From Pseudonocardia sediminis (GTDB taxonomy: Bacteria; Actinomycetota; Actinomycetes; Mycobacteriales; Pseudonocardiaceae): a stretch of 64,000 bases of DNA. Positions 1-64,000 of this stretch are shown piece by piece (position 1 is the stretch's first letter; each line of letters begins with the position of its first letter). A program made the translations under genes and the position numbers. Location of the stretch: assembly GCF_004217185.1 (NCBI RefSeq), contig NZ_SHKL01000001.1, positions 1,820,001-1,884,000 of the forward strand, in the 5' to 3' direction. The notes beneath the pieces are model-generated. The model was not told the origin of the DNA. It searched no databases and saw nothing but the letters and a program-made list of their open reading frames with translations.

Positions 1-270
1 TTCGAGGTCACCGAGGACCCGAGCCCGGGGATGGACGGCGAGCGGTTCGCCCACGTCCCCGGCCTGGGGATGTGGCGTGGACGGACCAGCGCGAACGGTG
101 ACGTCGTGCTGCCGGAGGACCAGATCCGGTCGATCATGGCCGAGTGCTCCGGGGCGCAGCTGCCGCGGCGGCTCGACCAGCTCCTGGGCACCGCCTGGGA
201 CGACGAGCTGGAGTCCTTCCGGTTCGCCGGCGACGGCGCGGCCGTCACCTGGCTGCACCAGGTGGGTTAG
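1..270 (+). CDS. DUF3145 domain protein, C-terminal fragment
   Basis: The reading frame is already open at the window edge and stops with TAG at 268-270, so only the last 89 residues are present. The segment FEVTEDPSPGMDGERF followed by TSANGDVVLPEDQIRSIMAE and the ending LLGTAWDDELESFRF is characteristic of DUF3145, an actinobacteria-restricted family of unknown function. These genes commonly sit beside fabF at the end of the fatty-acid synthase II cluster, as here. The ATG at 31 is internal to the conserved block and is not the start. Family assignment is from motif memory; the biochemical role is unknown. Confidence 0.8.
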   Translation, partial: FEVTEDPSPGMDGERFAHVPGLGMWRGRTSANGDVVLPEDQIRSIMAECSGAQLPRRLDQLLGTAWDDELESFRFAGDGAAVTWLHQVG

Positions 271-334
271 GCGCACCGGCGGGATCGATCACCCCGGGGG
301 CCCGGGGCGGGCGGGCGGATAGCAGACTGTCACC

Positions 335-892
335 GTGGCGAGCAGAGGTGGGCGTCGAGCGGTGGCACTCTGCGTGGCGCTGGTCCTCGTTCTCGCGGGT
401 GTCGGTGCCGCAGCCTTCTACGCCTCGGGGCAGGCACTGCAGGGCCCCTCTCCGGGCGCCGCACCGCCGTCCCTTCCGGACTCCGGTGCCGGGTCCAACA
501 CCGTCCAGCTCAGCGACGACGCCGCCACGCACCCCGCGGCCACGCTCGTGCTGGAGCAGATCCAGCTCTACTTCAACGCGATCAACAACCGCGACTATCC
601 GACGTGGACCCAGGTCGTCACCGACGAGCGCGCGGCCCAGCAGCCCCGCGAGGACTGGCTGCGCGGGATCGGCTCGACCACCGACGGCACGATCCGGGTC
701 GACCGGATCACCGACCTGGACCAGGGGCGCGTGCTGGCGCTCGTCCGGTTCGTCAGCGTGCAGAACCCCGCCGACGGCCCGGCGGGTCTGAAGGTCGGCC
801 GGATCTGCTGGCGGGCGTCGCTGCCGATGGCAGGCTCCCCGCCGCGCCTGGAGGTCGGCGACGCGGCCAGCACCCTCGGCGCCCCCTGCTGA
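335..892 (+). CDS. Membrane-anchored or secreted hypothetical protein
   Basis: This 185-residue protein begins with a GTG codon. Residues 9-30 (AVALCVALVLVLAGVGAAAF) form one hydrophobic segment after a basic start (ASRGGRR), so it is either a signal peptide or an N-terminal anchor with the rest outside the membrane. No lipobox cysteine is visible. A Pro/Ser/Gly-rich linker (about 35-55) leads to a small alpha/beta domain in which residues 75-110 (LEQIQLYFNAINNRDYPTWTQVV) resemble the first helix of SnoaL/NTF2-like folds seen in many actinobacterial exported proteins; this is inference. It converges on fabF across a short hairpin-containing gap. No specific function is recognised. Confidence 0.7.
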   Translation: MASRGGRRAVALCVALVLVLAGVGAAAFYASGQALQGPSPGAAPPSLPDSGAGSNTVQLSDDAATHPAATLVLEQIQLYFNAINNRDYPTWTQVVTDERAAQQPREDWLRGIGSTTDGTIRVDRITDLDQGRVLALVRFVSVQNPADGPAGLKVGRICWRASLPMAGSPPRLEVGDAASTLGAPC

Positions 893-901
893 AAAACGGC
901 T

Positions 902-941
902 GTGCGCGGATACCACTGCCGGGGCAGCGATATCCGCGCAC
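902..941. terminator. Bidirectional hairpin terminator between converging genes
   Basis: Eleven perfect base pairs, GTGCGCGGATA (902-912) with TATCCGCGCAC (931-941), enclose an 18-nt loop that itself contains CTGCC/GGCAG. It lies exactly between the ends of the + strand gene at 335-892 and the - strand fabF at 958-2211. An A-run (894-898) sits on the left side, which becomes a U-run for transcripts arriving from fabF. A shared terminator is the simplest reading. Confidence 0.65.
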
Positions 942-957
942 GAGCGCGCAGCGCCTG

Positions 958-2211
958 TCAGACCTTGGTGAACAGCAGCGACGCGTTGTGCCCGCCGAAA
1001 CCGAACGAGTTGTTGATCGCCGCGGTGACGTCGGTGCGACGCGGTTCCCCGGCCACGACGTCGAGCTCCACGCCCGGGTCGAGGTTCTCCAGGTTCAGCG
1101 TCGCCGGGATGACGCCCTCGGACAGCGAGAGCATCGTGACGATGCCCTCGACCGCTCCGGCCCCGCCGACCAAGTGGCCGAGCGCGGACTTGGGCGCGGT
1201 CAGCACCGGGTGGTCGCCCAGCGCCTTGCGGATCGCCACCGTCTCGCCGACGTCGCCGGCGACCGTCGACGTCGCGTGGCAGTTGACGTGCCCCACGTCG
1301 GACGGCTCGAGACCGGCCGTCTTCACGGCCGCCTTCATCGCCCGGGACTGTCCCACGCCCTCCGGGTCGGGCCCGGTGATGTGGTAGGCGTCCGACGTCA
1401 GCCCCACGCCGGCGAGCCGGCCGCGGATCGTCGCGCCGCGGGCCTTCGCGAACTCCTCGCGCTCCAGCACGACGACGCCCGCACCCTCACCGAGCACGAA
1501 CCCGTCGCGCCCGGTGTCGAACGGCCGCGAGGCGCGCTCCGGGTCGTCGTTGCGCTGCGACAGTGTCCGGGCCTGCACGAAGCCGGCCACGGTGATCGGC
1601 ACGATGCAGGACTCCGCGCCGCCGGCCAGGATCACGTCGACCTCGCCGGCCATCAGCAGCCGGTAGGCCCAGACCATGGCCTCGGCACCGGTCGCGCACG
1701 CCGACGCGGGGGAGTGCACCCCGCCCTGCGCGCCCCACTCGAGGCTGACCATGGCGGCCGGGCCGTTCGGCATCAGCATCGGGACGGTCAGCGGGGAGAC
1801 CTTGCGCAGGCCGTGCTCCTCGAGCAGGTCGTCCTGCGCGAGCAGCGTCGGGGCCCCGCCGATCCCGGCGCCGATCACGATCGCCAGACGTTCGCCCTCG
1901 ACCTGCGGGCTGCCGCCCTCGGCGTTCGGGGCGTCGCCGAGCCCGGCGTGCGCCCACGCCTCACGCGCCGCGACGATCGCCACCTGCTCGCAGCGGTCCA
2001 TCCGGCGCGCCTGCACCCGGGAGATCACGTCGGTGGGCTCGACGGCGAGCTGCGCCGCGATGTGCACCGGCAGGTCGATCTTCTCGGTCCACTCGGCCTT
2101 GATCGGGCCGACGCCGGACCGGCCGGCGAGCATGCCCTCCCAGGTGGAGGCCACGTCGCCGCCGAGCGGGGTGGTCGCCCCGTACCCGGTGACGACGACT
2201 CCGTTGCTCAT
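958..2211 (-). CDS. fabF: 3-oxoacyl-ACP synthase II (KAS II, FabF/KasA type)
   Basis: This 417-residue condensing enzyme elongates acyl-ACP with malonyl-ACP in cytoplasmic fatty-acid synthase II. The thiolase-fold residues are all present: nucleophile Cys172 in SPASACATGAEA, His312 in NCHATST, Lys341 in TAPKSALGH, His346, and the glycine-rich FGFGGHN near the C-terminus. Length is typical of the family. The ATG start has a good ribosome binding site (GGGGAGGAGACATC). It is the last gene of the fabD-fabH-acpP-fabF operon, 67 bp downstream of acpP. Organisms with mycolic acids often carry two copies (kasA/kasB); only one is present here. Confidence 0.96.
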   Translation of the reverse strand: MSNGVVVTGYGATTPLGGDVASTWEGMLAGRSGVGPIKAEWTEKIDLPVHIAAQLAVEPTDVISRVQARRMDRCEQVAIVAAREAWAHAGLGDAPNAEGGSPQVEGERLAIVIGAGIGGAPTLLAQDDLLEEHGLRKVSPLTVPMLMPNGPAAMVSLEWGAQGGVHSPASACATGAEAMVWAYRLLMAGEVDVILAGGAESCIVPITVAGFVQARTLSQRNDDPERASRPFDTGRDGFVLGEGAGVVVLEREEFAKARGATIRGRLAGVGLTSDAYHITGPDPEGVGQSRAMKAAVKTAGLEPSDVGHVNCHATSTVAGDVGETVAIRKALGDHPVLTAPKSALGHLVGGAGAVEGIVTMLSLSEGVIPATLNLENLDPGVELDVVAGEPRRTDVTAAINNSFGFGGHNASLLFTKV

Positions 2212-2278
2212 GATGTCTCCTCCCCGGCGCCGTGCGGAGCCGCGCTCAGCACGGACTCCGTGCTGCAGCCGGTCGGGC

Positions 2279-2521
2279 TCACTGGTGCTTGGAGATGAAG
2301 TCGACGGCGTCGCCGACGGTCTTGAGCTCGGCGAGCTGGTCGTCCGGGATCTTGGCGCCGAACTTGTCCTCGGCCTGCACGGCGATTTCGACCATGGACA
2401 GCGAGTCGATGTCGAGGTCGTCGACGAAGGACTTCTCGGAGGTCACCTCGGCGGTGTCGATGCCGGCGACCTCCTCCACGATCTCGGCCAGGCCGGAGAG
2501 GATCTCAGCGTTGTCAGCCAC
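2279..2521 (-). CDS. acpP: Acyl carrier protein of FAS-II
   Basis: An 80-residue acidic protein. Ser40 in the motif DLDIDSLSMVEI is the 4'-phosphopantetheine attachment site. It carries growing acyl chains between FabD, FabH and FabF, whose genes flank it. The start is GTG (2519-2521) with an AGGAG ribosome binding site 10 nt upstream; initiation inside would remove helix I. It ends LKTVGDAVDFISKHQ, a normal ACP length without the C-terminal extension seen in mycobacterial AcpM. Confidence 0.96.
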   Translation of the reverse strand: MADNAEILSGLAEIVEEVAGIDTAEVTSEKSFVDDLDIDSLSMVEIAVQAEDKFGAKIPDDQLAELKTVGDAVDFISKHQ

Positions 2522-2581
2522 GGTGGTGCGCTCCTAGCGTTGTCGGGTACTGCGATGGGTCGTACAGATGGTGCGGCGTCG

Positions 2582-3571
2582 CTACGGGCAGACGACGACC
2601 TGTCCCGCGTAGGACAGACCCGCGCCGAAGCCTACGAGCAACATCGTGTCGCCGGAACGTACCCGTCCGGCGGCACGCATGTGATCCAGCGCAACCGGGA
2701 TGGACGCCGACGAGGTGTTGCCGGTCGTCACGATGTCGTCGGCGACGACCAGGTCCTCCCGGGCCCCCTTGGCCCGCAGGCGCTTGGCGATCGCCTCGAC
2801 GATGCGCAGGTTCGCCTGGTGCGGGATCAGGACGTCGATGTCGGCGGGCTCGAGACCGGCGCGGGCGATGGCGTCCAGGGCGACCGGGGCGATCTCGCCG
2901 GTCGCCCAGCGGAAGACCGTCTGGCCCTCCTGGTGCAGCTTGTTGGTGGACTCGCCGAGGATCCGGATGGTGGTGGCGTGGTCCCCGGCGCTGCCCCAGG
3001 CGACCGGCCCGATGCCGACCTCGTCCTCGGCCGCGGCGCCGACGACGGCCGCGCCGGCGGCGTCGGCGAAGATGATGCAGGTCGAGCGGTCGTCCCAGTC
3101 GATCCAGTCGGACAGCTTCTCCGCGCCGATCACCAGCACGTGCCGGGCGGTGCCGGAGCGGATCATGTCGTTGGCGACGCCGAGGCCGTAGCAGAACCCG
3201 GCGCACGCGGTGTTCACGTCGAACGCGGCCACGCCGCCCGCGCCGAGGCGGTCCGCGACCTGCGCCGCGGCGTTGGGGATCGGGTTGGGCATCGTGCAGG
3301 TCGCGACGATGACGGCGTCCACATCGGAGGGATCGAGACCGGCGTCGGTCAGCGCGGCCCTGCCCGCGGCCACGGCCATGTCCGGCAGCGACGTGTCGGC
3401 GTCGGCGACGCGGCGCTCGGCGATCCCGACGCGGGAGCGGATCCACGCGTCGTCGGTGTCCACCCGCTTCGCCAGATCCTCGTTGGTCACGACCCGCTCG
3501 GGCCGGAAGCTCCCGGTGCCCAGCAGGCGGGCTCCGGGCGCGGTCGGGGGCAGCTGCAGTCCGGCGCTCAC
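2582..3571 (-). CDS. fabH: 3-oxoacyl-ACP synthase III (KAS III)
   Basis: This 329-residue thiolase-fold enzyme starts fatty-acid synthesis by condensing an acyl-CoA primer with malonyl-ACP. Cys123 (DVNTACAGF) is the nucleophile, followed by LIPHQANLRI (His) and the NTSSAS segment (Asn) that complete the Cys-His-Asn triad. The GTG start at 3571 overlaps the fabD stop codon as GTGA, indicating translational coupling. Primer preference (straight versus branched acyl-CoA) cannot be read from the sequence. Confidence 0.95.
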   Translation of the reverse strand: MSAGLQLPPTAPGARLLGTGSFRPERVVTNEDLAKRVDTDDAWIRSRVGIAERRVADADTSLPDMAVAAGRAALTDAGLDPSDVDAVIVATCTMPNPIPNAAAQVADRLGAGGVAAFDVNTACAGFCYGLGVANDMIRSGTARHVLVIGAEKLSDWIDWDDRSTCIIFADAAGAAVVGAAAEDEVGIGPVAWGSAGDHATTIRILGESTNKLHQEGQTVFRWATGEIAPVALDAIARAGLEPADIDVLIPHQANLRIVEAIAKRLRAKGAREDLVVADDIVTTGNTSSASIPVALDHMRAAGRVRSGDTMLLVGFGAGLSYAGQVVVCP

Positions 3572-4500
3572 CGGTCGCCGCCCCGGTGCTCGGCGACCAG
3601 CTCGGCGGCTTTCTCCAGCTGCTCGGGCGTCTTGACGGCCAGCGTCGGGGTGCCCTTGAGCTCACGCTTGACCAGGCCGACGAGCGTCGCGCCGGGCGGG
3701 AGCTCGAGAGCGGCCGACAGGCCGTCGCGTCCGAGCGTGGCCATGCAGGAGTCCCAGCGGACGGGGCGGGTCACCTGCGCCACCAGGCGCTCCAGGGCCT
3801 GCGCGCCGCTGGTGACGGGCTCGCCGTCGGCGTTCGAGAGCAGCGTGCGGGTCGGGTCGGTGACGGTGACCGATGTCGCGTGGGCGGCCATCGCCTCGCC
3901 CGCGGAGGCCATGTAGCGGGTGTGGAACGCCCCGGCGACCGGCAGCTGCTTGACCCGCGCGCCCTCGGGCGGGGTCGCGACGAGCTCCTCGATGGCCGGG
4001 GTGGCACCGGCGGCGACGATCTGCCCGGCGCCGTTGCGGTTGGCCGGGTCCAGGCCCAGCTCGGACAGCCGCGCCAGGACGGTCTCCTCGGCGCCCCCGA
4101 GCACGGCGGCCATCGACGTCGGCTCGGCGGCGCAGGCGGCGGCCATCTCGCGGCCGCGGACACCGGCCAGGGCGACGGCGTCGTCGTCGGTCAGGACGCC
4201 GGCGATCGCGCAGGCGGTGAGCTCGCCGATCGAGTGCCCGGCCACGACGACGTCGTCGGGGAGGTCGACCTGGGCCAGCAGGCGGCGCGCGGCCAGCAGC
4301 CCGAGCGCGACGATCAGCGGCTGGGTGACCGCGGTGTCGGTGATCTCCTCGGCCTCGGCGGTGGTGCCCAGCCGGACGAGGTCCAGCCCGACGGCGTCGG
4401 ACCAGCCGGCGACGGTCTTCTCGGCGTCCGGGTCGGTGAGCCAGGGGGAGAGCATGCCGGGGGTCTGCGCCCCCTGGCCGGGTGCGAGCAGGGCGATCAC
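3568..4500 (-). CDS. fabD: Malonyl-CoA:ACP transacylase
   Basis: The protein moves malonate from CoA to ACP, feeding FabH and FabF. It opens with IALLAPGQGAQTPGML and has the catalytic GHSIGELTA with Ser90; the oxyanion GQGAQ motif is present. I place the start at the GTG of 4498-4500 because homologues begin at this point, giving 310 residues. An in-frame GTG at 4513-4515 would add five residues, and a longer upstream frame to 4593 is open but does not look like FabD. It is the first gene of the fab operon, transcribed from the gap after the PucR-type regulator. Confidence 0.93.
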   Translation of the reverse strand: MIALLAPGQGAQTPGMLSPWLTDPDAEKTVAGWSDAVGLDLVRLGTTAEAEEITDTAVTQPLIVALGLLAARRLLAQVDLPDDVVVAGHSIGELTACAIAGVLTDDDAVALAGVRGREMAAACAAEPTSMAAVLGGAEETVLARLSELGLDPANRNGAGQIVAAGATPAIEELVATPPEGARVKQLPVAGAFHTRYMASAGEAMAAHATSVTVTDPTRTLLSNADGEPVTSGAQALERLVAQVTRPVRWDSCMATLGRDGLSAALELPPGATLVGLVKRELKGTPTLAVKTPEQLEKAAELVAEHRGGDR

Positions 4501-4567
4501 CGGGACATCACACACCCCTCGGGCATCGTGGCGGCATACCGGCGTCCACGAACTCCCGGCCCGGAAG

Positions 4568-4584
4568 TTGGAGGAAACCTCCAA
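4568..4584. promoter_or_regulatory. Palindrome in the fabD upstream region (candidate operator)
   Basis: TTGGAGG-AAA-CCTCCAA is a perfect 7-bp inverted repeat with a 3-nt spacer in the 145-bp gap between the regulator gene and fabD. The position fits an operator or a 5' leader hairpin. Binding by the neighbouring PucR-type regulator is inference from position only. Confidence 0.4.
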
Positions 4585-4632
4585 GTGGAGCACTGTGATG
4601 GAGCTGACATCACCGGACCACCTGACCGCATC

Positions 4633-4650
4633 TTTGTAGGGTTCATCAAA
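4633..4650. promoter_or_regulatory. Imperfect TTTG/CAAA inverted repeat near fabD promoter
   Basis: TTTGTAG-GGTT-CATCAAA (5 of 7 arm positions pair) overlaps the last codons of the regulator gene and lies about 135 bp upstream of fabD. It is the only A/T-containing dyad of this type in the gap and could be a regulator-binding site for the fab operon. No direct evidence. Confidence 0.3.
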
Positions 4651-5989
4651 TCCTCGCCGCCTCGGGATCGGGACGCGACCTCTCCGTGACCGGGGATCCG
4701 GGCGTGTCGCGACCGGCGCCGGGAACTCTGGCAGGCGGGTCCTCGCCCGCCGCGACCGGCACGGTGTCCATCGTGCGCTCGACGACGAGGGCGGTCCGCA
4801 GCACGAACGCCTGCCGCGGGTCCGACGGCACCCGTCCGGTGACCTCGGCGACCCGTTTGAGGCGGTACCGGACCGTGTTCGGGTGCACGAACAGCGTCCG
4901 TGCGCACGCCTCCAGCGCGCCGCCGCCCTCGAGGTACACCGACAGCGTGTGCAGCAGCTCGCCCCCGGCCGCCCGCAGCGGGCCGACGACGTCGGTCGCG
5001 AGCCGCGCCCGGGCCGCGGCGTCGCCGCAGAGGGCGCGTTCGGGCAGCAGGTCGTCGCTGTGGACGGGGCGTGGGGCGTCGGGCCATCCGGGGGCGGCCC
5101 GCAGCCCGGCGAGGGCCTCGGCGACGGCGGTCCCGGTGCGGGCCAGGTCCGGGCTCGACGGGCCGGTGACGACCGGGCCCGGCCCGAACTCGCCGGCGAT
5201 CCGTTCCAGCACCATGGCCGGGTCGGTGCCGCCCCGGTCGGTGCCCCGGTCCGGGCCGGACTCGTGCAGCAGGACGACCAGGCGTCGACCCTGCACGCCG
5301 ACCAGGATCTCGTGCCCGAGACGGGCGGCGTGCCGACGCAGGTCGGCGAGGAGCTCGGGGGACTCGGCCGGGCTCGACGGGGCCGGACCGGCGAGCGGCG
5401 GGCTGCCGACCAGGCAGCGGACCGGGGCCTCGGGATCCCAGCCCAGGGCCGAGGCGCGCGAGACGAGCGCGCCGTCGGTGTCGCCGCGCACCACGCCGTC
5501 GACCACGAGGGCCTCGAGGCGGGCGTCCCACGCCCCGCGGGACTCCGCGGCCCCGGCGTAGACGGTGGCCGCGGCGAACGCTATCTCCCGCCCGAAGCGC
5601 AGCACGGACTCGGTGAGCACGCGCCGCTCCCGGTCGTCGGCGGCCAGCGGCGGCAGGTGCTGCTCGAACACGTCGGCCGCGATCCGTACCAGCTCGACGG
5701 TCTGGCGCAGGCTGATCCGACGCGTCAGGTCGCGCGGGGCGATCCGGAAGGCCTCGGCGGTGAGCCGGATGGTCGCGCCGGGCTCGGCGAGCCACGCCAC
5801 GAAGTTGCTCACCCCGGTCTGCGTGACCAGGGCGACGGCGGCGCGCTGGTCCGCGGTCAGACGCGCGAACCAGGGCTGACGTTGCTCCATCGCGGCCATG
5901 CACGTCGCGGCGAGTCCGCCCGCCGCCAGTTCGAGGCGGCGCAGCGTCGTTGCCGCGACCGGCAGTTCGGTGGCCACGTGCGGCAGCAT
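4646..5989 (-). CDS. fasR: PucR/CdaR-type activator of the fab operon (FasR-like)
   Basis: A 447-residue regulator. The C-terminal third carries the PucR helix-turn-helix LEACARTLFVHPNTVRYRLKRVAEVTGR (about residues 360-390). The first 160 residues are a helical region of the kind found in this family, followed by a GGDEF-like middle region. It lies immediately upstream of fabD in the same orientation, 145 bp away. In Streptomyces the equivalent gene, FasR, activates the fabD-fabH-acpP-fabF operon, and mycobacteria have a PucR-type gene (Rv2242) in the same slot. The role is inferred from family and synteny. A Pro/Arg-rich tail (about 425-447) is probably disordered. Confidence 0.85.
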   Translation of the reverse strand: MLPHVATELPVAATTLRRLELAAGGLAATCMAAMEQRQPWFARLTADQRAAVALVTQTGVSNFVAWLAEPGATIRLTAEAFRIAPRDLTRRISLRQTVELVRIAADVFEQHLPPLAADDRERRVLTESVLRFGREIAFAAATVYAGAAESRGAWDARLEALVVDGVVRGDTDGALVSRASALGWDPEAPVRCLVGSPPLAGPAPSSPAESPELLADLRRHAARLGHEILVGVQGRRLVVLLHESGPDRGTDRGGTDPAMVLERIAGEFGPGPVVTGPSSPDLARTGTAVAEALAGLRAAPGWPDAPRPVHSDDLLPERALCGDAAARARLATDVVGPLRAAGGELLHTLSVYLEGGGALEACARTLFVHPNTVRYRLKRVAEVTGRVPSDPRQAFVLRTALVVERTMDTVPVAAGEDPPARVPGAGRDTPGSPVTERSRPDPEAARI

Positions 5990-6088
5990 GTCACGCCGCG
6001 AGGCTCCGGGGGAGTGGGGACGAACCCCGGGACCCCCGGCGAGGCGCGGTTGCGGCGCAAGGCCTCCCCGCGCGGTGAACGGGACGAA

Positions 6089-6295
6089 CTAGACGAGCGG
6101 TTCGACCTTGCTGGCCTGCGGACCCTTCTGGCCCTGCTCGACGTCGAAGGTCACGCGCTGGCCTTCGTCGAGGGTCTTGTAGCCGTTGACCTGGATCGCC
6201 GAGTAGTGCACGAACACGTCCGCGCCACCACCGTCGGGAGCGAGGAAGCCGTAGCCCTTCTCGCTGTTGAACCACTTGACGGTGCCCTCTGCCAT
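6089..6295 (-). CDS. CspA-family cold-shock protein
   Basis: A 68-residue single OB-fold protein that binds single-stranded RNA or DNA. RNP1 (EKGYGFLAP) and RNP2 (DVFVHYSAI) are both intact. The start is the ATG at 6293-6295, preceded by GAGGAGAG at a good distance; an upstream in-frame ATG would add 22 residues foreign to the family. The next upstream gene is aceE, separated by a strong hairpin, so csp is probably a separate transcription unit. Cold induction cannot be judged from the sequence. Confidence 0.95.
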
Positions 6296-6490
6296 TCTTG
6301 CTCTCCTCGTGCCCTGCAATCCGCGGCACCTCGCCGCGGGCTTCGCACCGGCCCGGCGCAACGGTCCGCGCCCTGGTCGGGAGGCCGCTCACGTGATCAC
6401 GTGCCCCGGTCTCGAAAGGAGCCTAGCGTGATCTGCGTCGCTCGATAAGAGTGTTCGACGTGCGGATTCGGTGATCCCGGGATAAAGAAC

Positions 6491-6519
6491 GCGGCCCGCC
6501 GGACGTGCCGGCGGGCCGC
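6491..6519 (-). terminator. aceE terminator hairpin
   Basis: GCGGCCCGCCGG (6491-6502) pairs perfectly over 12 bp with CCGGCGGGCCGC (6508-6519) around a 5-nt loop. Read on the - strand it lies 54 nt past the aceE stop codon and is followed by GTTCTTTATC, a weak U-tract. This fits an intrinsic terminator separating aceE from the csp gene. Confidence 0.75.
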
Positions 6520-6572
6520 GATGGTAGAGCTCGAACGGTCAGCGCAGACGGTTCGTTCCGCCTGCGCTCCTC

Positions 6573-9344
<2,772 letters not shown>

Positions 9345-9749
9345 GGGTTCTCCCTGCCTAACTCGTGGTGGCCGGGTCTGCCGGCCGTGCTGGGTCTGCT
9401 GCCCCGGCCGCCGCCCGACCGGCCACGGTGGTGGCGGTCGGTGACTCCGGGGTCCCGGCCCCATCGTGCCTGTTCCGGAGCGCGCTCGAAACTCAAGCGC
9501 GGAGAGCGGCAGGTGGGTTGCGTCTCGGTCTGCGGACCTTATGTACTACCCGTGCGTAACTGAAGTGTTCCGCCGGGCGGGCGCGTGAGCTGCCCCGGAC
9601 ATGACCTTCCGGATATGGTGGCCCCGAGTGTCGGGCAGGGTGTTGCGCGCGGTCCGCCCTCCGTGTTCGGATTCCGCATCCGATCCGGCCGGGCCGCGCG
9701 AGCGCTGTCTGCCGGACGGCGAATCGATGGTTGTGTGAGAGGGGAACGA
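9345..9749. other. Divergent intergenic region of aceE and the DUF3052 gene
   Basis: This 405-bp stretch separates two divergent starts and should contain both promoters. I see no tRNA, convincing coding frame or strong dyad in it. The segment 9540-9560, with its TATGTACTAC and GCGTAAC stretches, is locally A/T-richer and is the likeliest promoter area, but no -35/-10 pair is clear. Confidence 0.5.
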
Positions 9750-10187
9750 GTGGTGGCCGCGGAAGATGCCGGATCATCGTCCGACATCGCGGGCAAGCTC
9801 GGCGTAGAGCCGGGCATGGTCGTCCAGGAACTGGGTTATGACTCCGACGTCGACGACGAGGTTCGCGCCGCCGTCGAGGAGCGGAGCGGCGAGGAGCTCC
9901 TCGACGAGGACGCGCAGGAGGTCATCGACGTCGTCCTGCTGTGGTTCCGCGAAGGGGACGGCGACCTCGTCGACACCCTGGTCGACGCGCGCACACCGCT
10001 CGCCGACAACGGCGTCGTCTGGGTGCTGACCCCCAAGACCGGTCGTGACGGGCACCTCGAGCCGTCCGAGATCGCCGAGGCGGCACCGACGGCGGGCCTG
10101 TCCCAGACGTCGAACGCCAGCGTCGGGGACGACTGGGCCGGCGCCCGTCTCGTCGCACCGAAGGCGGGCAAGGGCCAGAAGCGCTGA
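9750..10187 (+). CDS. DUF3052 domain protein
   Basis: The product is 145 residues if started at the GTG of 9750-9752; a second GTG follows directly at 9753. GAGAGGGG lies just upstream. Residues 15-60 (KLGVEPGMVVQELGYDSDVDDEVRAAVEE) and the segment VVLLWFREGDGDLVDTLVDA are typical of DUF3052, a small acidic actinobacterial family of unknown function. In mycobacteria the homologue (Rv2239c) lies between ahpE and aceE just as here, so a linked redox or pyruvate-related role has been guessed but is not shown. The lysine-rich end (PKAGKGQKR) is usual. Confidence 0.88.
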   Translation: MVAAEDAGSSSDIAGKLGVEPGMVVQELGYDSDVDDEVRAAVEERSGEELLDEDAQEVIDVVLLWFREGDGDLVDTLVDARTPLADNGVVWVLTPKTGRDGHLEPSEIAEAAPTAGLSQTSNASVGDDWAGARLVAPKAGKGQKR

Positions 10188-10216
10188 GGTCCGTGTTCTA
10201 CCCTGCGGGGTGAGAT

Positions 10217-10240
10217 CGCGGCCCGGACACCCGGGCCGCG
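10217..10240 (+). terminator. Strong hairpin between DUF3052 gene and ahpE
   Basis: CGCGGCCCGG (10217-10226), loop ACAC, CCGGGCCGCG (10231-10240): ten perfect pairs. It sits in the 79-bp gap and lacks a downstream U-tract, so it may be an attenuator or RNA-stability element rather than a full terminator. Confidence 0.55.
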
Positions 10241-10266
10241 CGCCGACCCGTGAGGAGACCGCCGAC

Positions 10267-10725
10267 GTGGCACCCGAGGTGGGGACCCAGGCCCCCGACT
10301 TCACGCTCGTGGACCAGAACAAGCAGCCGGTGGGGCTGTCGTCGTTCCGCGGCAAGAAGGCCGTACTGGTGGTGTTCTACCCGTTCGCCTTCTCCGGCGT
10401 CTGCACCGGCGAGTTGAACGAGATCCGCGACGACCTCGCGACGTTCCAGAACGACGACGTCCAGGTCCTGCCGGTCTCGGTGGACCACCCGTTCACCCTC
10501 AAGGCCTGGGCCGAGGCGCGGGGCTACGAGTTCCCGCTGCTGTCGGACTTCTGGCCGCACGGTGCCGTCGCCGAGTCCTACGGCGTGTTCAACGCCGACG
10601 CCGGGTTCGCCCTGCGCGGGACGTTCCTCATCGGTACGGACGGCGTCGTGTCGTTCGCCGAGGTGAACGGACCGGGGGAGGCCCGGGACCAGGACGGCTG
10701 GCGCAAGGCCCTGGCGGCCCTGTAG
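10267..10725 (+). CDS. ahpE: One-cysteine peroxiredoxin AhpE
   Basis: A 152-residue thioredoxin-fold peroxidase that reduces peroxides and peroxynitrite in the cytoplasm. The peroxidatic Cys46 lies in YPFAFSGVCTGEL; no resolving cysteine follows, as expected for the AhpE (1-Cys) group. The GTG start at 10267 follows GTGAGGAG with good spacing; frames extending further upstream run through the hairpin and are rejected. Its position next to the DUF3052 gene and aceE repeats the mycobacterial arrangement. It is the last conserved core gene before the tRNA and islands. Confidence 0.93.
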   Translation: MAPEVGTQAPDFTLVDQNKQPVGLSSFRGKKAVLVVFYPFAFSGVCTGELNEIRDDLATFQNDDVQVLPVSVDHPFTLKAWAEARGYEFPLLSDFWPHGAVAESYGVFNADAGFALRGTFLIGTDGVVSFAEVNGPGEARDQDGWRKALAAL

Positions 10726-10772
10726 AAACCCTCCGACGACGCCGGTCGGGTCAGCATGATCCGGTCGGCGAC

Positions 10773-10844
10773 GGGCGCGTAGCTCAGCGGGAGAGCACTC
10801 GGTTTACACCCGAGCGGTCGCAGGTTCGAACCCTGCCGCGCCCA
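10773..10844 (+). tRNA. tRNA-Val (anticodon UAC)
   Basis: A complete 72-nt cloverleaf. The acceptor stem GGGCGCG (10773-10779) pairs with CGCGCCC (10837-10843). The D-arm is AGCTCAGCGGGAGAGC, the anticodon stem CTCGG/CCGAG encloses loop TTTACAC with anticodon TAC at 10805-10807, and the T-arm is GCAGGTTCGAACCCTGC. The discriminator base is A10844 and CCA is not encoded. Its 3' half (10803-10845) is repeated at 34,224 and 47,400, marking it as the integration site of the adjoining islands; the gene itself is left intact. Confidence 0.96.
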
Positions 10845-10845
10845 C
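10803..10845 (+). repeat. attL-like repeat: 3' half of tRNA-Val
   Basis: These 43 bp run from the anticodon loop to the end of the acceptor stem. They recur at 34,224-34,265 (one substitution near the loop, one deleted C in the T-arm) and at 47,400-47,442 (two substitutions). Identity segments such as integrases use are typically this part of a tRNA gene, so I read this copy as the left attachment site of island 1. Confidence 0.8.
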
Positions 10846-10892
10846 ACTCCTGACCAGGGGCTCTAGCCTCTGCAAGATCACTTGTCAGCCCG

Positions 10893-10913
10893 CGTGACAC
10901 GTTTCGTGACACG
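10893..10913 (+). repeat. Paired CGTGACACG direct repeats near left end of island 1
   Basis: Two copies of CGTGACACG (10893-10901 and 10905-10913) are spaced by TTT, 48 bp inside the tRNA end. The same double repeat, spaced by AGT, occurs at 34109-34129 near the other end of island 1. Integrase arm-type or excisionase sites are the likely explanation. Confidence 0.6.
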
Positions 10914-10934
10914 AAGGGCTCGTATCCTCAGCCC

Positions 10935-12626
10935 ATGACACGGGCGAAGGCCGGTCGCCGGAGGCAGCGCGGGACGATCGACAGGCTGCCGAGCGGTGCC
11001 CTGCGCGTCCGCGTGTACGGCGGGCAGGACCCGGTGTCGGGGAAGCGGAACACCCTCGTCGAGGTGATCGAGCCCGGCCCGCGCCAGGAAGCCCGCGCCG
11101 AGGCCGCGCGGACGCGACTCCTCAACGCCGTTGACGAGCAGCGCAGTCCGCGCACGAGCGCGACGCTGGACCAGTTGCTCGACCGGTACCTGGAGACTCT
11201 CGACGTCGGAGCGACCACGCACCGGGCGTACACCCGGTACCTGGAGCTGCACGTCCGTCCGTTCCTCGGCCGGACGAAGGCCGGCGCCGTCGGCGCCGAG
11301 GCGCTTGACTCGCTGTACGCCGAGCTGCGCCGCTGCCGCGATCACCGTGACCGGTCCGGCCGCGGGGTCGACCATCGGACGATCGCCGGGCAGCCGTTGA
11401 CGGGGGCGCGGAACCTGACCAACGTCATCCATGCCCGGCTGCGCGACCGGCAGCGGTTCGAGCCGCAGGTCGGCACGTGGGCCGACCGGGTCCCGGCACT
11501 CGATGACCCGCATATGGGCCGCTACCTTGACCGGCTCGCCGAGCACCTGGACCAGCGCACCGCTGACCTGGGCGCGGCGACCGCGGCCGAGCCGCCGCGA
11601 TGGGCCGTCGACCTCCTCGGACAGGTCCCCGACCGGGACGACGCCGAGGCCTGCGCCGAGTGGGAACGCAAGGTCGGTGCCGTCGCCGCCTGCCGCGCGT
11701 TGACCGGCCGCGAGGACGCCGACGACGCCGACACCGGCCCCGCTGAGGCCCTCGACGTCCTCGGTGCCGCACCGAAGCCGGGGATGGTCGAGCACCACGC
11801 CGTCTACTGCGCGGGATGGGAGGCGTTGGGTCGGCCTCGCGCGGACCGGGAAGAGCTCGGGCTGTCCGACGGCGCGCTGCGGATGCGAGTGCGCGCCTAC
11901 GAGCGCCAGCAAGCATGGGCACCCCGCTACGTCGCCACCGAAACCGCCGGAACCCGCCAGGCTGCCGAACACCACCGTAGCGCCGCCGTCTTGCACCGCG
12001 CCGAAGCCGACGCAGCCACGGACCCGGCCCGCGCCGCCGAGCTGCACCAGGCCGCAGACGGCGCCGCCGCGCTCGCCGCCGAGCTGGACCGGCGCACCGG
12101 CGAACTGGAGGAGGTCGAAGCCACCCGCGGCCGCTGGCTCCTGCGCACCGCGGTCGACCGGGACAAGCACGACCGCGCGGTGATCGCGCTCGCGCACCGC
12201 AACAGCGACCGCGACGCCCCCGACGAGCGAGTTACCGCCGACGAGTGGCTCACCGCCCGCGACGAGGCCATGCGCGCCGAGGACGAGCACCGCCCGATCA
12301 CCGAACACGACCTCGACGACCACACCACCGACGAGCACGAGGCCCTCGACGACAGCCCGGTCCTGGAGGCCGCGGTCCCCGACCTGCCCGAAACCGCCGC
12401 AGCCGAGCCCCGAGAACGGCACGAGGACGACGTGCGGGTGCCGACCACCGGCGAGTCCGAGGATGCGGTCACCCGCGCCCGCCGGGCCCTGGACGAGATC
12501 CAGGCCCAGGAGGTCTACGAGGCCGGCCTCGACACCCCCGAGGCCCGCGACGCCGACGCCCGCGAGGACCCGTACGCCGACCAGTCCGGGGACGGCGAGG
12601 ACGACTACGACGACCGCTGGGGCTGA
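10935..12626 (+). pseudogene. Fusion of tyrosine-integrase N-terminus to MobF relaxase C-terminus
   Basis: A continuous 563-codon frame joins two unrelated gene parts. Residues 1 to about 150 look like the N-terminal arm-binding and core-binding domains of an actinobacterial tyrosine recombinase (TIDRLPSGALRVRVYGG, then TLDQLLDRYLETL and YTRYLELHVRPFLG). From about residue 156 (LTGARNLTNVIHARLRD, then PRWAVDLLGQVPDRDDAEACAEW and SDGALRMRVRAYERQQAW) it matches the C-terminal tail of MobF/TraA-type relaxases. The integrase catalytic domain (R-H-R-Y) and the relaxase active-site and helicase domains are absent. The junction, near 11,385-11,405, is in frame. This looks like one internal deletion of an element. 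The acidic, repeat-poor tail (430-563) is normal for such relaxases. Whether the hybrid is expressed is unknown. Confidence 0.75.
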
Positions 12627-12639
12627 CCCTAAACGGTCA

Positions 12640-13228
12640 CGCACCGGCCACGCCATGTGGAAGCCGTCGTCCTCCATGTCGAGATACGCCTCGGCGATCT
12701 CCACAGCCGACCACGCCCGCAGTGACCGCCACAGCGCCAGAGCCGCGGCCACCGGCGCCGGCAGCCGGCCGCCCGGGATCCGCTGCGCCGGGCCCCACGA
12801 CGCCTCCACGACCGGACAGCCGTCCGCGCGGGTACCGGTCTGCACCAGCTCGGCCGGGTTCAACCGCACGACGTGCTCACCGACCCGCGGCGCATCGACC
12901 ACGACGAGCCCCGTCGGTTGCAGCTCGCCGGGGCTCTGCAACGCGATCTGTAGGTCCGCCTGCTCCCAGACCAGCCCCAGCCGCGATGCGCTCACGAACG
13001 ACGCGACGAGGCCGAGGGTCTCGACGGCCGTGTGCGCGTCACCGCCCGGGTAGAACGTCCGCGCGCGGACGTAGCCCGCGTACGACTGAGAACCGAGGTC
13101 GTTGCAGAACATGTGCGTGGTCGGGGGCGGGACGAATCCGCCCTCGGCCAGCATCGCGTCCGTCGTCGCGACGGCGATGTTCTCCAGCTCGTCCACCAGC
13201 TGCTGCTCGGTCAGCTCCGTGTCAGCAG
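12640..13228 (-). pseudogene. Remnant of an unrecognised gene
   Basis: On the - strand about 195 codons read as a plausible protein (TELTEQQLVDELENIAVATTDAMLAEGGF, THMFCNDLGSQSYAGYV, SAVEIAEAYLDMEDDGFHMAW). The frame has no usable start codon at its upstream end near 13,228 and continues open downstream into sequence that is only antisense to the integrase-relaxase fusion. Both ends therefore seem lost. I do not recognise the family. It probably belongs to the same decayed element as the fusion gene. The 270 bp from here to 13,501 contain no supportable gene. Confidence 0.45.
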
Positions 13229-13501
13229 AGTGTGCGACAGGCCCCCGACAGTCTCGCCGGTCGAGCCCGCCGAGGAGGCAGCGATCTACATCGACACGAT
13301 GAGCTCCTCGGCGCTCCGCTGCAGACCACCGGACGGACCGGACCGTTATGGCTGCTCTCAGTGGTGAGACGAGCTGGGCCGTTAGGCAGAGCAATCGCTC
13401 GATCAAGCGGCTTACCTAATTCTGCTGATGCGCTACGGCGTTCGTAATGACCGGTACGCCTCCGCGCGATGCACGGATTGAGCAGCGACGAGGGAGTGAG
13501 C

Positions 13502-16123
13502 GTGGGGGGACTGCAGTCCGGCGGAGGAACGAGCGCTGTTGCGGCGTCGGCGCATGCGGGGTGCGAGCGGTTCAGATTCACCGATCCGTTCATCACGGGC
13601 AAGACCCGTCGAGCCACCGCGGAGCACCTAGGCTTCCCCGACAACAGCGCGGCCATCCCGGAAGCGAGGTGGATGAGGGCGGTGACGTTCGAGTCGCTTG
13701 TTCACGGCGACCGCTTCGTGTCCGAAATCTTAACCCGCACCGTCGGCAGGCTCGGTCTGGCACGCCCTGAGACCGTTGGTCGTCGCGACTGCGGCGGCAC
13801 GGTCGTGGGCACACATGCCGCGCTCATCTCGGCGCACCTGGCTGCGGCGAACCGGCAGGCGACGATGCTGACGAGGCTTGCCGTGCCGTTCGTCCACCTC
13901 GAGGACGAGCCAGGCGCCACGCCGGTGCAACCGGACTTCGCGATTGTTTGTCCCCGCAGTCCAGGCTCCTGGCTCATCATGGGTGATGCCAAGGACTACG
14001 AACGCATCCGCTCGCGCATCGACGACAAGCGGATGCTGAAGGGCTTCCTGCAAGTGGCCCTCGGGGCCGAGTCCGCCAATTGGTGGTCGAAGCTCCCCGA
14101 CGGCATGAAGGTTCACCGCTACGGCTCGCTCGCCGTGCCGCGCAATGCGTTCCTGCAGCCTGAGGCCGTCGTCGAGAACCTCGATGACCACCGCGCCGAG
14201 GTTCGTGCCCGGGCCGACGAGCGCCTCGCCGCCCGAGCCAAGCTCGGGGACGGCCGTCCCACGGACGACGAGCTCGCGGAATTCGTCGCGCATCGGACGG
14301 CGGCCTACGACCCACACGGCTGTGTCACCTGCAGCCTGTTCGTCTATTGCCGTGCCGAGCTGCGCGCGAGTTCTGATCCGATCGCCCTGCTAACAGAGAT
14401 CGGTATCGAACGGCACTACAGGTCCGCCGTCGCGCCGATCGTCGACGGTGGTGAGGCCGGCCAGGCGCCGAAGGTGATCACCGACCAGGTCCGCGCCACG
14501 GTGACCGGTCTGCCGCAGTGGACTTCGCGGCGCCGCACGGACGCGTGCGGGCTGCCTGGAACCGTCAACGTTGTGCTCGCCAAGTCCGACTCGGCAGCTC
14601 TCGGCGTTCACGGCGTAGCAGTGCAACGAGTGGGCGGTCCGTGGGTCCGACAGGTCTTTGCCGAACCCCAGTCGCCGCTCACCAGGCGCGCCTTGATGCG
14701 CCTCGTCGGCGACGCCATCCGCGGCGCCGGCAGCGCGACGGTCCAGCTGGTCGTGCCAGATCGCCCCACCGCCGACCTGTTGGCGACTGCCGCGGACTCG
14801 CTTGCCGGGGTGGAGCTAAGCCGACTGCGATGGGAGCGCGATCTCGAGCTCGGACGTCCCGCGCTCACCTTCGACGGTGAGCCCGCCTCTGTCCCGGAGC
14901 CGCTCCACCCCGACGAGCGCCTGGCGGTCAGCTTCCTGCTGGAGGAGGATAGGGCGCGGGCGATGTCCCTCCGCACGCCGATCGTCGACCTCCGGCAGGT
15001 ACTCGCCGCTCACGTGACCGCCGGCGGCCCGGCGATGGACTCCGGTCGACTCGACTACCTCGTCACCTGGGCCGAGGCGCAGAATCCTGTTGAACACCGC
15101 GAGATCGTTGACCAGATCGCAGGCCGGGACGAGACCCCGGGGGCGAGGCTGTCGAACGCGATGTCTGACGCACTCCACCGTGCCCGTCGCGACGACCCGA
15201 CGGGTTACGAGCGGCTTGTCAACGCTGCGCTTGGCTACCGGATCGACGTCGTCGAGAGGGCTATCGCGGCGCTTGAGCGAGTGGCGTCGTCGCGGTTGCG
15301 CGACGTGCACCGCGCGCTCGAGACCGACGCGCAGGAGGTGTGGGGACGGAGACGCGCGCTCGAAGCATCCGATCTCGTCCGGTTCTCGCGGACCTACGAG
15401 CATTGGCGCAACGCTCAGGTGGAGCTGCTGGACGCGGACCGCAAATGCGCTGACCAGCTCGCCTGCCTGAGCGACTACGGAGTCGCGCACGACAGGGCGG
15501 TCGATGCCGGCGTGCGCGAGGTGGCTCGGGCCATCGTCATGGAGGTCCAACCTCTCCGGCTGACGGTTCAGTCTCGCCGCCTCGTGGCCGGATCCCGCGT
15601 CGTCGCCCTGCACATCAACGGACAGAGCCTGGTCGAGCAGGCGAGCACGACGCTCAAGATCCAGAAGGGATCCTTCAAGTTCGGTCAGATGGCGGTCGGG
15701 CTCCTTGAGGAGACGGCGGAGGCCGGGGTACTCGAGTGGAACTCACGCGTGTCTCCGTCGGTGGCCGTCGGCGACGAGATCGTCATCGCCGACGTCGCCT
15801 GGTTCGGCAAGACCTTCAGCTCTGGTCACGAGATCGAGGTAAAGCGACCGGCGCAGGACAAGAAGGCCGCGCCAAAGGACGGCTGCGGACCGGACTCCTT
15901 CGCCGCCGACCCGGGAGAACACCGTTGGTGCTGCCGCCCGCATGCTGTTGCCGAGGCGGAGTGGTCGGATCTGCTCGCCATCCGGCGGTCGCGAGGCGAG
16001 CTGAACCCCGACACGTGGCCGCCGCTCGTTGACGAGGAACGCTTCGATGTCGGCGGTGTTCCCGCCCCGTCTGTTCCAGCCACCGCCGCGCCCGACGGGC
16101 TCACTCTCGATAACCTGGACTGA
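13502..16123 (+). CDS. Cas4/Dna2-like PD-(D/E)XK nuclease with Fe-S motif
   Basis: About 873 residues from the GTG at 13502, which follows GAGGGAG; GTG 13496 and ATG 13469 are alternatives. The nuclease core is PDFAIV plus GDAKDYERI (Asp162-x-Lys164), the D...(D/E)xK pattern. Cys274, Cys277 and Cys283 (CVTCSLFVYC) form a Cas4/AddB-like Fe-S cluster motif. A long helical region follows, then residues near 680-760 (RLVAGSRVVALHINGQ, ASTTLKIQKGSFKFGQM, VGDEIVIADVAWFG) read as a beta-barrel/OB-like segment. The SF1 helicase gene begins 3 bp after the stop. Together the pair reproduces the nuclease-barrel-helicase order of Dna2, split into two proteins. A DNA end-processing or anti-phage role is inferred. 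Confidence 0.65.
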   Translation: MGGLQSGGGTSAVAASAHAGCERFRFTDPFITGKTRRATAEHLGFPDNSAAIPEARWMRAVTFESLVHGDRFVSEILTRTVGRLGLARPETVGRRDCGGTVVGTHAALISAHLAAANRQATMLTRLAVPFVHLEDEPGATPVQPDFAIVCPRSPGSWLIMGDAKDYERIRSRIDDKRMLKGFLQVALGAESANWWSKLPDGMKVHRYGSLAVPRNAFLQPEAVVENLDDHRAEVRARADERLAARAKLGDGRPTDDELAEFVAHRTAAYDPHGCVTCSLFVYCRAELRASSDPIALLTEIGIERHYRSAVAPIVDGGEAGQAPKVITDQVRATVTGLPQWTSRRRTDACGLPGTVNVVLAKSDSAALGVHGVAVQRVGGPWVRQVFAEPQSPLTRRALMRLVGDAIRGAGSATVQLVVPDRPTADLLATAADSLAGVELSRLRWERDLELGRPALTFDGEPASVPEPLHPDERLAVSFLLEEDRARAMSLRTPIVDLRQVLAAHVTAGGPAMDSGRLDYLVTWAEAQNPVEHREIVDQIAGRDETPGARLSNAMSDALHRARRDDPTGYERLVNAALGYRIDVVERAIAALERVASSRLRDVHRALETDAQEVWGRRRALEASDLVRFSRTYEHWRNAQVELLDADRKCADQLACLSDYGVAHDRAVDAGVREVARAIVMEVQPLRLTVQSRRLVAGSRVVALHINGQSLVEQASTTLKIQKGSFKFGQMAVGLLEETAEAGVLEWNSRVSPSVAVGDEIVIADVAWFGKTFSSGHEIEVKRPAQDKKAAPKDGCGPDSFAADPGEHRWCCRPHAVAEAEWSDLLAIRRSRGELNPDTWPPLVDEERFDVGGVPAPSVPATAAPDGLTLDNLD

Positions 16124-16126
16124 TAG

Positions 16127-17626
16127 ATGACCATCAGCTTCACGCCTGCCGCTGAGGCCTCGCTCGTGGGCTCGCACCACCGCGACGCTGCTCAGGGTAA
16201 CCGGGACGCGACGACGCGAGCTCTCGCCGTTCTGCAGACGGTTCTCGACGGCTCCGCAACCTACGAGCGAATTTTGCTGCGTGCCGCCGCGGGCGCTGGC
16301 AAGTCGCACGCGCTTGTGCGAATGGTGACAACGGCATTGAAGCACGCTGCGTGCCACCGTGTCGCCGTGACAGCGTTCGCCAACAAGCAGGTGTACCCGC
16401 TGGCCGAGGACCTCGGTAAGGAGCTCGGCGCCGCTCAGGTGTGCCTGTTCGTCAAGGCCGATCGCGTACCGAACATCGCCGCTCACGTGCGCGACGCCGT
16501 CACGATCGCGACGTCCATTGCCGAGATTCCCTCGACCGCCACCGTGATCCTCGGCGTCTCGCACAAGCTCGGGGCTCCCGCGTACCACCGCCAGTGGGAC
16601 AGACTGGGCAGGGCGGCCAACGGCTCGAGGCCGTTCGACGTCCTGTTCGTCGACGAGGCTTGGCAGCTTCCACTACACAGGTATGTCACCGTCCGGAACC
16701 TCGCGCCGCTCTCTGTCGGAGTGGGGGACGTGGGCCAGCTCCCCCCGATCGATCCCGCAGAGAACCCGTGGCGGGGCGACCCCGGCTACAACCCGTACCG
16801 CGCGTGGCCGACCGCCTACGAGGACGACAAGCACACATACGTCGAGGAGCTACCGGCGGTGTGGCGCCCGACGGCGGCACAACTGTCACTCTGGCGTGCC
16901 TTCTACAGCGACTGGGACGCCCTCGACTGCGTCGCTGCTCCTGGCGACCGGGCGGTGGATCTGCCCGACATGTCCGGCTTAGCCTGCACCGTGTGGGAGT
17001 CGGTCGCGACGGGCAGACCGACGCTCGTCGAGTTCGATGGCCTCGCCGATGCCGAGGCACCCGACATCGACCAGCCCCTCCTCGACGAGGTCGCCAGCCT
17101 TCTCGAGCCGCTACTGACCGGCGGTTTCGCCATCTCCTCGCGCGACTACGACAGCAACGGCGACCCGACCGGGCAGAAGCTCGTCGACTCGGCAGAGCCC
17201 GGCGACGACCCGCTCATCGTCATCCTCGCCACCCGCAACCAGGCGGTCGACGACGCCGCGGCGATCGTCGACGCCCTCACCGAGCGTCTCGGTCTTCCCG
17301 AGGGCGTGCTACACGCGTCCACGGTCGACTCCTGGCAGGGCCAGACGAACGCGATCACAATCGCGATCCACCCCCTCTCCGGCGCCCAGAGGCTCGACGA
17401 CTTCAACTCCGCCTTCGGCCGCCTCGCCGTCACCTGCACGCGAGCCACTCATGGCCTGCTGATGGTCGCGCGCAGGGGGTTGAGCCAGCTCCTCGACGAC
17501 GCCGCAGCGCAGCCGGGTACCCCGCTGGGTGAGCCGGGGACTCGTTCCCTGCCGAGACAAACGCACCAGCGGATTCTGAAGACGTTCAATCGAGCCACGT
17601 ACCAGCTCGCTCCTGAGGGTGGATAG
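16127..17626 (+). CDS. SF1 helicase partner of the Dna2-like nuclease
   Basis: 499 residues. Walker A is AAAGAGKSHAL (Lys59), Walker B VLFVDEAW (Asp176-Glu177), motif III GDVGQLPPI, motif V ASTVDSWQGQTNAITIAI and motif VI RLAVTCTRATHGLLMVAR. These are the complete superfamily 1 motifs, closest in feel to the Upf1/Dna2/RecD branch. It is translated 3 bp after the nuclease gene, so the two are surely one operon and probably one complex. It converges on the Res-like gene, leaving only 17 bp between stops. Specific substrate unknown. Confidence 0.75.
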   Translation: MTISFTPAAEASLVGSHHRDAAQGNRDATTRALAVLQTVLDGSATYERILLRAAAGAGKSHALVRMVTTALKHAACHRVAVTAFANKQVYPLAEDLGKELGAAQVCLFVKADRVPNIAAHVRDAVTIATSIAEIPSTATVILGVSHKLGAPAYHRQWDRLGRAANGSRPFDVLFVDEAWQLPLHRYVTVRNLAPLSVGVGDVGQLPPIDPAENPWRGDPGYNPYRAWPTAYEDDKHTYVEELPAVWRPTAAQLSLWRAFYSDWDALDCVAAPGDRAVDLPDMSGLACTVWESVATGRPTLVEFDGLADAEAPDIDQPLLDEVASLLEPLLTGGFAISSRDYDSNGDPTGQKLVDSAEPGDDPLIVILATRNQAVDDAAAIVDALTERLGLPEGVLHASTVDSWQGQTNAITIAIHPLSGAQRLDDFNSAFGRLAVTCTRATHGLLMVARRGLSQLLDDAAAQPGTPLGEPGTRSLPRQTHQRILKTFNRATYQLAPEGG

Positions 17627-17643
17627 CGGGCGCTTGTGAGCCC

Positions 17644-20274
17644 TCAGCGTCCGTGCTGGGGGCCAGGGTCGTACTCGACGGCGAACTGTGAGCGGTAGTA
17701 GTCGATCGGCGCCATCGTGTTTGACAGTACCGCGCCTCTCACAATTTCATTCTTCAAATCGATGACGCGCATCCTTCCGCCGTCCTCGGCCAGTGCCTCG
17801 ATTCGATGGAATCTGTCTCCGAATTCTGAAGCGAAGTTGGCGAGCGCCTGCAACTTTGTCGACGCGTCCCCGAGGTGGTGACCGTGAGGGTCGATGATTG
17901 AGGCGGTGATCTTTCCATCAACTTCGTTGAAGAAGACGAAATCGGGATGCATTGACCGCCAGTTCCCTGACGGGTCCCGATAGGCGATCCCCAGTGAATC
18001 GAACGCAGCTCGGGAAGGATTTCGATACCACCCGCGAGAGTCAGTGCGGCGCAACTCGGTGAACACTACCTTGCGCTCCCACTCGTTCAGTGCGGTGAGC
18101 GGGAAGTCGCCTTTCTCATCCGACATGAGGTGAAGCGGTGCAAGCGGCGCTCGCGCAAATTGGCCGTCCGCCAATTCGACGGTGAAGCCCTCGATTCGGG
18201 TTCGCGGCGGTCTGAGCGCCCCGATCTGGGGCTCAGTGGCAAGCGCCCGAATGTCCTCGTACTCTTGCTGTCGCACGTCCGGAAGTCCCTTTATGGCGAC
18301 ACGGTGCTCGGCGAACCACGAGGTGGTCAGCTCCAAAGCATCGGCGTCGACCTTCTCGCGGACCTCCTTCACGGTTGCTAGGGCAGCCGCCCTGACGTAG
18401 GCCTCGCGCAGGCCGTCGTCGTCGGCGTCTGGATCGTCGGGCCCTGCCACGTGGCTGACGTAGGACTGTGCGATGTCGGCGCCGAAGGCCTTCTTCGCAG
18501 CTTCGAAGCCGGTGCGGATCGCTCGATCGTCAGCGCGCTCGACGAACTCGGTGTAGGAGAGCCCGGACTTGCCGTAGCGGCCCGAAATCTCCTTCACGTG
18601 CACGTCCCAGATCTCTTGGACCGCGGCCTCAAGCTGCTTCGCGTACTTGATCGCGAACGCATCGAGACTTGCATGAACCTCGCCCTCGGCGATTCTGAGA
18701 GCACCCGGCCGAAGCCCGTCGGCGGAGAGCGCCTGCGCCAGGGCGACCAACCGCTTTACGGGCTTCGCGCCGCGCTGGGGCAGAGTCTGCGTCGGCAACT
18801 GCTCCCACAAATCCCATACCGCCTGCGGCACGTTCGGGTTCCGCGTCAACTCCTTGCCGTCGATAACGGCCTTCTTCTGGTCGCCGGGCATCGATGCGAG
18901 ATCGCCCGTCAGGTAACGCACGACCTTCACCGCCGTCGTCCGGTCGAAGAAGGGCAGGATGCAGTCGACGGCGTTGAGCCGCTCGTCGCCGGGCACCCGA
19001 CGGGCGAGGGGGCTGCGGACCATGCGGCCCAGCAACTGCGTGATGTGCGTGTTGTCCTTGGCAGGCCTGAACGACACGAGCACCTCGGCCCGCGGGCAAT
19101 CCCACCCCGTCGAGATCGCGTCTTTTGCGACGAGAATCCGTACGTGGTCGTCCTCTTGGACGCGCTGCGGCTCAATCCACTCGACAGCCCAAGCCCCGAA
19201 CTTCTGTGTCGAGTGGTCACCGAGCACGTGACGCACCGCGTCGGCTGTCAGCTCGGGGTACTCGGCGAAGATCGTGTCCAGCGCCAAACCGACGTCGTCC
19301 GGGGCCGGCGTGTTCGGAGTCTGCAGGACGAGCAGTGGTTTGACGGTCTCGTGGAGGCCCTGCGACTCGACGTAGGTCGCCCAGCGTTCGGTGGACTCCC
19401 TGAGCTTTCGCGCCGCCCGGCGGACGAGGACGGAGTCGAAGTTACCCGCCTCGTCGGGGATGTCCAAGACCAGGGTGTCCTTCACCAGTCCGGACTCCTG
19501 GACCCGTGACGGATCCACGAGCACTGGTTTAAGGGACTGCCGATTCTTCGTTGCCTCCGCCTGCTTCATCGCCTCATCGAAGTGCTCGATAGTCGCCGAG
19601 ATTCCCCAGACCACCGGAACGGCCGGACGGAGTTTCGTGCCGTTAACGAGCTTTCTCACAATGGTGGGCTTGTCAGAATTCGTCTTGTTGTTGAACCCTC
19701 GGTGCGCCTCGTCGAGGACCAGGTAGAGGGTGAGGTCGGGGTCGTCGATGGTGTTGGCCAATGTCTGCCAGATCGTCCAGCCCTGAAGGTCCGGTGTGGC
19801 GATCTCCTTCAGACCGGCAATCTGAGGCTGTGCAGCATCGTCGGTTGGTTCGGCGTGACCTCGTGTGAGCTTCGAAGACTTGGTGAGCTTCTGGGTGTTG
19901 AGAAAGTACACCTTGCCGGGGTCCAGCCGAGGCTTGGCGAACGGTGGCTCGATTCGCACCAGGTTGGCGTGGGTGAACTTCTCAGACGCATCCAACAAGC
20001 GGTTGCGCGTCTGCTCGTTTAGGGCTGGGTCGTCGGAGAACCAGATGACGACCGCGCCAGGGTCGGGCGAGAAATCGTACGCCTCATTGCCCCAGAAGAG
20101 CGCCTCGATCGCAGCAGCCGCCATCACGGTCTTGCCAGCGCCTGTAGTGGCGGTCAGCGAAAAGGACGAGGGGACTGTAGGTTCGGATTTCTGGTAGAGG
20201 GTTCGGGCGGACATAAGATTACGAAGGACGTCAGCGACAGCATCCGCTTGGTAGTCCTTAAGGGTAAATTTCAA
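17644..20274 (-). CDS. Type III restriction-like DEAD/DEAH helicase (Res)
   Basis: An 876-residue SF2 protein. Walker A is TATTGAGKTVMA (Lys48), followed by DEAH at 188-191 (LVLDEAHRG) and a C-terminal helicase lobe with TGWDCPRAEVLVSFRPA and QLLGRMVRSP. The nuclease-like C-terminus keeps HPDFVFF (Asp778), but the second motif reads ASIIDPHGHH (Asp795-Pro-His797), so the usual catalytic lysine is replaced by His. It is coupled to the upstream methylase by a 4-bp overlap (start ATG, stop TGA in ATGA). In type III systems Res cleaves unmodified DNA after translocation. Whether this one cuts is uncertain. Confidence 0.8.
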   Translation of the reverse strand: MKFTLKDYQADAVADVLRNLMSARTLYQKSEPTVPSSFSLTATTGAGKTVMAAAAIEALFWGNEAYDFSPDPGAVVIWFSDDPALNEQTRNRLLDASEKFTHANLVRIEPPFAKPRLDPGKVYFLNTQKLTKSSKLTRGHAEPTDDAAQPQIAGLKEIATPDLQGWTIWQTLANTIDDPDLTLYLVLDEAHRGFNNKTNSDKPTIVRKLVNGTKLRPAVPVVWGISATIEHFDEAMKQAEATKNRQSLKPVLVDPSRVQESGLVKDTLVLDIPDEAGNFDSVLVRRAARKLRESTERWATYVESQGLHETVKPLLVLQTPNTPAPDDVGLALDTIFAEYPELTADAVRHVLGDHSTQKFGAWAVEWIEPQRVQEDDHVRILVAKDAISTGWDCPRAEVLVSFRPAKDNTHITQLLGRMVRSPLARRVPGDERLNAVDCILPFFDRTTAVKVVRYLTGDLASMPGDQKKAVIDGKELTRNPNVPQAVWDLWEQLPTQTLPQRGAKPVKRLVALAQALSADGLRPGALRIAEGEVHASLDAFAIKYAKQLEAAVQEIWDVHVKEISGRYGKSGLSYTEFVERADDRAIRTGFEAAKKAFGADIAQSYVSHVAGPDDPDADDDGLREAYVRAAALATVKEVREKVDADALELTTSWFAEHRVAIKGLPDVRQQEYEDIRALATEPQIGALRPPRTRIEGFTVELADGQFARAPLAPLHLMSDEKGDFPLTALNEWERKVVFTELRRTDSRGWYRNPSRAAFDSLGIAYRDPSGNWRSMHPDFVFFNEVDGKITASIIDPHGHHLGDASTKLQALANFASEFGDRFHRIEALAEDGGRMRVIDLKNEIVRGAVLSNTMAPIDYYRSQFAVEYDPGPQHGR

Positions 20275-22379
20275 AGGGAACCCCTCCCGGACTCAATCTC
20301 AAAATTGCGCAAATACGCTTCGTACAATCGCACCGGTTCGATGTGGTCTGGCAGCTCTTGGGAAACGGACTCGAACAGTCGGTCCTCGTCGGTCACGATG
20401 TAGGCTACCGCGACCTTGTTAGTGGCAGCCACGGCCTTCAAGAAAGTTTCGGTATGGTCGAGATCGGCAAGCACGCCGTAAGTTTCGGCGACGTCCCAAC
20501 CCATCGAGATGGCCTCGATGCGGCGGCCCTGCGAGCCAGCGCGGATCCAGAGGAGCGGAGCGATCTTGCGAAACTCGCGGTTACTCGCGACGCGTAACGG
20601 CGCCTCGTAGGTGAGGGTGAAGAATTCGACGTTCTCCTCAAAGCCTTCCGTCAGGGGAAACTCGTCGGTGAACTTGTAATCGCCCTTGATTGGTTCACCT
20701 TCCGGCGTGAGTCCTGAAACAGAGGCGGCGATGCGAGGCTTGGTGATGTAGTCGCAGATACCCCAACTCTCCCAATCAGAATCGCCTGGTCGAAACCCTT
20801 TCTTGCGTAGATCGCGCTGCTCTTCCGATCCGACTTCGTTATTCGTTATTGCTATCGAACGTCGCCGTCCGCCGTCCTGCCTATTCAGTCGCATGACTGC
20901 ATGAGTGGTAGTACCAGAACCGGAGAAGAAGTCAATCACTGTTGCATCCGGTTTATCTCCGATAAAGAATCGGAGGCAGTCTTCGACGGCGTACAAGCTC
21001 TTTGGAAACGGGAACCTCCTATTCGGGACAATTCTAGATAGCAGCTTGGTCCCATGTGACTGAGCGTTATGGCTGGGTCGCTCCCAAGTGGAGGTTGGCA
21101 TCGAGACTTTACCTGCGTCGCTTACTGCGATGACCGATCCGTCAGGGCGCCTTCCAGTAATGCTTGCCCTGCCCTCAGCGATATCCTTTACTTTCCCTGA
21201 TGTGAGGTAATAGACGCTATACTTTCCTCGGGTGGCGTTCACGCGGACATAGCCCTTGTCGATGAGGCCTTGCAGGGTTCCTGGCGTAACGCCCCAAGTC
21301 ATTTCCGTTCCGTCTGGACGGATTGGAAAGACGGCTTCGCATCCCTCGACGCTTGGAACGTCAAGGCGCGATTCATCGAGGGTAAGTGACTTCCCGAGAC
21401 ACTTGATCCGACCCGACGTGCGCTCAACATAGATGGGATAGAACTGATCCAATCGTGGAACCGGCCCATGGCGTCGAGATGAATCCTCACGGCGTTGCAG
21501 GAGGTTCCAGAGGAGCTCGACTTCTCCATCCATGGAGCGCTCGGGAGTGATCTTAGCGTCGCCAAAAGATACAAAATAGATGTATTCGTTGTTGCGTGTG
21601 AATTCAGTAGCGCGGATCACGCCGGTCGCATTAATGACGGATGTAACCATCTGGACGCGTGCACCTGGGAACGTCTGCTCTAAGAGCAATCCAAGCCTCA
21701 GGTACTCCTTTTCGTCGATTGTGATGATAAGAACAGAATTGTCCGGGTTGAGTATCTCTTTCGCAAGAAGTAGGCGCCGCTCCATGAATGCCAGCCATTT
21801 CGAGTGTCGATAGAGATCGTCTCCCTCGACATAGCTGTTGTTGTACTTCCAGTCCTTCGCGCCTGTGTTATACGGCGGGTCGATGTAGATGCAGTCGACT
21901 TTTCCGCGGTGCGTGAAGAGCAACGTTTGGAGGGCATGGTAGTTTTCGGCGTTTATGACGGCATGAAACGGCTTGTCACCTCCGCGTTCAATCTTGCCGG
22001 TAGAAACTAGGCCCGGGTAGATAGAGTCGCGAAACTCAGCTACTACGACAAGGTCTTGGACTGGACTGCGGGAGACCTTCTTCCCGTCCACCGACTCGAG
22101 CAGCGCGATCGCCGTGCCCTCGATTCGCTCGATTGAGGTGACAAGCCAGACTCGCTCGTCGGCGCTTTTCGCCAACTCGCCCCGCGGCGGAAGCTGTCGC
22201 ACTTTGTCGCCCTTGCGGACCCGACGACCGGGAAGCTCGACGGCCTCAGGGACATGCCGCTCGAAGTTGAGGCCGAACGCTCGGCGCTCGGCGAGGGCCT
22301 GCACCTCGCGCTCAATATCCTTGGCCAGCGGCTCATTCTCGGTGCGGAGCTGTCGGAGCAGATCGTTCAGGCGCGACAC
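20271..22379 (-). CDS. Type III-like adenine DNA methyltransferase (Mod)
   Basis: A beta-class N6-adenine methylase in which the catalytic DPPYNTG (Asp167) precedes the SAM-binding DFFSGSGTTTHAV (from Asp483), the order found in type III Mod proteins. The 300 residues between them contain the variable target-recognition region. I prefer the GTG at 22377-22379 because it follows GGGAGGA with 7-nt spacing, giving 702 residues; a TTG at 22485-22487 would add 36 residues and put the start 2 bp from the divergent helicase gene. Codon use between about 20,880 and 22,010 is visibly richer in A/T than in all neighbouring genes, suggesting separate acquisition. It forms a modification-restriction pair with the Res-like gene. 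Confidence 0.85.
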   Translation of the reverse strand: MSRLNDLLRQLRTENEPLAKDIEREVQALAERRAFGLNFERHVPEAVELPGRRVRKGDKVRQLPPRGELAKSADERVWLVTSIERIEGTAIALLESVDGKKVSRSPVQDLVVVAEFRDSIYPGLVSTGKIERGGDKPFHAVINAENYHALQTLLFTHRGKVDCIYIDPPYNTGAKDWKYNNSYVEGDDLYRHSKWLAFMERRLLLAKEILNPDNSVLIITIDEKEYLRLGLLLEQTFPGARVQMVTSVINATGVIRATEFTRNNEYIYFVSFGDAKITPERSMDGEVELLWNLLQRREDSSRRHGPVPRLDQFYPIYVERTSGRIKCLGKSLTLDESRLDVPSVEGCEAVFPIRPDGTEMTWGVTPGTLQGLIDKGYVRVNATRGKYSVYYLTSGKVKDIAEGRASITGRRPDGSVIAVSDAGKVSMPTSTWERPSHNAQSHGTKLLSRIVPNRRFPFPKSLYAVEDCLRFFIGDKPDATVIDFFSGSGTTTHAVMRLNRQDGGRRRSIAITNNEVGSEEQRDLRKKGFRPGDSDWESWGICDYITKPRIAASVSGLTPEGEPIKGDYKFTDEFPLTEGFEENVEFFTLTYEAPLRVASNREFRKIAPLLWIRAGSQGRRIEAISMGWDVAETYGVLADLDHTETFLKAVAATNKVAVAYIVTDEDRLFESVSQELPDHIEPVRLYEAYLRNFEIESGRGSL

Positions 22380-22489
22380 GACAGAATCCTCCCACGTGAG
22401 CAGATCTGGGTGGGCTGAGGCCGACCCTCTCGTGTCGTCCGAGCTGTTGCCGGCCAGCTTCTGTCGGTGGTCGCTGACAGGATGCAAGT

Positions 22490-25258
22490 GTGACGACGTA
22501 CACCGACGCGCAGGCCGAGGCGATCGCGACCCTCGACGAGCCGCTCCAGATCATCGCGTGCGCGGGCTCGGGCAAGACGCAGGTGATCTCTCAGCGGATC
22601 GCCAGCATCCTGGCGCGTCCCGGTGTCGAGCCGCGCAACGTTGTCGCCTTCACGTTCACCGAGAAGGCCGCAGCCGAGCTGAAGGAACGCATCCTCGGCC
22701 TGGTCGAAACAGAGCTCGGCGACGTGACCGGACTCGCCGAGATGTACGTCGGCACCATGCACGGCTACGCCCTGGACCTGCTACAACGGCTCGTTCCCGA
22801 CACCTTCAAGTTCTCGGTGCTGACGGACATCACGAACCAGCTGTTCATCGACCGCTACAGCGCAAAGTCCGGTCTGACGTCGTGTCCGACGTCCTCAGCG
22901 CAGGGAGCGCTGAGGCGCTACCGGAACTCGAAGCTCTACATGCAGATACTCAACGTGCTGCGGGAAGACACGATCGACGCAACGCACGTGCCCGAAGGGG
23001 TCATTGAGTCCTTCGACAAGTACATGACGCTCATCGATGACCACGCCCTCTTCGACTACACCCAGATGATCAACGTCGCGGTCCAGTACCTCGAAGGCGA
23101 CCCGTACGAGGACGACGACGTCGTCCGGGTCCAGGAGCACGTCGAACGCGACATCCAGTACGTGGTGGTCGATGAGTATCAGGACGTCAACCCACTGCAG
23201 GAGCGCCTGGTGCGTGGCCTGGTGCAGTTTGGTGCCAACCTGTGCGTCGTCGGCGACGACGACCAGACCATCTACCAGTGGCGCGGCAGCCAGGTGGCGA
23301 ACATCGTGACCTTCGCCGACCGTTACGCAGGGGTCAAGCAGGTCACGCTCGACGACAACTTTCGGTCCAGCCGCGGCGTGGTCGAGGTCGGCCGTTCCGT
23401 CGCCGAGCGGATCCCCGGCGGGCAGCGCCTTCCGAAATCGATGGTCGCCGCAGGCCACCAGCAGTGGGGGCGCGGCGACATGCTCGCCCTCGAGTTCGAC
23501 GATCCCGCCGGAGAGGCCGGCTGGATCGCAGACCGCATCGAAGCAATGAGCGGGCTGGCGTTCGCGGACACTCCCGGCGGCGACCCGCGTGGCCTGTCCT
23601 GGTCTGACTTCGCCGTCCTCTTCCGCTCCGTCTCCAACGACTCCGAGCCGCTCGTCAAAGAGCTCCGCGAACGCGGCATTCCCTTCATCGTGAAGGGCCT
23701 CAACAAGCTCTTCGACAGCCCCGAGATCCAGGCAGTCGTCGGCATCTTTGAGTTCATCGTCAACACCATCGACGCGGATGCGCTGAAGCTGATGTGGGAG
23801 GACGCCCAGCTCCTCCCCGTCGGCTCTGACTGGGCGAAGGCGCTCGCCGTTCTCGAGAGCGGCCGTGACTTCGGGGCAAGCAAGCGCCACGCCGTCTACA
23901 ACATTCAGCGCCTCTACCTGGACTTCCTCGAAGCTCTCGACATGCGCGAGGATAACTTGCCCGGGGCTCCTGTCCGCAGGGAGCTCGCCTTCTACCAGCT
24001 CGGCAAGTTCAGCCAGGTAATCTCTGACTACGAGCAGATCTACTTCACGACAGAGCCGAAGGCCAAGTACACAGGCTTTGCGCAGTGGCTCCGCTTTCAA
24101 GCCCCGGGCTACTACGCCGACGCTGACGCCGACGTCGGGTACGCGACCCCGGACGCCGTGACGATCGCGACCGTCCATCAGTCGAAAGGGCTCCAGTGGC
24201 CCGCAGTCTTCCTTCCCGCCCTCCGCCAGAATCGGTTCCCGGCTCGCGTCATGGGTGGCGTGAGCATGCGGCACGTCATCCCCGACGCGGCGATCCAGGA
24301 CCCTGGCCGCTACCGGGGGACGGTCGAAGACGAGACGCGTCTCTTCTACGTGGCTGTGACTCGCTCGCAGAAGTACCTCTTCGCGACGTGGGCTCCCATC
24401 CAGTCGAATCAGCAACAGCGCCGGCGCTCCGTGTTCTGGGACCACGTCGCGGCCCAGCAGTGGGTCTCGACCGTCGTCAGTCCACTGCTGAGCGACCGCC
24501 TGGCGCCGCAGCCACGGCACGAGACGCCGCAGGTGACCCTCTCGTTCTCGGAGCTGAAGTATCTGTTCGAGTGCTCCTACCAGTTCAAGCTGCGCTTCCT
24601 CTACGGCTTCAACGCTCCGATCCACGAGGCACTCGGCTACGGAAAGGGCCTTCACGACGCCTTGGCAGAGATTCACAAGCGGGCACTCGAAGGCGACATC
24701 CTCACGAAGGACGTCGCCGAGTCTCTGATCGGCCGGCACCTGCACACGCCGTTCGCCTACCCGACGTTGCGCGAGCAGCTCCGAAGCGCGGGCGTTAAGG
24801 CCGTCGAGCGGTACTTCGACACTCACGGCAGGGAGATCGCGCAGACGGAGTTCTCAGAGAAGCAGATCCGCGTCCACGTCGCGCCCGGCATCACTGTCGA
24901 CGGGCGCATCGACCTCATTCGCCGTCTCGACACCGGTGAGACCGCTATCGTGGACTTCAAGTCAACCGAGCGGGCGCAGGCGGAGGACGTCACTCGCGAC
25001 CAGCTTCACGTCTACGCCGTCGGCTATAAGGAACTCACGGGCTCTTCCGCCGACGTCATCGAGGTGCTGAACCTCGACGACAAGGGCAAGACGACTCGAG
25101 AACCGGTCCACGAGCCCCTTCTGGAGGCCGTCCGCGACAAGATCCACGACGCCGGGGAGGCGCTGCGCCGCAACGACCTACCGCGTCTTCCCGTCTGGGA
25201 CGATGGCAGATGCGGCTCGTGTGACCTCGTCGGCCTGTGCCGCGAGCGGCTGTCCTGA
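22490..25258 (+). CDS. UvrD-type helicase fused to a RecB/Cas4-like nuclease
   Basis: 922 residues, GTG start. The N-terminal two thirds is an SF1A helicase: Walker A ACAGSGKTQV (Lys29), TFTEKAAAEL, VVDEYQDVNP, GDDDQTIYQWRG, VTIATVHQSKGLQWPAVFLP and RLFYVAVTRSQKYL. The C-terminus is a PD-(D/E)XK nuclease with GRIDLI (Asp808) and VDFKS (Asp822-x-Lys824), and four cysteines (Cys695 and Cys908, Cys911, Cys917) laid out like the AddB/Cas4 Fe-S cluster. The architecture resembles AddA/RecB fused proteins. It is divergent from Mod and lies 130 bp upstream of the McrB-like gene in the same direction. A role in DNA end degradation or defence is inferred. Confidence 0.85.
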   Translation: MTTYTDAQAEAIATLDEPLQIIACAGSGKTQVISQRIASILARPGVEPRNVVAFTFTEKAAAELKERILGLVETELGDVTGLAEMYVGTMHGYALDLLQRLVPDTFKFSVLTDITNQLFIDRYSAKSGLTSCPTSSAQGALRRYRNSKLYMQILNVLREDTIDATHVPEGVIESFDKYMTLIDDHALFDYTQMINVAVQYLEGDPYEDDDVVRVQEHVERDIQYVVVDEYQDVNPLQERLVRGLVQFGANLCVVGDDDQTIYQWRGSQVANIVTFADRYAGVKQVTLDDNFRSSRGVVEVGRSVAERIPGGQRLPKSMVAAGHQQWGRGDMLALEFDDPAGEAGWIADRIEAMSGLAFADTPGGDPRGLSWSDFAVLFRSVSNDSEPLVKELRERGIPFIVKGLNKLFDSPEIQAVVGIFEFIVNTIDADALKLMWEDAQLLPVGSDWAKALAVLESGRDFGASKRHAVYNIQRLYLDFLEALDMREDNLPGAPVRRELAFYQLGKFSQVISDYEQIYFTTEPKAKYTGFAQWLRFQAPGYYADADADVGYATPDAVTIATVHQSKGLQWPAVFLPALRQNRFPARVMGGVSMRHVIPDAAIQDPGRYRGTVEDETRLFYVAVTRSQKYLFATWAPIQSNQQQRRRSVFWDHVAAQQWVSTVVSPLLSDRLAPQPRHETPQVTLSFSELKYLFECSYQFKLRFLYGFNAPIHEALGYGKGLHDALAEIHKRALEGDILTKDVAESLIGRHLHTPFAYPTLREQLRSAGVKAVERYFDTHGREIAQTEFSEKQIRVHVAPGITVDGRIDLIRRLDTGETAIVDFKSTERAQAEDVTRDQLHVYAVGYKELTGSSADVIEVLNLDDKGKTTREPVHEPLLEAVRDKIHDAGEALRRNDLPRLPVWDDGRCGSCDLVGLCRERLS

Positions 25259-25389
25259 GGCGTCAAAGTCTGCGGCCAGACTTCCTTGGGACGGCGCTGG
25301 GTGCGGGTCCAGCCCGTCACGACTGGACTATTCGGTGCATCGTCAATCGCGCTGGCAGACTCACGAGATCTTCGGCGACTTGCGTAGCC

Positions 25390-27273
25390 GTGAACGGGGG
25401 AGATGTGGCTCGACTGGTGAAGCGGCCCTTGATCTATAGCGTCACCAGGGAGTGGTTGGACGCTGTCGCCCGCGGCGGCTCGTTGTTCCTCCCCGAGGCT
25501 TCGGTGTGGACGCCGGAGACGATCGAGGCTCTCTACCAGAGGATCGTCGGTGATCCGCAGACCGATAGCAGCGGCTTTCAGGAGAAGCTGCTGCACCAGG
25601 TCCACCAGGAGGGCGAGGCCGCCCAACGGCTCGCCGCGGAGGCGATGTTCGTCTTCCAGATAAAGGATGCAAGCGGGCGTGCTGCCACGAAGCGAGCTCA
25701 GATCCAGGCATTACTGGCTGGGCTCGAGCCGTCGGTCCGGATCCCCGAACGGCTCGAAGATGCGCTCAGCTTCGGGATGGCGCGGTACGGGTCGGGTCGC
25801 ATGCGGAGCCTGTATGACTACCTGTTCGTACTTCGTCTGGCGAAGCGGTGGGCGCAGACGACGGCCGAGGATCGGCAGACCCTTCTCGTCGACCCGGACG
25901 CGTTCCGCACGTTGCTGGACGATGTCCACGAGAAGGGCGCAGTGTTCGCACGTGAGGCCACAAAGCACCTCGTCCATCCAGAGGCCTTCGAGCCGATCGC
26001 GGCGCTTACCGCCAAGCAGAAGATCCTTCGCGAGGTCGGCCAGGTGAAGGTCCGGACGGACACCGATCTCGACCAGGAGCTGCGCGACCTCCGCCGCCGG
26101 ATGACCGCCGAAGGCTTTCCTGAAGGCTTCAGCTTCTACGACACCGACATCCGCCCCCTCTGGAACCCTCCGGATATCGAGACGCCTGACGGCGAGGGGC
26201 CGGATGGCGAGGAACCGACGCCGACCACACCGCAGCCCAGAGTCGCGTCGAGGCTGCGGCTGAGCGACGTCGTTGAGGCGGCCGAGGACGCGCGGCTCGT
26301 CATCCCCGAGCGGGTCTTGGCTGCGGTGGTGGCCGCGCTAAACAGCGGCAAGCACGTCATCCTCACCGGAGCACCCGGCACTGCCAAGACGACTCTTGCG
26401 GAGCTCGTCGCACGTACGGCCGAACGTGCCGGTCGCTGTCGCGGCCACGTGCTCGCGACGGCGACAGCCGACTGGTCTACCTATGAGACCGTCGGCGGCT
26501 ACCGGCCCCGACCGCAGGACGGCGGGCTCGAATTCGCCCCCGGGCTGGTGCTCGACGCCATCCTGCACGAGCGATGGCTCGTCCTCGACGAGATGAACCG
26601 AGCGAACACCGACCGAGCCTTGGGGCCCCTGTTCACCGTCCTATCCGGGCAAGCAGTCGCCATCGCCGCCGAGCAGAACGGCCGGCCCGTGCGGATTCGA
26701 CCCGAGGCCACCGCACCGGACGAGTCCTTCCACGACTACGTCGTCCCCGCGGGATGGCGGATCATCGCCACGACCAACATCCTGGACCGTGCGCTGCTGT
26801 TCGACCTCTCCTTTGCCCTAATGCGGCGCTTCGCCTTCATCGAGGTCAACTGCCCAGACCACGATGGCTACCTTGGACTTATCCACGATGCCGTCGCCGA
26901 CCTCGAGGAGGAGGTCCGCGGCCGCGCAGAGGCTGTCGTCGGGGCGCTCCTGCCGCTCCGCGAGGTTCGCGAGCTCGGCCCAGCCCTGTTCAGGGACGCT
27001 GCGCGATTCGTCGCCGGCATGCTGGCGGACCTACCGACGGCATCGCGTGTTGAGTTGGCGCTCGCGGCCTTCCACGCCTACCTGCTTCCTCAGTTCGAAG
27101 GCATCGACGAGCGCGAGGCTGGCGAGCTGCGTAGCCGCCTTACTCTGGCCTCGGGAAGCTCGGCGTCCGTCGTAACCGCGTTGCTTCGAAGGTCGCTGGG
27201 AGTCTTCGCGGCGGAGAGGACCAGCGGCTTCTCCGACGACGTCGGAGAAGCCGACGCCGAGCATTCCTCGTGA
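25390..27273 (+). CDS. McrB/MoxR-like AAA+ ATPase
   Basis: About 627 residues; GTG codons at 25390, 25405 and 25417 are all possible starts, and GGGGGAG at 25396-25402 does not decide between them. The first 300 residues are helical with no recognised domain, followed by an acidic/proline linker (IETPDGEGPDGEEPTPTTPQP). The AAA+ core has Walker A GAPGTAKTTLAE, Walker B LVLDEMNRANTDRALG and sensor ATTNILDRALLFDLSFALMRRF, which is the McrB/MoxR signature. It overlaps the next gene (McrC-like nuclease) by GTGA. In McrBC the B subunit recognises modified DNA and drives the C nuclease. The recognition domain here is unfamiliar, so the target is unknown. Confidence 0.75.
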   Translation: MNGGDVARLVKRPLIYSVTREWLDAVARGGSLFLPEASVWTPETIEALYQRIVGDPQTDSSGFQEKLLHQVHQEGEAAQRLAAEAMFVFQIKDASGRAATKRAQIQALLAGLEPSVRIPERLEDALSFGMARYGSGRMRSLYDYLFVLRLAKRWAQTTAEDRQTLLVDPDAFRTLLDDVHEKGAVFAREATKHLVHPEAFEPIAALTAKQKILREVGQVKVRTDTDLDQELRDLRRRMTAEGFPEGFSFYDTDIRPLWNPPDIETPDGEGPDGEEPTPTTPQPRVASRLRLSDVVEAAEDARLVIPERVLAAVVAALNSGKHVILTGAPGTAKTTLAELVARTAERAGRCRGHVLATATADWSTYETVGGYRPRPQDGGLEFAPGLVLDAILHERWLVLDEMNRANTDRALGPLFTVLSGQAVAIAAEQNGRPVRIRPEATAPDESFHDYVVPAGWRIIATTNILDRALLFDLSFALMRRFAFIEVNCPDHDGYLGLIHDAVADLEEEVRGRAEAVVGALLPLREVRELGPALFRDAARFVAGMLADLPTASRVELALAAFHAYLLPQFEGIDEREAGELRSRLTLASGSSASVVTALLRRSLGVFAAERTSGFSDDVGEADAEHSS

Positions 27274-28484
27274 GGCCCGTCCCGTGGGATCGAGCCTCGC
27301 TTATCGCCGAGCTGCGCGACCGGGTCTGGCTGCATCTGTCGCCGTCGGCGACCGCGCACGACATAGCCCTCGACGCGGCGGCCCTGCTGGGGCTTCGGTT
27401 CGACGAAGCCGCAGCGCTCGGTCAGCTCCACTTCCTGCTCCATCCGGCAATCTCGTCGTTCCTCGACGCCGCCCCGGATCTCCTCCGTCGACCGACAAGC
27501 GACATGACGCAGAATGTGGAGATCACCCACGACCGGATCCGCGGTCCCGTCGACTGGCAGGCAACCCGGCGCAGACGGCTGGTCACCCGTGAGCCCCACT
27601 TCGTCACTCGGCCTCCTCGCCGCGACGTGGACATCCAGCCCAACCGCGCCGTGGCGCTGCTGTTGAACGAGATTCGGGACCAGGCGCGGTCCCTTGTCGG
27701 TGGCTGGGCGGGATCGCACGAGGCTGGTCTGTCCGCACAGATCACGGCCATCGGAACACGCGCGGGGTTCCTCGCCTCGCATCGAACGCTCTCCGAGGTC
27801 ACCCCTGCGTCCCTCTCGTCAAGGGACGCTGCGGCGCTACGAAGCCCCCGGCTACGTCGACGGTTCTCAGCTGCCCTCGACGCACATGCGGTGCACCAGC
27901 GGTTGATCTCCCACGTGGACAGGGCCGCCATCCGTGACTCGGTCGAGCGGTACGGGTTCGCAGCGAGCTCGGACGGCACCCTATTCGAGATCGCGGTGCT
28001 GTTCGCCCTGCGGTTGCAACTACAGGTGGCAGGATTCGCGCTGGAGCCGCTGCGCCTGTTCCGTGGACGTCTGCGGTTTGGAGGTCGCCGCGGCGACGAG
28101 CAGATCATGGGCTTCTATCAGGAGACACCATCGTCCTGGCGGGACAGCAGCCAGTATCGGGCCGCTCAGCTCGCCCACGGGTTCGCGGCAGTCCACGATC
28201 TCCGTCCCGACGTGACCCTCCGTCTCGAACGAGCGGGCGAGCCAACCCGGTGGCTCGCGATTGAGGCAAAGACGACCGAGGGCTCGGTCGGCGTCCCGCG
28301 TCTCGCACGTCGTGCGCTGACAGATCTGCTTGCCTACCGCGCGGCCTTCGCCCCTGTCCTCGATGACCAGCCGATGTGGGGGCTCGGTGTGGTGTGGGGA
28401 GAGGGTCTCGCCGCGGCCGAGCATCCCGTCGGGGTGTGCACTCGAGACTGCATCGGGGAGGCGCTCGATCGGTTCCTCGCCTGA
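27270..28484 (+). CDS. McrC-like PD-(D/E)XK nuclease subunit
   Basis: 404 residues, translationally coupled to the McrB-like ATPase by a GTGA overlap. The C-terminal part has the nuclease pattern LRPDVTLRL (Asp314) then LAIEAKTTEGS (Glu332-x-Lys334), followed by a helix RRALTDLLAYRAAF typical of McrC/DUF2357 nucleases. The N-terminal 200 residues are helix-rich and not recognised; they probably dock on the ATPase. The gene converges on the ABC-type operon. Assignment as an McrC analogue rests on the motif plus its ATPase partner. Confidence 0.65.
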   Translation: MRPVPWDRASLIAELRDRVWLHLSPSATAHDIALDAAALLGLRFDEAAALGQLHFLLHPAISSFLDAAPDLLRRPTSDMTQNVEITHDRIRGPVDWQATRRRRLVTREPHFVTRPPRRDVDIQPNRAVALLLNEIRDQARSLVGGWAGSHEAGLSAQITAIGTRAGFLASHRTLSEVTPASLSSRDAAALRSPRLRRRFSAALDAHAVHQRLISHVDRAAIRDSVERYGFAASSDGTLFEIAVLFALRLQLQVAGFALEPLRLFRGRLRFGGRRGDEQIMGFYQETPSSWRDSSQYRAAQLAHGFAAVHDLRPDVTLRLERAGEPTRWLAIEAKTTEGSVGVPRLARRALTDLLAYRAAFAPVLDDQPMWGLGVVWGEGLAAAEHPVGVCTRDCIGEALDRFLA

Positions 28485-28639
28485 TCTGGAGCCTGACCCT
28501 TTACCGATTCCCCCGCCGCAGCCTCGCTCTGATCACCCGCATCCACGTCGCCGGCGTCGGCGTCCCCACCGGCCACACAAGTCGTTTTTCAGCTGACAAC
28601 GTTCATTCAAGCGTCAGTTGAGCACACAGCGAGGCCTAT

Positions 28640-28969
28640 TCATCCTTCGAGTACCGCTTCGAGGTTTGTTACAATCGTTCGCCATTCCTCGACCACAACG
28701 TCGGTTAGGTCTAGCGCGTTCAACCGTCCGTGCAGGACGTCGGAAGTACGGCCATAGACGTGGTCTCCTAGCCTGGCGAGCCGGTGCACCTCCGCTTGCT
28801 CGACTGGGTCGACGAGACCGACCAGGAACAGCAGCAGTACTCGAACACCTGACGCTCGCGGCCGCTGCTGCGGGTTGCACACGCGCACATACGCCTCGAC
28901 CGCGGTGCGTTCGAGCCGGATCCGCAGATCGAGGACCTCCAGTCGGCGGCTGATTGCGTCGGCGCTCAC
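28640..28969 (-). CDS. Small partner protein of the ABC ATPase operon
   Basis: 109 residues. The GTG start at 28967-28969 overlaps the ATPase stop as GTGA, so it is the last coupled gene of a three-gene operon. The protein is largely helical, with one strongly hydrophobic stretch (VRVLLLFLVGLVDPVEQ) that reads as a buried helix more than a membrane segment. No nuclease or binding motif is recognised. By position it would be the accessory subunit of an ABC three-component type conflict system; this is inference. Confidence 0.65.
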   Translation of the reverse strand: MSADAISRRLEVLDLRIRLERTAVEAYVRVCNPQQRPRASGVRVLLLFLVGLVDPVEQAEVHRLARLGDHVYGRTSDVLHGRLNALDLTDVVVEEWRTIVTNLEAVLEG

Positions 28970-31419
28970 GGCAGCCCGAGCAGCGTTTGACAGGCGCTCC
29001 GTGCGTCGCTGATCTCCGCCGTGGTCGGTTCGGGACTTTTTGCTCTGCCGTGTGCGGCCTGGTTCCAACCATCGAGATGGGGCGCGATGATTGATTGGCT
29101 GGCGAGTACCCGTGGATGCCCTGGGTGCAGCGTGAGAGCAGCGGAGATCCTTTTCTTCGTCGTCGCCGTCTCATCGAGAAAAGCGAGGTCAGACTGCGGG
29201 TCGCGGGGCACACCGACGGACTCCTGCAAGACGAAATGGCGCAGGGCGTCGTCGAACGCCATCCGACATAGGCTGCGAATAAGTACGGTCGGCGGGGTCG
29301 TTGTAGGTCCCGGCTTCGGAGCCTTCGCGAGCGCGGCGTCCGCATCCTTCAGGAGAACCTCCCACATCGGTGGGCTCGGGGTCTCCTCGACAACTCCGGT
29401 CAGATGGTCTCGGTGCACTTTGCGGGCAGTGTGGTGCGGGGAATGGACGAGGAGGTGCTCACGTAGGCGTTCGTCATGGGTGAGCACTATGACTCGGCGG
29501 TCGGCTGCCAGGGCATCAATGAGTTGGGCGAGCCGGTCGACGCGGATCTGGTCGAAGGCGTGAACCGGGTCATCGAGCACGAGGAACCCGAACGGACCAC
29601 CGTGGGCGACAGCCAATAGGGGAGCGAGTAGCAGGGCGTTGCGCTGGCCAGCGCTGAGCAGAGAGAGTCCTACTGCCTGACCGGTGACATCGACGACTTG
29701 GACGTCGGCTTTCGTGCCCTTCACCGAGAGCCCGGTGATGTGTAGGCCGACGTCGTCGAGCAGCGTCCGGACTGAGGAGTCGGTCAGGGCCTGCAGGTTG
29801 CGGGTGCGATCGGCTCGAAGGTCGTTCTGCAGGGTGCGGACGCAGTCGCTGGCGGATTTCCAGGACGCAGCAGCGGCCGCGTCGTCGCGAACCTCCCGCC
29901 ACACGCTTAGGAACGGTTCGACGGCGCTGCGGCGGGCCCGCTGCCACTGCCGCTCTCGGTCGGTGTGCGCGGCGAGCTCGGTGACCGTCGCGTGCCAGCC
30001 AGTTGAGGTCAGACGGCTGTGTGCCGCGCGGACGGCGGCGCGTACCTCGGGGGTGGCGCGCCTGCCGTCCTCGTCGAGCTGGTGCCGGAGGTCGGCCCCG
30101 GCCGCTAGGACAGGGCGGGCTGCGTCGCGGAGCGCGTCCGTGCACCAGTCGTACGCGACCACCTCCTTGATCGGTACAAGGTCGTTGTCGAGTGCCGCCC
30201 GCAGTGCGCCGAGCCGGCGTGCGAACTCGGTCGTCTGTGTTTCGGTGGTCGGGGCGGTGTCGACGGTCGCGGCGAGGTTGGTGGCCCAGTCGGGTCCTTC
30301 GCGCCGGCAGACGGGGCAGATGTCGCCGGGGGTGTCGAGGTGCTCTACAGCACGGTGCAGCTCAGCAAGCGGTGCGGCGAGCTTCGCGGTGACCAGGTCG
30401 GGTGCAGGGGTGGCCTCGGCCGACTCGAGGTCTCTAAGCGCGGCGAAGGCCTTGGTCGCGGCGGCGTGTAGCCGGTCGTGGTGGTCGCTGGTGATCTCCG
30501 GTGCGGCGGCGCCGGTCTCGGTGAGGCCAGCGGCGGTAAGCCACGCGTTGGGGTCGTCGGTGACGTCCGGCCAGTCGATCTGGGTCGGCGCTGGGTCGGC
30601 GCGCTCGTGGTCGACCTGATCGGTGCGGTGCCGCGCATCGTCGCGAGCCTTCGTCCACCGGTCCTGGGCCCGCGCTGCCGCGCTCCCGGCGGAGTCGACG
30701 CCAGTCTTGAGCTCGTCGAAGCAGCCACCGAAGGCGAGTAGAGGCTCCAAGAACTCTTGCAGGTTCTGTGCGAGCTGTACCTGGCGCTCGACGGCGGCAT
30801 AGCCGAACACCGGCCGATGCCCGGCCAGCGCGGAACGCCACGACGTCGTGTCCAGGTCTACGTCGGTCGTGGTGCCGTCGGCCGCGGCGTGCCGGGCGGT
30901 CCGGCCCGTGACGCTGCCGTCCGGGGCGATCCGGACGCCCAGCGTCAAGGTCTCCTCGCCCGCGAGGAGGGTGACCTCGACATGGGCCTGGGTCGCGTCG
31001 CGGCCGCAGTGCTGGCGCTCCCAGAGCGGCGCCTTGCCTCCCTTTCCGTTGCTGGCGGGGGCACGGGGCTCGCCGTGCAGGGCGGTTTCGATCGCGTCGG
31101 CGATGCTGGACTTGCCCGATCCGTTGCGGCCGATCAGTACCGTCACGCCCGGGGTGGGGTCCAGGTCGATGGTGAGCGGCGCCCCTACGCCCTGGTAACC
31201 GTCGATACTGACGCGCAGCAGCGTCCACGTGCGTCCGCTGACGAGATCGCCCGCGGTCGCCCGGCCGCCGAGGGCGCGAGCGACCTCCAGAAGGCGATCC
31301 CAACCGGACCGGCTCGCCTCCGACGTGGCGCGGGAGCGCTTCGCCTCGGCCAGCTCGATCAGATCCTCGAAGGTGAGCAGCCGTAACGGCTCGGGGATCG
31401 GCAGCGGCACGGCGGTCAC
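28966..31419 (-). CDS. Rad50/SMC-type ABC ATPase with CPxC hook
   Basis: 817 residues. A 65-residue leader precedes the ATPase start WTLLRVSIDGYQGV. Walker A is IGRNGSGKSSIAD (Lys103). Cys368 and Cys371 (DICPVCRREG) form a Rad50-like zinc-hook motif between two helical arms. The ABC signature is LSAGQRNALLLA and Walker B is FLVLDDPVHAFD, followed by the switch IVLTHDERL. A C-terminal extension of about 130 residues follows. It is coupled by GTGA overlaps to a small gene on each side. This small-ABC-small layout resembles the ABC three-component systems described by comparative genomics as biological-conflict modules. Confidence 0.8.
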   Translation of the reverse strand: MTAVPLPIPEPLRLLTFEDLIELAEAKRSRATSEASRSGWDRLLEVARALGGRATAGDLVSGRTWTLLRVSIDGYQGVGAPLTIDLDPTPGVTVLIGRNGSGKSSIADAIETALHGEPRAPASNGKGGKAPLWERQHCGRDATQAHVEVTLLAGEETLTLGVRIAPDGSVTGRTARHAAADGTTTDVDLDTTSWRSALAGHRPVFGYAAVERQVQLAQNLQEFLEPLLAFGGCFDELKTGVDSAGSAAARAQDRWTKARDDARHRTDQVDHERADPAPTQIDWPDVTDDPNAWLTAAGLTETGAAAPEITSDHHDRLHAAATKAFAALRDLESAEATPAPDLVTAKLAAPLAELHRAVEHLDTPGDICPVCRREGPDWATNLAATVDTAPTTETQTTEFARRLGALRAALDNDLVPIKEVVAYDWCTDALRDAARPVLAAGADLRHQLDEDGRRATPEVRAAVRAAHSRLTSTGWHATVTELAAHTDRERQWQRARRSAVEPFLSVWREVRDDAAAAASWKSASDCVRTLQNDLRADRTRNLQALTDSSVRTLLDDVGLHITGLSVKGTKADVQVVDVTGQAVGLSLLSAGQRNALLLAPLLAVAHGGPFGFLVLDDPVHAFDQIRVDRLAQLIDALAADRRVIVLTHDERLREHLLVHSPHHTARKVHRDHLTGVVEETPSPPMWEVLLKDADAALAKAPKPGPTTTPPTVLIRSLCRMAFDDALRHFVLQESVGVPRDPQSDLAFLDETATTKKRISAALTLHPGHPRVLASQSIIAPHLDGWNQAAHGRAKSPEPTTAEISDARSACQTLLGLP

Positions 31420-31781
31420 GGCGTGTGCTCCGCGTGCAGGCTGTTCTCAATCAGCAGCGAGAATGGCACTGGGAGGTCGCCCGGGCACACCCTCGATCGG
31501 GTGGCGAGCTTGGTGGAGTGGTGGCCGATCTCTGGGGCGAGATCCCAGCCGCGAACGGCGGGGACAGTGTGATCGCCTGCGACTCGCAGCTTGCGCAGCG
31601 TCACTTCGGCTGGACGCGTTGCACTGGGAAGCAGCGTGACGGTTTGGCCTGGCACGTCGCCTACGAGCTCCTCGCGACAATGGAAACTGAAGTGGTGCCA
31701 CTCCGTCCCCCGTCGCTCCCCGCACACACGGAGGAGCTCCCCGATGTCAGGTGCGTCGACTACCGAGCATCCCATCGACAT
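31416..31781 (-). CDS. Middle-component-like small protein of the ABC operon
   Basis: 121 residues from the ATG at 31779-31781 (MSMGCSVVDAPDIGELL). A GTG at 31868 would add 29 residues whose composition is unlike the rest. The stop overlaps the ATPase GTG as GTGA. The final segment CPGDLPVPFSLLIENSLHAEHTP and the all-beta-like middle suggest an adaptor. In ABC three-component systems a small middle component of this size usually precedes the ATPase gene. The family is not confirmed. Confidence 0.6.
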   Translation of the reverse strand: MSMGCSVVDAPDIGELLRVCGERRGTEWHHFSFHCREELVGDVPGQTVTLLPSATRPAEVTLRKLRVAGDHTVPAVRGWDLAPEIGHHSTKLATRSRVCPGDLPVPFSLLIENSLHAEHTP

Positions 31782-31985
31782 GCGCAGAGCGTAGCGAGTC
31801 CGCTCTCTAGAGTTAACAGGCCATCGACCGAACGAGGGTGGTGCTTGTCCTTCTCGCTCACCGGTCACCGCTCACCGCTGACGGCGACAGCCAGCCATGC
31901 TGCCGCCGATCTTCGGAGCCGGGCCGGCGGATCGAGGACTTCCTCCGTCTGGCGGCGACCGGCCCACGCCGATGTCGTTTGGAGC

Positions 31986-32957
31986 TCATCGATCGCAGAG
32001 TCCGCCGGGTGAGGGCTGCTCGCTGGGAGGAAGCGTCGTGATCGTGGTGTTGACAAGAGCAGCGTCGAGATAGCGGGCGTAGACCTCGTCCGGCCACGCG
32101 TCGGTCGTCACAAGCCGCATCGCCTGAACGACCTCGTCCAGCGTGCGGGCCTCGAAGGTCCGGCTGTCGATGAGGCAGCGCCCGTAGTCCCGGCCCGCGA
32201 CGGCGCAGCGCGTGTTGCCGACGGGATAGAGCAGCACGAACGTCCCCGCGTCCCAGCCGTCGTTGCTGTTGTCGAGCATCCGGAGCGCGAGCAAGTGGTC
32301 CAGCCAGATCTGCTGAAGCGGGAGAGCGGACAGGAGGTGGAAAGTCGACGGGTCGAAGGCGGCAGTGTCTCTCGCGATCTCGACGTAGAGGCCGTCCTTG
32401 TTCGACGCCGGCGTGCCGCGGAGGTCCTCGTGATACTTGACCTCGATACCGATGAAGCTGTGGCCGTGGTCGCCGTCGTACTCGATGAACACATCGAAGG
32501 CGGACCGGTTGGCGGTGTAAGTCGCGTCGATACGGCCAGGGGACCACTCGAACCGGATGTCGCGTACGGCGCGGATGTCCGGCCAGATCTGGCGGAGCGT
32601 CGTAGTCGCGAGCTCCAGGTCGGCGGCCAGCGGGCCGAACATGTTGAAGCACAGCGGTTGGCTCGAGAGCAGGTCGACCCAGAGTCGTGGGCGGAACAGC
32701 AGTGCCCCGGTGCGTGGTGCGTCGGTGACCGCCTTGTGTACCTGCTCCCGGGCCATTGCGGATAGGTAGTTCCGCAGTTCCGGGGGTTGAGCGACGGAGG
32801 TTTCCAGGCGGGATCCGAGGGGCGAGCCGTTGTGGAGCCCGGCAGGTAGCGATTGCTGTTCGCGCCACAGAGCCTGGTGCAGTCTGGCTCGTTGCTGCCA
32901 CGGGTTGTCGCCGTGGACGTGAACGTGGTGAGCGTCCAGAACGGATCGCGGGATCAT
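31986..32957 (-). CDS. PGN_0703-like PD-(D/E)XK endonuclease
   Basis: 323 residues from the ATG at 32955-32957 (MIPRSVLDAHHVHVHGDNPW). The core reads GRIDATYTANRSAFDVFIEYDGD followed by SFIGIEVKYHEDLRG, giving Asp...Glu-x-Lys of the PD-(D/E)XK superfamily in the form I associate with the PGN_0703-like putative restriction nucleases. A longer frame to 33053 exists but its first 32 residues are not family-like. It reads in the same direction as the ABC operon, about 200 bp upstream of it, and may be its effector nuclease or an independent module. Confidence 0.65.
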   Translation of the reverse strand: MIPRSVLDAHHVHVHGDNPWQQRARLHQALWREQQSLPAGLHNGSPLGSRLETSVAQPPELRNYLSAMAREQVHKAVTDAPRTGALLFRPRLWVDLLSSQPLCFNMFGPLAADLELATTTLRQIWPDIRAVRDIRFEWSPGRIDATYTANRSAFDVFIEYDGDHGHSFIGIEVKYHEDLRGTPASNKDGLYVEIARDTAAFDPSTFHLLSALPLQQIWLDHLLALRMLDNSNDGWDAGTFVLLYPVGNTRCAVAGRDYGRCLIDSRTFEARTLDEVVQAMRLVTTDAWPDEVYARYLDAALVNTTITTLPPSEQPSPGGLCDR

Positions 32958-33069
32958 GCTCGTAGTACATCGAAGGGCGCTGCCCGACGGAAGTAGGTTG
33001 GCGCGCTCGTCGTGTCGGCTGCTGCCGGGGATAGTGTCTGATTGATTCTGCAATTCGTCAGGGGGCGAT

Positions 33070-34113
33070 GTGGTCCGTCGTATGAGGGACGTCCGGTATC
33101 GCGAGGAACAGTGGCGGGATCGGTACGCGCCTCACGTCGCCCCGATCAACGAGTTGGTGGACGAGCTCGGCACGCGCGACGAGGCGGGCCATCCGCCGTA
33201 CGTGGCGCCGATGTACAAAGGCGTCCGCGCTCGAGCGCTGGCGATCTTGCGCGATCCCGGTCCGAAGGCGGGCGGGGAGAACGGCTCGGGTTTCCTCTCG
33301 GTGGAGAACGACGACCAGTCCGCGCAGCGGCAGGACGAATTCTTCCGTGGGGCAGGGATCGATCCGGCCGAAGTCGTGCCGTGGAACGCCTACCCCTGGT
33401 ATATCAACAGCAAGCCCACGCGCGAGCAGCTCCAGCAGGGCACCGAGCCGCTCCGGCGTCTGATCGCCCTCCTGCCGCATCTTCGTGTGGTGATCCTGGA
33501 AGGCATCGATGCCAAGGCGGCGTGGGATCTGTTCGTCGCCCGGCACGGGGCGTGGGTCCGATCCCGAGAGATCGAAGCGGTGTCGACCTACCACCCGAGC
33601 CGGCAGGCGTTGCAGCACCCGGATCCGGCCGAGCGGGACCGGCGGGAGGAGCACATCCGGTCGACTCTGCGCCGGGCCGCGCGCGTGATCGATGAGCACG
33701 ACACCGGGCCAGGTGCCGAGAAGCCGTCGCCCTCTGCCCCCGAGGGGCTGGGGGTCATCGATGTGGACGTCATCGGCCGGCCGGCGGCCGCCTCGACGCC
33801 GTCCGAATTGCTGTGGCGTGCGGCGGTGACGGCTGCGATCGGGCGTCGTGAGGTCCCTGATGGTGTGCGCTTTGCGATCGAGGTGGAGTTCCGGCTGCCG
33901 TCGTCGCGAGAGCGCAACGACCGATGGGATGTCGACGGCCTCCTCACGCCGACGTTCGAGGCGTTGGGCGGAGCAATCGGGTGGCGGCGGGGACAGGGGC
34001 GACCGCAGGCCGACGACGAGCGAATCGACCGGATCGTCGCGTCGAAGCGTCCGGCAACTAGGGACGAGGAGCCGGGAGCGCGGCTGCGCATCGTGCCGCT
34101 CGCAAGTCCGTGA
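33070..34113 (+). CDS. UDG-fold protein fused to a RusA-like resolvase domain
   Basis: 347 residues; the GTG at 33070 follows AGGGGG, with an ATG 12 bp on as an alternative. Residues 50-180 resemble the uracil-DNA glycosylase superfamily: ALAILRDPGPKAGG in the motif 1 position, NAYPWYIN, and STYHPSRQAL with the HPS of motif 2. From about 245 the sequence changes: VRFAIEVEFRLPSSRERNDR, then WDVDGLLTPTFEALGG and DDERIDRIVASKR match the RusA Holliday-junction resolvase layout, including the D-x-D and DD acidic residues. I do not know this fusion. It is the last gene of island 1, and its stop lies within the right-hand CGTGACACG repeat. Confidence 0.55.
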   Translation: MVRRMRDVRYREEQWRDRYAPHVAPINELVDELGTRDEAGHPPYVAPMYKGVRARALAILRDPGPKAGGENGSGFLSVENDDQSAQRQDEFFRGAGIDPAEVVPWNAYPWYINSKPTREQLQQGTEPLRRLIALLPHLRVVILEGIDAKAAWDLFVARHGAWVRSREIEAVSTYHPSRQALQHPDPAERDRREEHIRSTLRRAARVIDEHDTGPGAEKPSPSAPEGLGVIDVDVIGRPAAASTPSELLWRAAVTAAIGRREVPDGVRFAIEVEFRLPSSRERNDRWDVDGLLTPTFEALGGAIGWRRGQGRPQADDERIDRIVASKRPATRDEEPGARLRIVPLASP

Positions 34114-34129
34114 CACGAGTCGTGACACG
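34109..34129 (+). repeat. Paired CGTGACACG direct repeats near right end of island 1
   Basis: CGTGACACG occurs at 34109-34117 and 34121-34129, spaced by AGT, matching the pair at 10893-10913 and followed by AA in both places. It overlaps the stop codon of the preceding gene and lies 95 bp before the tRNA repeat. Confidence 0.6.
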
Positions 34130-34223
34130 AAATCCTGGCTACGACGGGTTCGCGAGACAGCAGGTGGGCGCCAGGGCGAACCATCGTCGCAGGTAGAGGC
34201 GACGTAAAGCGTCTCGCATGCGC

Positions 34224-34265
34224 TTTACACTCGAGCGGTCGCAGGTTCGAACCTGCCGCGCCCAC
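34224..34265 (+). repeat. Second tRNA-Val 3'-half repeat (island junction)
   Basis: The 42 bp match 10803-10845 with a C-to-T change next to the anticodon loop and one missing C in the T-arm. No 5' half precedes it, so it is not a tRNA gene. It carries the UAC-type loop (TTTACAC). It is the right end of island 1 and the left end of the next inserted segment. Confidence 0.8.
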
Positions 34266-34552
34266 CTCTTGTCTCCAGCGGGTCTGTTGCGTTCATGGTC
34301 CTCGGCCCCACTAGTGCGTTCGTTGCCTAGCTAACCGCTCGCGTCGTGGTCGCGTAGCGACGTCCGGAAGAGCACACCGTCGGCACGCGAGCCCCCTGAC
34401 GAGCTGCCGACCGGCTGTGGTGGAGGCGCTATTCGCTCCATGGGCGGACCCATCAGCACAATTGATGATCATGTTTAACGGACTCGTGGGGACCGTCGAC
34501 ACACCAGCTGATCGGCTCAGTAGGAGCCTGAGAAGCGGCGGAGGTTGGGCAC
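34266..34552. other. Non-coding stretch after the second att repeat
   Basis: Together with 34,114-34,223 this forms about 440 bp holding only the CGTGACACG pair and the tRNA repeat. I see no integrase remnant, no long dyad and no frame with convincing codon use. The GGAGG at 34,540-34,544 belongs to the following gene. Confidence 0.5.
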
Positions 34553-35101
34553 GTGAGCGCAGATGTATCGGAGTCGCACCGAACTGAGGTAGAGGAGGCG
34601 GCGGTCGAACGAGCGCATCCGAACCGTCGCGCGGCGACCATGGACTTCGTCCGTCGAGCTGCCTCCCCGATCCCAGATCGAATGAAGTCACGTACCGCTG
34701 TCCTGGTTGGCAGTGTCGTGCTGCTCGTCCTCATCGGAGTCACGGCATGGGCGAACGCAGGTGGCTCTGTCGTGATGCGCGGATCGATGACGGTCAACGG
34801 GAGCACCATCCCGCAGAAGGGTCCGACCGCAGTAGGCGTCTGTACGACGTGGCGTGGATTTTTCGATGTCCGAGCAGGAACCGCCGTTACCGTTCGTGAT
34901 TCTTCCGGGGCCATCGTCGCGGTGGGGCAACTCGCGCCGGCGACTGTTGGCGGTTACGGATCGTGCACATTCCCCTTCATGCTCGAGGACGTGCCACTAT
35001 CTGACTTCTACACGGTCGAGGTCGGGCGGCGGGGCGAGGTCACTGCGACCGCAGCCGACGTGACGTCAGCCGGAGTCCATCTGTCCCTCGGCGGGTACTG
35101 A
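34553..35101 (+). CDS. Single-pass membrane hypothetical protein
   Basis: 182 residues, GTG start after GGAGG. Residues 1-45 are charged and cytoplasmic, residues about 48-68 (TAVLVGSVVLLVLIGVTAWANA) form one transmembrane helix, and the remainder should face outside. The outer domain (MTVNGSTIPQKG, VRAGTAVTVRDSSGAIVAVGQL) has the look of a small beta-sandwich; two cysteines (VGVCTTW and GSCTFPF) could form a disulfide. No family recognised. It may be unrelated to the kinase operon 415 bp downstream. Confidence 0.65.
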   Translation: MSADVSESHRTEVEEAAVERAHPNRRAATMDFVRRAASPIPDRMKSRTAVLVGSVVLLVLIGVTAWANAGGSVVMRGSMTVNGSTIPQKGPTAVGVCTTWRGFFDVRAGTAVTVRDSSGAIVAVGQLAPATVGGYGSCTFPFMLEDVPLSDFYTVEVGRRGEVTATAADVTSAGVHLSLGGY

Positions 35102-35516
35102 CGGCATCGTCACGGGCTTGATCTCGTCGCCAAGAACGGCGAGTCGCACATTGACGGACTGCATCTCACGTCAACTCGGTTCATGACTCAGGTGGATCGG
35201 ACCGGGCTGTCGACACGGTGCCTCGGTGGGGCGACGCCGCTCGGCGACCGGCCTTCTTCATGGAGACACGCAGCGGGACCTCGATGGGCCGGACTCACGT
35301 GATTCCGTCAGTGAGGTTTCAGTGCTGATAGTAGACATCGTCGCTGGTCGAGAGCGATTAGTTCACTCCACGAGGTGACAGGCGGGCACCAAGTGCAAAC
35401 TCTGTGTCGTGGGCAACTAGGGTCGTTCACGTCGACCGGACGATCAGTCGGCGGCACGACGAGGGGAACGGCGGCCACATGCTCCTTGATCTCTTCCCAG
35501 CTATTGGGCCCAGCTG
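35102..35516. other. Upstream region of the kinase operon
   Basis: 415 bp without a recognisable protein gene. It should contain the promoter of the 35,517-46,137 operon. The part from 35,310 to 35,400 is A/T-richer than its surroundings. The last 38 bp hold a 12-codon frame that overlaps the operon start. Confidence 0.5.
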
Positions 35517-35517
35517 A
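35479..35517 (+). other. Possible 12-residue leader frame coupled to the kinase gene
   Basis: ATG at 35479 opens a 12-codon frame (MLLDLFPAIGPS) whose TGA (35515-35517) shares its A with the ATG of the kinase gene. GAGGGG lies 12 nt upstream. The kinase ATG itself lacks a clear ribosome binding site, so ribosomes finishing this frame could reinitiate on it. No evidence beyond this layout. Confidence 0.3.
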
Positions 35518-38500
35518 TGGCCCGCCTACACATCCTGGGTGATTGGCACGGGCCCGGCGAGGAGAAGACCGCGCGGCGGCTCGCCGATGAGCTCCCGCAA
35601 AGCTGGGACGTAATCGCCGGGAGGCAGATCCCGGACTCGATGAGCACCGTCGATCTTGATTTGGTCGTTGTCGGTGACCACGCGATCTTCGTGTGCGAGG
35701 AGAAGGCCTGGGGACGCGAGATCCAGGTCGGCGAGGTTGCCTGGTACGTCGACGGGGACCGGCGCCACAACCCCGCGAACCAGGTCGCCCACGCGTCCCG
35801 GGTGCTGGCGGGTCGGCTGAAGACCAAGGTCAGTGGATGGGCTGCCGCCCTCGGAGCGCTTCCGCGGGGCGCGCGTCCGGTGTCCGGGCATGTGGTGCTG
35901 TCGCACGACACACTCGTTCTGCGCGGCGCCGACGAGCTCGGTCCGGGGATTGTGCTTCGCCTCGCCGATGCTGCCGCGCAGCTCGTGGAGCGTGACGTCG
36001 AGTTCCCGGGCGCGCTCGCCCCGCTCCGCCCGAAGCTCATGAGTTATCTGCTAGGCCTCGGGCAGCGCGCCGAGGACCACCTACCGCGAAAGATCATGCA
36101 GTACCGCGTGCTCGGCCGGCCCATGACACAGGGCAACGCGCGGGTCTTCCCGACACAGAACCCGGCGGGGGAGAACGTCGGTCTGTACTGCGTGCCGGTC
36201 ACGGGTGCTAAGGATCCGGATGCGGCGCGGCGGCTCGCCACCCGTGAGCACGATGCGTTGCAATCGCTCGCTGCTCAGGAACGCACCTGGCGCGTCCAGG
36301 GATGGTTTGACTGGGAGGGTTTCCTCGTCACCCCGATCGTCGTGGCGATGGACGGGACCAGCCTGGGCAAGCTCGCGCACGACGCGGACGGGCCTGTCGA
36401 TGTGGAGGTCGGCCGAGCGGTCGTCCACGACGCGTTCGTCGCGCTCGCCGATGTCCACAGCCACGACATCACCCACCGCGCCCTTCAGTTGCGCAGCATC
36501 GAGGTGACACCGCCCCCGCAGAACCGCGTCCGGTTCCGTGATCTCAGCCGGGCCCACCTGCCGTCGACCCAGACGATCGCGCCCGTCCTCGGCGAAGACC
36601 ATCCGTCTGCGGCGTTCCAACCACCAGGGACGACCCCGGAGTTCTTCCAGCCAGGCGACGACGTCTACGCGCTCGCCCTGTGTCTCGTGCAATGGCTTCA
36701 CGGGGACGCCGGCGAGGTACCCGATCACAACCTCGCCCGGTCCCGTGCAGCCGGTCATCCGGTCTTCGGTGACGTACTGGAGCGCTGCCTCGACCCGGAC
36801 ATCACCGCGCGCCCGACAGCGTCCGCGGCCGCGGCACTCACCAGCCCCGCACCGCCGGAGCCCGACCCGCAGCCAGTCCCGAAGCCCGGACCGCCGGCCT
36901 CGGTCGATGACGAGCGAATGGAGCCGAACGGGCTGCTCGCCGGCCGCTACCGTCTGCTGAACCGTCTTGGTGAAGGGGCCTGGGCGGTCACCTGGCTCGC
37001 CTGGGACGAGCGACTGGAGCTGCAGCGCACCCTCAAGCATCTCCATCCGCACCGGTCGCAGTTCGAGCACGTCCGCGCCGAGTACATGAACGCCGACGCG
37101 CTGGCCAGCCGCTACTGCGCCCGGGTCTACGACGTCCTGGCGCGGCCCGAGCCCGGTGTCCTGGTGCAGGAGTACGTGCCCGGACAGAGCCTGCATGACG
37201 CCGCTCAGAATGGGCGCATTACCGATGAAGAGCAGGTGCGGCGGATCGCCGTCGACGTCCTCCGCGGCTTGGCGGACGCCCACGAGCAGCTGCTCTACCA
37301 CCGCGACGTCAGCCCGAACAACATCATCGTCCGTGAGGACGGTAGCGCTGCCCTGATCGACTTCGGGCTCTCGATGCGGGTGAGCGACGCCAAGTCCGCG
37401 GTCGGCTCACCGCCCTACACCGCACCAGAGGTGATCACCCGTCGGCACTGGAGCCCCGCAGCCGATATCTACAGCGCGGCGGTTTCGGTCCTCCACGCAG
37501 TCCTGGGCCGCTACCCGTACGCGGGCCTGGCACTCGACGAGCGACGCATGCTGCTGCCGCCGTCGGACGCCCAGCGCCGCCGTTACGGGGGTGCTCTGCT
37601 CGACACGCTGTTCCGGGCGGTCGCATTCGACGAGAACGACCGTCCGCAGACCGCCCGCGCGTTCGCCGATCAGCTTGCGCGGGCGCGCGACACGCCGCCG
37701 CCGGATCCGACGCGTCGTTCGTTGGTCAACCCAACCGTCGATGCGCTACGCGGCCTCTACCGGGGCAGCGGCATCGGCAATGCGGGCAACCGTGGCATGG
37801 ATGACGCGTTCGCCCACGACACCTACGTTCTCACCCGGCTCGACGAGGAACTCCTGCCCGCCGTGATCGGTGGCGAGCTCGATGTCGTCGTGCTCAGCGG
37901 CAACCCGGGAGACGGGAAGACGTCCTTCCTGGTCCAGGTCGGTCAGGCCCTCGACGGCCGCGGTGCGGAGACACTTGCCGCTGACGCGGCAGGCTGGCGG
38001 AAGAGGCTCGACGGGCGCACCTTCACGGCCGTCTACGACGCCTCCGAGTCGCACGGCGACCTGACCGCGGACGACCTCATGCGCTCAGCGCTCGACCCGG
38101 GCGACGGCGACGACCCCACGCGACGAACCGTCCTGCTCGCGGCTAACGACGGCCGGGTTGCGCAGTTCTTCGGCGAGCACGCCGAGCGCTACCCGGAGGT
38201 CATCGCAGCGCTGGATCGTCAGCGCTCTAGCGGTCCCGCTCCAGGCGCGCGAGTCGTACTCGTGGACCTCAAGCGCCGCGCCCTTGCTCTGCCGACCGGT
38301 GTCGGCCGCACCGGGCTCGGCCTCGGAATCCTCGACTCATTGACTGCACCCGGACGTTGGGAGATGTGCTCGGGCTGTATCGCCCATGATGTGTGCCCCA
38401 TGCGGCGCAACGCTGAACTTCTTCGCGACGACGCTGCCCGAGATGCCCTCTCGGAGCTCTTGCTGACCAGTCATCTTCGGCGCCGCCGCCGAGCAACCGT

Positions 38501-39347
38501 GCGCGATGTGCGGTCCGCCTTCGGCTGGGTGATCACCGGAGATTTGTCCTGCGCCACGGTGCACGCCGAGTACGCCCGCGGACAGGATCCCGGCGCCGGA
38601 CCGGCCCGGCTGGCCCCTGACCTCGCCTTCACCCCGGACACCGGCGACTACCTCGTCGAGGAGTGGTCCGAGCTCGACCCGGCCGGGCTCGCCGCGCCTG
38701 GTGTCGGTCGCGCCGCCCGCGCAGACCGGCGGCTGCTGCCGGACTTGTCGGCGGTCGAGCGGGATGTGATGGGATCGCTGAAGCGCTCGCTGTTCTTCGG
38801 CGCGTGGTCGGCCCCGCGCGCGGCGCACCGTGAGGTACGCGGCTATCGCTACTTCGATCAGTACCTCGATGCCCTTGGTACGCCGGAACCTGCGCTGGCA
38901 CGTGTGCTTCTCGGAGTCTCGCGCATCCTGGCGTACCCCGGGTACGACGGCGGGCACCTCGCTCTTCGCGACCGCGCCTACGACGACCCCTCGGTGCGCG
39001 CCATCGTCGTGGTCAAGGAACTGCGGGCGGACGAGTTCCGGCTCGAGCCGGCGACCTCGCCGTCGCCCTATGTCGAGTCGTTCACCGACCAGCTCGTCCT
39101 GCTCCACCCCGCTTCGAACGCACGACTGCGAGTGACGGTCGACCTAGCCGAACTGCTCCTTCGCGCGGCAGATGGTGAGATCGTCGCCGACACCGCGTCC
39201 GCAGCCTTGCGTCAAGAAATCGAGGGCTTCGGGAACCGGCTGCGGCTGCAGCCGGCACGGTCGGTGCGAGTAGTCGACGGCTCCGGCCGCGCCGTTCGCG
39301 CCACCGTGATCGACGGCGGGCGCATCGCCCTGGAGGACGGCACGTGA
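35517..39347 (+). CDS. NERD-pseudokinase-kinase-P-loop protein (PglW/DptF-like fusion)
   Basis: 1276 residues in four parts. (1) Residues 1-190 form a NERD/PD-(D/E)XK-like domain: STVDLDLVVVG then VCEEKAWG, with Glu61-x-Lys63. (2) About 195-440 is a degenerate kinase: HRALQLRSIEV and FRDLS replace HRD and DFG. (3) About 475-725 is a complete Ser/Thr kinase: LGEGAWAVTW, Lys507, YHRDVSPNN (Asp597), IDFGLS (Asp615) and an APE (APEV). (4) About 765-1276 is a P-loop ATPase: LSGNPGDGKTSF (Lys801) and a Cys cluster CSGCIAHDVC (951, 954, 960), resembling DptF of phosphorothioate-dependent restriction. NERD plus tandem kinase is the PglW layout of BREX type 2. The combination with part 4 is unfamiliar. 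The gene overlaps the next by GTGA. Confidence 0.75.
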   Translation: MARLHILGDWHGPGEEKTARRLADELPQSWDVIAGRQIPDSMSTVDLDLVVVGDHAIFVCEEKAWGREIQVGEVAWYVDGDRRHNPANQVAHASRVLAGRLKTKVSGWAAALGALPRGARPVSGHVVLSHDTLVLRGADELGPGIVLRLADAAAQLVERDVEFPGALAPLRPKLMSYLLGLGQRAEDHLPRKIMQYRVLGRPMTQGNARVFPTQNPAGENVGLYCVPVTGAKDPDAARRLATREHDALQSLAAQERTWRVQGWFDWEGFLVTPIVVAMDGTSLGKLAHDADGPVDVEVGRAVVHDAFVALADVHSHDITHRALQLRSIEVTPPPQNRVRFRDLSRAHLPSTQTIAPVLGEDHPSAAFQPPGTTPEFFQPGDDVYALALCLVQWLHGDAGEVPDHNLARSRAAGHPVFGDVLERCLDPDITARPTASAAAALTSPAPPEPDPQPVPKPGPPASVDDERMEPNGLLAGRYRLLNRLGEGAWAVTWLAWDERLELQRTLKHLHPHRSQFEHVRAEYMNADALASRYCARVYDVLARPEPGVLVQEYVPGQSLHDAAQNGRITDEEQVRRIAVDVLRGLADAHEQLLYHRDVSPNNIIVREDGSAALIDFGLSMRVSDAKSAVGSPPYTAPEVITRRHWSPAADIYSAAVSVLHAVLGRYPYAGLALDERRMLLPPSDAQRRRYGGALLDTLFRAVAFDENDRPQTARAFADQLARARDTPPPDPTRRSLVNPTVDALRGLYRGSGIGNAGNRGMDDAFAHDTYVLTRLDEELLPAVIGGELDVVVLSGNPGDGKTSFLVQVGQALDGRGAETLAADAAGWRKRLDGRTFTAVYDASESHGDLTADDLMRSALDPGDGDDPTRRTVLLAANDGRVAQFFGEHAERYPEVIAALDRQRSSGPAPGARVVLVDLKRRALALPTGVGRTGLGLGILDSLTAPGRWEMCSGCIAHDVCPMRRNAELLRDDAARDALSELLLTSHLRRRRRATVRDVRSAFGWVITGDLSCATVHAEYARGQDPGAGPARLAPDLAFTPDTGDYLVEEWSELDPAGLAAPGVGRAARADRRLLPDLSAVERDVMGSLKRSLFFGAWSAPRAAHREVRGYRYFDQYLDALGTPEPALARVLLGVSRILAYPGYDGGHLALRDRAYDDPSVRAIVVVKELRADEFRLEPATSPSPYVESFTDQLVLLHPASNARLRVTVDLAELLLRAADGEIVADTASAALRQEIEGFGNRLRLQPARSVRVVDGSGRAVRATVIDGGRIALEDGT

Positions 39348-40996
39348 CGATTACTCTGCCCAAGCCGCTGCGGACCTACCAGTACCGACCGCTGACGGTC
39401 TTCTCTCTGCTCGACACCGATACCGACCGCGTGCTGCCTCAACTGTTCGAGATGTGCGTGAAGGGCGGTCGATCGAGTCGGTCGCGGACTGACGCCGGTG
39501 ACTTCCTTGGTTATCGAACGACATTGCTGCGTAGCGGGTCAGTCGTCGGATATACGGAACAATGGCAATCCCTTGTGGATGGCTGGCTGCGGACATGTGT
39601 CGTTGACATGGGTGCTTTCGGGCGTGAGCGCTCGGGTGAGCAGATGCTCGCGGTCGCGCCACTGACGTTGGCGTCGTACCGGGCAGGACTACCGAAGGAC
39701 AGATCCCGGCACCGCGGCATCGACGACTTCGCCTATCAAGTTCTCGTCGACGGTATCGCTCGTACTGGGTCGGAGAACCCGGTGGCCGATCTGCGCGAGC
39801 TGGTAATCCGGACTGTTGGCCGTGGTTTATCCATCGGACCGCAACCGCGCTGGGAGCCACATCTCGATGATCCCTCCAAGCTAGACATCGGGGCATTACT
39901 GGAGTTTCGGTTCCTCGAGGGTTTCGAGATAGCGGATGCTCGCGTTATCGACGGCAGATCGGCGGAGAGCCCATTGCCCGCAGTCGCAGCACAAGTAGGC
40001 GCCGACCTCCTCGGCCATCTGCGCGCCTACGGCCCGATCGTCCCCACCCAGTCACTTATGGCGAGTTTTGCCGCGCTGCTCGCGACAGGGGTGTACACGT
40101 TCACCCTCCGGGCAAACTCAGTCGGCCGGGAGCTCCTACGTCTCGGCGGTGATGTGGTTCCCGACATGGCAGGCCACGAGCATGGCGTCGCCGCGCCTCC
40201 GTCCCAGCTGGAAATCTACTGCGATCTCACTGGCGACCTCGGGTCGATGTCCGACCGGCTCGCTCGGCGCTGCGTCGAGCGGGACCTCGACCGCACCCGT
40301 CTCGCGTTCCGCGACCGCATGACGTTTGTCGTCATCGAGCAGGCCCTCAGCCGCATCCCGGCGGAGCGGGTGCGCTTTGACGAGCTCAAGCGACCTGACC
40401 AGCTCGCACTGCTCGCCTCGCTGCGTGGTCACCGTCGTGTCGAGTCCTATTGTGAGGGCCGTATCGACGACCTGGTCGCCGATGTTGAGGATGGCGACGC
40501 GGTAACCGAGACCGAACTTGAATTTCTACGCGAGATCCAGGGGCGCGACGAACCTGAGCTCGACAAGCTTCTTGACATTATGCAGTTTGTCAACGAGAAC
40601 AAGGCGCTGAAGAACTCGGTCGCGTGGCTAAGCAGCGTGGGCGGTCTGACCAAGCCATACGGACTACTCGACGGGGTCTCCACCAACCGCCGCTCCTGGC
40701 GCTATGCCCCGAGCGACGAACAACTAACCGCTCTACTCATGGCCCTGTTCCTCACCCCGGACGGCACCTCTTACCGACGCACCATGCCACTTCAGGATGT
40801 TCTCGCCGGACTACGCAACCGCTACGGTCTGTTGATCGACCGGCCGCCGGCGTTCCTCGACGGTGCCGAGGCACGGGCCGCGGCAACCGCAAACCTCGAG
40901 GCGTTCAAGCGCCGGCTGCAGCTGCTCGGATGCTTCGACAGCTTGTCCGACGACTTCTCCGTGCAGACAGTCCGCCACCCCCTCGGAGATACCTGA
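39344..40996 (+). CDS. Unrecognised middle subunit of the kinase/HerA operon (DptG position)
   Basis: 550 residues; its GTG start overlaps the kinase stop (GTGA) and its TGA overlaps the HerA start (TGATG), so all three proteins are coupled. No catalytic motif, membrane segment or cysteine cluster is visible. The start (TLPKPLRTYQYRPLTVFSLLDTDTD) and the conserved-looking block ELEFLREIQGRDEPELDKLLDIMQFVNENKALKN suggest a helical scaffold. In DptFGH operons the middle gene encodes DptG, a protein of roughly this size and similarly featureless; equivalence is inferred from position only. Confidence 0.6.
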   Translation: MTITLPKPLRTYQYRPLTVFSLLDTDTDRVLPQLFEMCVKGGRSSRSRTDAGDFLGYRTTLLRSGSVVGYTEQWQSLVDGWLRTCVVDMGAFGRERSGEQMLAVAPLTLASYRAGLPKDRSRHRGIDDFAYQVLVDGIARTGSENPVADLRELVIRTVGRGLSIGPQPRWEPHLDDPSKLDIGALLEFRFLEGFEIADARVIDGRSAESPLPAVAAQVGADLLGHLRAYGPIVPTQSLMASFAALLATGVYTFTLRANSVGRELLRLGGDVVPDMAGHEHGVAAPPSQLEIYCDLTGDLGSMSDRLARRCVERDLDRTRLAFRDRMTFVVIEQALSRIPAERVRFDELKRPDQLALLASLRGHRRVESYCEGRIDDLVADVEDGDAVTETELEFLREIQGRDEPELDKLLDIMQFVNENKALKNSVAWLSSVGGLTKPYGLLDGVSTNRRSWRYAPSDEQLTALLMALFLTPDGTSYRRTMPLQDVLAGLRNRYGLLIDRPPAFLDGAEARAAATANLEAFKRRLQLLGCFDSLSDDFSVQTVRHPLGDT

Positions 40997-43900
40997 TGAC
41001 CGCGGTACCCACCGCACCTGCCCCGACCGGGCTGCCCGAGCTGATCGTCGACACCCTCGCCGCGCAGATCGTCGACGCGATCGAGGGCCACGGCTCCGGG
41101 CACTGCGTGCGCATCGACAGCATCCGGCAGGCCGATGCCGCGGCGCTGGTTCACACGGTACGGAGCAAACTCTCCGCCCCCGGTGATGCCGACGTCCACG
41201 TACTGGCGGGGGAGACCCAGGACGCCGACGGCGATCTCGCGGTGTTCGCCGAGCGCGCCGTCGAGCTGCGCAACCGCAAGGAACGCCCGCTCATCCTGAT
41301 GGTCCCCATCGGTAGTGGCAGCAGCGCCAGCTCGTTAGACAACAGCTTCGCCCGGATCGATGTCGCATCCCTTCTTAACGAGACCGGAGAGAACCTCGTC
41401 GCCGACATCGGCGACGCCGAACTGCAGGACGCGGTCCGCCGCGTCGGCCGCGAGCTCGGCCGCGAACGTCCCGTCGAGGCGTGGGCCCGCTACGTCGCGA
41501 CAGTCCTCGACGATCCCTGCTGGGAGACCCTCGGCAAAGCGTTGTGGATGGTCGGGCTCATCCCGGACCTCGGCGGCGACGGACTGGTCGAGCGGTTGTC
41601 GCGCAACGCTCGATGTGTCAAGGCGATCTCACGGCCGCTCCGGGCCGTCGCGTCCGTTCCCGACCGCCTCAGCGGAGCCGGAATACCCGAGGGGGAGGTC
41701 CGCGACCGCATCACGCAGTACCTCACCGCGCCGGCCGTCGACCTCTCCGACGCCGTCGCCTGGGCCAGTGCACTCACAGGCTCGGAGTGGGCAGGCGAGC
41801 TCACGTTCGAGCGCTGGCCGCACGGGCAGGCGATGCAGGTTCCTGTCTCGTCATTGCAGGTCACGCCCTTCCTTAAGGAGGACGGGGCGTTGCGTGCGGG
41901 GACCCGTCTGCTGCAGGACAGCCCCGGGGAGCTGCCCTATCTCGAGCTGGGGGAGGACAGCCCCGCATCGGTCACCCTCATGTGGAAGACCGTCCCGGCG
42001 ACGACGATGGCGATCGACCGCTGGCTGCTGGAGGCCATTCCTCCGGAGGACCTGCGCGATGCGGACACCGAGGCGTTCGCGAAGCAGACGGTCAAGGGCG
42101 ACAAGCGGCGTGGCACGGTCCGGATCGACCTCGCCGAGGAGGATCTCGCAGCTGCCGCTCTGCTGGTGATCAGGCTGACCGCTCTCGACGAGACCGGGCA
42201 GCCGGTCGTCCTCACCGGCGGTATCGACGCGGTCGAGGAGAGCCAGCAGTTCGCCGTCCGCTGGGAAGCCGAGGCGGCCACCCCGACCGGCGGGCGTCGC
42301 GCCTCGGCTGCGTCCATGGCCCAGGCTCGTCTGGATGCTGCACTGGACGGTCAGGACGACCTCGGTGCGGACGCCCCGGCCTGGGACGGGGGCACGTTCT
42401 CGGTACGCCTGGGCGGACGGCGGACCGTACGTCTGTCGCTGAGCCCGGCTCTGACAGAGCTGCAGCGCCGTACGTTCGCCGACCGTGGCGTCACCACTGC
42501 CTGGGAGGCGCAGGGCCGACTCGGGGAGAACCTCGACAGCGGCGCGATCGAGCCGATCCGGGAGGACCTGCCGCAAGCGCTGGCCGAGCGCCGCCGCAAG
42601 CTGTTCGACCGCCTCGATGCCCAGCATCCGCACGACGTCGTCGAGGCGCTCGAGTGGACGGACGATCTGCGCGCAGAAGTTGACACCTACTGCCAGACCT
42701 ATAAACGGGCTCTCGATGCTGCGAGCGACCCCACGACGCGGCGCGCTCTCCTGACGATGGACACGTTGATGCTCAGCGTGGCCACCGCCGGACATGCGCC
42801 CATCGCATCGGTCGTCGTCCTCCCGCTGCACCCGATGCGCCTGGCCTGGGCGGCCGAGCACACCGCCACTCTCGGCCGCTGGGCTCGGGAGCTCGCCGAC
42901 CTGGGGAAGTCGAAGGTCAGGCGTAAGCAGGCCGTCGACACCCGCCTGGTCGCCCGGGTCGTCCCGGCCAACCTGCCCTTCGCGGTGTTCGGGGCGGACG
43001 GGTCGCCGTTCGTCTATGTCCGCGAGGCCACCCTCGGCACGGGTCTTTACCTGGACCCGGGTGAAGCGGAGCCGGGCGCCGCGATCCAGTCCGTCTTCGA
43101 CGTCCTGGGTCTCGACCGGCGCGACGTGACTCCCGAGGTTCCGGCGTCGGTCCTCGCCGAACGGGTGGAGGCCTACCGGACGGTGAACCCGGGGCAGAGC
43201 GCGATGCGGTTGCTCGCCTACAACCCGGGGTCCGGCGACCTGCTGGCCCGGGCGTTGTCCAGCTCGGTCCTCGAGCCTGGCGGTGACGACGAGCTGGCCG
43301 CCGCCCCCGCACGCATCGAAGTCACTGCCTACAGCTCTCGGCTGTCCCTGACCGACCCGCTGCCAGCCCTGACCGACCTGCAGGGGCGGGTTGCGGCACG
43401 TCAGGTGCGGGGTACGACGTCATACCTGACCCCGCCGCTCGGGGTCAGCGTGCGCCCGCACCGGCTGCTCGCCTCCGACGACGCCGCTGCCCACCTCGGG
43501 GTGGTGTCCGACCTCGCCCACGTGCAGGCCGACGCGGCGGCCGAGGCCACCGACGTCGCGGTGCGCGACCCTGCCGCGTCGTTCCGGAATCTGCTGACCC
43601 CCGCGTCCAACCAGCGTGCCGCCGTCGACGGCGCCGTCGTATGGAGGACTGCGCCCGCGCTGCGGGCCCGCACCCGTGACGGTGCCTCTGACGCGGTCGA
43701 CGCACACCGCTCCTACCAGGCGGCGCTAGCTTCGGAGCTCGGCTACTCGGCTAGCTCGGTCGCTCTCGCTGCTCGGCTCGGACCCGAGCAGCAGGAAACC
43801 TTGCGGGCCGCGCACGACCGCGCCGACTGGGTTCTCACCCTGGACCGCAACCTCGGGGTCGACCTGTTCACTGGCCCCGCAGGACGTCCCGACCCGGACA

Positions 43901-46137
43901 GGCCCTACATCCTCGACTACGCCCCCGACTTCTTAGAGGGCCTCGGCCCACGGTTGACGGTCACCACGACCCACCGCGGGGAGGTGGAAAGGCTGCTCGC
44001 GGACGCGATGATCGAGCTCGACCTCGCCACCGTCGACCAGTCCGTCCGTGAGATCCTCAGCCACCTGCAGGTGGTGTCGGGTCGGCTTGCGATGCGCCTG
44101 ATCGGCCGGTCGAACCTGGCGACCGAGGCCGTCAGCCTCGCCGCGCTCATGGCACACCTACGTCGTCGCGGCGACCTCGATGGCACGGTCGTCATACCGG
44201 TCGACGCGCATATGGACGTCTTCGGTGAGTCCGGCGCGGAGGCCGGGGCGCGGCGCTGCGACGTCGTCCTCGTCCGGTCGACCGCCCGAACGCTGCGCTT
44301 CGAGTGTGTCGAAGTGAAGTCGCGCAAGGCGGCCGCGCTGCCCACCGCGCTGGTCGACGACATCGTCGAGCAGCTGGATTCGACTGTTTCGATGCTGCAG
44401 GACACCTTCTTCCGCACCGACCCGCCACGTATCGACGCCGAACTGCAGCGAGCACGGCTCAGCGGCATCCTCCGCCACCACGCGGACCGCGCACTCGCGA
44501 TGAGGCTTCTCGACGCCGGCCGGCGGTCGGAAATCGAGCGGCTGTTCGAGAAGGTGGAGGACGGCACTCTGGTTCCGGAGATCGGGCGTCGTGGTTATGT
44601 CGTCAGCCTCGCCGGCCCGGAGGGATTCCCGGCGACCCACCGGGGCGTCCGCATTGATGTGCTGACCGCCGCCGATCTGGGCGAGGTCGGGTTCTCGGCA
44701 CGAGTCAGCAGTGGTGAACCGGAGCTGCCGACCGCCAGACCGCCGGAACTGCCGGCGGCTGCAAGACCCCCAGTGCGGCCGTCGCCGCGTCCACGCACGG
44801 AACTCGGTCTTGGCGCGCCGCTGCACGCCCACCGGCCGGACGCGACGCGTCCGGTCGCATCCGCGGCCCCTCCGGGGCCGACCCGTTCTGTTCCGTCCCC
44901 CGACGGTCCGGCGCAACTGCCCACGTCACCGCGCCCGCCATCACCGGGGCAACGAACTCCGCCCAGGCCGTCCGACCCCGGACCCACCGGCGTCGAGTCG
45001 ACGGTTCCTCTCCGTCCGGTCGCGCCGTCGGGTAGGCGTCCCGGGACAGCTGCCAACGGGCCGGACACGGGCGGTCAGGACCCGACGCCGGGCACCCCTG
45101 CCTCGACGGCCTTCCCCGCGTCGGCCGAGGTGCACCTCGGGGACGACGCCCATGCCGGACAGGCACGCTGGCGTATCAGCACGGCCGGCAGTCCACATCT
45201 GTTCGTGCTCGGTATCCCCGGGCAGGGTAAGTCGGTGACGACCCGCCGCATCCTCAACTCCTTCGCAAGCCAGGGACTGCCCTCGCTCGTGCTCGACTTC
45301 CACGGAGACATGGCAGCCGAGCCGCCGGGACATTCCGCGGTGCTGGACGCGACCGAGGGGCTGCCGTTCTCCCCGTTCGAGCTCCGGGGAGACGACCACA
45401 GCCGGTACCAGCAGGCGGCCTGGGAGCTGTCCGAGGTGATCGGCTACGTCTGCGGCCTTGGCGAGATCCAGCGCAACGCCGCCTACGAGGGCTTGCGTGA
45501 GGTCTACAAGAATCGGGGTTTCGGCTCGGCCGCGGGCCCGGACCGGCTGCCGACGATGGAAGAGTTGTCGGAGGCGGTCGCGGCTGTCGAGAGCGCCGGA
45601 CGGGGCCGAAACGTCGTCGCCCGGATGCGACCCCTGAGTGACTTCGGCCTCTTCACCGACGGTGCCGAGCAGTCGTTCGCCGCCCTGCTGCAACGTGGGG
45701 TCGTGCTCGACGTGCACGGGCTGATGGAGCAGGTGCAGGTCGCCGCAGGCGCGTTCGTGCTCCGCAAGGTGTATCGCGAGATGTTCCAATGGGGACAGTC
45801 GAGTCAGCTACGGCTCGCCGTGGTCCTCGACGAAGCACATCGGCTCGCTAAGGACGTCACGCTCCCGAAGATAATGAAGGAGGGGCGCAAGTACGGGGTT
45901 GCGGTCGTAGTGGCGAGCCAGGGTGTGGCCGACTTCCACAAGGACGTCCTCGCGAACGCCGGTACGAAGGTGGCGTTCCGCTGCAACTATCCGGAGAGCC
46001 GCACGGTCGCGGGCTTCATGCGGGGAAGGGCGGGCCAGGACCTAGCCGTCGCCCTGGAGAACCTGTCCGTGGGGCAGGCCTACGTGTCGACTCCCGACCG
46101 GGCCGAGGCGCGGAAGGTGTTCATGGCCCGGGACTAA
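40996..46137 (+). CDS. HerA-type ATPase with embedded PD-(D/E)XK motif (DptH-like)
   Basis: 1713 residues from the ATG at 40996; the frame is open further left but that part only overlaps the previous gene. The first 1000 residues have no recognised domain. Near 1089-1108 the sequence RRCDVVLV (Asp1089) and FECVEVKSRKAA (Glu1106-x-Lys1108) fits a PD-(D/E)XK nuclease core. A proline-rich linker spans about 1240-1385. The C-terminal domain is a HerA/FtsK-type motor: Walker A GIPGQGKSVTTR (Lys1412), LVLDFHGD, Walker B VVLDEAHRL (Asp1612-Glu1613), MKEGRKYGV and FRCNYPESR. DptH proteins are of similar size with a C-terminal HerA ATPase. A DNA-translocating restriction motor is the likely role. Confidence 0.75.
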   Translation: MTAVPTAPAPTGLPELIVDTLAAQIVDAIEGHGSGHCVRIDSIRQADAAALVHTVRSKLSAPGDADVHVLAGETQDADGDLAVFAERAVELRNRKERPLILMVPIGSGSSASSLDNSFARIDVASLLNETGENLVADIGDAELQDAVRRVGRELGRERPVEAWARYVATVLDDPCWETLGKALWMVGLIPDLGGDGLVERLSRNARCVKAISRPLRAVASVPDRLSGAGIPEGEVRDRITQYLTAPAVDLSDAVAWASALTGSEWAGELTFERWPHGQAMQVPVSSLQVTPFLKEDGALRAGTRLLQDSPGELPYLELGEDSPASVTLMWKTVPATTMAIDRWLLEAIPPEDLRDADTEAFAKQTVKGDKRRGTVRIDLAEEDLAAAALLVIRLTALDETGQPVVLTGGIDAVEESQQFAVRWEAEAATPTGGRRASAASMAQARLDAALDGQDDLGADAPAWDGGTFSVRLGGRRTVRLSLSPALTELQRRTFADRGVTTAWEAQGRLGENLDSGAIEPIREDLPQALAERRRKLFDRLDAQHPHDVVEALEWTDDLRAEVDTYCQTYKRALDAASDPTTRRALLTMDTLMLSVATAGHAPIASVVVLPLHPMRLAWAAEHTATLGRWARELADLGKSKVRRKQAVDTRLVARVVPANLPFAVFGADGSPFVYVREATLGTGLYLDPGEAEPGAAIQSVFDVLGLDRRDVTPEVPASVLAERVEAYRTVNPGQSAMRLLAYNPGSGDLLARALSSSVLEPGGDDELAAAPARIEVTAYSSRLSLTDPLPALTDLQGRVAARQVRGTTSYLTPPLGVSVRPHRLLASDDAAAHLGVVSDLAHVQADAAAEATDVAVRDPAASFRNLLTPASNQRAAVDGAVVWRTAPALRARTRDGASDAVDAHRSYQAALASELGYSASSVALAARLGPEQQETLRAAHDRADWVLTLDRNLGVDLFTGPAGRPDPDRPYILDYAPDFLEGLGPRLTVTTTHRGEVERLLADAMIELDLATVDQSVREILSHLQVVSGRLAMRLIGRSNLATEAVSLAALMAHLRRRGDLDGTVVIPVDAHMDVFGESGAEAGARRCDVVLVRSTARTLRFECVEVKSRKAAALPTALVDDIVEQLDSTVSMLQDTFFRTDPPRIDAELQRARLSGILRHHADRALAMRLLDAGRRSEIERLFEKVEDGTLVPEIGRRGYVVSLAGPEGFPATHRGVRIDVLTAADLGEVGFSARVSSGEPELPTARPPELPAAARPPVRPSPRPRTELGLGAPLHAHRPDATRPVASAAPPGPTRSVPSPDGPAQLPTSPRPPSPGQRTPPRPSDPGPTGVESTVPLRPVAPSGRRPGTAANGPDTGGQDPTPGTPASTAFPASAEVHLGDDAHAGQARWRISTAGSPHLFVLGIPGQGKSVTTRRILNSFASQGLPSLVLDFHGDMAAEPPGHSAVLDATEGLPFSPFELRGDDHSRYQQAAWELSEVIGYVCGLGEIQRNAAYEGLREVYKNRGFGSAAGPDRLPTMEELSEAVAAVESAGRGRNVVARMRPLSDFGLFTDGAEQSFAALLQRGVVLDVHGLMEQVQVAAGAFVLRKVYREMFQWGQSSQLRLAVVLDEAHRLAKDVTLPKIMKEGRKYGVAVVVASQGVADFHKDVLANAGTKVAFRCNYPESRTVAGFMRGRAGQDLAVALENLSVGQAYVSTPDRAEARKVFMARD

Positions 46138-46228
46138 GTCTGGCGGTAACAAGGTGCGGACCAAGACTTGCTGTATGCGTGCGGCATCAGCTGTGATTGG
46201 ACTAGAGGGCGGTCAGCTCAAGCGCTGG

Positions 46229-46594
46229 TTCCTCATCCGATCACGCATCTCGGGCGGCGCGAGCACTTCCACGTCGGCCCCGAGACGCACGAGATGCCGA
46301 GCCGCGCGGTCGGGACGTTCGAACCGCAGATCCAGCCGCGCCCAGCCATGCTCGTCCCGCTCGACGTCGTCCTGCAGTGGTAGTTCCAGCCGCCCCTCCT
46401 CCAGCATCGCCAGGAGTGGCTCCGCCGCCGGAGCGACGCGCACCGTCACGACGTACTCGGGGATCGGGCCGAGTAACGCTTGTCGCAGTGCCGTCCACGC
46501 TTCGGCGAGGTCGAAGTCGGGCGGTCGGTGGAAGCGTAGGTCCCGCACCGTGCGGACCGCGGTCTTGCTCGAGGCCCCCATCGCGGGCAGGAGG
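46229..46594 (-). pseudogene. Truncated WYL-regulator copy with internal deletion
   Basis: The - strand encodes a C-terminal block (RFHRPPDFDLAEAWTALRQ, IPEYVVTVRVAPAAEPLLAM, RDEHGWARLDLRFERPDRAAR) nearly identical to the intact WYL regulator at 48,700-49,659. Just upstream of that block the copy jumps from sequence matching 49,053 to sequence matching 49,296, deleting 243 bp between two GGTCCCG repeats; the repeat survives once at 46,539-46,545. The helix-turn-helix part is absent beyond 46,594 and no start codon remains. It is a dead partial duplicate. Confidence 0.8.
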
Positions 46595-46682
46595 GACGAC
46601 CCGTTCGGCTGGTGACCGAGACATCGCCCGCTGACTGACCGTCCCGTACGTCGTCTCCGTCGCACCGGTGTGACCCGGGGTC

Positions 46683-47207
46683 TCAGGATCGCAGCACCGC
46701 GGAGGCGTCGACGCCGAGCGCGCCGAGCAGGTCGGCGACCTTGTGGTCGAGTTCCACGCCGACCTCGGTGATGCGGGGGTCGTCGAAACTGGCGAACCGG
46801 GTGCTGGGGCGGTCGATGGTGAACCACACGGCGCCCTCGCGGTCCTCGTGGATCTGGGTCCGAAGCGGCGCGTACAGCATGACCGCGTGGTCGTGGCGGT
46901 ACATGCGCTCGGCGATGGTGTGGTTGCCCATGAGATAGGACGTGCACCGCTCGGGGTGCCCGGCGATGCGCATGATCAGGTCGACCTCGGCGCGCAGGTA
47001 CAGGAGGAAGCCGTGCGGGGCGGCGGTGTCGGTGGTCGCCTGCACCGTGGCCCAGTCGATCCGGCTCGGGTCCAGGTCGGCGAAGCGCTGCAGGTCGAAG
47101 GCGGGGACCGCCTGTTCGTAACGGTCCCGGAACTCGTCGTAGCTCAGATCGACGGGGATCTCGAGTCGCTGCACCTCGTGGGCGACGACGTGCGCGCGCC
47201 CGGTCAT
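46683..47207 (-). CDS. DUF302 domain protein
   Basis: 174 residues from the ATG at 47205-47207, which follows GGAAGG; a longer frame to 47315 starts in sequence of different character. The block RCTSYLMGNHTIAERMYRHDHAVMLYAPLR and VWFTIDRPSTRFASFDDPRI, ending VELDHKVADLLGALGVD, is typical of DUF302, a small alpha/beta fold of unknown function often found alone or beside redox genes. No signal peptide. It lies just left of the third tRNA repeat, so it may be island cargo or old chromosome. Confidence 0.75.
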   Translation of the reverse strand: MTGRAHVVAHEVQRLEIPVDLSYDEFRDRYEQAVPAFDLQRFADLDPSRIDWATVQATTDTAAPHGFLLYLRAEVDLIMRIAGHPERCTSYLMGNHTIAERMYRHDHAVMLYAPLRTQIHEDREGAVWFTIDRPSTRFASFDDPRITEVGVELDHKVADLLGALGVDASAVLRS

Positions 47208-47399
47208 GACGTGCGCCTTCCGAGGCGGGCGATCGGGGTCGACGAGGGTGAGCACGGCGGTCCGGGTTCGATCATGGAGCACACAGTAGCGTCTGAGTTC
47301 CGTCGCGAAACTCAAGACCCTCGAGCGACCGCGGCCTCAGAGGTGTGCGGCGAGCGCAGCGGCCCCCGGCGACGGTGGTCGGGGTGGTTGTCGGCGCTC

Positions 47400-47442
47400 T
47401 TCACACCCGAGCGGTCGCAGGTTCGAGCCCTGCCGCGCCCAC
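47400..47442 (+). repeat. Third tRNA-Val 3'-half repeat, CAC-type loop
   Basis: The sequence matches 10803-10845 with two changes, one of which turns the anticodon loop TTTACAC into TTCACAC, the loop of tRNA-Val(CAC); the other is A to G in the T-loop. The 5' half of a tRNA is missing. I read it as the far-right attachment remnant. The changed loop suggests it was carried in from, or left by, a different tRNA-Val isoacceptor. The 306 bp between the DUF302 start and the next gene hold nothing else except the short frame at 47,488. Confidence 0.75.
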
Positions 47443-47487
47443 CGGAATAGTGGCCGCGACGGAGGCGCTGTTCGGGAGGACATCCTC

Positions 47488-47517
47488 GTGAGCGTTCAGA
47501 CCGGAGCGTGGCAATGA
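47488..47517 (+). other. Possible 9-residue leader frame overlapping the AmiC-like gene
   Basis: GTG at 47488 follows a strong GGGAGGA and opens nine codons (VSVQTGAWQ) whose TGA overlaps the ATG at 47514 as ATGA. The binding-protein gene has no other good ribosome binding site, so translation of the leader may deliver ribosomes to it. Alternatively it is the tail of a displaced gene. Confidence 0.3.
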
Positions 47518-48578
47518 GCGGGCGGCCGGACCGACCCATCACGGTGGCGCTCGTGGTGCCGTTGCACGGATCCGAGCAGATGTACGGGCCGTCGTGCACG
47601 TTGTCCGCGCGGCTGGCCGCCGACGAGATCAACAGTGATGGTGGTCTGCTGGGCCGGGAGGTGCGGCTGCACATCGTCGACAGCGCGGGGGCCCCGTACG
47701 CCGTCGCCGACGAGGTGGATCGGCTGATCACCGCGGATCGCGTCGACGCTGTCGTCGGATGGCATCTCTCCGCGCTGCGGACGGTTCTCGCCCGCCGCGT
47801 CGCCGGACGGATCCCGTACGTGTTCACCGCGCTCTACGAGGGCGGTGAGTCCACGCCGGGAGTGTTCTGCACCGGTGAGACGCCGGGCCGCCAGTTGTAC
47901 CCGGCCCTGGCATGGATGGCGCGCGAGGTCAGTGTCCGTCGCTGGTTCGTCGTCGGCAACGACTACAGGTGGCCACGGGAGACCACCACGGCGGTTCGCC
48001 GTTTCGCCCGTAGCCATCCCGGAGTCAGTATCGAGGACGAGATCTACGTCGACCTCGGCACCACCGACTTCGCCGGGATCTCCCGCCGGATCGAGCAGAG
48101 CACCTGCGACGGCGTCCTGATGTTGCTCGTCGGTCGCGACGGCGTCGAGTTCAACAGGCGCTTCGCCGCCCACGGGTTGGATGCGCAGTGCGCCCGTCTG
48201 ACACCGCTGATGGACGAGACGATGCTGTTGGAGACCGGGATCGACGACAGCCGTGACGTGTTCAGTACGGCCGGCTTCTTCGAGACGCTCTCGAACGAGG
48301 ACAGCCTCGCGTTCGGGGCCCGATACGTCGAGCGGTTCGGGCCCGACGCCCCGGTCCTGAACAGCCCCGGCGAATCGTGTTACGAAGGTATGCAGCTTCT
48401 GGCGGGGCTCGTTCGGCGGGCCGGGTCGGCCGACGTCGGCCGGATCTGCGAGATCGCGGACGGGACGCGGTACCACGGTCCCCGTGGAGAGATCGCCGTG
48501 GCCGGGCGTCACGTCGATCAGCCGATCTACATGGCGGTCGCGGACGGGTCGAGCTACGACGTCCTGGCCTCCCTCTGA
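47514..48578 (+). CDS. AmiC/UrtA-like type I periplasmic-binding-fold protein
   Basis: 354 residues (GTG at 47508 is an alternative start). The sequence VALVVPLHGSEQMYGPSCTLSARLAADEINSDGGLLGREVRL and VVGWHLSALRTVLARRV identifies the Leu/amide/urea branch of type I substrate-binding proteins. There is no signal peptide or lipobox, so it should stay in the cytoplasm, as the amide sensor AmiC does. No permease, amidase or ANTAR partner is adjacent. A cytoplasmic ligand-sensing role is possible; the ligand is not predictable. Confidence 0.8.
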   Translation: MSGRPDRPITVALVVPLHGSEQMYGPSCTLSARLAADEINSDGGLLGREVRLHIVDSAGAPYAVADEVDRLITADRVDAVVGWHLSALRTVLARRVAGRIPYVFTALYEGGESTPGVFCTGETPGRQLYPALAWMAREVSVRRWFVVGNDYRWPRETTTAVRRFARSHPGVSIEDEIYVDLGTTDFAGISRRIEQSTCDGVLMLLVGRDGVEFNRRFAAHGLDAQCARLTPLMDETMLLETGIDDSRDVFSTAGFFETLSNEDSLAFGARYVERFGPDAPVLNSPGESCYEGMQLLAGLVRRAGSADVGRICEIADGTRYHGPRGEIAVAGRHVDQPIYMAVADGSSYDVLASL

Positions 48579-48699
48579 TCTGCCGGACCACCCGCATCTG
48601 GTTGTGAGCTGTGACGGCGACGCCACGGAATCGGTGGCGGTGGACCTCTGATCGGTCGTGGCCGGCGGGTGGCACAGGTCTCGGCGAGGGACATCGGCA

Positions 48700-49659
48700 T
48701 CATCGGTCGTCGAGGTACAGAGCGGCGAGCCCGAGCACGGCGTCCCTCATCCGCTCCCGCATCTCGGGCGGCGCGAGGACCTCGACCTCGGCCCCGAGAC
48801 GCAGGAGGTGCCGAGCGGCCCGGTCGGGTCGTTCGAACCGCAGGTCCAACCGAGCCCAGCCGTGCTCGTCGCGCTCGACGTCGTCCGGCAGTGGTAGTTC
48901 GGGCCGCCCCTCCTCCAGCATCGCCAGGAGTGGCTCGGCCGCCGGAGCGACGCGCACGGTCACGACGTACTCGGGAATCGAGTCCAGGAACGCCTGCCGC
49001 AGTGCCGTCCAGGCTTCGGCGAGGTCGAAGTCCGGCGGTCGGTGGAAGCGGAGGTCCCGGAGCTCGACGGCGTCGATGCGGGAGAGCCGGAAGAGGCGGT
49101 CGACGCCGCGTTGCGCGTGTCCGAGCAGGTACCACTTGTCGCCCTTGAGGATCAGGCCGAGCGGACGGACGACGACGTCGGTGCCGCGGTAGGTGAGCCG
49201 GACCTCCCGGGACTCCCACACCGCCGTCGCGACGTCGGCCAGTGCCGGGGTGTCGTCCTGCGGTACGAACCAGTGGGTCGGCTCCACCAGCAGCCGGTCC
49301 CGCACCGTGCGGGCCGCGGTCTCGGTCGAGGCCTCCATCGCGGGCAGGAGCGTCCGGTCGACGGCGGCCGCGTCGAGCCCGAGCTGGGCCGCGATCGCCG
49401 GGACGACGGCGAACAGCACGCCCCGCGCCTCGGGGGTGTCGAGCCGCGGGAGGCCGGCGACGCGGTAGGCCGGATCGATGCGGATGCCGCCGTTGCGCCC
49501 GACCTCGGTGTAGACCGGCACCCCGGCGGCGCTCAGCGCCTCGACGTCGCGGTAGACGGTGCGCGCCGAGACGTCGAGCGCGGACGCCAGCTCGGTCGCC
49601 GACGTCGCACCCCGCAGCTGGAGCCGCACCAGAAGCTCGACCAGCCGGACCGCACGCAC
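48700..49659 (-). CDS. YafY-type HTH/WYL-domain transcription regulator
   Basis: 319 residues. The N-terminal winged helix-turn-helix is RLVELLVRLQLRGATSATELASALDVSARTVYRDVEALSAAG (residues 4-46). The WYL core is about 165-200 (LGLILKGDKWYLLGHAQRGVDRLFRLSRI), with the WCX-type C-terminal domain after it. Such regulators bind small ligands or nucleic acids through WYL and act near their own genes. It is divergent from the RidA gene at 49,796, a plausible target. A partial, deleted copy lies 2 kb away at 46,229-46,594. Confidence 0.9.
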   Translation of the reverse strand: MRAVRLVELLVRLQLRGATSATELASALDVSARTVYRDVEALSAAGVPVYTEVGRNGGIRIDPAYRVAGLPRLDTPEARGVLFAVVPAIAAQLGLDAAAVDRTLLPAMEASTETAARTVRDRLLVEPTHWFVPQDDTPALADVATAVWESREVRLTYRGTDVVVRPLGLILKGDKWYLLGHAQRGVDRLFRLSRIDAVELRDLRFHRPPDFDLAEAWTALRQAFLDSIPEYVVTVRVAPAAEPLLAMLEEGRPELPLPDDVERDEHGWARLDLRFERPDRAARHLLRLGAEVEVLAPPEMRERMRDAVLGLAALYLDDR

Positions 49660-49795
49660 ACCGGAATCCTAGGCGCGAACACTGACATCAACTGTCAGGT
49701 TTCGTGGTCCACCATGCAGCCGGCCCACGGTCCGGTGGGCGCCGGCACGGCCGGCAACCGGGGTGCGAGAGCGCCCTGACCGAGAGGTGACCCGC

Positions 49796-50197
49796 ATGTC
49801 CCACGCCATCGTCCACCCCGACGGTCTGCACGATCCGGTCCCGTTCGGCTACCGCCACACCGCGTCCGTCCCGGCCGGCGCGGAGCTGGTGTTCGTCTCG
49901 GGCCAGTACGGATCGGGTCCGGACGGCGCGGTGGTGTCGGCCGACTTCGGCGACCAGGTGCGGCGCGCGTTCCACAACGTCGGGCTCGCCGTCGCGGCCC
50001 ACGGTCTCGGCCTCGGGCACGTCGTCCAGCTCCGGACCTACGTCGTGGACCACGACTTCGCGAAGCTCGGAGCGATCACCGAGGCCGTGCGCGGCGGATG
50101 GGGGGACGAGCCGCCCGCCCAGACCGTCCTCGGGGTCGCCGCCCTGGCCTTGCCGGACATCCTGTTCGAGGTCGAAGCCGTCGCCGCCCGGCTGTGA
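49796..50197 (+). CDS. RidA/YjgF-family protein
   Basis: 133 residues from the ATG at 49796, preceded by GAGAGGTGA. The order AIVHPDGLHDPVPFGYRHTASVPAGAELVFVSGQYG, the central QVRRAFHNVGLAVAAHGLGLGHVVQLRTYVVD and the end PAQTVLGVAALALPDILFEVEAVAA follow the RidA fold. The catalytic Arg of true RidA enzymes would sit at the R of QLRTYVVD. Members deaminate reactive enamines or belong to degradative pathways. It is divergent from the WYL regulator. Confidence 0.88.
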   Translation: MSHAIVHPDGLHDPVPFGYRHTASVPAGAELVFVSGQYGSGPDGAVVSADFGDQVRRAFHNVGLAVAAHGLGLGHVVQLRTYVVDHDFAKLGAITEAVRGGWGDEPPAQTVLGVAALALPDILFEVEAVAARL

Positions 50198-50335
50198 GGT
50201 GAACCGGTGAGGCGGCCCGTCGTGACGACCGGGAGGCCGTTCCGGGCGGGCTGCCGCCTTTCGGCCGACGACATCGGTGTCCGGAATGGCTACTCTTGGG
50301 CGAAACACATGTTGCATCAGACCTGGAGGAGACGG

Positions 50336-50581
50336 ATGCGTGATCACGAACGCGCCCTGCTCGGGACGGTCGCGGGCATGCACTTGCTGTTCGCCGTGAT
50401 CGCCCTGGTCGCAGGGGTCGGGCTCGCCTCACCGATCGCCCTGGCGCTGGTCGCGCTGGCGGCCTTCGCCCTGCGCCGCTCCGGCATGCGGGACACCCCT
50501 GACCGGGGGCATCCGCAGCTGGGGCGCTCGGAGTCGACGGGCTGGACGACCGAGTGGGAGGGGACCGGAGGCCGGCAGTAG
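50336..50581 (+). CDS. Small membrane hypothetical protein
   Basis: 81 residues from the ATG at 50336, which follows GGAGGAGACGG. Residues about 8-27 (LLGTVAGMHLLFAVIALVAG) and 30-46 (LASPIALALVALAAFAL) form two membrane helices, with a hydrophilic tail. Upstream in-frame codons belong to the gap after the RidA gene. No family recognised; many actinobacteria have similar two-helix proteins. Confidence 0.7.
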   Translation: MRDHERALLGTVAGMHLLFAVIALVAGVGLASPIALALVALAAFALRRSGMRDTPDRGHPQLGRSESTGWTTEWEGTGGRQ

Positions 50582-50615
50582 CCGGCGTCGGGGTCGCTCG
50601 GAAGGGTTCCGCAGG

Positions 50616-51548
50616 TCATCCGGGCTTGGGCGCGAACGCGTCCAGGACGTGCTCGGCGTAGGCGAGCGCCGCACCGGCGTCGACGCCCGGATAGCCGACC
50701 CGCGGTGAGAGGTTGAGGTCGAAGAAGACCTCGGTGACGCCGTGCGCACGGAGGGCCGCGAGGTCGTCGAGGATCTGCTCGCGCGTCCCGTGCAACGGCT
50801 GACGACCAGACCCGGGGTCGTCGTCGACGAGGTCGACGAGCCCGCGCACGAGGATCCGCACGGCGTCCGGGTCGCGTCCGGCGTCACGTGCTCCGGCACG
50901 CACCGTCTCGGCGCAGGTGGCGATCGTGGCGGGGTCGTGGCGGCTGCTGCCGATCCACCCCTGGGCGAGGCGCCCGGCACGGCGCAGCGCGGGCGCGGCC
51001 GCGCCGCCGAGCAGGATCGGCGGGTGCGGTCGCTGCACGGGTGACGGGCTCACGCGCGAACGCGGAACCTCGTAGAACTCGCCGGAGAACTCCACCGGGT
51101 CCTGCGTCCACAGCGCCTGCAGGCAGCGCAGGTACTCCTCCATCCGCGCGCCGCGGCGCTCGAACGGCACGCCGGCGGTCGCGTACTCCTGCCGCATCCA
51201 CCCGATCCCGACGCCGACGGTGAGCCGGCCGGCGGTCACGACGTCCAGCGACGCCATCGTCTTCGCCATCAGGGCGGGCGGCGTGAACGGGGCGCAGAGG
51301 GTCGCCGTCCCGAGCCCGATCCGCTCGGTGTGCCCGGCGACGTAGGACAGCGCCACCACGGAGTCGAGCACCGAGTCGTGCGCCGGGTCGAGCTCGACGT
51401 CGGTCGGGTTCAGCACGCGCTGGAACGTCCACAGCGACGCGTACCCGAGATCCTCGGCGCGGCGGGCGATGTGGCGCATGGTGTCCGGAGTAGCCCAGCT
51501 CCCCGCCACCGGCAGGCCGAACCCGAGAAGGGGCAGGTCGTTCGTCAC
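50616..51548 (-). CDS. LLM-class F420-dependent oxidoreductase
   Basis: 310 residues, GTG start. It is a luciferase-like TIM barrel: GFGLPVAGSWATPDTMRHIARRAEDLGYASLWT, GLGTATLCAPFTPPALMAKTMASLDVVTAGRLTVGVGIGWMRQEY and HPPILLGGAA are characteristic of the mycobacterial-type F420 LLM family. Cofactor and substrate specificity cannot be fixed further; FMN use is possible. It converges on the small membrane protein gene and is divergent from the S9 peptidase. Confidence 0.88.
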   Translation of the reverse strand: MTNDLPLLGFGLPVAGSWATPDTMRHIARRAEDLGYASLWTFQRVLNPTDVELDPAHDSVLDSVVALSYVAGHTERIGLGTATLCAPFTPPALMAKTMASLDVVTAGRLTVGVGIGWMRQEYATAGVPFERRGARMEEYLRCLQALWTQDPVEFSGEFYEVPRSRVSPSPVQRPHPPILLGGAAAPALRRAGRLAQGWIGSSRHDPATIATCAETVRAGARDAGRDPDAVRILVRGLVDLVDDDPGSGRQPLHGTREQILDDLAALRAHGVTEVFFDLNLSPRVGYPGVDAGAALAYAEHVLDAFAPKPG

Positions 51549-51614
51549 GGGTCAGGACTCTGCCAGGTCCGGGCACGTCGGCGGTCGGGTGACCTGGATC
51601 ACCGGAACTGCGGC

Positions 51615-51645
51615 TTGAGTGTGCCGCCGCGTCCGGGTGTCTCGT
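51615..51645 (+). promoter_or_regulatory. MerR-type promoter upstream of the S9 peptidase
   Basis: TTGAGT (51615-51620), a 19-bp spacer beginning GTGCCGC, then TCTCGT (51640-51645), 33 bp before the ATG. The 19-bp spacing and TGCCG half-site repeat the layout at 54,031, 59,671 and, on the - strand, 59,629. The second half of the inverted repeat is weaker here. Confidence 0.5.
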
Positions 51646-51677
51646 CGGTGTCACCACACCCGAGCACGGAGGCACCC

Positions 51678-53567
51678 ATGGCACTGCCCGACCTGATCTC
51701 TGTCGACGACCTGTTCGGCCCGCCCGAGAAGGCCGGCGCGTCGATCTCGCCCGACGGCAGCCGGATCGCCTACCTCGCCCCCTGGAAGAACCGGCTCAAC
51801 GTCTGGGTCCAGGACCTCGACTCCGACGACGAGCCGCGCTGCGTCACCGCCGACGAGACCCGCAGCGTCCAGCGTCACTTCTGGTCCGACGACCCGCGGT
51901 GGCTGCTCTACGAGCAGGACAGTGGCGGCGACGAGAACTGGCACGTGTTCCGCGTCGACCTCGACACCCCCGACGCTCCGGCGGTCGACCTGACCCCGTT
52001 CCCCGGGGCGCGGGTCATGAGCGTCGAACCCTCGCCGGGCCGCCCGGGACGGCTCTCGGTGAACCACAACGCCCGCGACGCCGCCGAGTTCGACCTCCAC
52101 GAGATCGATGTCGCTACCGGGGAGTCCACGCTGCTGGCGCAGAGCCCCGGCCCGGGGATGTCGTGGTTCCCCGGCCCTGACGGCGAGCTGTTCGCGACCG
52201 CGACCAGCGCCGACGGCGACATCGAGATCCACCGCCGGGACCCCGCGACGGGCGAGCTGCGGCTCCTGCAGACCTACGAGGGTGCCGACCACCCGCTGGG
52301 TGTGTCACCGATGCAGCCGACACCGGACGGCACCGGCCTGTGGGTCGGGACCAACCGGGGACAGGACCGGATCCGGCTCGTCCAGGTCGATCTGTCGACC
52401 GGCGAGGAGACCGACGTCGACGGCCACCCGACGCTCGAGCTCGACGCGGTCCGCCGCGCCGTCATGCAGATCGACTCCCCGCTGATCCGCCACCGGGCCA
52501 CCGGAGAGCTGCTCGGCGTCCGCTACCTCGGGGAACGGCAGGTGATCCACGCGATGACACCCGGTTTCGCCGACGTCCTCGCGAACCTGGAGCGGCTCTC
52601 CGACGGCGACCTCGGCCCGATCTCCTCCGACGACGACGGCCGTCGCTGGGTCGTCTCGTTCACCCACGACCGCGACCCGGGGGCCACCTGGCTCTACGAC
52701 CACGCCACCGGCGAGTCCCGCCTGCTGTTCCGGCCCTACCCGCACCTCGACCCGGGCGCACTGGCCCCGATGACGCCGGTGACGATCCCGGCACGCGACG
52801 GGCTGGACCTGCCGTCGTACCTGACGCTGCCGGTCGGCGTGGAGCCAGCGGGGCTGCCGCTGGTGCTGCTCGTCCACGGCGGACCGTGGTACCGCGAGAG
52901 CTGGGGGTTCGCGGCGAGCGTGCAGCTGCTGGCCAACCGCGGCTACGCCGTGCTGCAGGTCGACTTCCGCGGCTCCGTCGGCCACGGCAAGGCCCACATG
53001 ACGGCCGCGGTGGGGGAGTTCGCCGGGGCGATGCACGACGACCTGATCGACGCCGTCGACTGGGCGGTCGCGCAGGGCTACGCCGACCCGGACCGGGTCG
53101 CGATCATGGGCGGCTCCTACGGCGGGTACGCCGCGCTGGTCGGCGCCACCTTCACCCCGGACCGCTTCGCCGCGGTGGTCGACCTCGTCGGCGTCTCCGA
53201 CCTGGCGAACTTCATGCGGTCCCTGCCGCCGTTCGCCGGGCCGGTGCTGGCGAGCAACTGGTTCGCCTACGTCGGCGACCCGGCCGACCCGGAGCAGGAG
53301 GCCGACATGCTGGCCCGCTCACCGGTCAGCCGCCTCGACGCCGTCCGAGCCCCGCTGCTGATCGCGCAGGGCGCCAACGACGTCCGCGTCGTGCGAGCCG
53401 AGTCCGACAACGTCGTGGAGTACCTGCGGGCCCGCGACGTCCCCGTCGAGTACCGGGTCTTCGACGACGAGGGACACGGGTTCGTCAACCCGGAGAACCA
53501 GATCGCGTTCCAGCACGCCGTCGAGCGCTTCCTCGGCCGTCACCTGGGCGGGAGGGTGTCGGCATGA
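51678..53567 (+). CDS. S9 family prolyl-oligopeptidase-type peptidase
   Basis: 629 residues from the ATG at 51678 (GGAGG upstream). The N-terminal 360 residues form repeated beta-propeller-like blades (SPDGSRIAYLAPW, DDPRWLLYEQDSGGDENWHVFRVDL). The C-terminal alpha/beta hydrolase has the nucleophile Ser480 in MGGSYGGYAAL, then GANDVRVV (Asp) and DEGHGF (His). LVHGGPWYRESWGF is the oxyanion region. No signal peptide, so cytoplasmic. Substrate is probably short peptides or a modified peptide-like drug. The shared MerR-type promoter hints at drug-responsive expression. Confidence 0.92.
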   Translation: MALPDLISVDDLFGPPEKAGASISPDGSRIAYLAPWKNRLNVWVQDLDSDDEPRCVTADETRSVQRHFWSDDPRWLLYEQDSGGDENWHVFRVDLDTPDAPAVDLTPFPGARVMSVEPSPGRPGRLSVNHNARDAAEFDLHEIDVATGESTLLAQSPGPGMSWFPGPDGELFATATSADGDIEIHRRDPATGELRLLQTYEGADHPLGVSPMQPTPDGTGLWVGTNRGQDRIRLVQVDLSTGEETDVDGHPTLELDAVRRAVMQIDSPLIRHRATGELLGVRYLGERQVIHAMTPGFADVLANLERLSDGDLGPISSDDDGRRWVVSFTHDRDPGATWLYDHATGESRLLFRPYPHLDPGALAPMTPVTIPARDGLDLPSYLTLPVGVEPAGLPLVLLVHGGPWYRESWGFAASVQLLANRGYAVLQVDFRGSVGHGKAHMTAAVGEFAGAMHDDLIDAVDWAVAQGYADPDRVAIMGGSYGGYAALVGATFTPDRFAAVVDLVGVSDLANFMRSLPPFAGPVLASNWFAYVGDPADPEQEADMLARSPVSRLDAVRAPLLIAQGANDVRVVRAESDNVVEYLRARDVPVEYRVFDDEGHGFVNPENQIAFQHAVERFLGRHLGGRVSA

Positions 53568-53610
53568 CCACGGCGCCGAGCACGCGCTGCCCGGGCCGGG
53601 ACCGGGTGGG

Positions 53611-53955
53611 TCACCGGCCGTCGAGGTACTGCAGCAGGTCGTGGGCGGCCAGCTCGACGTCCTTGTGACCCCACTCGGAGGCTCGGTAGACGCAGGCGAT
53701 CAGGCCCATCCGGTGCAGCCTGCGGAAGTCGCCGTAGACGAAGCCGTGGCGGGCCTTGGTCTCGTCGTTCGCGCCGACGGTGAGTCCGGGGTGCCACGCC
53801 CCGTACTCCGCCCACGAGTGCCGTTCGAGGTACCCGTTCTCGGCGTCGGCGGCCGGGGACACCTCGTTCCAGCGGCTCCTGAGGACGTACTGCTTCTTGT
53901 CGATCAGGTGGCGGGCGTGCTCCACCGCGTCGGGGTTCACCGTGTACTCGGCCAC
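53611..53955 (-). CDS. Small hypothetical protein, EthD/dimeric-barrel-like
   Basis: 114 residues from the GTG at 53953-53955 (VAEYTVNPDAVEHARHLIDKKQYVLRSRWNEV), with AGGA eight nt upstream. Longer frames to the left run across the promoter at 54,031. The opening beta-strand, long helix and the segment ERHSWAEYGAWHPGL suggest a small ferredoxin-like or dimeric alpha-beta barrel protein, but I do not recognise a family. It converges on the S9 peptidase and is divergent from the DUF3159-P450 pair. Confidence 0.55.
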   Translation of the reverse strand: MAEYTVNPDAVEHARHLIDKKQYVLRSRWNEVSPAADAENGYLERHSWAEYGAWHPGLTVGANDETKARHGFVYGDFRRLHRMGLIACVYRASEWGHKDVELAAHDLLQYLDGR

Positions 53956-54030
53956 GAGGACGATCCTGTCCTCTCGCGCGGTCCGGGGCGAGTCCGTGGC
54001 GGCCAGGAACGTGGTCCGCGTCACATCGGG

Positions 54031-54061
54031 TTGAGTGTGCCGCTGCGGCACGGCCTTTCCT
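54031..54061 (+). promoter_or_regulatory. MerR-type promoter of the DUF3159-P450 pair
   Basis: TTGAGT (54031-54036), 19-bp spacer, TTTCCT (54056-54061). The spacer contains a perfect dyad, GTGCCGC-T-GCGGCAC (54037-54051), exactly where a MerR dimer binds. It is the clearest of the four related sites and lies 36 bp before the DUF3159 start. Confidence 0.6.
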
Positions 54062-54096
54062 GAACGCAGACGAGAACACCACCTGCGGAGGACGGA

Positions 54097-54783
54097 ATGA
54101 CGATGACGGACACGAACCGGAACACGAAGCCCGGCACGACGGGCGCCGACGAGACCCCGACCGGACCGGTGACGGAGGTCGAGCCGCCGCCGTCGATCCT
54201 CGACCAGATGGGCGGCCCGATGGGGTTCGTCTACTCGACCATCCCGGTCGTCGTCTTCGTGGCGGCCAACGCGTTCCTGTCGCTGCCGATGACGATCGGG
54301 GTCTCGATCGCCGTCGCCCTGGGCCTGACCGGGTTCCGGCTGCTGCAGGGGGAGCGCTTCGGCACGGCGGTCGGCGGGCTGGCCGGCGTCGTCGTCGCGG
54401 CCGGGCTCGTCGCCTGGACCGGGTCGGCGAAGGACTTCTTCGTCATCGGCATCTGGGTGTCGCTCGCCGGCTTCCTCGCCACGGCCGGGTCGCTGCTGGC
54501 GCGCCGTCCGCTGACCGGCGTCGTCTGGAACCTGGTGCACGGGGGCAAGCACGCCTGGCGCGCCGACCGGCCCACCCTGCGTGCCCACGACGTCGCGACG
54601 GGTGCCGCGGCGCTCGTACTCGGTGCCCGCTTCGGGATCCAGCAGTGGCTCTACCTCGCCGACAGCACCGGCGGGCTCGCGGTCGCCAAGGTCGCGACGG
54701 GCACTCCGCTGACCGTGCTGGCCGCACTGGTCGTCATCTGGGCCTTCCGCCGCAGCACCAAGCGGCTCGTGCGCCAGGCCTGA
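54097..54783 (+). CDS. DUF3159 membrane protein
   Basis: 228 residues; ATG at 54097 with GGAGGA upstream (a second ATG is two codons on). After a disordered Thr/Pro-rich start comes PPPSILDQMGGPMGFVYSTIPVVVFVAAN, the hallmark opening of DUF3159, then about five to six membrane helices. Homologues are actinobacterial and of unknown function. The P450 gene starts 30 bp downstream, so the two are cotranscribed, apparently from the MerR-type promoter. Confidence 0.85.
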   Translation: MTMTDTNRNTKPGTTGADETPTGPVTEVEPPPSILDQMGGPMGFVYSTIPVVVFVAANAFLSLPMTIGVSIAVALGLTGFRLLQGERFGTAVGGLAGVVVAAGLVAWTGSAKDFFVIGIWVSLAGFLATAGSLLARRPLTGVVWNLVHGGKHAWRADRPTLRAHDVATGAAALVLGARFGIQQWLYLADSTGGLAVAKVATGTPLTVLAALVVIWAFRRSTKRLVRQA

Positions 54784-54813
54784 CCCGCGACACCACGGAT
54801 CGAGGAGGAGAAC

Positions 54814-56049
54814 ATGAGCACGACGACAGACCCCGAGAGCACCACCACCGGCTGCCCGGTCGCCCGGTTCGGGCGGCTCCGCGAGCAGGCCCCGGTCGTG
54901 GACATGCCCGGGCTCGGCGGCGGCCCGACGTCGATGGTCACCCGGCACGACGACGTCCGCGCGGTGCTGACCGACCCGCGGTTCCGCTGCGACGCCGAGA
55001 CCGTCGACGGAGCGCAGAACGCGATGGCGGGGATCTTCGAGCTGATCGGCATCCCGGCCGACCTCGACTTCCTGGGCCGCGGCCTGCTCACCCGCGACGG
55101 CGCGGACCACGCCCGGCTGCGCAAGCTCGTCTCCCGCGCGTTCACCGTCCGGCGGGTGAACGAGCTGCGACCCCGGGTCGAGGCGATCACCGAGGGACTG
55201 CTCGACGACGTCGCCGCGGCCGGGGCGGGCGGTGCGACGGTCGACCTGGTGGCGACGTTCGCCTACCCGCTGCCGATCGCCGTCATCTGCGAGCTGGTCG
55301 GCGTGCCGGAGGACCGGCGCGCGGCGTGGGGGAGCCTGGGCCGGCTGATGGTCGCCCCGGACCCGGAGCGCATGCCCGCCGCCGCCCGCACGGTCGTCGC
55401 CCAGATCTCGGAGCTGATCGAGCAGCGGCGCGCCGCCCCCGCCGACGACCTGGTCTCCGGGCTGATCCAGGTCCACGACGACGACGGCGACCGGCTCACC
55501 GAGCGCGAGATGATCACGATGGTCTTCGACATCGTCACGGCCGGTTTCGAGACGACCGCGCACATCCTGTCCAAGGCGACGCAGGCACTGCTGACCCGCC
55601 CGGAGCAGGTCGCCGCCCTGCGGTCGGACCCGGGGCTGTGGCCGCAGGCGGTCCACGAGCTGGTGCGGACCTGCGGCCCCGTCCCGACGAGCCTGCCCCG
55701 CTACGCCGTCTCCGACGTCGAGCTGGGGGGTGTCACCGTCGCCGGGGGGTCGGCGGTGATGGCCGGTCTCCTGCCCGCGAACTTCGACCCCCGGACCTAC
55801 GACGACCCCGACGAGCTCGACGTCCGGCGCGACACCGGCCGCGGCGAGGGGCATCTCGGGTTCGGGCAGGGCGCGCACTACTGCCTGGGCGCGGCCCTCG
55901 CCCGGCAGGAGACCGAGGTCGCGCTCCGGGCGCTGTTCACCCGGTTCGAGGACCTGAGCCTCGCCGACGGGGACGCCGAGCCGTCGAGCCCCGAGCCGTC
56001 GACCCTGGGGTTCGAGCGTCTGACGGAGCTGCCGGTCCGCGTCTCCTGA
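54814..56049 (+). CDS. Cytochrome P450
   Basis: 411 residues, typical of a soluble bacterial class I P450. The heme-thiolate motif is FGQGAHYCLGAALAR with Cys357. The oxygen-activation helix reads ITMVFDIVTAGFETTAHIL and the ExxR motif lies in the QAVHELVRT region as ELVR. It needs ferredoxin and a reductase from elsewhere, since none is adjacent. The start ATG follows GAGGAGGAG. Position after DUF3159 suggests inducible detoxification or secondary-metabolite oxidation; substrate unknown. Confidence 0.95.
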   Translation: MSTTTDPESTTTGCPVARFGRLREQAPVVDMPGLGGGPTSMVTRHDDVRAVLTDPRFRCDAETVDGAQNAMAGIFELIGIPADLDFLGRGLLTRDGADHARLRKLVSRAFTVRRVNELRPRVEAITEGLLDDVAAAGAGGATVDLVATFAYPLPIAVICELVGVPEDRRAAWGSLGRLMVAPDPERMPAAARTVVAQISELIEQRRAAPADDLVSGLIQVHDDDGDRLTEREMITMVFDIVTAGFETTAHILSKATQALLTRPEQVAALRSDPGLWPQAVHELVRTCGPVPTSLPRYAVSDVELGGVTVAGGSAVMAGLLPANFDPRTYDDPDELDVRRDTGRGEGHLGFGQGAHYCLGAALARQETEVALRALFTRFEDLSLADGDAEPSSPEPSTLGFERLTELPVRVS

Positions 56050-56070
56050 GGCCGCAGGCGCCCCGCGGCC
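56050..56070. terminator. Short hairpin between P450 and SDR genes
   Basis: GGCCGC (56050-56055) pairs with GCGGCC (56065-56070) around a 9-nt loop in the 24-bp gap between two converging genes. Six G/C pairs without a U-tract; a weak bidirectional terminator at best. Confidence 0.35.
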
Positions 56071-56073
56071 GGG

Positions 56074-57058
56074 TCACCCCGCGAGCAGGCGCTCGCTCAG
56101 GTCCCAGAGGCGCCGGGCCGAGACGGGGTCGACGGCGTGCGGCATCACGCCGGTCGTGGGCCCGATGCCCTGGTGCACGACCGCGGCGGGGTCGTCCAGC
56201 GGCGCGATGTCGTTGTCCATCAGGAAGACCCCGCCGATCCCGTCGAGCATCGGGCCGGCCGCGGCGAAGACGCTGGTGCTCGCACCCTGCTGCGGGGTCT
56301 TCTGGTCCCGGCTCGGGTCGATGACGGGCGCCCCGGCGTCGTCGATGAGACCGATCTCCCGGCGCGCGTCGCCCAGCCAGGGCGCCAGGTTCGTGGTGAC
56401 GATCTGTCCCGGGTGCAGGGCGTAGCCACGGATGCCGTCGGCGGCCCACCGGCGGTCCAGCTCGACGGCGAACAGGATGTTGGCCGTCTTGGACTGGCCG
56501 TAGGCGAGCATGCCGTCGTAGCCGGTCTCGAAGTGCGGGTCGTCCCACCGGATGTCGGAGAGGCGGTGGCCCCCGGAGGACACCGAGACGACCCGGGCGC
56601 CGTCCGCGGCCCGCAGCGCCGGCAGCAGGGCGTTCGTGAGCTGGAAGTGACCGAGGTGGTTGGTCGCGAACAGCGACTCGTAGCCGCGGGCGTCGCGCAC
56701 CAGGTCCTGGCTCATGATCCCGGCGTTGGCCACCAGGACGTGCAGCGGACGGGCGGCGTCGAGGTGGGCGGCCGCGAACGCGTCGATCGACGCCGGGTCC
56801 ATCAGGTCGAGTGCGGCGACGTCGACGCGCTCGATGTCGGCCACCGCACGGGCGGCGCGACGGGGATCGCGGGCGCCGACGGTGACCGGCGCCGGCCCGG
56901 CTCAGCGCGCGGGTCGTCTCCAGGCCGAGCCCGGCGTGCCCGCCGGTGACGACGGCGTTCAGGCCGGTGAGGTCGAGGCCCCGCAGCACGTCGTCGGCCG
57001 TCGACGCGGCGGTGAATCCGGTTCCGAGGGGGTGCTGTGGGGTGTGGTGTCGGATCAT
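56074..57058 (-). pseudogene. Short-chain dehydrogenase/reductase with a +1 frameshift
   Basis: The N-terminal 56 codons (LDLTGLNAVVTGGHAGLGLETTRALSRAGA) carry the SDR cofactor motif TGGHAGLG in one frame. The rest (VTVGARDPRRAARAVADIERV, LVANAGIMSQ, YGQSKTANILFAVEL with the catalytic YxxxK) lies in another frame. Removing one G/C near 56,886-56,892 would join them seamlessly as RAGAVTVGARD. Otherwise the protein would be a full-length classical SDR of about 327 residues. Either the gene is recently inactivated or the base is a sequencing error. It is divergent from the AraC-type regulator, 41 bp away, which probably controls it. Confidence 0.8.
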
Positions 57059-57099
57059 GATGATCAGCCTGCTGCGGCGACGCCGTACTCTGAATAGCT

Positions 57100-58050
57100 G
57101 TGAGTGCGGATTTCCTGCTCGACAGTACGGGAAACACGGGTGACGTCCTGTCGGACGTGTTCGACCTCGTCGAGGTCCGGGGGATGCTGTCGGGCGGGTT
57201 CGCGGTGCGGGGGCCGTGGGTGTCGCGGTCGGCGATCGAGGACCCGCTCAAGCTGTTCGCGATGGTGCGCGGCCGGGCCCGGCTGACGACCGACGGTGTC
57301 GACGGCCCGGTCGAGCTCGGGCCGGGCGACGTCGCGATCCTGCGCGACCGCTCGTGGCTGGAGCTCACCGGCGGTTCCGGGGACGGGCCGCGTGCCGAGG
57401 TCGAGGCCCCGGTCGCCGACCCCTCGCTCCGCCTCGACGAGCGGGCCGGTGACAACGGGTCCGACGTCGTGATCGGCGGCCATGTCGATCTGAACCCGGC
57501 GGGCCGGGCACTGTTGTTGCAGGCCCTCCCGCCGGTGGCGGTCGTGCGCGCCCACGTCGCGACGGACCTGCGCCACAGCCTCGACCGGCTCCTCGACGAG
57601 GCGACGCGTGGCCGGGCGGGCGCGGCGTTCGCGATCCGCCAGTACGCCCAGATCCTGATGCTCGACGTGCTGCGCGCCTACCTCGACCGGGCGGACCTGC
57701 CCGCCGGATGGCTACGGGGGCTGACCGACGCGAGGCTGCGCCCGGCCCTGGCCCTGCTGCACGCCGAACCCGGACGGCCCTGGCGGCTCGACGAGCTGGC
57801 CCGCTCCGCGTCGATGTCGCGGACGTCGTTCGCCGAACGCTTCCGGACGGTGGCGGGTGTGACGCCGCTGGCCTACCTGCAGCGCTGGCGGATGCTGCTG
57901 GCCCGGCGAGCGCTGCGCGGCGGCGACGTGCGGATCGGTGCGCTGGCCTCCGAGCTGGGGTACGCGTCGGAGAGCGCGTTCAGTACCGCGTTCAAGCGCG
58001 AGGTGGGGGAGTCGCCGCTGCGCTACCGGTCCCGTGTGCGGCCCGGGTGA
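57100..58050 (+). CDS. AraC-family transcription regulator
   Basis: 316 residues, GTG start. The N-terminal cupin-like effector domain (LFAMVRGRARLTTDGVDGPVELGPGDVAIL) precedes a C-terminal double helix-turn-helix: WRLDELARSASMSRTSFAERFRTVAGVTPLAYLQRWRM and IGALASELGYASESAFSTAFKREVGESPLRYR. This is the layout of the AraC_binding_2-like cupin family. The start lies 41 bp from the divergent SDR gene, so the SDR is its likely target. Confidence 0.92.
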   Translation: MSADFLLDSTGNTGDVLSDVFDLVEVRGMLSGGFAVRGPWVSRSAIEDPLKLFAMVRGRARLTTDGVDGPVELGPGDVAILRDRSWLELTGGSGDGPRAEVEAPVADPSLRLDERAGDNGSDVVIGGHVDLNPAGRALLLQALPPVAVVRAHVATDLRHSLDRLLDEATRGRAGAAFAIRQYAQILMLDVLRAYLDRADLPAGWLRGLTDARLRPALALLHAEPGRPWRLDELARSASMSRTSFAERFRTVAGVTPLAYLQRWRMLLARRALRGGDVRIGALASELGYASESAFSTAFKREVGESPLRYRSRVRPG

Positions 58051-58074
58051 CCGGGCGGGACCGGGCCGGCGTCG

Positions 58075-58725
58075 CTACCGCTGACGGGCCAGCCGGGCCT
58101 CGAGCCCGTCGAGCACCAGGTCCGTGCGGACCGCGACCCACCGCGCCGGCGGGTCGTCGACCATCTCGACCAGGGCGGCCCGGATCCCGGCGTCGAGCTC
58201 GTGCGGTGTGGTGCGGGCCTGCTCGCCCCGGGACGGTCCGCCCGACGACGCACCGGGGCTGTCGGCCCACGTCGTCACGGCCAGGTCGAAGGCGGCGGCC
58301 GCACCGAGGACGGCGTCGTGGGCGTCGAAACCGGCGCCGAGCAGGACCTGGGTCGCCTGGCCGAACAGCTCCACCAGCCGGTCCGGGCGCTCGGGCAGCG
58401 TGATGATCACCTGGGCGAGACCGGGGTGCTCGGTGAGCAGGTCGACCATGCGGGCCGAGGTGCGCGCGAGGTAGCTCCGCCACGGTCCCTCGGGCGCGGG
58501 GAACTCGGCCTCGGACAGCACGGCGTCGACCATCGCCGACTGCAGGTGCTCGAAGCTCGCGAAGTGCCGGTAGAAGGTGGAGTACTTGACCCCCACCTCG
58601 GCGGTGACGGTGCCGACGGTCAGCCCGGTGAAGCCGACGCGCCGCGCGGCGGCGAGGAGGGCCACGCGGTCGGTCAGGGGTGGGCGGCCCGTGCGTCCGG
58701 TCCGTACCTGGCTCACCTCGGTCAT
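58075..58725 (-). CDS. TetR/AcrR-family regulator
   Basis: 216 residues. The N-terminal DNA-binding domain is DRVALLAAARRVGFTGLTVGTVTAEVGVKYSTFYRHFASFEHLQSAMVDAVL (about 18-70). The C-terminal ligand domain (VDLLTEHPGLAQVIITL and the helices after it) is of the general TetR type. It lies downstream of the MerR gene in the same direction, 98 bp away, and converges on the AraC regulator. Target and ligand unknown. Confidence 0.9.
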   Translation of the reverse strand: MTEVSQVRTGRTGRPPLTDRVALLAAARRVGFTGLTVGTVTAEVGVKYSTFYRHFASFEHLQSAMVDAVLSEAEFPAPEGPWRSYLARTSARMVDLLTEHPGLAQVIITLPERPDRLVELFGQATQVLLGAGFDAHDAVLGAAAAFDLAVTTWADSPGASSGGPSRGEQARTTPHELDAGIRAALVEMVDDPPARWVAVRTDLVLDGLEARLARQR

Positions 58726-58823
58726 ACCCGAGATCCTAGGTGGGGAGCCGGGCCGGATGGCGATGTCTCGCCGGGAGATCGCCGCCCGGTGCCGGAGCCC
58801 GGTACCGGGACGGGCCGCTCCGG

Positions 58824-59567
58824 TCAGGCGGGGTCGGTGGGCCGCGGCTCGGCGAGCAGGGACTGCATGCGGATCATGACGTCGATCTGGGCCTCGTTGT
58901 AGAGGTCCCGCATCGCCTTGCCGACGGTCTGCCGGGCGAAGTGTTCGCCGCCGGGGGCGTCGGCGTTGACGGTCAGCAGTCCCGGGTACTTCTCCTGGAG
59001 ATCGCGCGTGTAGGGCGCCATCTGCTCGGCGACCCGCTGACGGGTCTCCTCGTCCGCGTCGGTCGGCAGGCTGTCGAACTCTGCGGACACGGGGTCGTGC
59101 GGGACGTTCTGCAGCATGTCGGCATAGGTCTTCATGCCTTCCGGCCCCAGCACCCGGGTCATGACGACGACGAGGGAGCGGTCGGCGTCGGTCAGGTGGG
59201 TGTCGGCGGCGGCCGGGGCGAACTCGGGCGGAAGGTCGGTGGGCACCGACTGCTTCAGGATCAGGCCGAGCTCGACGCGGATGCGTTGCAGGCGTTCGAT
59301 CGTGGCGCCGAGCTCGGCGTCGAGGGTGCGCAACGCTTCCTCCGGGTGGTCGTCGGCGTCGCCCATGGCGGCGATCTGGGACAGCGAGAACCCGAGGTCG
59401 GTCAGGCGCTTGATCCGCAGCACCCGGACCAGGTGCGACACGCCGTACTGCTTGTAGCCGTTGGCACGCCGCTCGGGCTCCTCCAGGAGTCCGACCTCGT
59501 GGTAGTGCCGCACCGCCCGCAGGCTCGTGCCGGCGAGATCGGCGATCTCGCGCGTGCTCCAGGCCAT
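58824..59567 (-). CDS. MerR-family regulator
   Basis: 247 residues from the ATG at 59565-59567 (MAWSTREIADLAGTSLRAVRHYHEVGLL), which follows AGGGGGA. The frame extends to 59600 but that ATG overlaps the -10 region. The winged helix-turn-helix occupies 1-70, a dimerisation coiled coil about 75-120, and a 125-residue effector domain rich in helices follows (SLVVVMTRVLGPEGMKTYADML), so it belongs to the drug/small-molecule-sensing rather than metal-sensing MerR proteins. A MerR-type promoter precedes it and three similar ones occur nearby, suggesting autoregulation and a local regulon that includes the divergent MFS exporter. Confidence 0.9.
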   Translation of the reverse strand: MAWSTREIADLAGTSLRAVRHYHEVGLLEEPERRANGYKQYGVSHLVRVLRIKRLTDLGFSLSQIAAMGDADDHPEEALRTLDAELGATIERLQRIRVELGLILKQSVPTDLPPEFAPAAADTHLTDADRSLVVVMTRVLGPEGMKTYADMLQNVPHDPVSAEFDSLPTDADEETRQRVAEQMAPYTRDLQEKYPGLLTVNADAPGGEHFARQTVGKAMRDLYNEAQIDVMIRMQSLLAEPRPTDPA

Positions 59568-59598
59568 GACCGTCCCCCTCGTCTCGACTTCTGACGCC

Positions 59599-59629
59599 AT
59601 TGCAGACCGTGCCGTAGCGGCATGGTCAA
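59599..59629 (-). promoter_or_regulatory. MerR-type autoregulatory promoter
   Basis: On the - strand TTGACC (59629-59624) and TGCAAT (59604-59599) are separated by 19 bp containing TGCCG-CTA-CGGCA. The long spacer with a central dyad is the classic MerR-controlled promoter. The MerR ATG follows 32 bp downstream of the -10. Confidence 0.65.
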
Positions 59630-59670
59630 GTCTCCCGCACCGGGGTGATCCGGATCACCACCGATTCGGG

Positions 59671-59701
59671 TTGAGCGTGCCGCGACGGCCGGGTGTCCCG
59701 T
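59671..59701 (+). promoter_or_regulatory. MerR-type promoter of the MFS exporter
   Basis: TTGAGC (59671-59676), 19-bp spacer with GCCG-CGA-CGGC, TCCCGT (59696-59701), 32 bp before the ATG. From the -35 on, about 50 bp resemble the leader of the S9 peptidase gene closely (GGGTGTC.CGTCGGT). It is back to back with the MerR promoter. Confidence 0.6.
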
Positions 59702-59733
59702 CGGTCCCGACACCACCGACGGAGAGGGACACC

Positions 59734-61056
59734 ATGGCACCGCACGCGACGAGGCCCGGGGTGCGCAGCAGCGCCTCGGTCTGGTTCGCCTCCTACGGAC
59801 TGTCCCTGCTCGGCAAGGGGATCGCGAGCGTGGTGCTGCCGCTGCTCGTGCTCGACCGCACCGGCGACGCGCTCGCGGCGGGCGTGCTCGCCACCGTCGC
59901 GACGGCGGCGTCGGCGGCGACCGGGCTCGTGTCCGGGCTGCTGGTCGACCGGATCGACCGCCGCGTGGTGTCGGTCGTGTCCGACCTGCTCGCGGCGGCG
60001 TCGCTGGTGGCGCTCCCCGTCGTCGACGCGCTGTGGGGACTGGACATGGCCTGGTTCCTGGCCCTGGCCGTCGTCGGGGCGGTGATCCGCGTGCCGGGGA
60101 TGACGGCGCAGGAGACGCTGCTGCCCGTCCTCGCGCGGCTCGGGCGCACCGGGCCGGGGCGGCTCGACCGGCTGATCGCCACCCGGGAGACGGTCGGCAA
60201 CGTGCTGCTGCTGGCCGGGCCCGGCCTGGGCGGGTTGCTCGTCGGGCTGCTCGGGCCGACCCCGGTCCTGATGCTCGTGACCGCGGCGACGAGCCTGCTC
60301 GCCGCCCTGTTGACGCTGGTGCTGGACCCGCGGTCGGGCCGGATCCCGCGGCCGGACACGGTCCGCGGCGGCAACGCGGTGCGCCGTGCGGTGTCCGACC
60401 TGCTCGTCGGCTGGACCTTCCTGGGACGCAACCGGCTCGTGCTCGGCGCCACCCTGATCAGCTCCGTGCTGGTCGCCGTCCTCGGCTCGCTGCAGAGCAC
60501 CCTGATGCCGGCCTACTTCACCGCCGAGGACCTGCCCGGGCTCACCGGTCTGACGCTGAGCGCGATCGCCGCCGGCAGCATCGTCGGGTCGGCGCTCTAC
60601 GCCGCTTCGGCCGGGCGGATCCGGCGCCGCACCTGGTTCGTCGTCGGGATGACCGGCACGCTGCTGGGCTTCGCCGCGGTCGGCAGCATGGCCTCGCCGT
60701 GGCTGGTGCTCGGCGGCGCGGCGCTGGTCGGGCTGACCAACGCCCCGGCCGCGGCCGTCCTCGGGGTGCTGACCGTCGAGGCGACCCCGGACGCGATGCG
60801 CGGGCGGGTGCTCGGTGCGCAGAACACCGTCATGCTCGCCGCGCCCGCGGTGACCAGCGCCCCGCTCGCCGCCGTCGCGGCCACCGCGGGACTGCCCGCG
60901 GCGGGGGCCGTGATCGCCGTCCTCGCCGGCGTCACGGCGATCGCGGCCGTCCTCGTGCCGACGTTCCGCTCGCTCGACGACACCCCGGGCGGCCCCGCCC
61001 CCGACGACGACCGTGCGCACGGCGTCGACCGGATCGTTCAGACGACGCTGCCGTAG
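59734..61056 (+). CDS. MFS transporter, probable drug exporter
   Basis: 440 residues from the ATG at 59734 (GGAGAGGG upstream). About twelve hydrophobic segments; the loop after helix 2 reads LVDRIDRRVVSVVSD, the usual MFS motif A position, and the family feel is that of the MFS_3/enterobactin-exporter-like group (ATPDAMRGRVLGAQNTVMLAAPAV). It is divergent from the MerR regulator and has the matching promoter, so efflux induced by the MerR ligand is the natural inference. Its end overlaps the converging DUF899 gene by 19 bp. Confidence 0.9.
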   Translation: MAPHATRPGVRSSASVWFASYGLSLLGKGIASVVLPLLVLDRTGDALAAGVLATVATAASAATGLVSGLLVDRIDRRVVSVVSDLLAAASLVALPVVDALWGLDMAWFLALAVVGAVIRVPGMTAQETLLPVLARLGRTGPGRLDRLIATRETVGNVLLLAGPGLGGLLVGLLGPTPVLMLVTAATSLLAALLTLVLDPRSGRIPRPDTVRGGNAVRRAVSDLLVGWTFLGRNRLVLGATLISSVLVAVLGSLQSTLMPAYFTAEDLPGLTGLTLSAIAAGSIVGSALYAASAGRIRRRTWFVVGMTGTLLGFAAVGSMASPWLVLGGAALVGLTNAPAAAVLGVLTVEATPDAMRGRVLGAQNTVMLAAPAVTSAPLAAVAATAGLPAAGAVIAVLAGVTAIAAVLVPTFRSLDDTPGGPAPDDDRAHGVDRIVQTTLP

Positions 61057-61724
61057 GCCGCGGCGATGTCCTCGGAACCGGCCCAGCGGCTGTAGGTCGG
61101 CGACTGCGGCCACCCCTCCGGGGAGTCCTGCCAGACCTCCTGGCGGCCGTAGGGCAGGACGTCGACGAGCCCGAACACGAAGCCGAGCTGCTCGGTGCCC
61201 CGGCCGTTCGTGTGCCAGGTCCGGTAGACGGTGTCGCCGTCGCGGAGGAACACGTTCACGCCGAACCCGCCGTCGAGCGGAGCGTCGACGTCCGCGCCGA
61301 AGGAGCTGTTCGCGGTGGAGTACCAGGTCATGGTGTTGCCGACCCGCCCCTTGTAGGCCAGCGCCTCGTCGATCGGTCCCGGGGTGACGATGACGAACCG
61401 GGCGTCGAAGTTGTCCAGGATCTCCAGGCGGTTGAACTGGGTGGTGAACCCGGTGCAGCCACCGCACTGCCAGGTCTGCCCCGGCGACCACATGTGGTTG
61501 TAGACGATCAGCTGGGGCCGGTCGCCGAAGACGTCGACGAGCCGGACCGGCCCGTCCTCGCCCTCGAGGACGTAGTCGTCCATCTCGACCATCGGCAGGC
61601 GGCGGCGCTGCGCGGCGATCGCGTCGAGCTCGCGGGTCGCGGCCTTCTCCCGGGCGCGGAGCTTGTCGAGCTCACCGCGCCAGGTGTCGGCGTCGACGAC
61701 GGGCGGCAGGGCGTTGCTGGTCAT
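61038..61724 (-). CDS. DUF899 (thioredoxin-like) family protein
   Basis: 228 residues. The segment NHMWSPGQTWQCGGCTGFTTQFNRLEILDNFDARFVIVTPGPIDEALAYKGRVG is the DUF899 signature, a predicted thioredoxin-fold family with a CxxC (CGGC). The motif RLPMVEMDDYVLEGEDGPVRLVDVFGDRPQLIVYN starts the domain. Cytoplasmic; function unproven. The ATG follows AGGAAGTGA. It overlaps the end of the MFS gene on the opposite strand. Confidence 0.88.
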   Translation of the reverse strand: MTSNALPPVVDADTWRGELDKLRAREKAATRELDAIAAQRRRLPMVEMDDYVLEGEDGPVRLVDVFGDRPQLIVYNHMWSPGQTWQCGGCTGFTTQFNRLEILDNFDARFVIVTPGPIDEALAYKGRVGNTMTWYSTANSSFGADVDAPLDGGFGVNVFLRDGDTVYRTWHTNGRGTEQLGFVFGLVDVLPYGRQEVWQDSPEGWPQSPTYSRWAGSEDIAAAYGSVV

Positions 61725-61837
61725 GAGATCACTTCCTGCGGTTCGGATCGTGGCCGTGCGTCTTCAGGGCAGACCGCGACGGATCCGGGAACTCATCGCT
61801 GCGCCGGTCAGGGCCGTAACCTGGAGAAACCCAGAAG

Positions 61838-62468
61838 CTAGTCCCCGGCCGCCTCGTCCATGACGACCACGACACCGTCCGGGCGCAGGGCGCGGCGGGC
61901 CGCGTCCAGGAACTCCACGGGGTGCGGCAGGTCGTGCAGGCACTCGAACGCGAAGACGGCGTCGAACGTGGCGGGCGGCAGGCTCAGGGCGGCGTCGCCG
62001 GTCGTGAACGTGATCCGCTCGCCCAGCCCGGCGTCGGCGGTGTGGGCCGCGGCGGCGGTGGTGGACGGGACGTCCGGGTCGACGCCGTGCAACGCGGCGC
62101 CGGGGTAGGCGCGGGCCGGCGCGATCGTCGACCACCCCTCGCCGCAACCGAGGTCCGCGATCACCGCTCCGGGGCGGTCGAGGTGCCGGTGCAGGTCGGG
62201 GACACCGGCCGACCACGCCCAGCAGGCCGGAGGCCGCCTGCTGCTCCAGCCATTCCCGGGCGTAGCGGGGATCGCAGCCACTGCGGGCGGCGAGCTCGTC
62301 CGGTGAGAGCGGGCCGGCCGCGGCCAGCGTCCGGTACCAGCCCAACCGGTCACCCAGGTAGATGGTCAGCACGTCGAACGCTCCGAGGGTGGCCGCGACG
62401 ACGCGCTCGGCCACCGCCTCGGCCGTCGCCGGGCCCGTCGCCCCGGTCGTCTCCGCGGTCCCTGTCAT
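61838..62468 (-). pseudogene. Decayed SAM-dependent methyltransferase
   Basis: The N-terminal winged-helix part (LGAFDVLTIYLGDRLGWYRTLAAAGPLSPDELAARSGCDPRYAREWLEQQAASGLLGV) is in one frame. The SAM-binding part (VPDLHRHLDRPGAVIADLGCGEGWSTIA, DAVFAFECLHDLPHPVEFLD) is in another. The switch falls near 62,210. Intact members of this family have roughly 80 more residues between these blocks and about 100 more after VVVMDEA, where this copy stops. So it has an internal deletion with frameshift and a truncated end. Confidence 0.75.
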
Positions 62469-62576
62469 GGCGTGCTCCCGTCCTCGCCGGCGCGTGGAGC
62501 CGCCGACCGTGCGCCGGGTCCACGCGCGGGTGCCCGTCAGGGGGAGAAGTTCCCCAACTTCGGGTAGGGCCTAGGG

Positions 62577-62927
62577 TCAGGAGGAGCCGGCCGGTGCCCC
62601 GCCCACGCCGATCTCGTTGCCGTCCGGGTCGCGGTAGAGCGCCTTGCGGACGCCGTTGTCGTAGGTCTCGGTCAGCTCCGGCTCGATCCCGCGCCGGGAC
62701 ACCGCGGCGACGAAGCCGTCGTAGTCACCGACGAACAGGGTGACCGTGGCGTGCCCGGCGTGCTCGGGCTGCAGCTCGACGTAGACGTGCCGGTGCTCCG
62801 ACAGCGTCCAGACGCGCTCGACGTCGTTCGGCTCGAACGACTCGACGTCGCCGAGGAACCGGTCGAACCAGGCGACGGCGCGGGGGAGGTCGCTCACCGC
62901 GACACCGGCGAACAGGTCGATCTCCAT
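62577..62927 (-). CDS. VOC/glyoxalase-fold protein
   Basis: 116 residues. It has one vicinal-oxygen-chelate domain: LFAGVAVSDLPRAVAWFDRFLG at the start and YRDPDGNEIGV at the end. Such proteins include glyoxalases, dioxygenases and antibiotic-binding proteins; without conserved metal-ligand comparison the activity stays open. It starts 26 bp after the HTH-type gene upstream in the same direction, so they probably share an operon. Confidence 0.88.
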   Translation of the reverse strand: MEIDLFAGVAVSDLPRAVAWFDRFLGDVESFEPNDVERVWTLSEHRHVYVELQPEHAGHATVTLFVGDYDGFVAAVSRRGIEPELTETYDNGVRKALYRDPDGNEIGVGGAPAGSS

Positions 62928-62953
62928 GCGTCCTCCCTCGCGCCGTCACCCGG

Positions 62954-63361
<408 letters not shown>

Positions 63362-63376
63362 CGTCGTCCCCTCCCG

Positions 63377-63395
63377 TGTCAGGGTTACCCTGACA
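63377..63395. promoter_or_regulatory. Palindromic operator upstream of the HTH-VOC genes
   Basis: TGTCAGGGTTACCCTGACA is a perfect 9-bp inverted repeat around one central base, ending 16 bp before the HTH gene start. Its length and symmetry fit a dimeric repressor site, and the adjacent HTH protein is the obvious candidate. No binding evidence. Confidence 0.6.
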
Positions 63396-63452
63396 CATGG
63401 TGCGGGCAGGGGCATCCGGTTTCCCGCCGGGCACCCGCGTGCCGACGCGGCC

Positions 63453-64000
63453 TCAGGTCCCGATCTCGGTCCGCACGGCGTAGAGCTCGGGGAAGAACGT
63501 CAGCTCGAGGGCCTTGCGCAGGAATCCCACCCCGCTGGACCCGCCGGTCCCGGCCTTGAACCCGATCATCCGTTCCACCGTCTTGAGGTGGCGGAAGCGC
63601 CAGAGCTGGAAGTTCTCCTCCAGGTCGACGAGCTCCTCGCACGCCTCGTAGGCCTCCCAGTTGCCGGCGGCGTCGGAGTAGATCTCGCGGAACACCGGCA
63701 CCAGGTCGGGGGAGAAGACGTGCGCGGTCGTGACGTCGCGGCGCAGCAGCGCGTCCGGGACCGGGTGGCCGTGACGGGCCAGGTAGCGCAGGAACTCGTC
63801 GTAGACGCTCGGTGCCTCCAGCAGCTCGACGAGCTGGGCGCGGGCGCGGGGGTCGTGGTCGAACACCTCCAGCATCGCCGCGTCCTTGTTGCCCAGGGCG
63901 AACTCCACGGCCCGGTACTGGTCGGACTGGAACCCCGACGACGTCCCCAGGAAGCTGCGGAACTCCGAGTACTCCGACGGCGTCAGCGTCGCCAGCACCG
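63453..64000 (-). CDS. kynA: Tryptophan 2,3-dioxygenase, C-terminal part
   Basis: The frame continues past the right edge of the window, so only about the last 182 residues are seen. The block [31 protein letters not shown] and the later [35 protein letters not shown] are diagnostic. The latter contains the heme-ligating His of the [10 protein letters not shown] segment and the GTGGSSG substrate-binding loop. The enzyme is heme-dependent and opens the indole ring of tryptophan to N-formylkynurenine, the first step of the kynurenine pathway. It is followed, in the same direction, by the palindrome and HTH gene. Confidence 0.95.

What the first reader, a model, noticed from the sequence alone, without database searches (positions are those of the whole stretch)
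35517..46137. Three-gene kinase/DptFGH-like operon with no modification genes: candidate new defence system
Seen: three genes joined by GTGA and TGATG overlaps. The first protein strings together a NERD/PD-(D/E)XK-like domain, a pseudokinase, a complete Ser/Thr kinase and a P-loop ATPase with a CxxC-x5-C cluster. The second is 550 aa without motifs. The third is a 1713-aa HerA-type motor with an embedded D...ExK motif. Known: NERD plus tandem kinase is the PglW layout of BREX type 2; a P-loop protein, a featureless middle protein and a large HerA ATPase is the DptF-DptG-DptH restriction layout. Inference: this is a DptFGH-like effector put under phosphorylation control. No dndABCDE, sspABCD, pglX/pglZ or dpd genes lie within the window, so how it would tell self from non-self is open.
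Basis: partly seen in the sequence, partly recalled or inferred. Interest (0 to 1): 0.88.

Follow-up and report, generated by a model that had tools for sequence, protein, structure and literature searches.

The report
Methylase-free sister of MADS phage defence
Three overlapping genes encode relatives of the DndFGH and MADS restriction complexes with protein-kinase domains built in, but the genome lacks the MADS methylase genes and the phosphorothioation gene dndC that mark self DNA for those relatives; it is likely a phage-defence machine, and its kinase is predicted to keep it from attacking its own host.

Summary

Unusual is the company it keeps. MAD7 trees separate a MADS clade (10 of 12 rows have methylase MAD2 and specificity subunit MAD5 upstream) from a clade of 33 rows in Actinomycetota and Chloroflexota where none was seen as their own. 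This trio belongs to the second. Of 30 genomes bearing it, 1 has MAD2/MAD5 (with a second, MADS-type trio) and 1 has dndC. Active-site residues are conserved and selection is purifying (dN/dS 0.08-0.19, four pairs). Other methylating systems sit nearby in some loci, this one included, but of differing kinds.

My reading: a standalone DndFGH-type restriction complex whose kinase, not a DNA mark, holds it in check. That control step is inferred. New variant of a known kind.

The parts
35517..39347 (+). Gene 1 (MAD6/DndF-like, 1276 aa): NERD nuclease domain, pseudokinase, Ser/Thr kinase, DndF-type P-loop core
35556..35828 (+). NERD domain, residues 14-104; D48 and K63 kept, position 61 is E or D, in 38 of 38 aligned proteins
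36474..36506 (+). Pseudokinase catalytic loop (HRA in place of HRD), residues 320-330; degenerate in 36 of 38 (L046 and L047 keep HRD)
36948..37526 (+). Ser/Thr kinase domain, residues 478-670; D597, N602 and D615 kept in 38 of 38, lysine K507 in 37 of 38
37875..39344 (+). DndF/SspF-type core from residue 787: Walker A K801 and C-x2-C-x5-C (951-960), both 38 of 38
39344..40996 (+). Gene 2 (MAD7/DndG-like, 550 aa), predicted DNA-binding subunit
40996..46137 (+). Gene 3 (MAD8/DndH-like, 1713 aa): SAM-methyltransferase fold without catalytic motif, nuclease motif, HerA motor
43060..43977 (+). Methyltransferase-fold region, residues ~689-994; lacks the (N/D/S)PP(Y/F/W) motif
44260..44319 (+). PD-(D/E)XK-type motif D1089...E1106-x-K1108; complete in 40 of 42 aligned proteins
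45136..46095 (+). HerA-type motor, residues ~1381-1700; Walker A K1412, Walker B D1612/E1613, Q1642
34224..34266 (+). Left att-like repeat of the trio's segment: copy of the tRNA-Val 3' part (with an indel)
47400..47442 (+). Right att-like repeat (95% of 43 nt)
10773..10845 (+). tRNA-Val(TAC); its last 43 nt (10803-10845) is the reference copy of the repeat

Best explanation
The three genes encode a relative of the DndFGH and MAD6-7-8 restriction complexes that likely attacks invading DNA, and its fused protein kinase is predicted to hold the complex in check, a task that a DNA mark performs in its relatives. Shown by sequence or model: a DndF-type P-loop core carrying a NERD domain, a pseudokinase and a complete kinase; a DndG-fold partner; a DndH-type protein with a methyltransferase fold lacking its catalytic motif, a PD-(D/E)XK-type motif and a HerA motor. 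Also shown: this genome has no MADS methylase or specificity gene and no dndC. Inferred: the DndG-like subunit and the dead methyltransferase domain bind DNA, the HerA motor pulls DNA and the nuclease nicks or cuts it. Inferred: in uninfected cells the kinase phosphorylates the complex (or a partner) and keeps nuclease and motor off; infection, sensed perhaps through the P-loop core or the pseudokinase, lifts the block. The NERD domain may be a second nuclease.
For: Family. Lineage: in MAD7 trees no clade-B row (0 of 33) shows MAD2/MAD5 of its own, against 10 of 12 MADS rows with both upstream (nine directly, one 8 kb away). Whole-genome search of 30 trio genomes finds MAD2 and MAD5 over cut-off in 1 and DndC in 1. 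Working machine: catalytic residues kept, dN/dS 0.08-0.19 in four pairs of relatives. Need for restraint: without phosphorothioation DndFGH harms its own host (PMC11662687, abstract and passages). Phosphorylation can be an off switch: phage kinase JSS1_004 inactivates DndFGH by phosphorylation (PMC12345140, abstract and passages). Defence setting: type III restriction and Lamassu-like neighbours, att-like repeats.
Against: No experiment; anti-phage activity is itself inferred from homology. MADS has the same NERD-pseudokinase-kinase head and also a methylase, so the kinase is not peculiar to the methylase-free lineage. The PMC12345140 authors say phosphorylation alone is insufficient against the system in the cell. 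Rakesh et al. read the fused kinases as backup effectors. Methylating systems do lie near some trios: a type III pair 13 kb from this one, another in L035, a C5 methylase in L014, MADS genes in L023 and a complete BREX with PglX directly upstream in Ktedonobacter L029. My neighbour scan saw about 6 kb upstream at most loci and missed that PglX; L029 was the only locus without its own methylase flag that I followed further out. No phosphatase or sensor partner was found. The nuclease-region model has moderate confidence (pLDDT 77) and its matches cover the methyltransferase part, not the nuclease.
Confidence: 0.38

Rival explanations
1. The kinase and NERD domains are effectors or a trigger, not a brake: on sensing invasion the complex is switched on and the kinase phosphorylates host proteins (an abortive response), with NERD as a second nuclease.
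For: Rakesh et al. propose this for the fused domains of DndF (PMC10853773, passages). The second kinase resembles PD-T4-6 kinases, a PADLOC defence family (1.3e-41). The second kinase's catalytic residues are conserved.
Against: It does not by itself explain what keeps the DndH-type nuclease from the host genome in a lineage without a mark of its own; Rakesh et al. answer with DNA-sequence and nucleotide sensing, untested here.
Confidence: 0.3
2. The trio does rely on DNA modification, but borrows the mark from a methylase of another system, such as the type III Mod at 20271-22379, a BREX PglX, or another host enzyme.
For: A type III Mod/Res pair lies in the adjacent repeat-bounded segment and another near the L035 trio. 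A complete BREX (brxA, brxB, brxC, pglX, pglZ, brxL) stands directly upstream of the Ktedonobacter trio. R. anhuiense carries two DNA methylase genes just downstream of a related trio. In Actinomadura xylanilytica MAD2-MAD5 lie about 5 kb from the clade-B trio, nearer than to the MADS-type trio.
Against: Methylases were seen near 5 of 35 clade-B loci and are of differing kinds (type III twice, C5, MAD2, PglX); defence genes cluster in islands anyway. In this genome the best MAD2 match is 25 bits against a 720 cut-off and MAD5 has none. The scan was limited to held flanks and simple searches, so this rival is not excluded.
Confidence: 0.24
3. It is a decayed MADS that has lost MAD1-5 and is on its way out.
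For: It shares MAD6-7-8 homology and order with MADS.
Against: It falls in a well-supported separate clade (99/99), all three reading frames are intact, residues are conserved and dN/dS is low in relatives. Actinomadura xylanilytica holds both a trio of this clade and a MADS-type trio.
Confidence: 0.04

Closest known systems
MADS (methylation-associated defence system), genes mad6-mad7-mad8; the primary paper is recalled (Maestri et al. 2024), not found in the library
   Same: Same three genes in the same order; NERD, pseudokinase and kinase head with conserved residues; gene 2 passes the MAD7 cut-off.
   Different: No MAD2 methylase or MAD5 S subunit in the genome. Gene 1 and gene 3 fall below the MAD6 and MAD8 cut-offs (354.9 vs 460; 58.8 vs 175). 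Separate clade. HerA motor: in two other clade-B proteins DndH scores above mad8 (120.6 vs 54.2 and 92.8 vs 72.7), in the window they tie (77.1 vs 75.1); in two MADS proteins mad8 leads (179.5, 131.9) and no DndH match falls in the motor.
DndFGH / SspFGH phosphorothioation-dependent restriction modules
   Same: Order F-G-H; DndF-type P-loop core, DndG fold, DndH-type dead methyltransferase fold, nuclease motif and HerA motor.
   Different: Adds NERD, pseudokinase and kinase in front of the DndF core; no DndC in this genome and over cut-off in only 1 of 30 trio genomes.
Kinase- and NERD-fused DndF variants of Rakesh, Aravind and Krishnan 2024 (PMC10853773)
   Same: The stated fusion (NERD, inactive and active S/T/Y kinases in front of the DndF core) is this architecture, and that paper already calls DndFGH standalone.
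   Different: Its main text has no hit for 'MADS'. Supplement look-ups were capped at 0, so whether this clade is listed there is unknown.
PglW of BREX type 2
   Same: NERD plus kinase head; weak profile similarity (58.4 bits).
   Different: Far below the PglW cut-off of 990 bits; gene 1 continues into a DndF core.

Membership tests
MADS | MAD7 equivalog NF047733 over its cut-off | tested here: met
   463.2 vs 410 bits
MADS | MAD6 equivalog NF047741 over its cut-off | tested here: not met
   354.9 vs 460 bits
MADS | MAD8 equivalog NF047742 over its cut-off | tested here: not met
   58.8 vs 175 bits
MADS | MAD2 methylase (NF047738) in the genome | tested here: not met
   best match 25.2 bits vs cut-off 720
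MADS | MAD5 specificity subunit (NF047740) in the genome | tested here: not met
   no match; PADLOC mad5 also none
DndFGH/SspFGH restriction module | DndF-type P-loop core in gene 1 | tested here: met
   SspF 1.2e-15 at residues 790-1017; the reciprocal profile hits six F proteins, 59-171 bits, two of them confirmed as SspF
DndFGH/SspFGH restriction module | DndG fold in gene 2 | tested here: met
DndFGH/SspFGH restriction module | DndH with nuclease motif and HerA motor | tested here: met
   DndH 1.4e-22, DptH 7es4 1.7e-8, D1089/E1106/K1108; the nuclease is identified by motif only
DndFGH/SspFGH restriction module | Phosphorothioation writer (DndC) in the genome | tested here: not met
   TIGR03183: no match in G000; the Ssp writer SspD was not searched in this genome
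BREX type 2 | PglW equivalog NF033442 over its cut-off | tested here: not met
   58.4 vs 990 bits
BREX type 2 | pglX and pglZ present | not tested
   not searched in this genome
Anti-phage defence system | Protection against phage or plasmid | not testable with these tools
   needs the bench

The most novel reading that the evidence does not exclude
A restriction machine without DNA marking: self is protected by protein phosphorylation. The built-in kinase keeps a DndFGH-type nuclease-motor off by default, and infection releases it; T7-like phage kinases that switch DndFGH off would then imitate a brake that this lineage carries within itself.
Probability: 0.22. Interest if true: 0.87.

Novelty: new variant of a known kind. 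Interest (0 to 1): 0.55.

Why it matters
DndFGH complexes harm a host that lacks their DNA mark (PMC11662687, passages), yet here is a conserved lineage that keeps the whole cutting machine without the matching mark-writing genes. How it spares its own genome is directly testable. The natural contrast is strong: the sister clade keeps a methylase and specificity subunit, and one species, Actinomadura xylanilytica, holds trios of both kinds. It also ties MADS to DndFGH through three homologous genes.

Tried and rejected
Sequence search of the PDB with the gene-2 profile gave nothing useful (one designed protein at E 0.79); only the fold comparison worked. PADLOC mad2 and mad3 models were too unspecific for whole genomes (matches in 14 of 14 control genomes), so I used the NCBIfam models with cut-offs. 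The VIA list for the gene-3 piece shows methyltransferase-like folds; that no nuclease appears there says nothing about the nuclease part. Megablast of the trio against plasmids found nothing; gene 2 found nothing in phages and one plasmid, the Piscinibacter MADS. Empty-site test: the right-flank gene (47514-48578) lies on another contig or far away in the relatives looked at, so no clean empty site was shown; in the nearest relative by the left-flank gene (G946) the tRNA has no second repeat copy in the 12.8 kb held downstream. I first took the 563-aa gene at 10935 for an integrase. Pfam and PHROGs give it no hit, and read by eye only its start looks integrase-like, so I dropped that. The idea that 28966-31419 is MAD3 (PADLOC mad3 1e-21) was dropped: no NCBIfam MADS3 match is among the 25 of 52 families shown, and it sits with a PDDEXK_13 gene, more like Lamassu. 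The MADS primary paper was not found, so I say nothing about what is not in print on MADS kinases.

Limits of the counts. Neighbour genes come from a simple gene caller of my own, which misread parts of L012, L025 and L056. Clade-B rows L028, L034 and L091 are cut by contig ends upstream and L090 holds 0.5 kb; the other gene-1 starts measured have 3.8 kb or more upstream (27 of 28), mostly about 6 kb. L037 (also cut) was left out of the trees. Five tree rows (L089, L090, L091, L093, L094) come from genomes that I did not search whole for MAD2, MAD5 or DndC; several of the 29 others are draft assemblies or MAGs. L017 (identical to L016) was dropped from both trees and six further rows, near-copies or one outgroup row, from the second. 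Residue counts use 38 gene-1 and 42 gene-3 proteins, leaving out fragmentary calls. Odds were lowered a little (main reading 0.42 to 0.38, borrowed mark raised from 0.20 to 0.24, novel case 0.25 to 0.22) after searches showed a BREX with a methylase beside one trio and a type III pair beside another.
Full report
What is there. Three + strand genes at 35517-39347, 39344-40996 and 40996-46137 overlap by four bases (GTGA) and one base (TGATG). Gene 1 has a NERD domain (residues 14-104) and a Ser/Thr kinase (478-670) by Pfam; gene 3 has a HerA-type motor at its C-terminus; gene 2 has no Pfam hit in this copy. Between NERD and kinase lies a degenerate kinase copy (HRA at 320-322).

What family. NCBIfam identifies gene 2 as MAD7 above its cut-off (463.2 vs 410). 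Gene 1 and gene 3 match MAD6 (354.9 bits, E 8e-106) and MAD8 (58.8 bits) below theirs. PADLOC gives SspF for gene 1 residues 790-1017, SspG for gene 2 and DndH for gene 3. A protein search listed 108 relatives of gene 2, the query itself included, out of 7998 scored candidates; several NCBI entries are already named 'methylation-associated defense system protein MAD7'. A complete MADS on a Piscinibacter plasmid (L039) shows the full layout: a small HTH gene, then MAD2, 3, 4, 5, 6, 7, 8, with MAD2-MAD8 all over their cut-offs; its MAD6 and MAD8 are 1391 and 1858 aa.

Is it functional? In 38 gene-1 proteins (28 clade B, 10 MADS), NERD D48 and K63, kinase D597, N602 and D615, Walker K801 and the three cysteines are in all; position 61 is E or D; the kinase lysine is in 37; the upstream kinase copy lacks HRD in 36. 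In 42 gene-3 proteins (30 clade B, 12 MADS), D1089/E1106/K1108 is complete in 40 (not L034, L090), and the Walker A lysine and Walker B D-E are in all. dN/dS for all three genes in four pairs of clade-B relatives is 0.08-0.19; the window's own genes were not in these pairs.

Two lineages. A genome-contig scan gave 29 loci; with sampled genomes and plasmids I built a MAD7 tree of 50 rows. The MADS clade (12 rows, 99/98) has MAD2 and MAD5 upstream in 10, directly before gene 1 in nine and 8 kb away in the tenth (L048/L049); L082 has neither in the ~5 kb held and L087 is cut by the contig end. In the window's clade (33 rows, 99/99: 20 Actinomycetota, 13 Chloroflexota) none was seen as its own; three of these rows are cut upstream and one holds 0.5 kb. 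A second tree with Rhizobium and DptG rows agrees (99/99 and 100/99) and adds a third, long-branched lineage (two Rhizobium plasmids and one Chloroflexota genome) beside MADS at 95/84. Whole-genome searches of this genome plus the 29 locus genomes found MAD2 and MAD5 over cut-off only in G014, Actinomadura xylanilytica. There MAD2-MAD5 lie between the clade-B trio (about 5 kb away) and a second, MADS-type MAD6-7-8 (about 8 kb away); I assign them to the MADS-type trio by the tree, but sharing is possible. DndC is over cut-off in 1 of 30 (G002, Pseudonocardia oceani).

Neighbours. In 8 of the 29 loci a UvrD-like helicase gene (520-586 aa) stands directly before gene 1, with a gap of 8 bases or fewer or an overlap; the window lacks it. 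Among 324 neighbour proteins of 35 clade-B loci, a methylase motif and phmmer scan flagged the window's type III Mod, a C5 methylase (L014), a Mod-like gene (L035) and the MAD2 start in L023; a fifth flag (L011) is a TPR protein by Pfam. Pfam confirms a type III pair in L035. Following one more locus further out, I found a complete BREX (brxA, brxB, brxC, pglX, pglZ, brxL) directly upstream of the Ktedonobacter trio L029, so the scan of held flanks undercounts. The methylases seen are of differing kinds; none is a consistent partner.

Rarity. MAD7 matches occur in 3 of 396 sampled genomes of the phylum (own included), 10 of 249 of the family (9 over cut-off; the tenth is an SspFGH trio), and 22 of 251 Chloroflexota (11 over cut-off). 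These counts mix MADS and clade-B trios.

Motor. Two clade-B HerA motors score higher with DndH than with mad8 (120.6 vs 54.2; 92.8 vs 72.7), the window's about equally (77.1 vs 75.1), and in two MADS motors mad8 leads with no DndH match in the motor (179.5; 131.9). This fits the repeated motor capture described by Rakesh et al., but I did not build a motor tree.

Setting. A 43-nt copy of the tRNA-Val 3' part recurs at 34224-34266 (77% without gaps; it holds an indel) and 47400-47442 (95%). The trio thus lies in a 13-kb repeat-bounded segment behind a second, 23-kb one. In G928 the same tRNA has a second repeat copy 12.8 kb away. No integrase was identified: the gene behind the tRNA has no Pfam or PHROGs hit. 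That this is a mobile island is inferred.

How it works. PMC11662687 (abstract and passages) reports that DndFGH is a nickase and translocase and harms cells lacking phosphorothioation. PMC12345140 (abstract and passages) reports that phage kinase JSS1_004 inactivates DndFGH by phosphorylation, while adding that phosphorylation alone is insufficient in the cell. Together with a lineage that has a built-in kinase and no matching mark, the simplest reading is that this kinase restrains the complex. That step is inference. MADS carries the same kinase head together with a methylase, which weakens the argument, and Rakesh et al. see the fused kinases as backup effectors.

Verdict. The genes are named and their architecture is in print. 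A well-supported sister clade of MADS without its methylase, with conserved active sites, is a new variant of a known kind, as far as the searches let me tell; the supplements of PMC10853773 could not be looked up.

Noticed in passing
window 17644-22379 (-): Type III restriction-modification pair: ResIII protein (17644-20274) and N6_N4_Mtase (20271-22379), in the segment next to the trio.
   Followed up: partly
window 28966-33053 (-): SMC/Rad50-like ATPase (817 aa; PADLOC mad3 1e-21, LmuB 1.1e-14), a ~100-aa gene and a PDDEXK_13 nuclease (8.1e-83): Lamassu-like order.
   Followed up: partly
window 10773-47442: Three copies of the tRNA-Val 3' end bound two tandem segments, 10.8-34.3 kb and 34.3-47.4 kb; the same tRNA has a second repeat copy nearby in G928.
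   Followed up: partly
window 10935-12626 (+): 563-aa gene right behind the tRNA: by eye an integrase-like start running on into unrelated sequence, no Pfam or PHROGs hit; perhaps a recombined remnant.
   Followed up: partly
window 13502-17626 and L010:16896-20990: A two-gene cassette (873 aa unknown plus 486-aa AAA_19 protein) also stands next to the trio in Actinomycetospora endophytica.
   Followed up: no
window 22490-28484 (+): UvrD-PDDEXK_1 fusion (922 aa), AAA_5 protein (627 aa) and a 404-aa gene in a row; possibly another defence operon.
   Followed up: no
window 33082-34113 (+), L015:3740-4813: A 343-aa protein without Pfam hit has a homologue shortly before the trio in Pseudonocardia pini.
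   Followed up: no
window 46228-46527 and 48742-49041: 300-nt direct repeat at 90% identity within - strand reading frames, the first of them the shorter.
   Followed up: no
L029 and L117 (Ktedonobacter sp. SOSP1-85): A complete BREX gene set (brxA, brxB, brxC, pglX, pglZ, brxL) lies directly upstream of a clade-B trio, in the same direction.
   Followed up: partly
L023, L048, L049: Actinomadura xylanilytica carries UvrD plus a clade-B trio and, downstream, MAD2-MAD5 and a MADS-type MAD6-7-8; between them a CHAT-NTPase protein (1416 aa).
   Followed up: partly
L046:22118-22783: A Bacteroides finegoldii plasmid MADS (M, S, kinase, MAD7, MAD8) is followed by an overlapping PP2C phosphatase gene: a possible kinase-phosphatase pair.
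   Followed up: no
L014:6236-11659: In Pseudonocardia kunmingensis genes 1 and 2 are called as one 1807-aa reading frame; a true fusion or a frameshift was not decided.
   Followed up: no
L018, L019: Microbispora and Nonomuraea trios are 98-99% identical in protein although the genera differ: recent transfer likely.
   Followed up: no
L111, L114, L092: A third, divergent lineage of NERD-kinase trios on conjugative Rhizobium plasmids and in a Chloroflexota genome; in R. anhuiense two DNA methylase genes follow it.
   Followed up: partly
L034, L090 (gene 3): Two Chloroflexota trios have lost the E-x-K of the gene-3 nuclease motif while keeping the motor.
   Followed up: no
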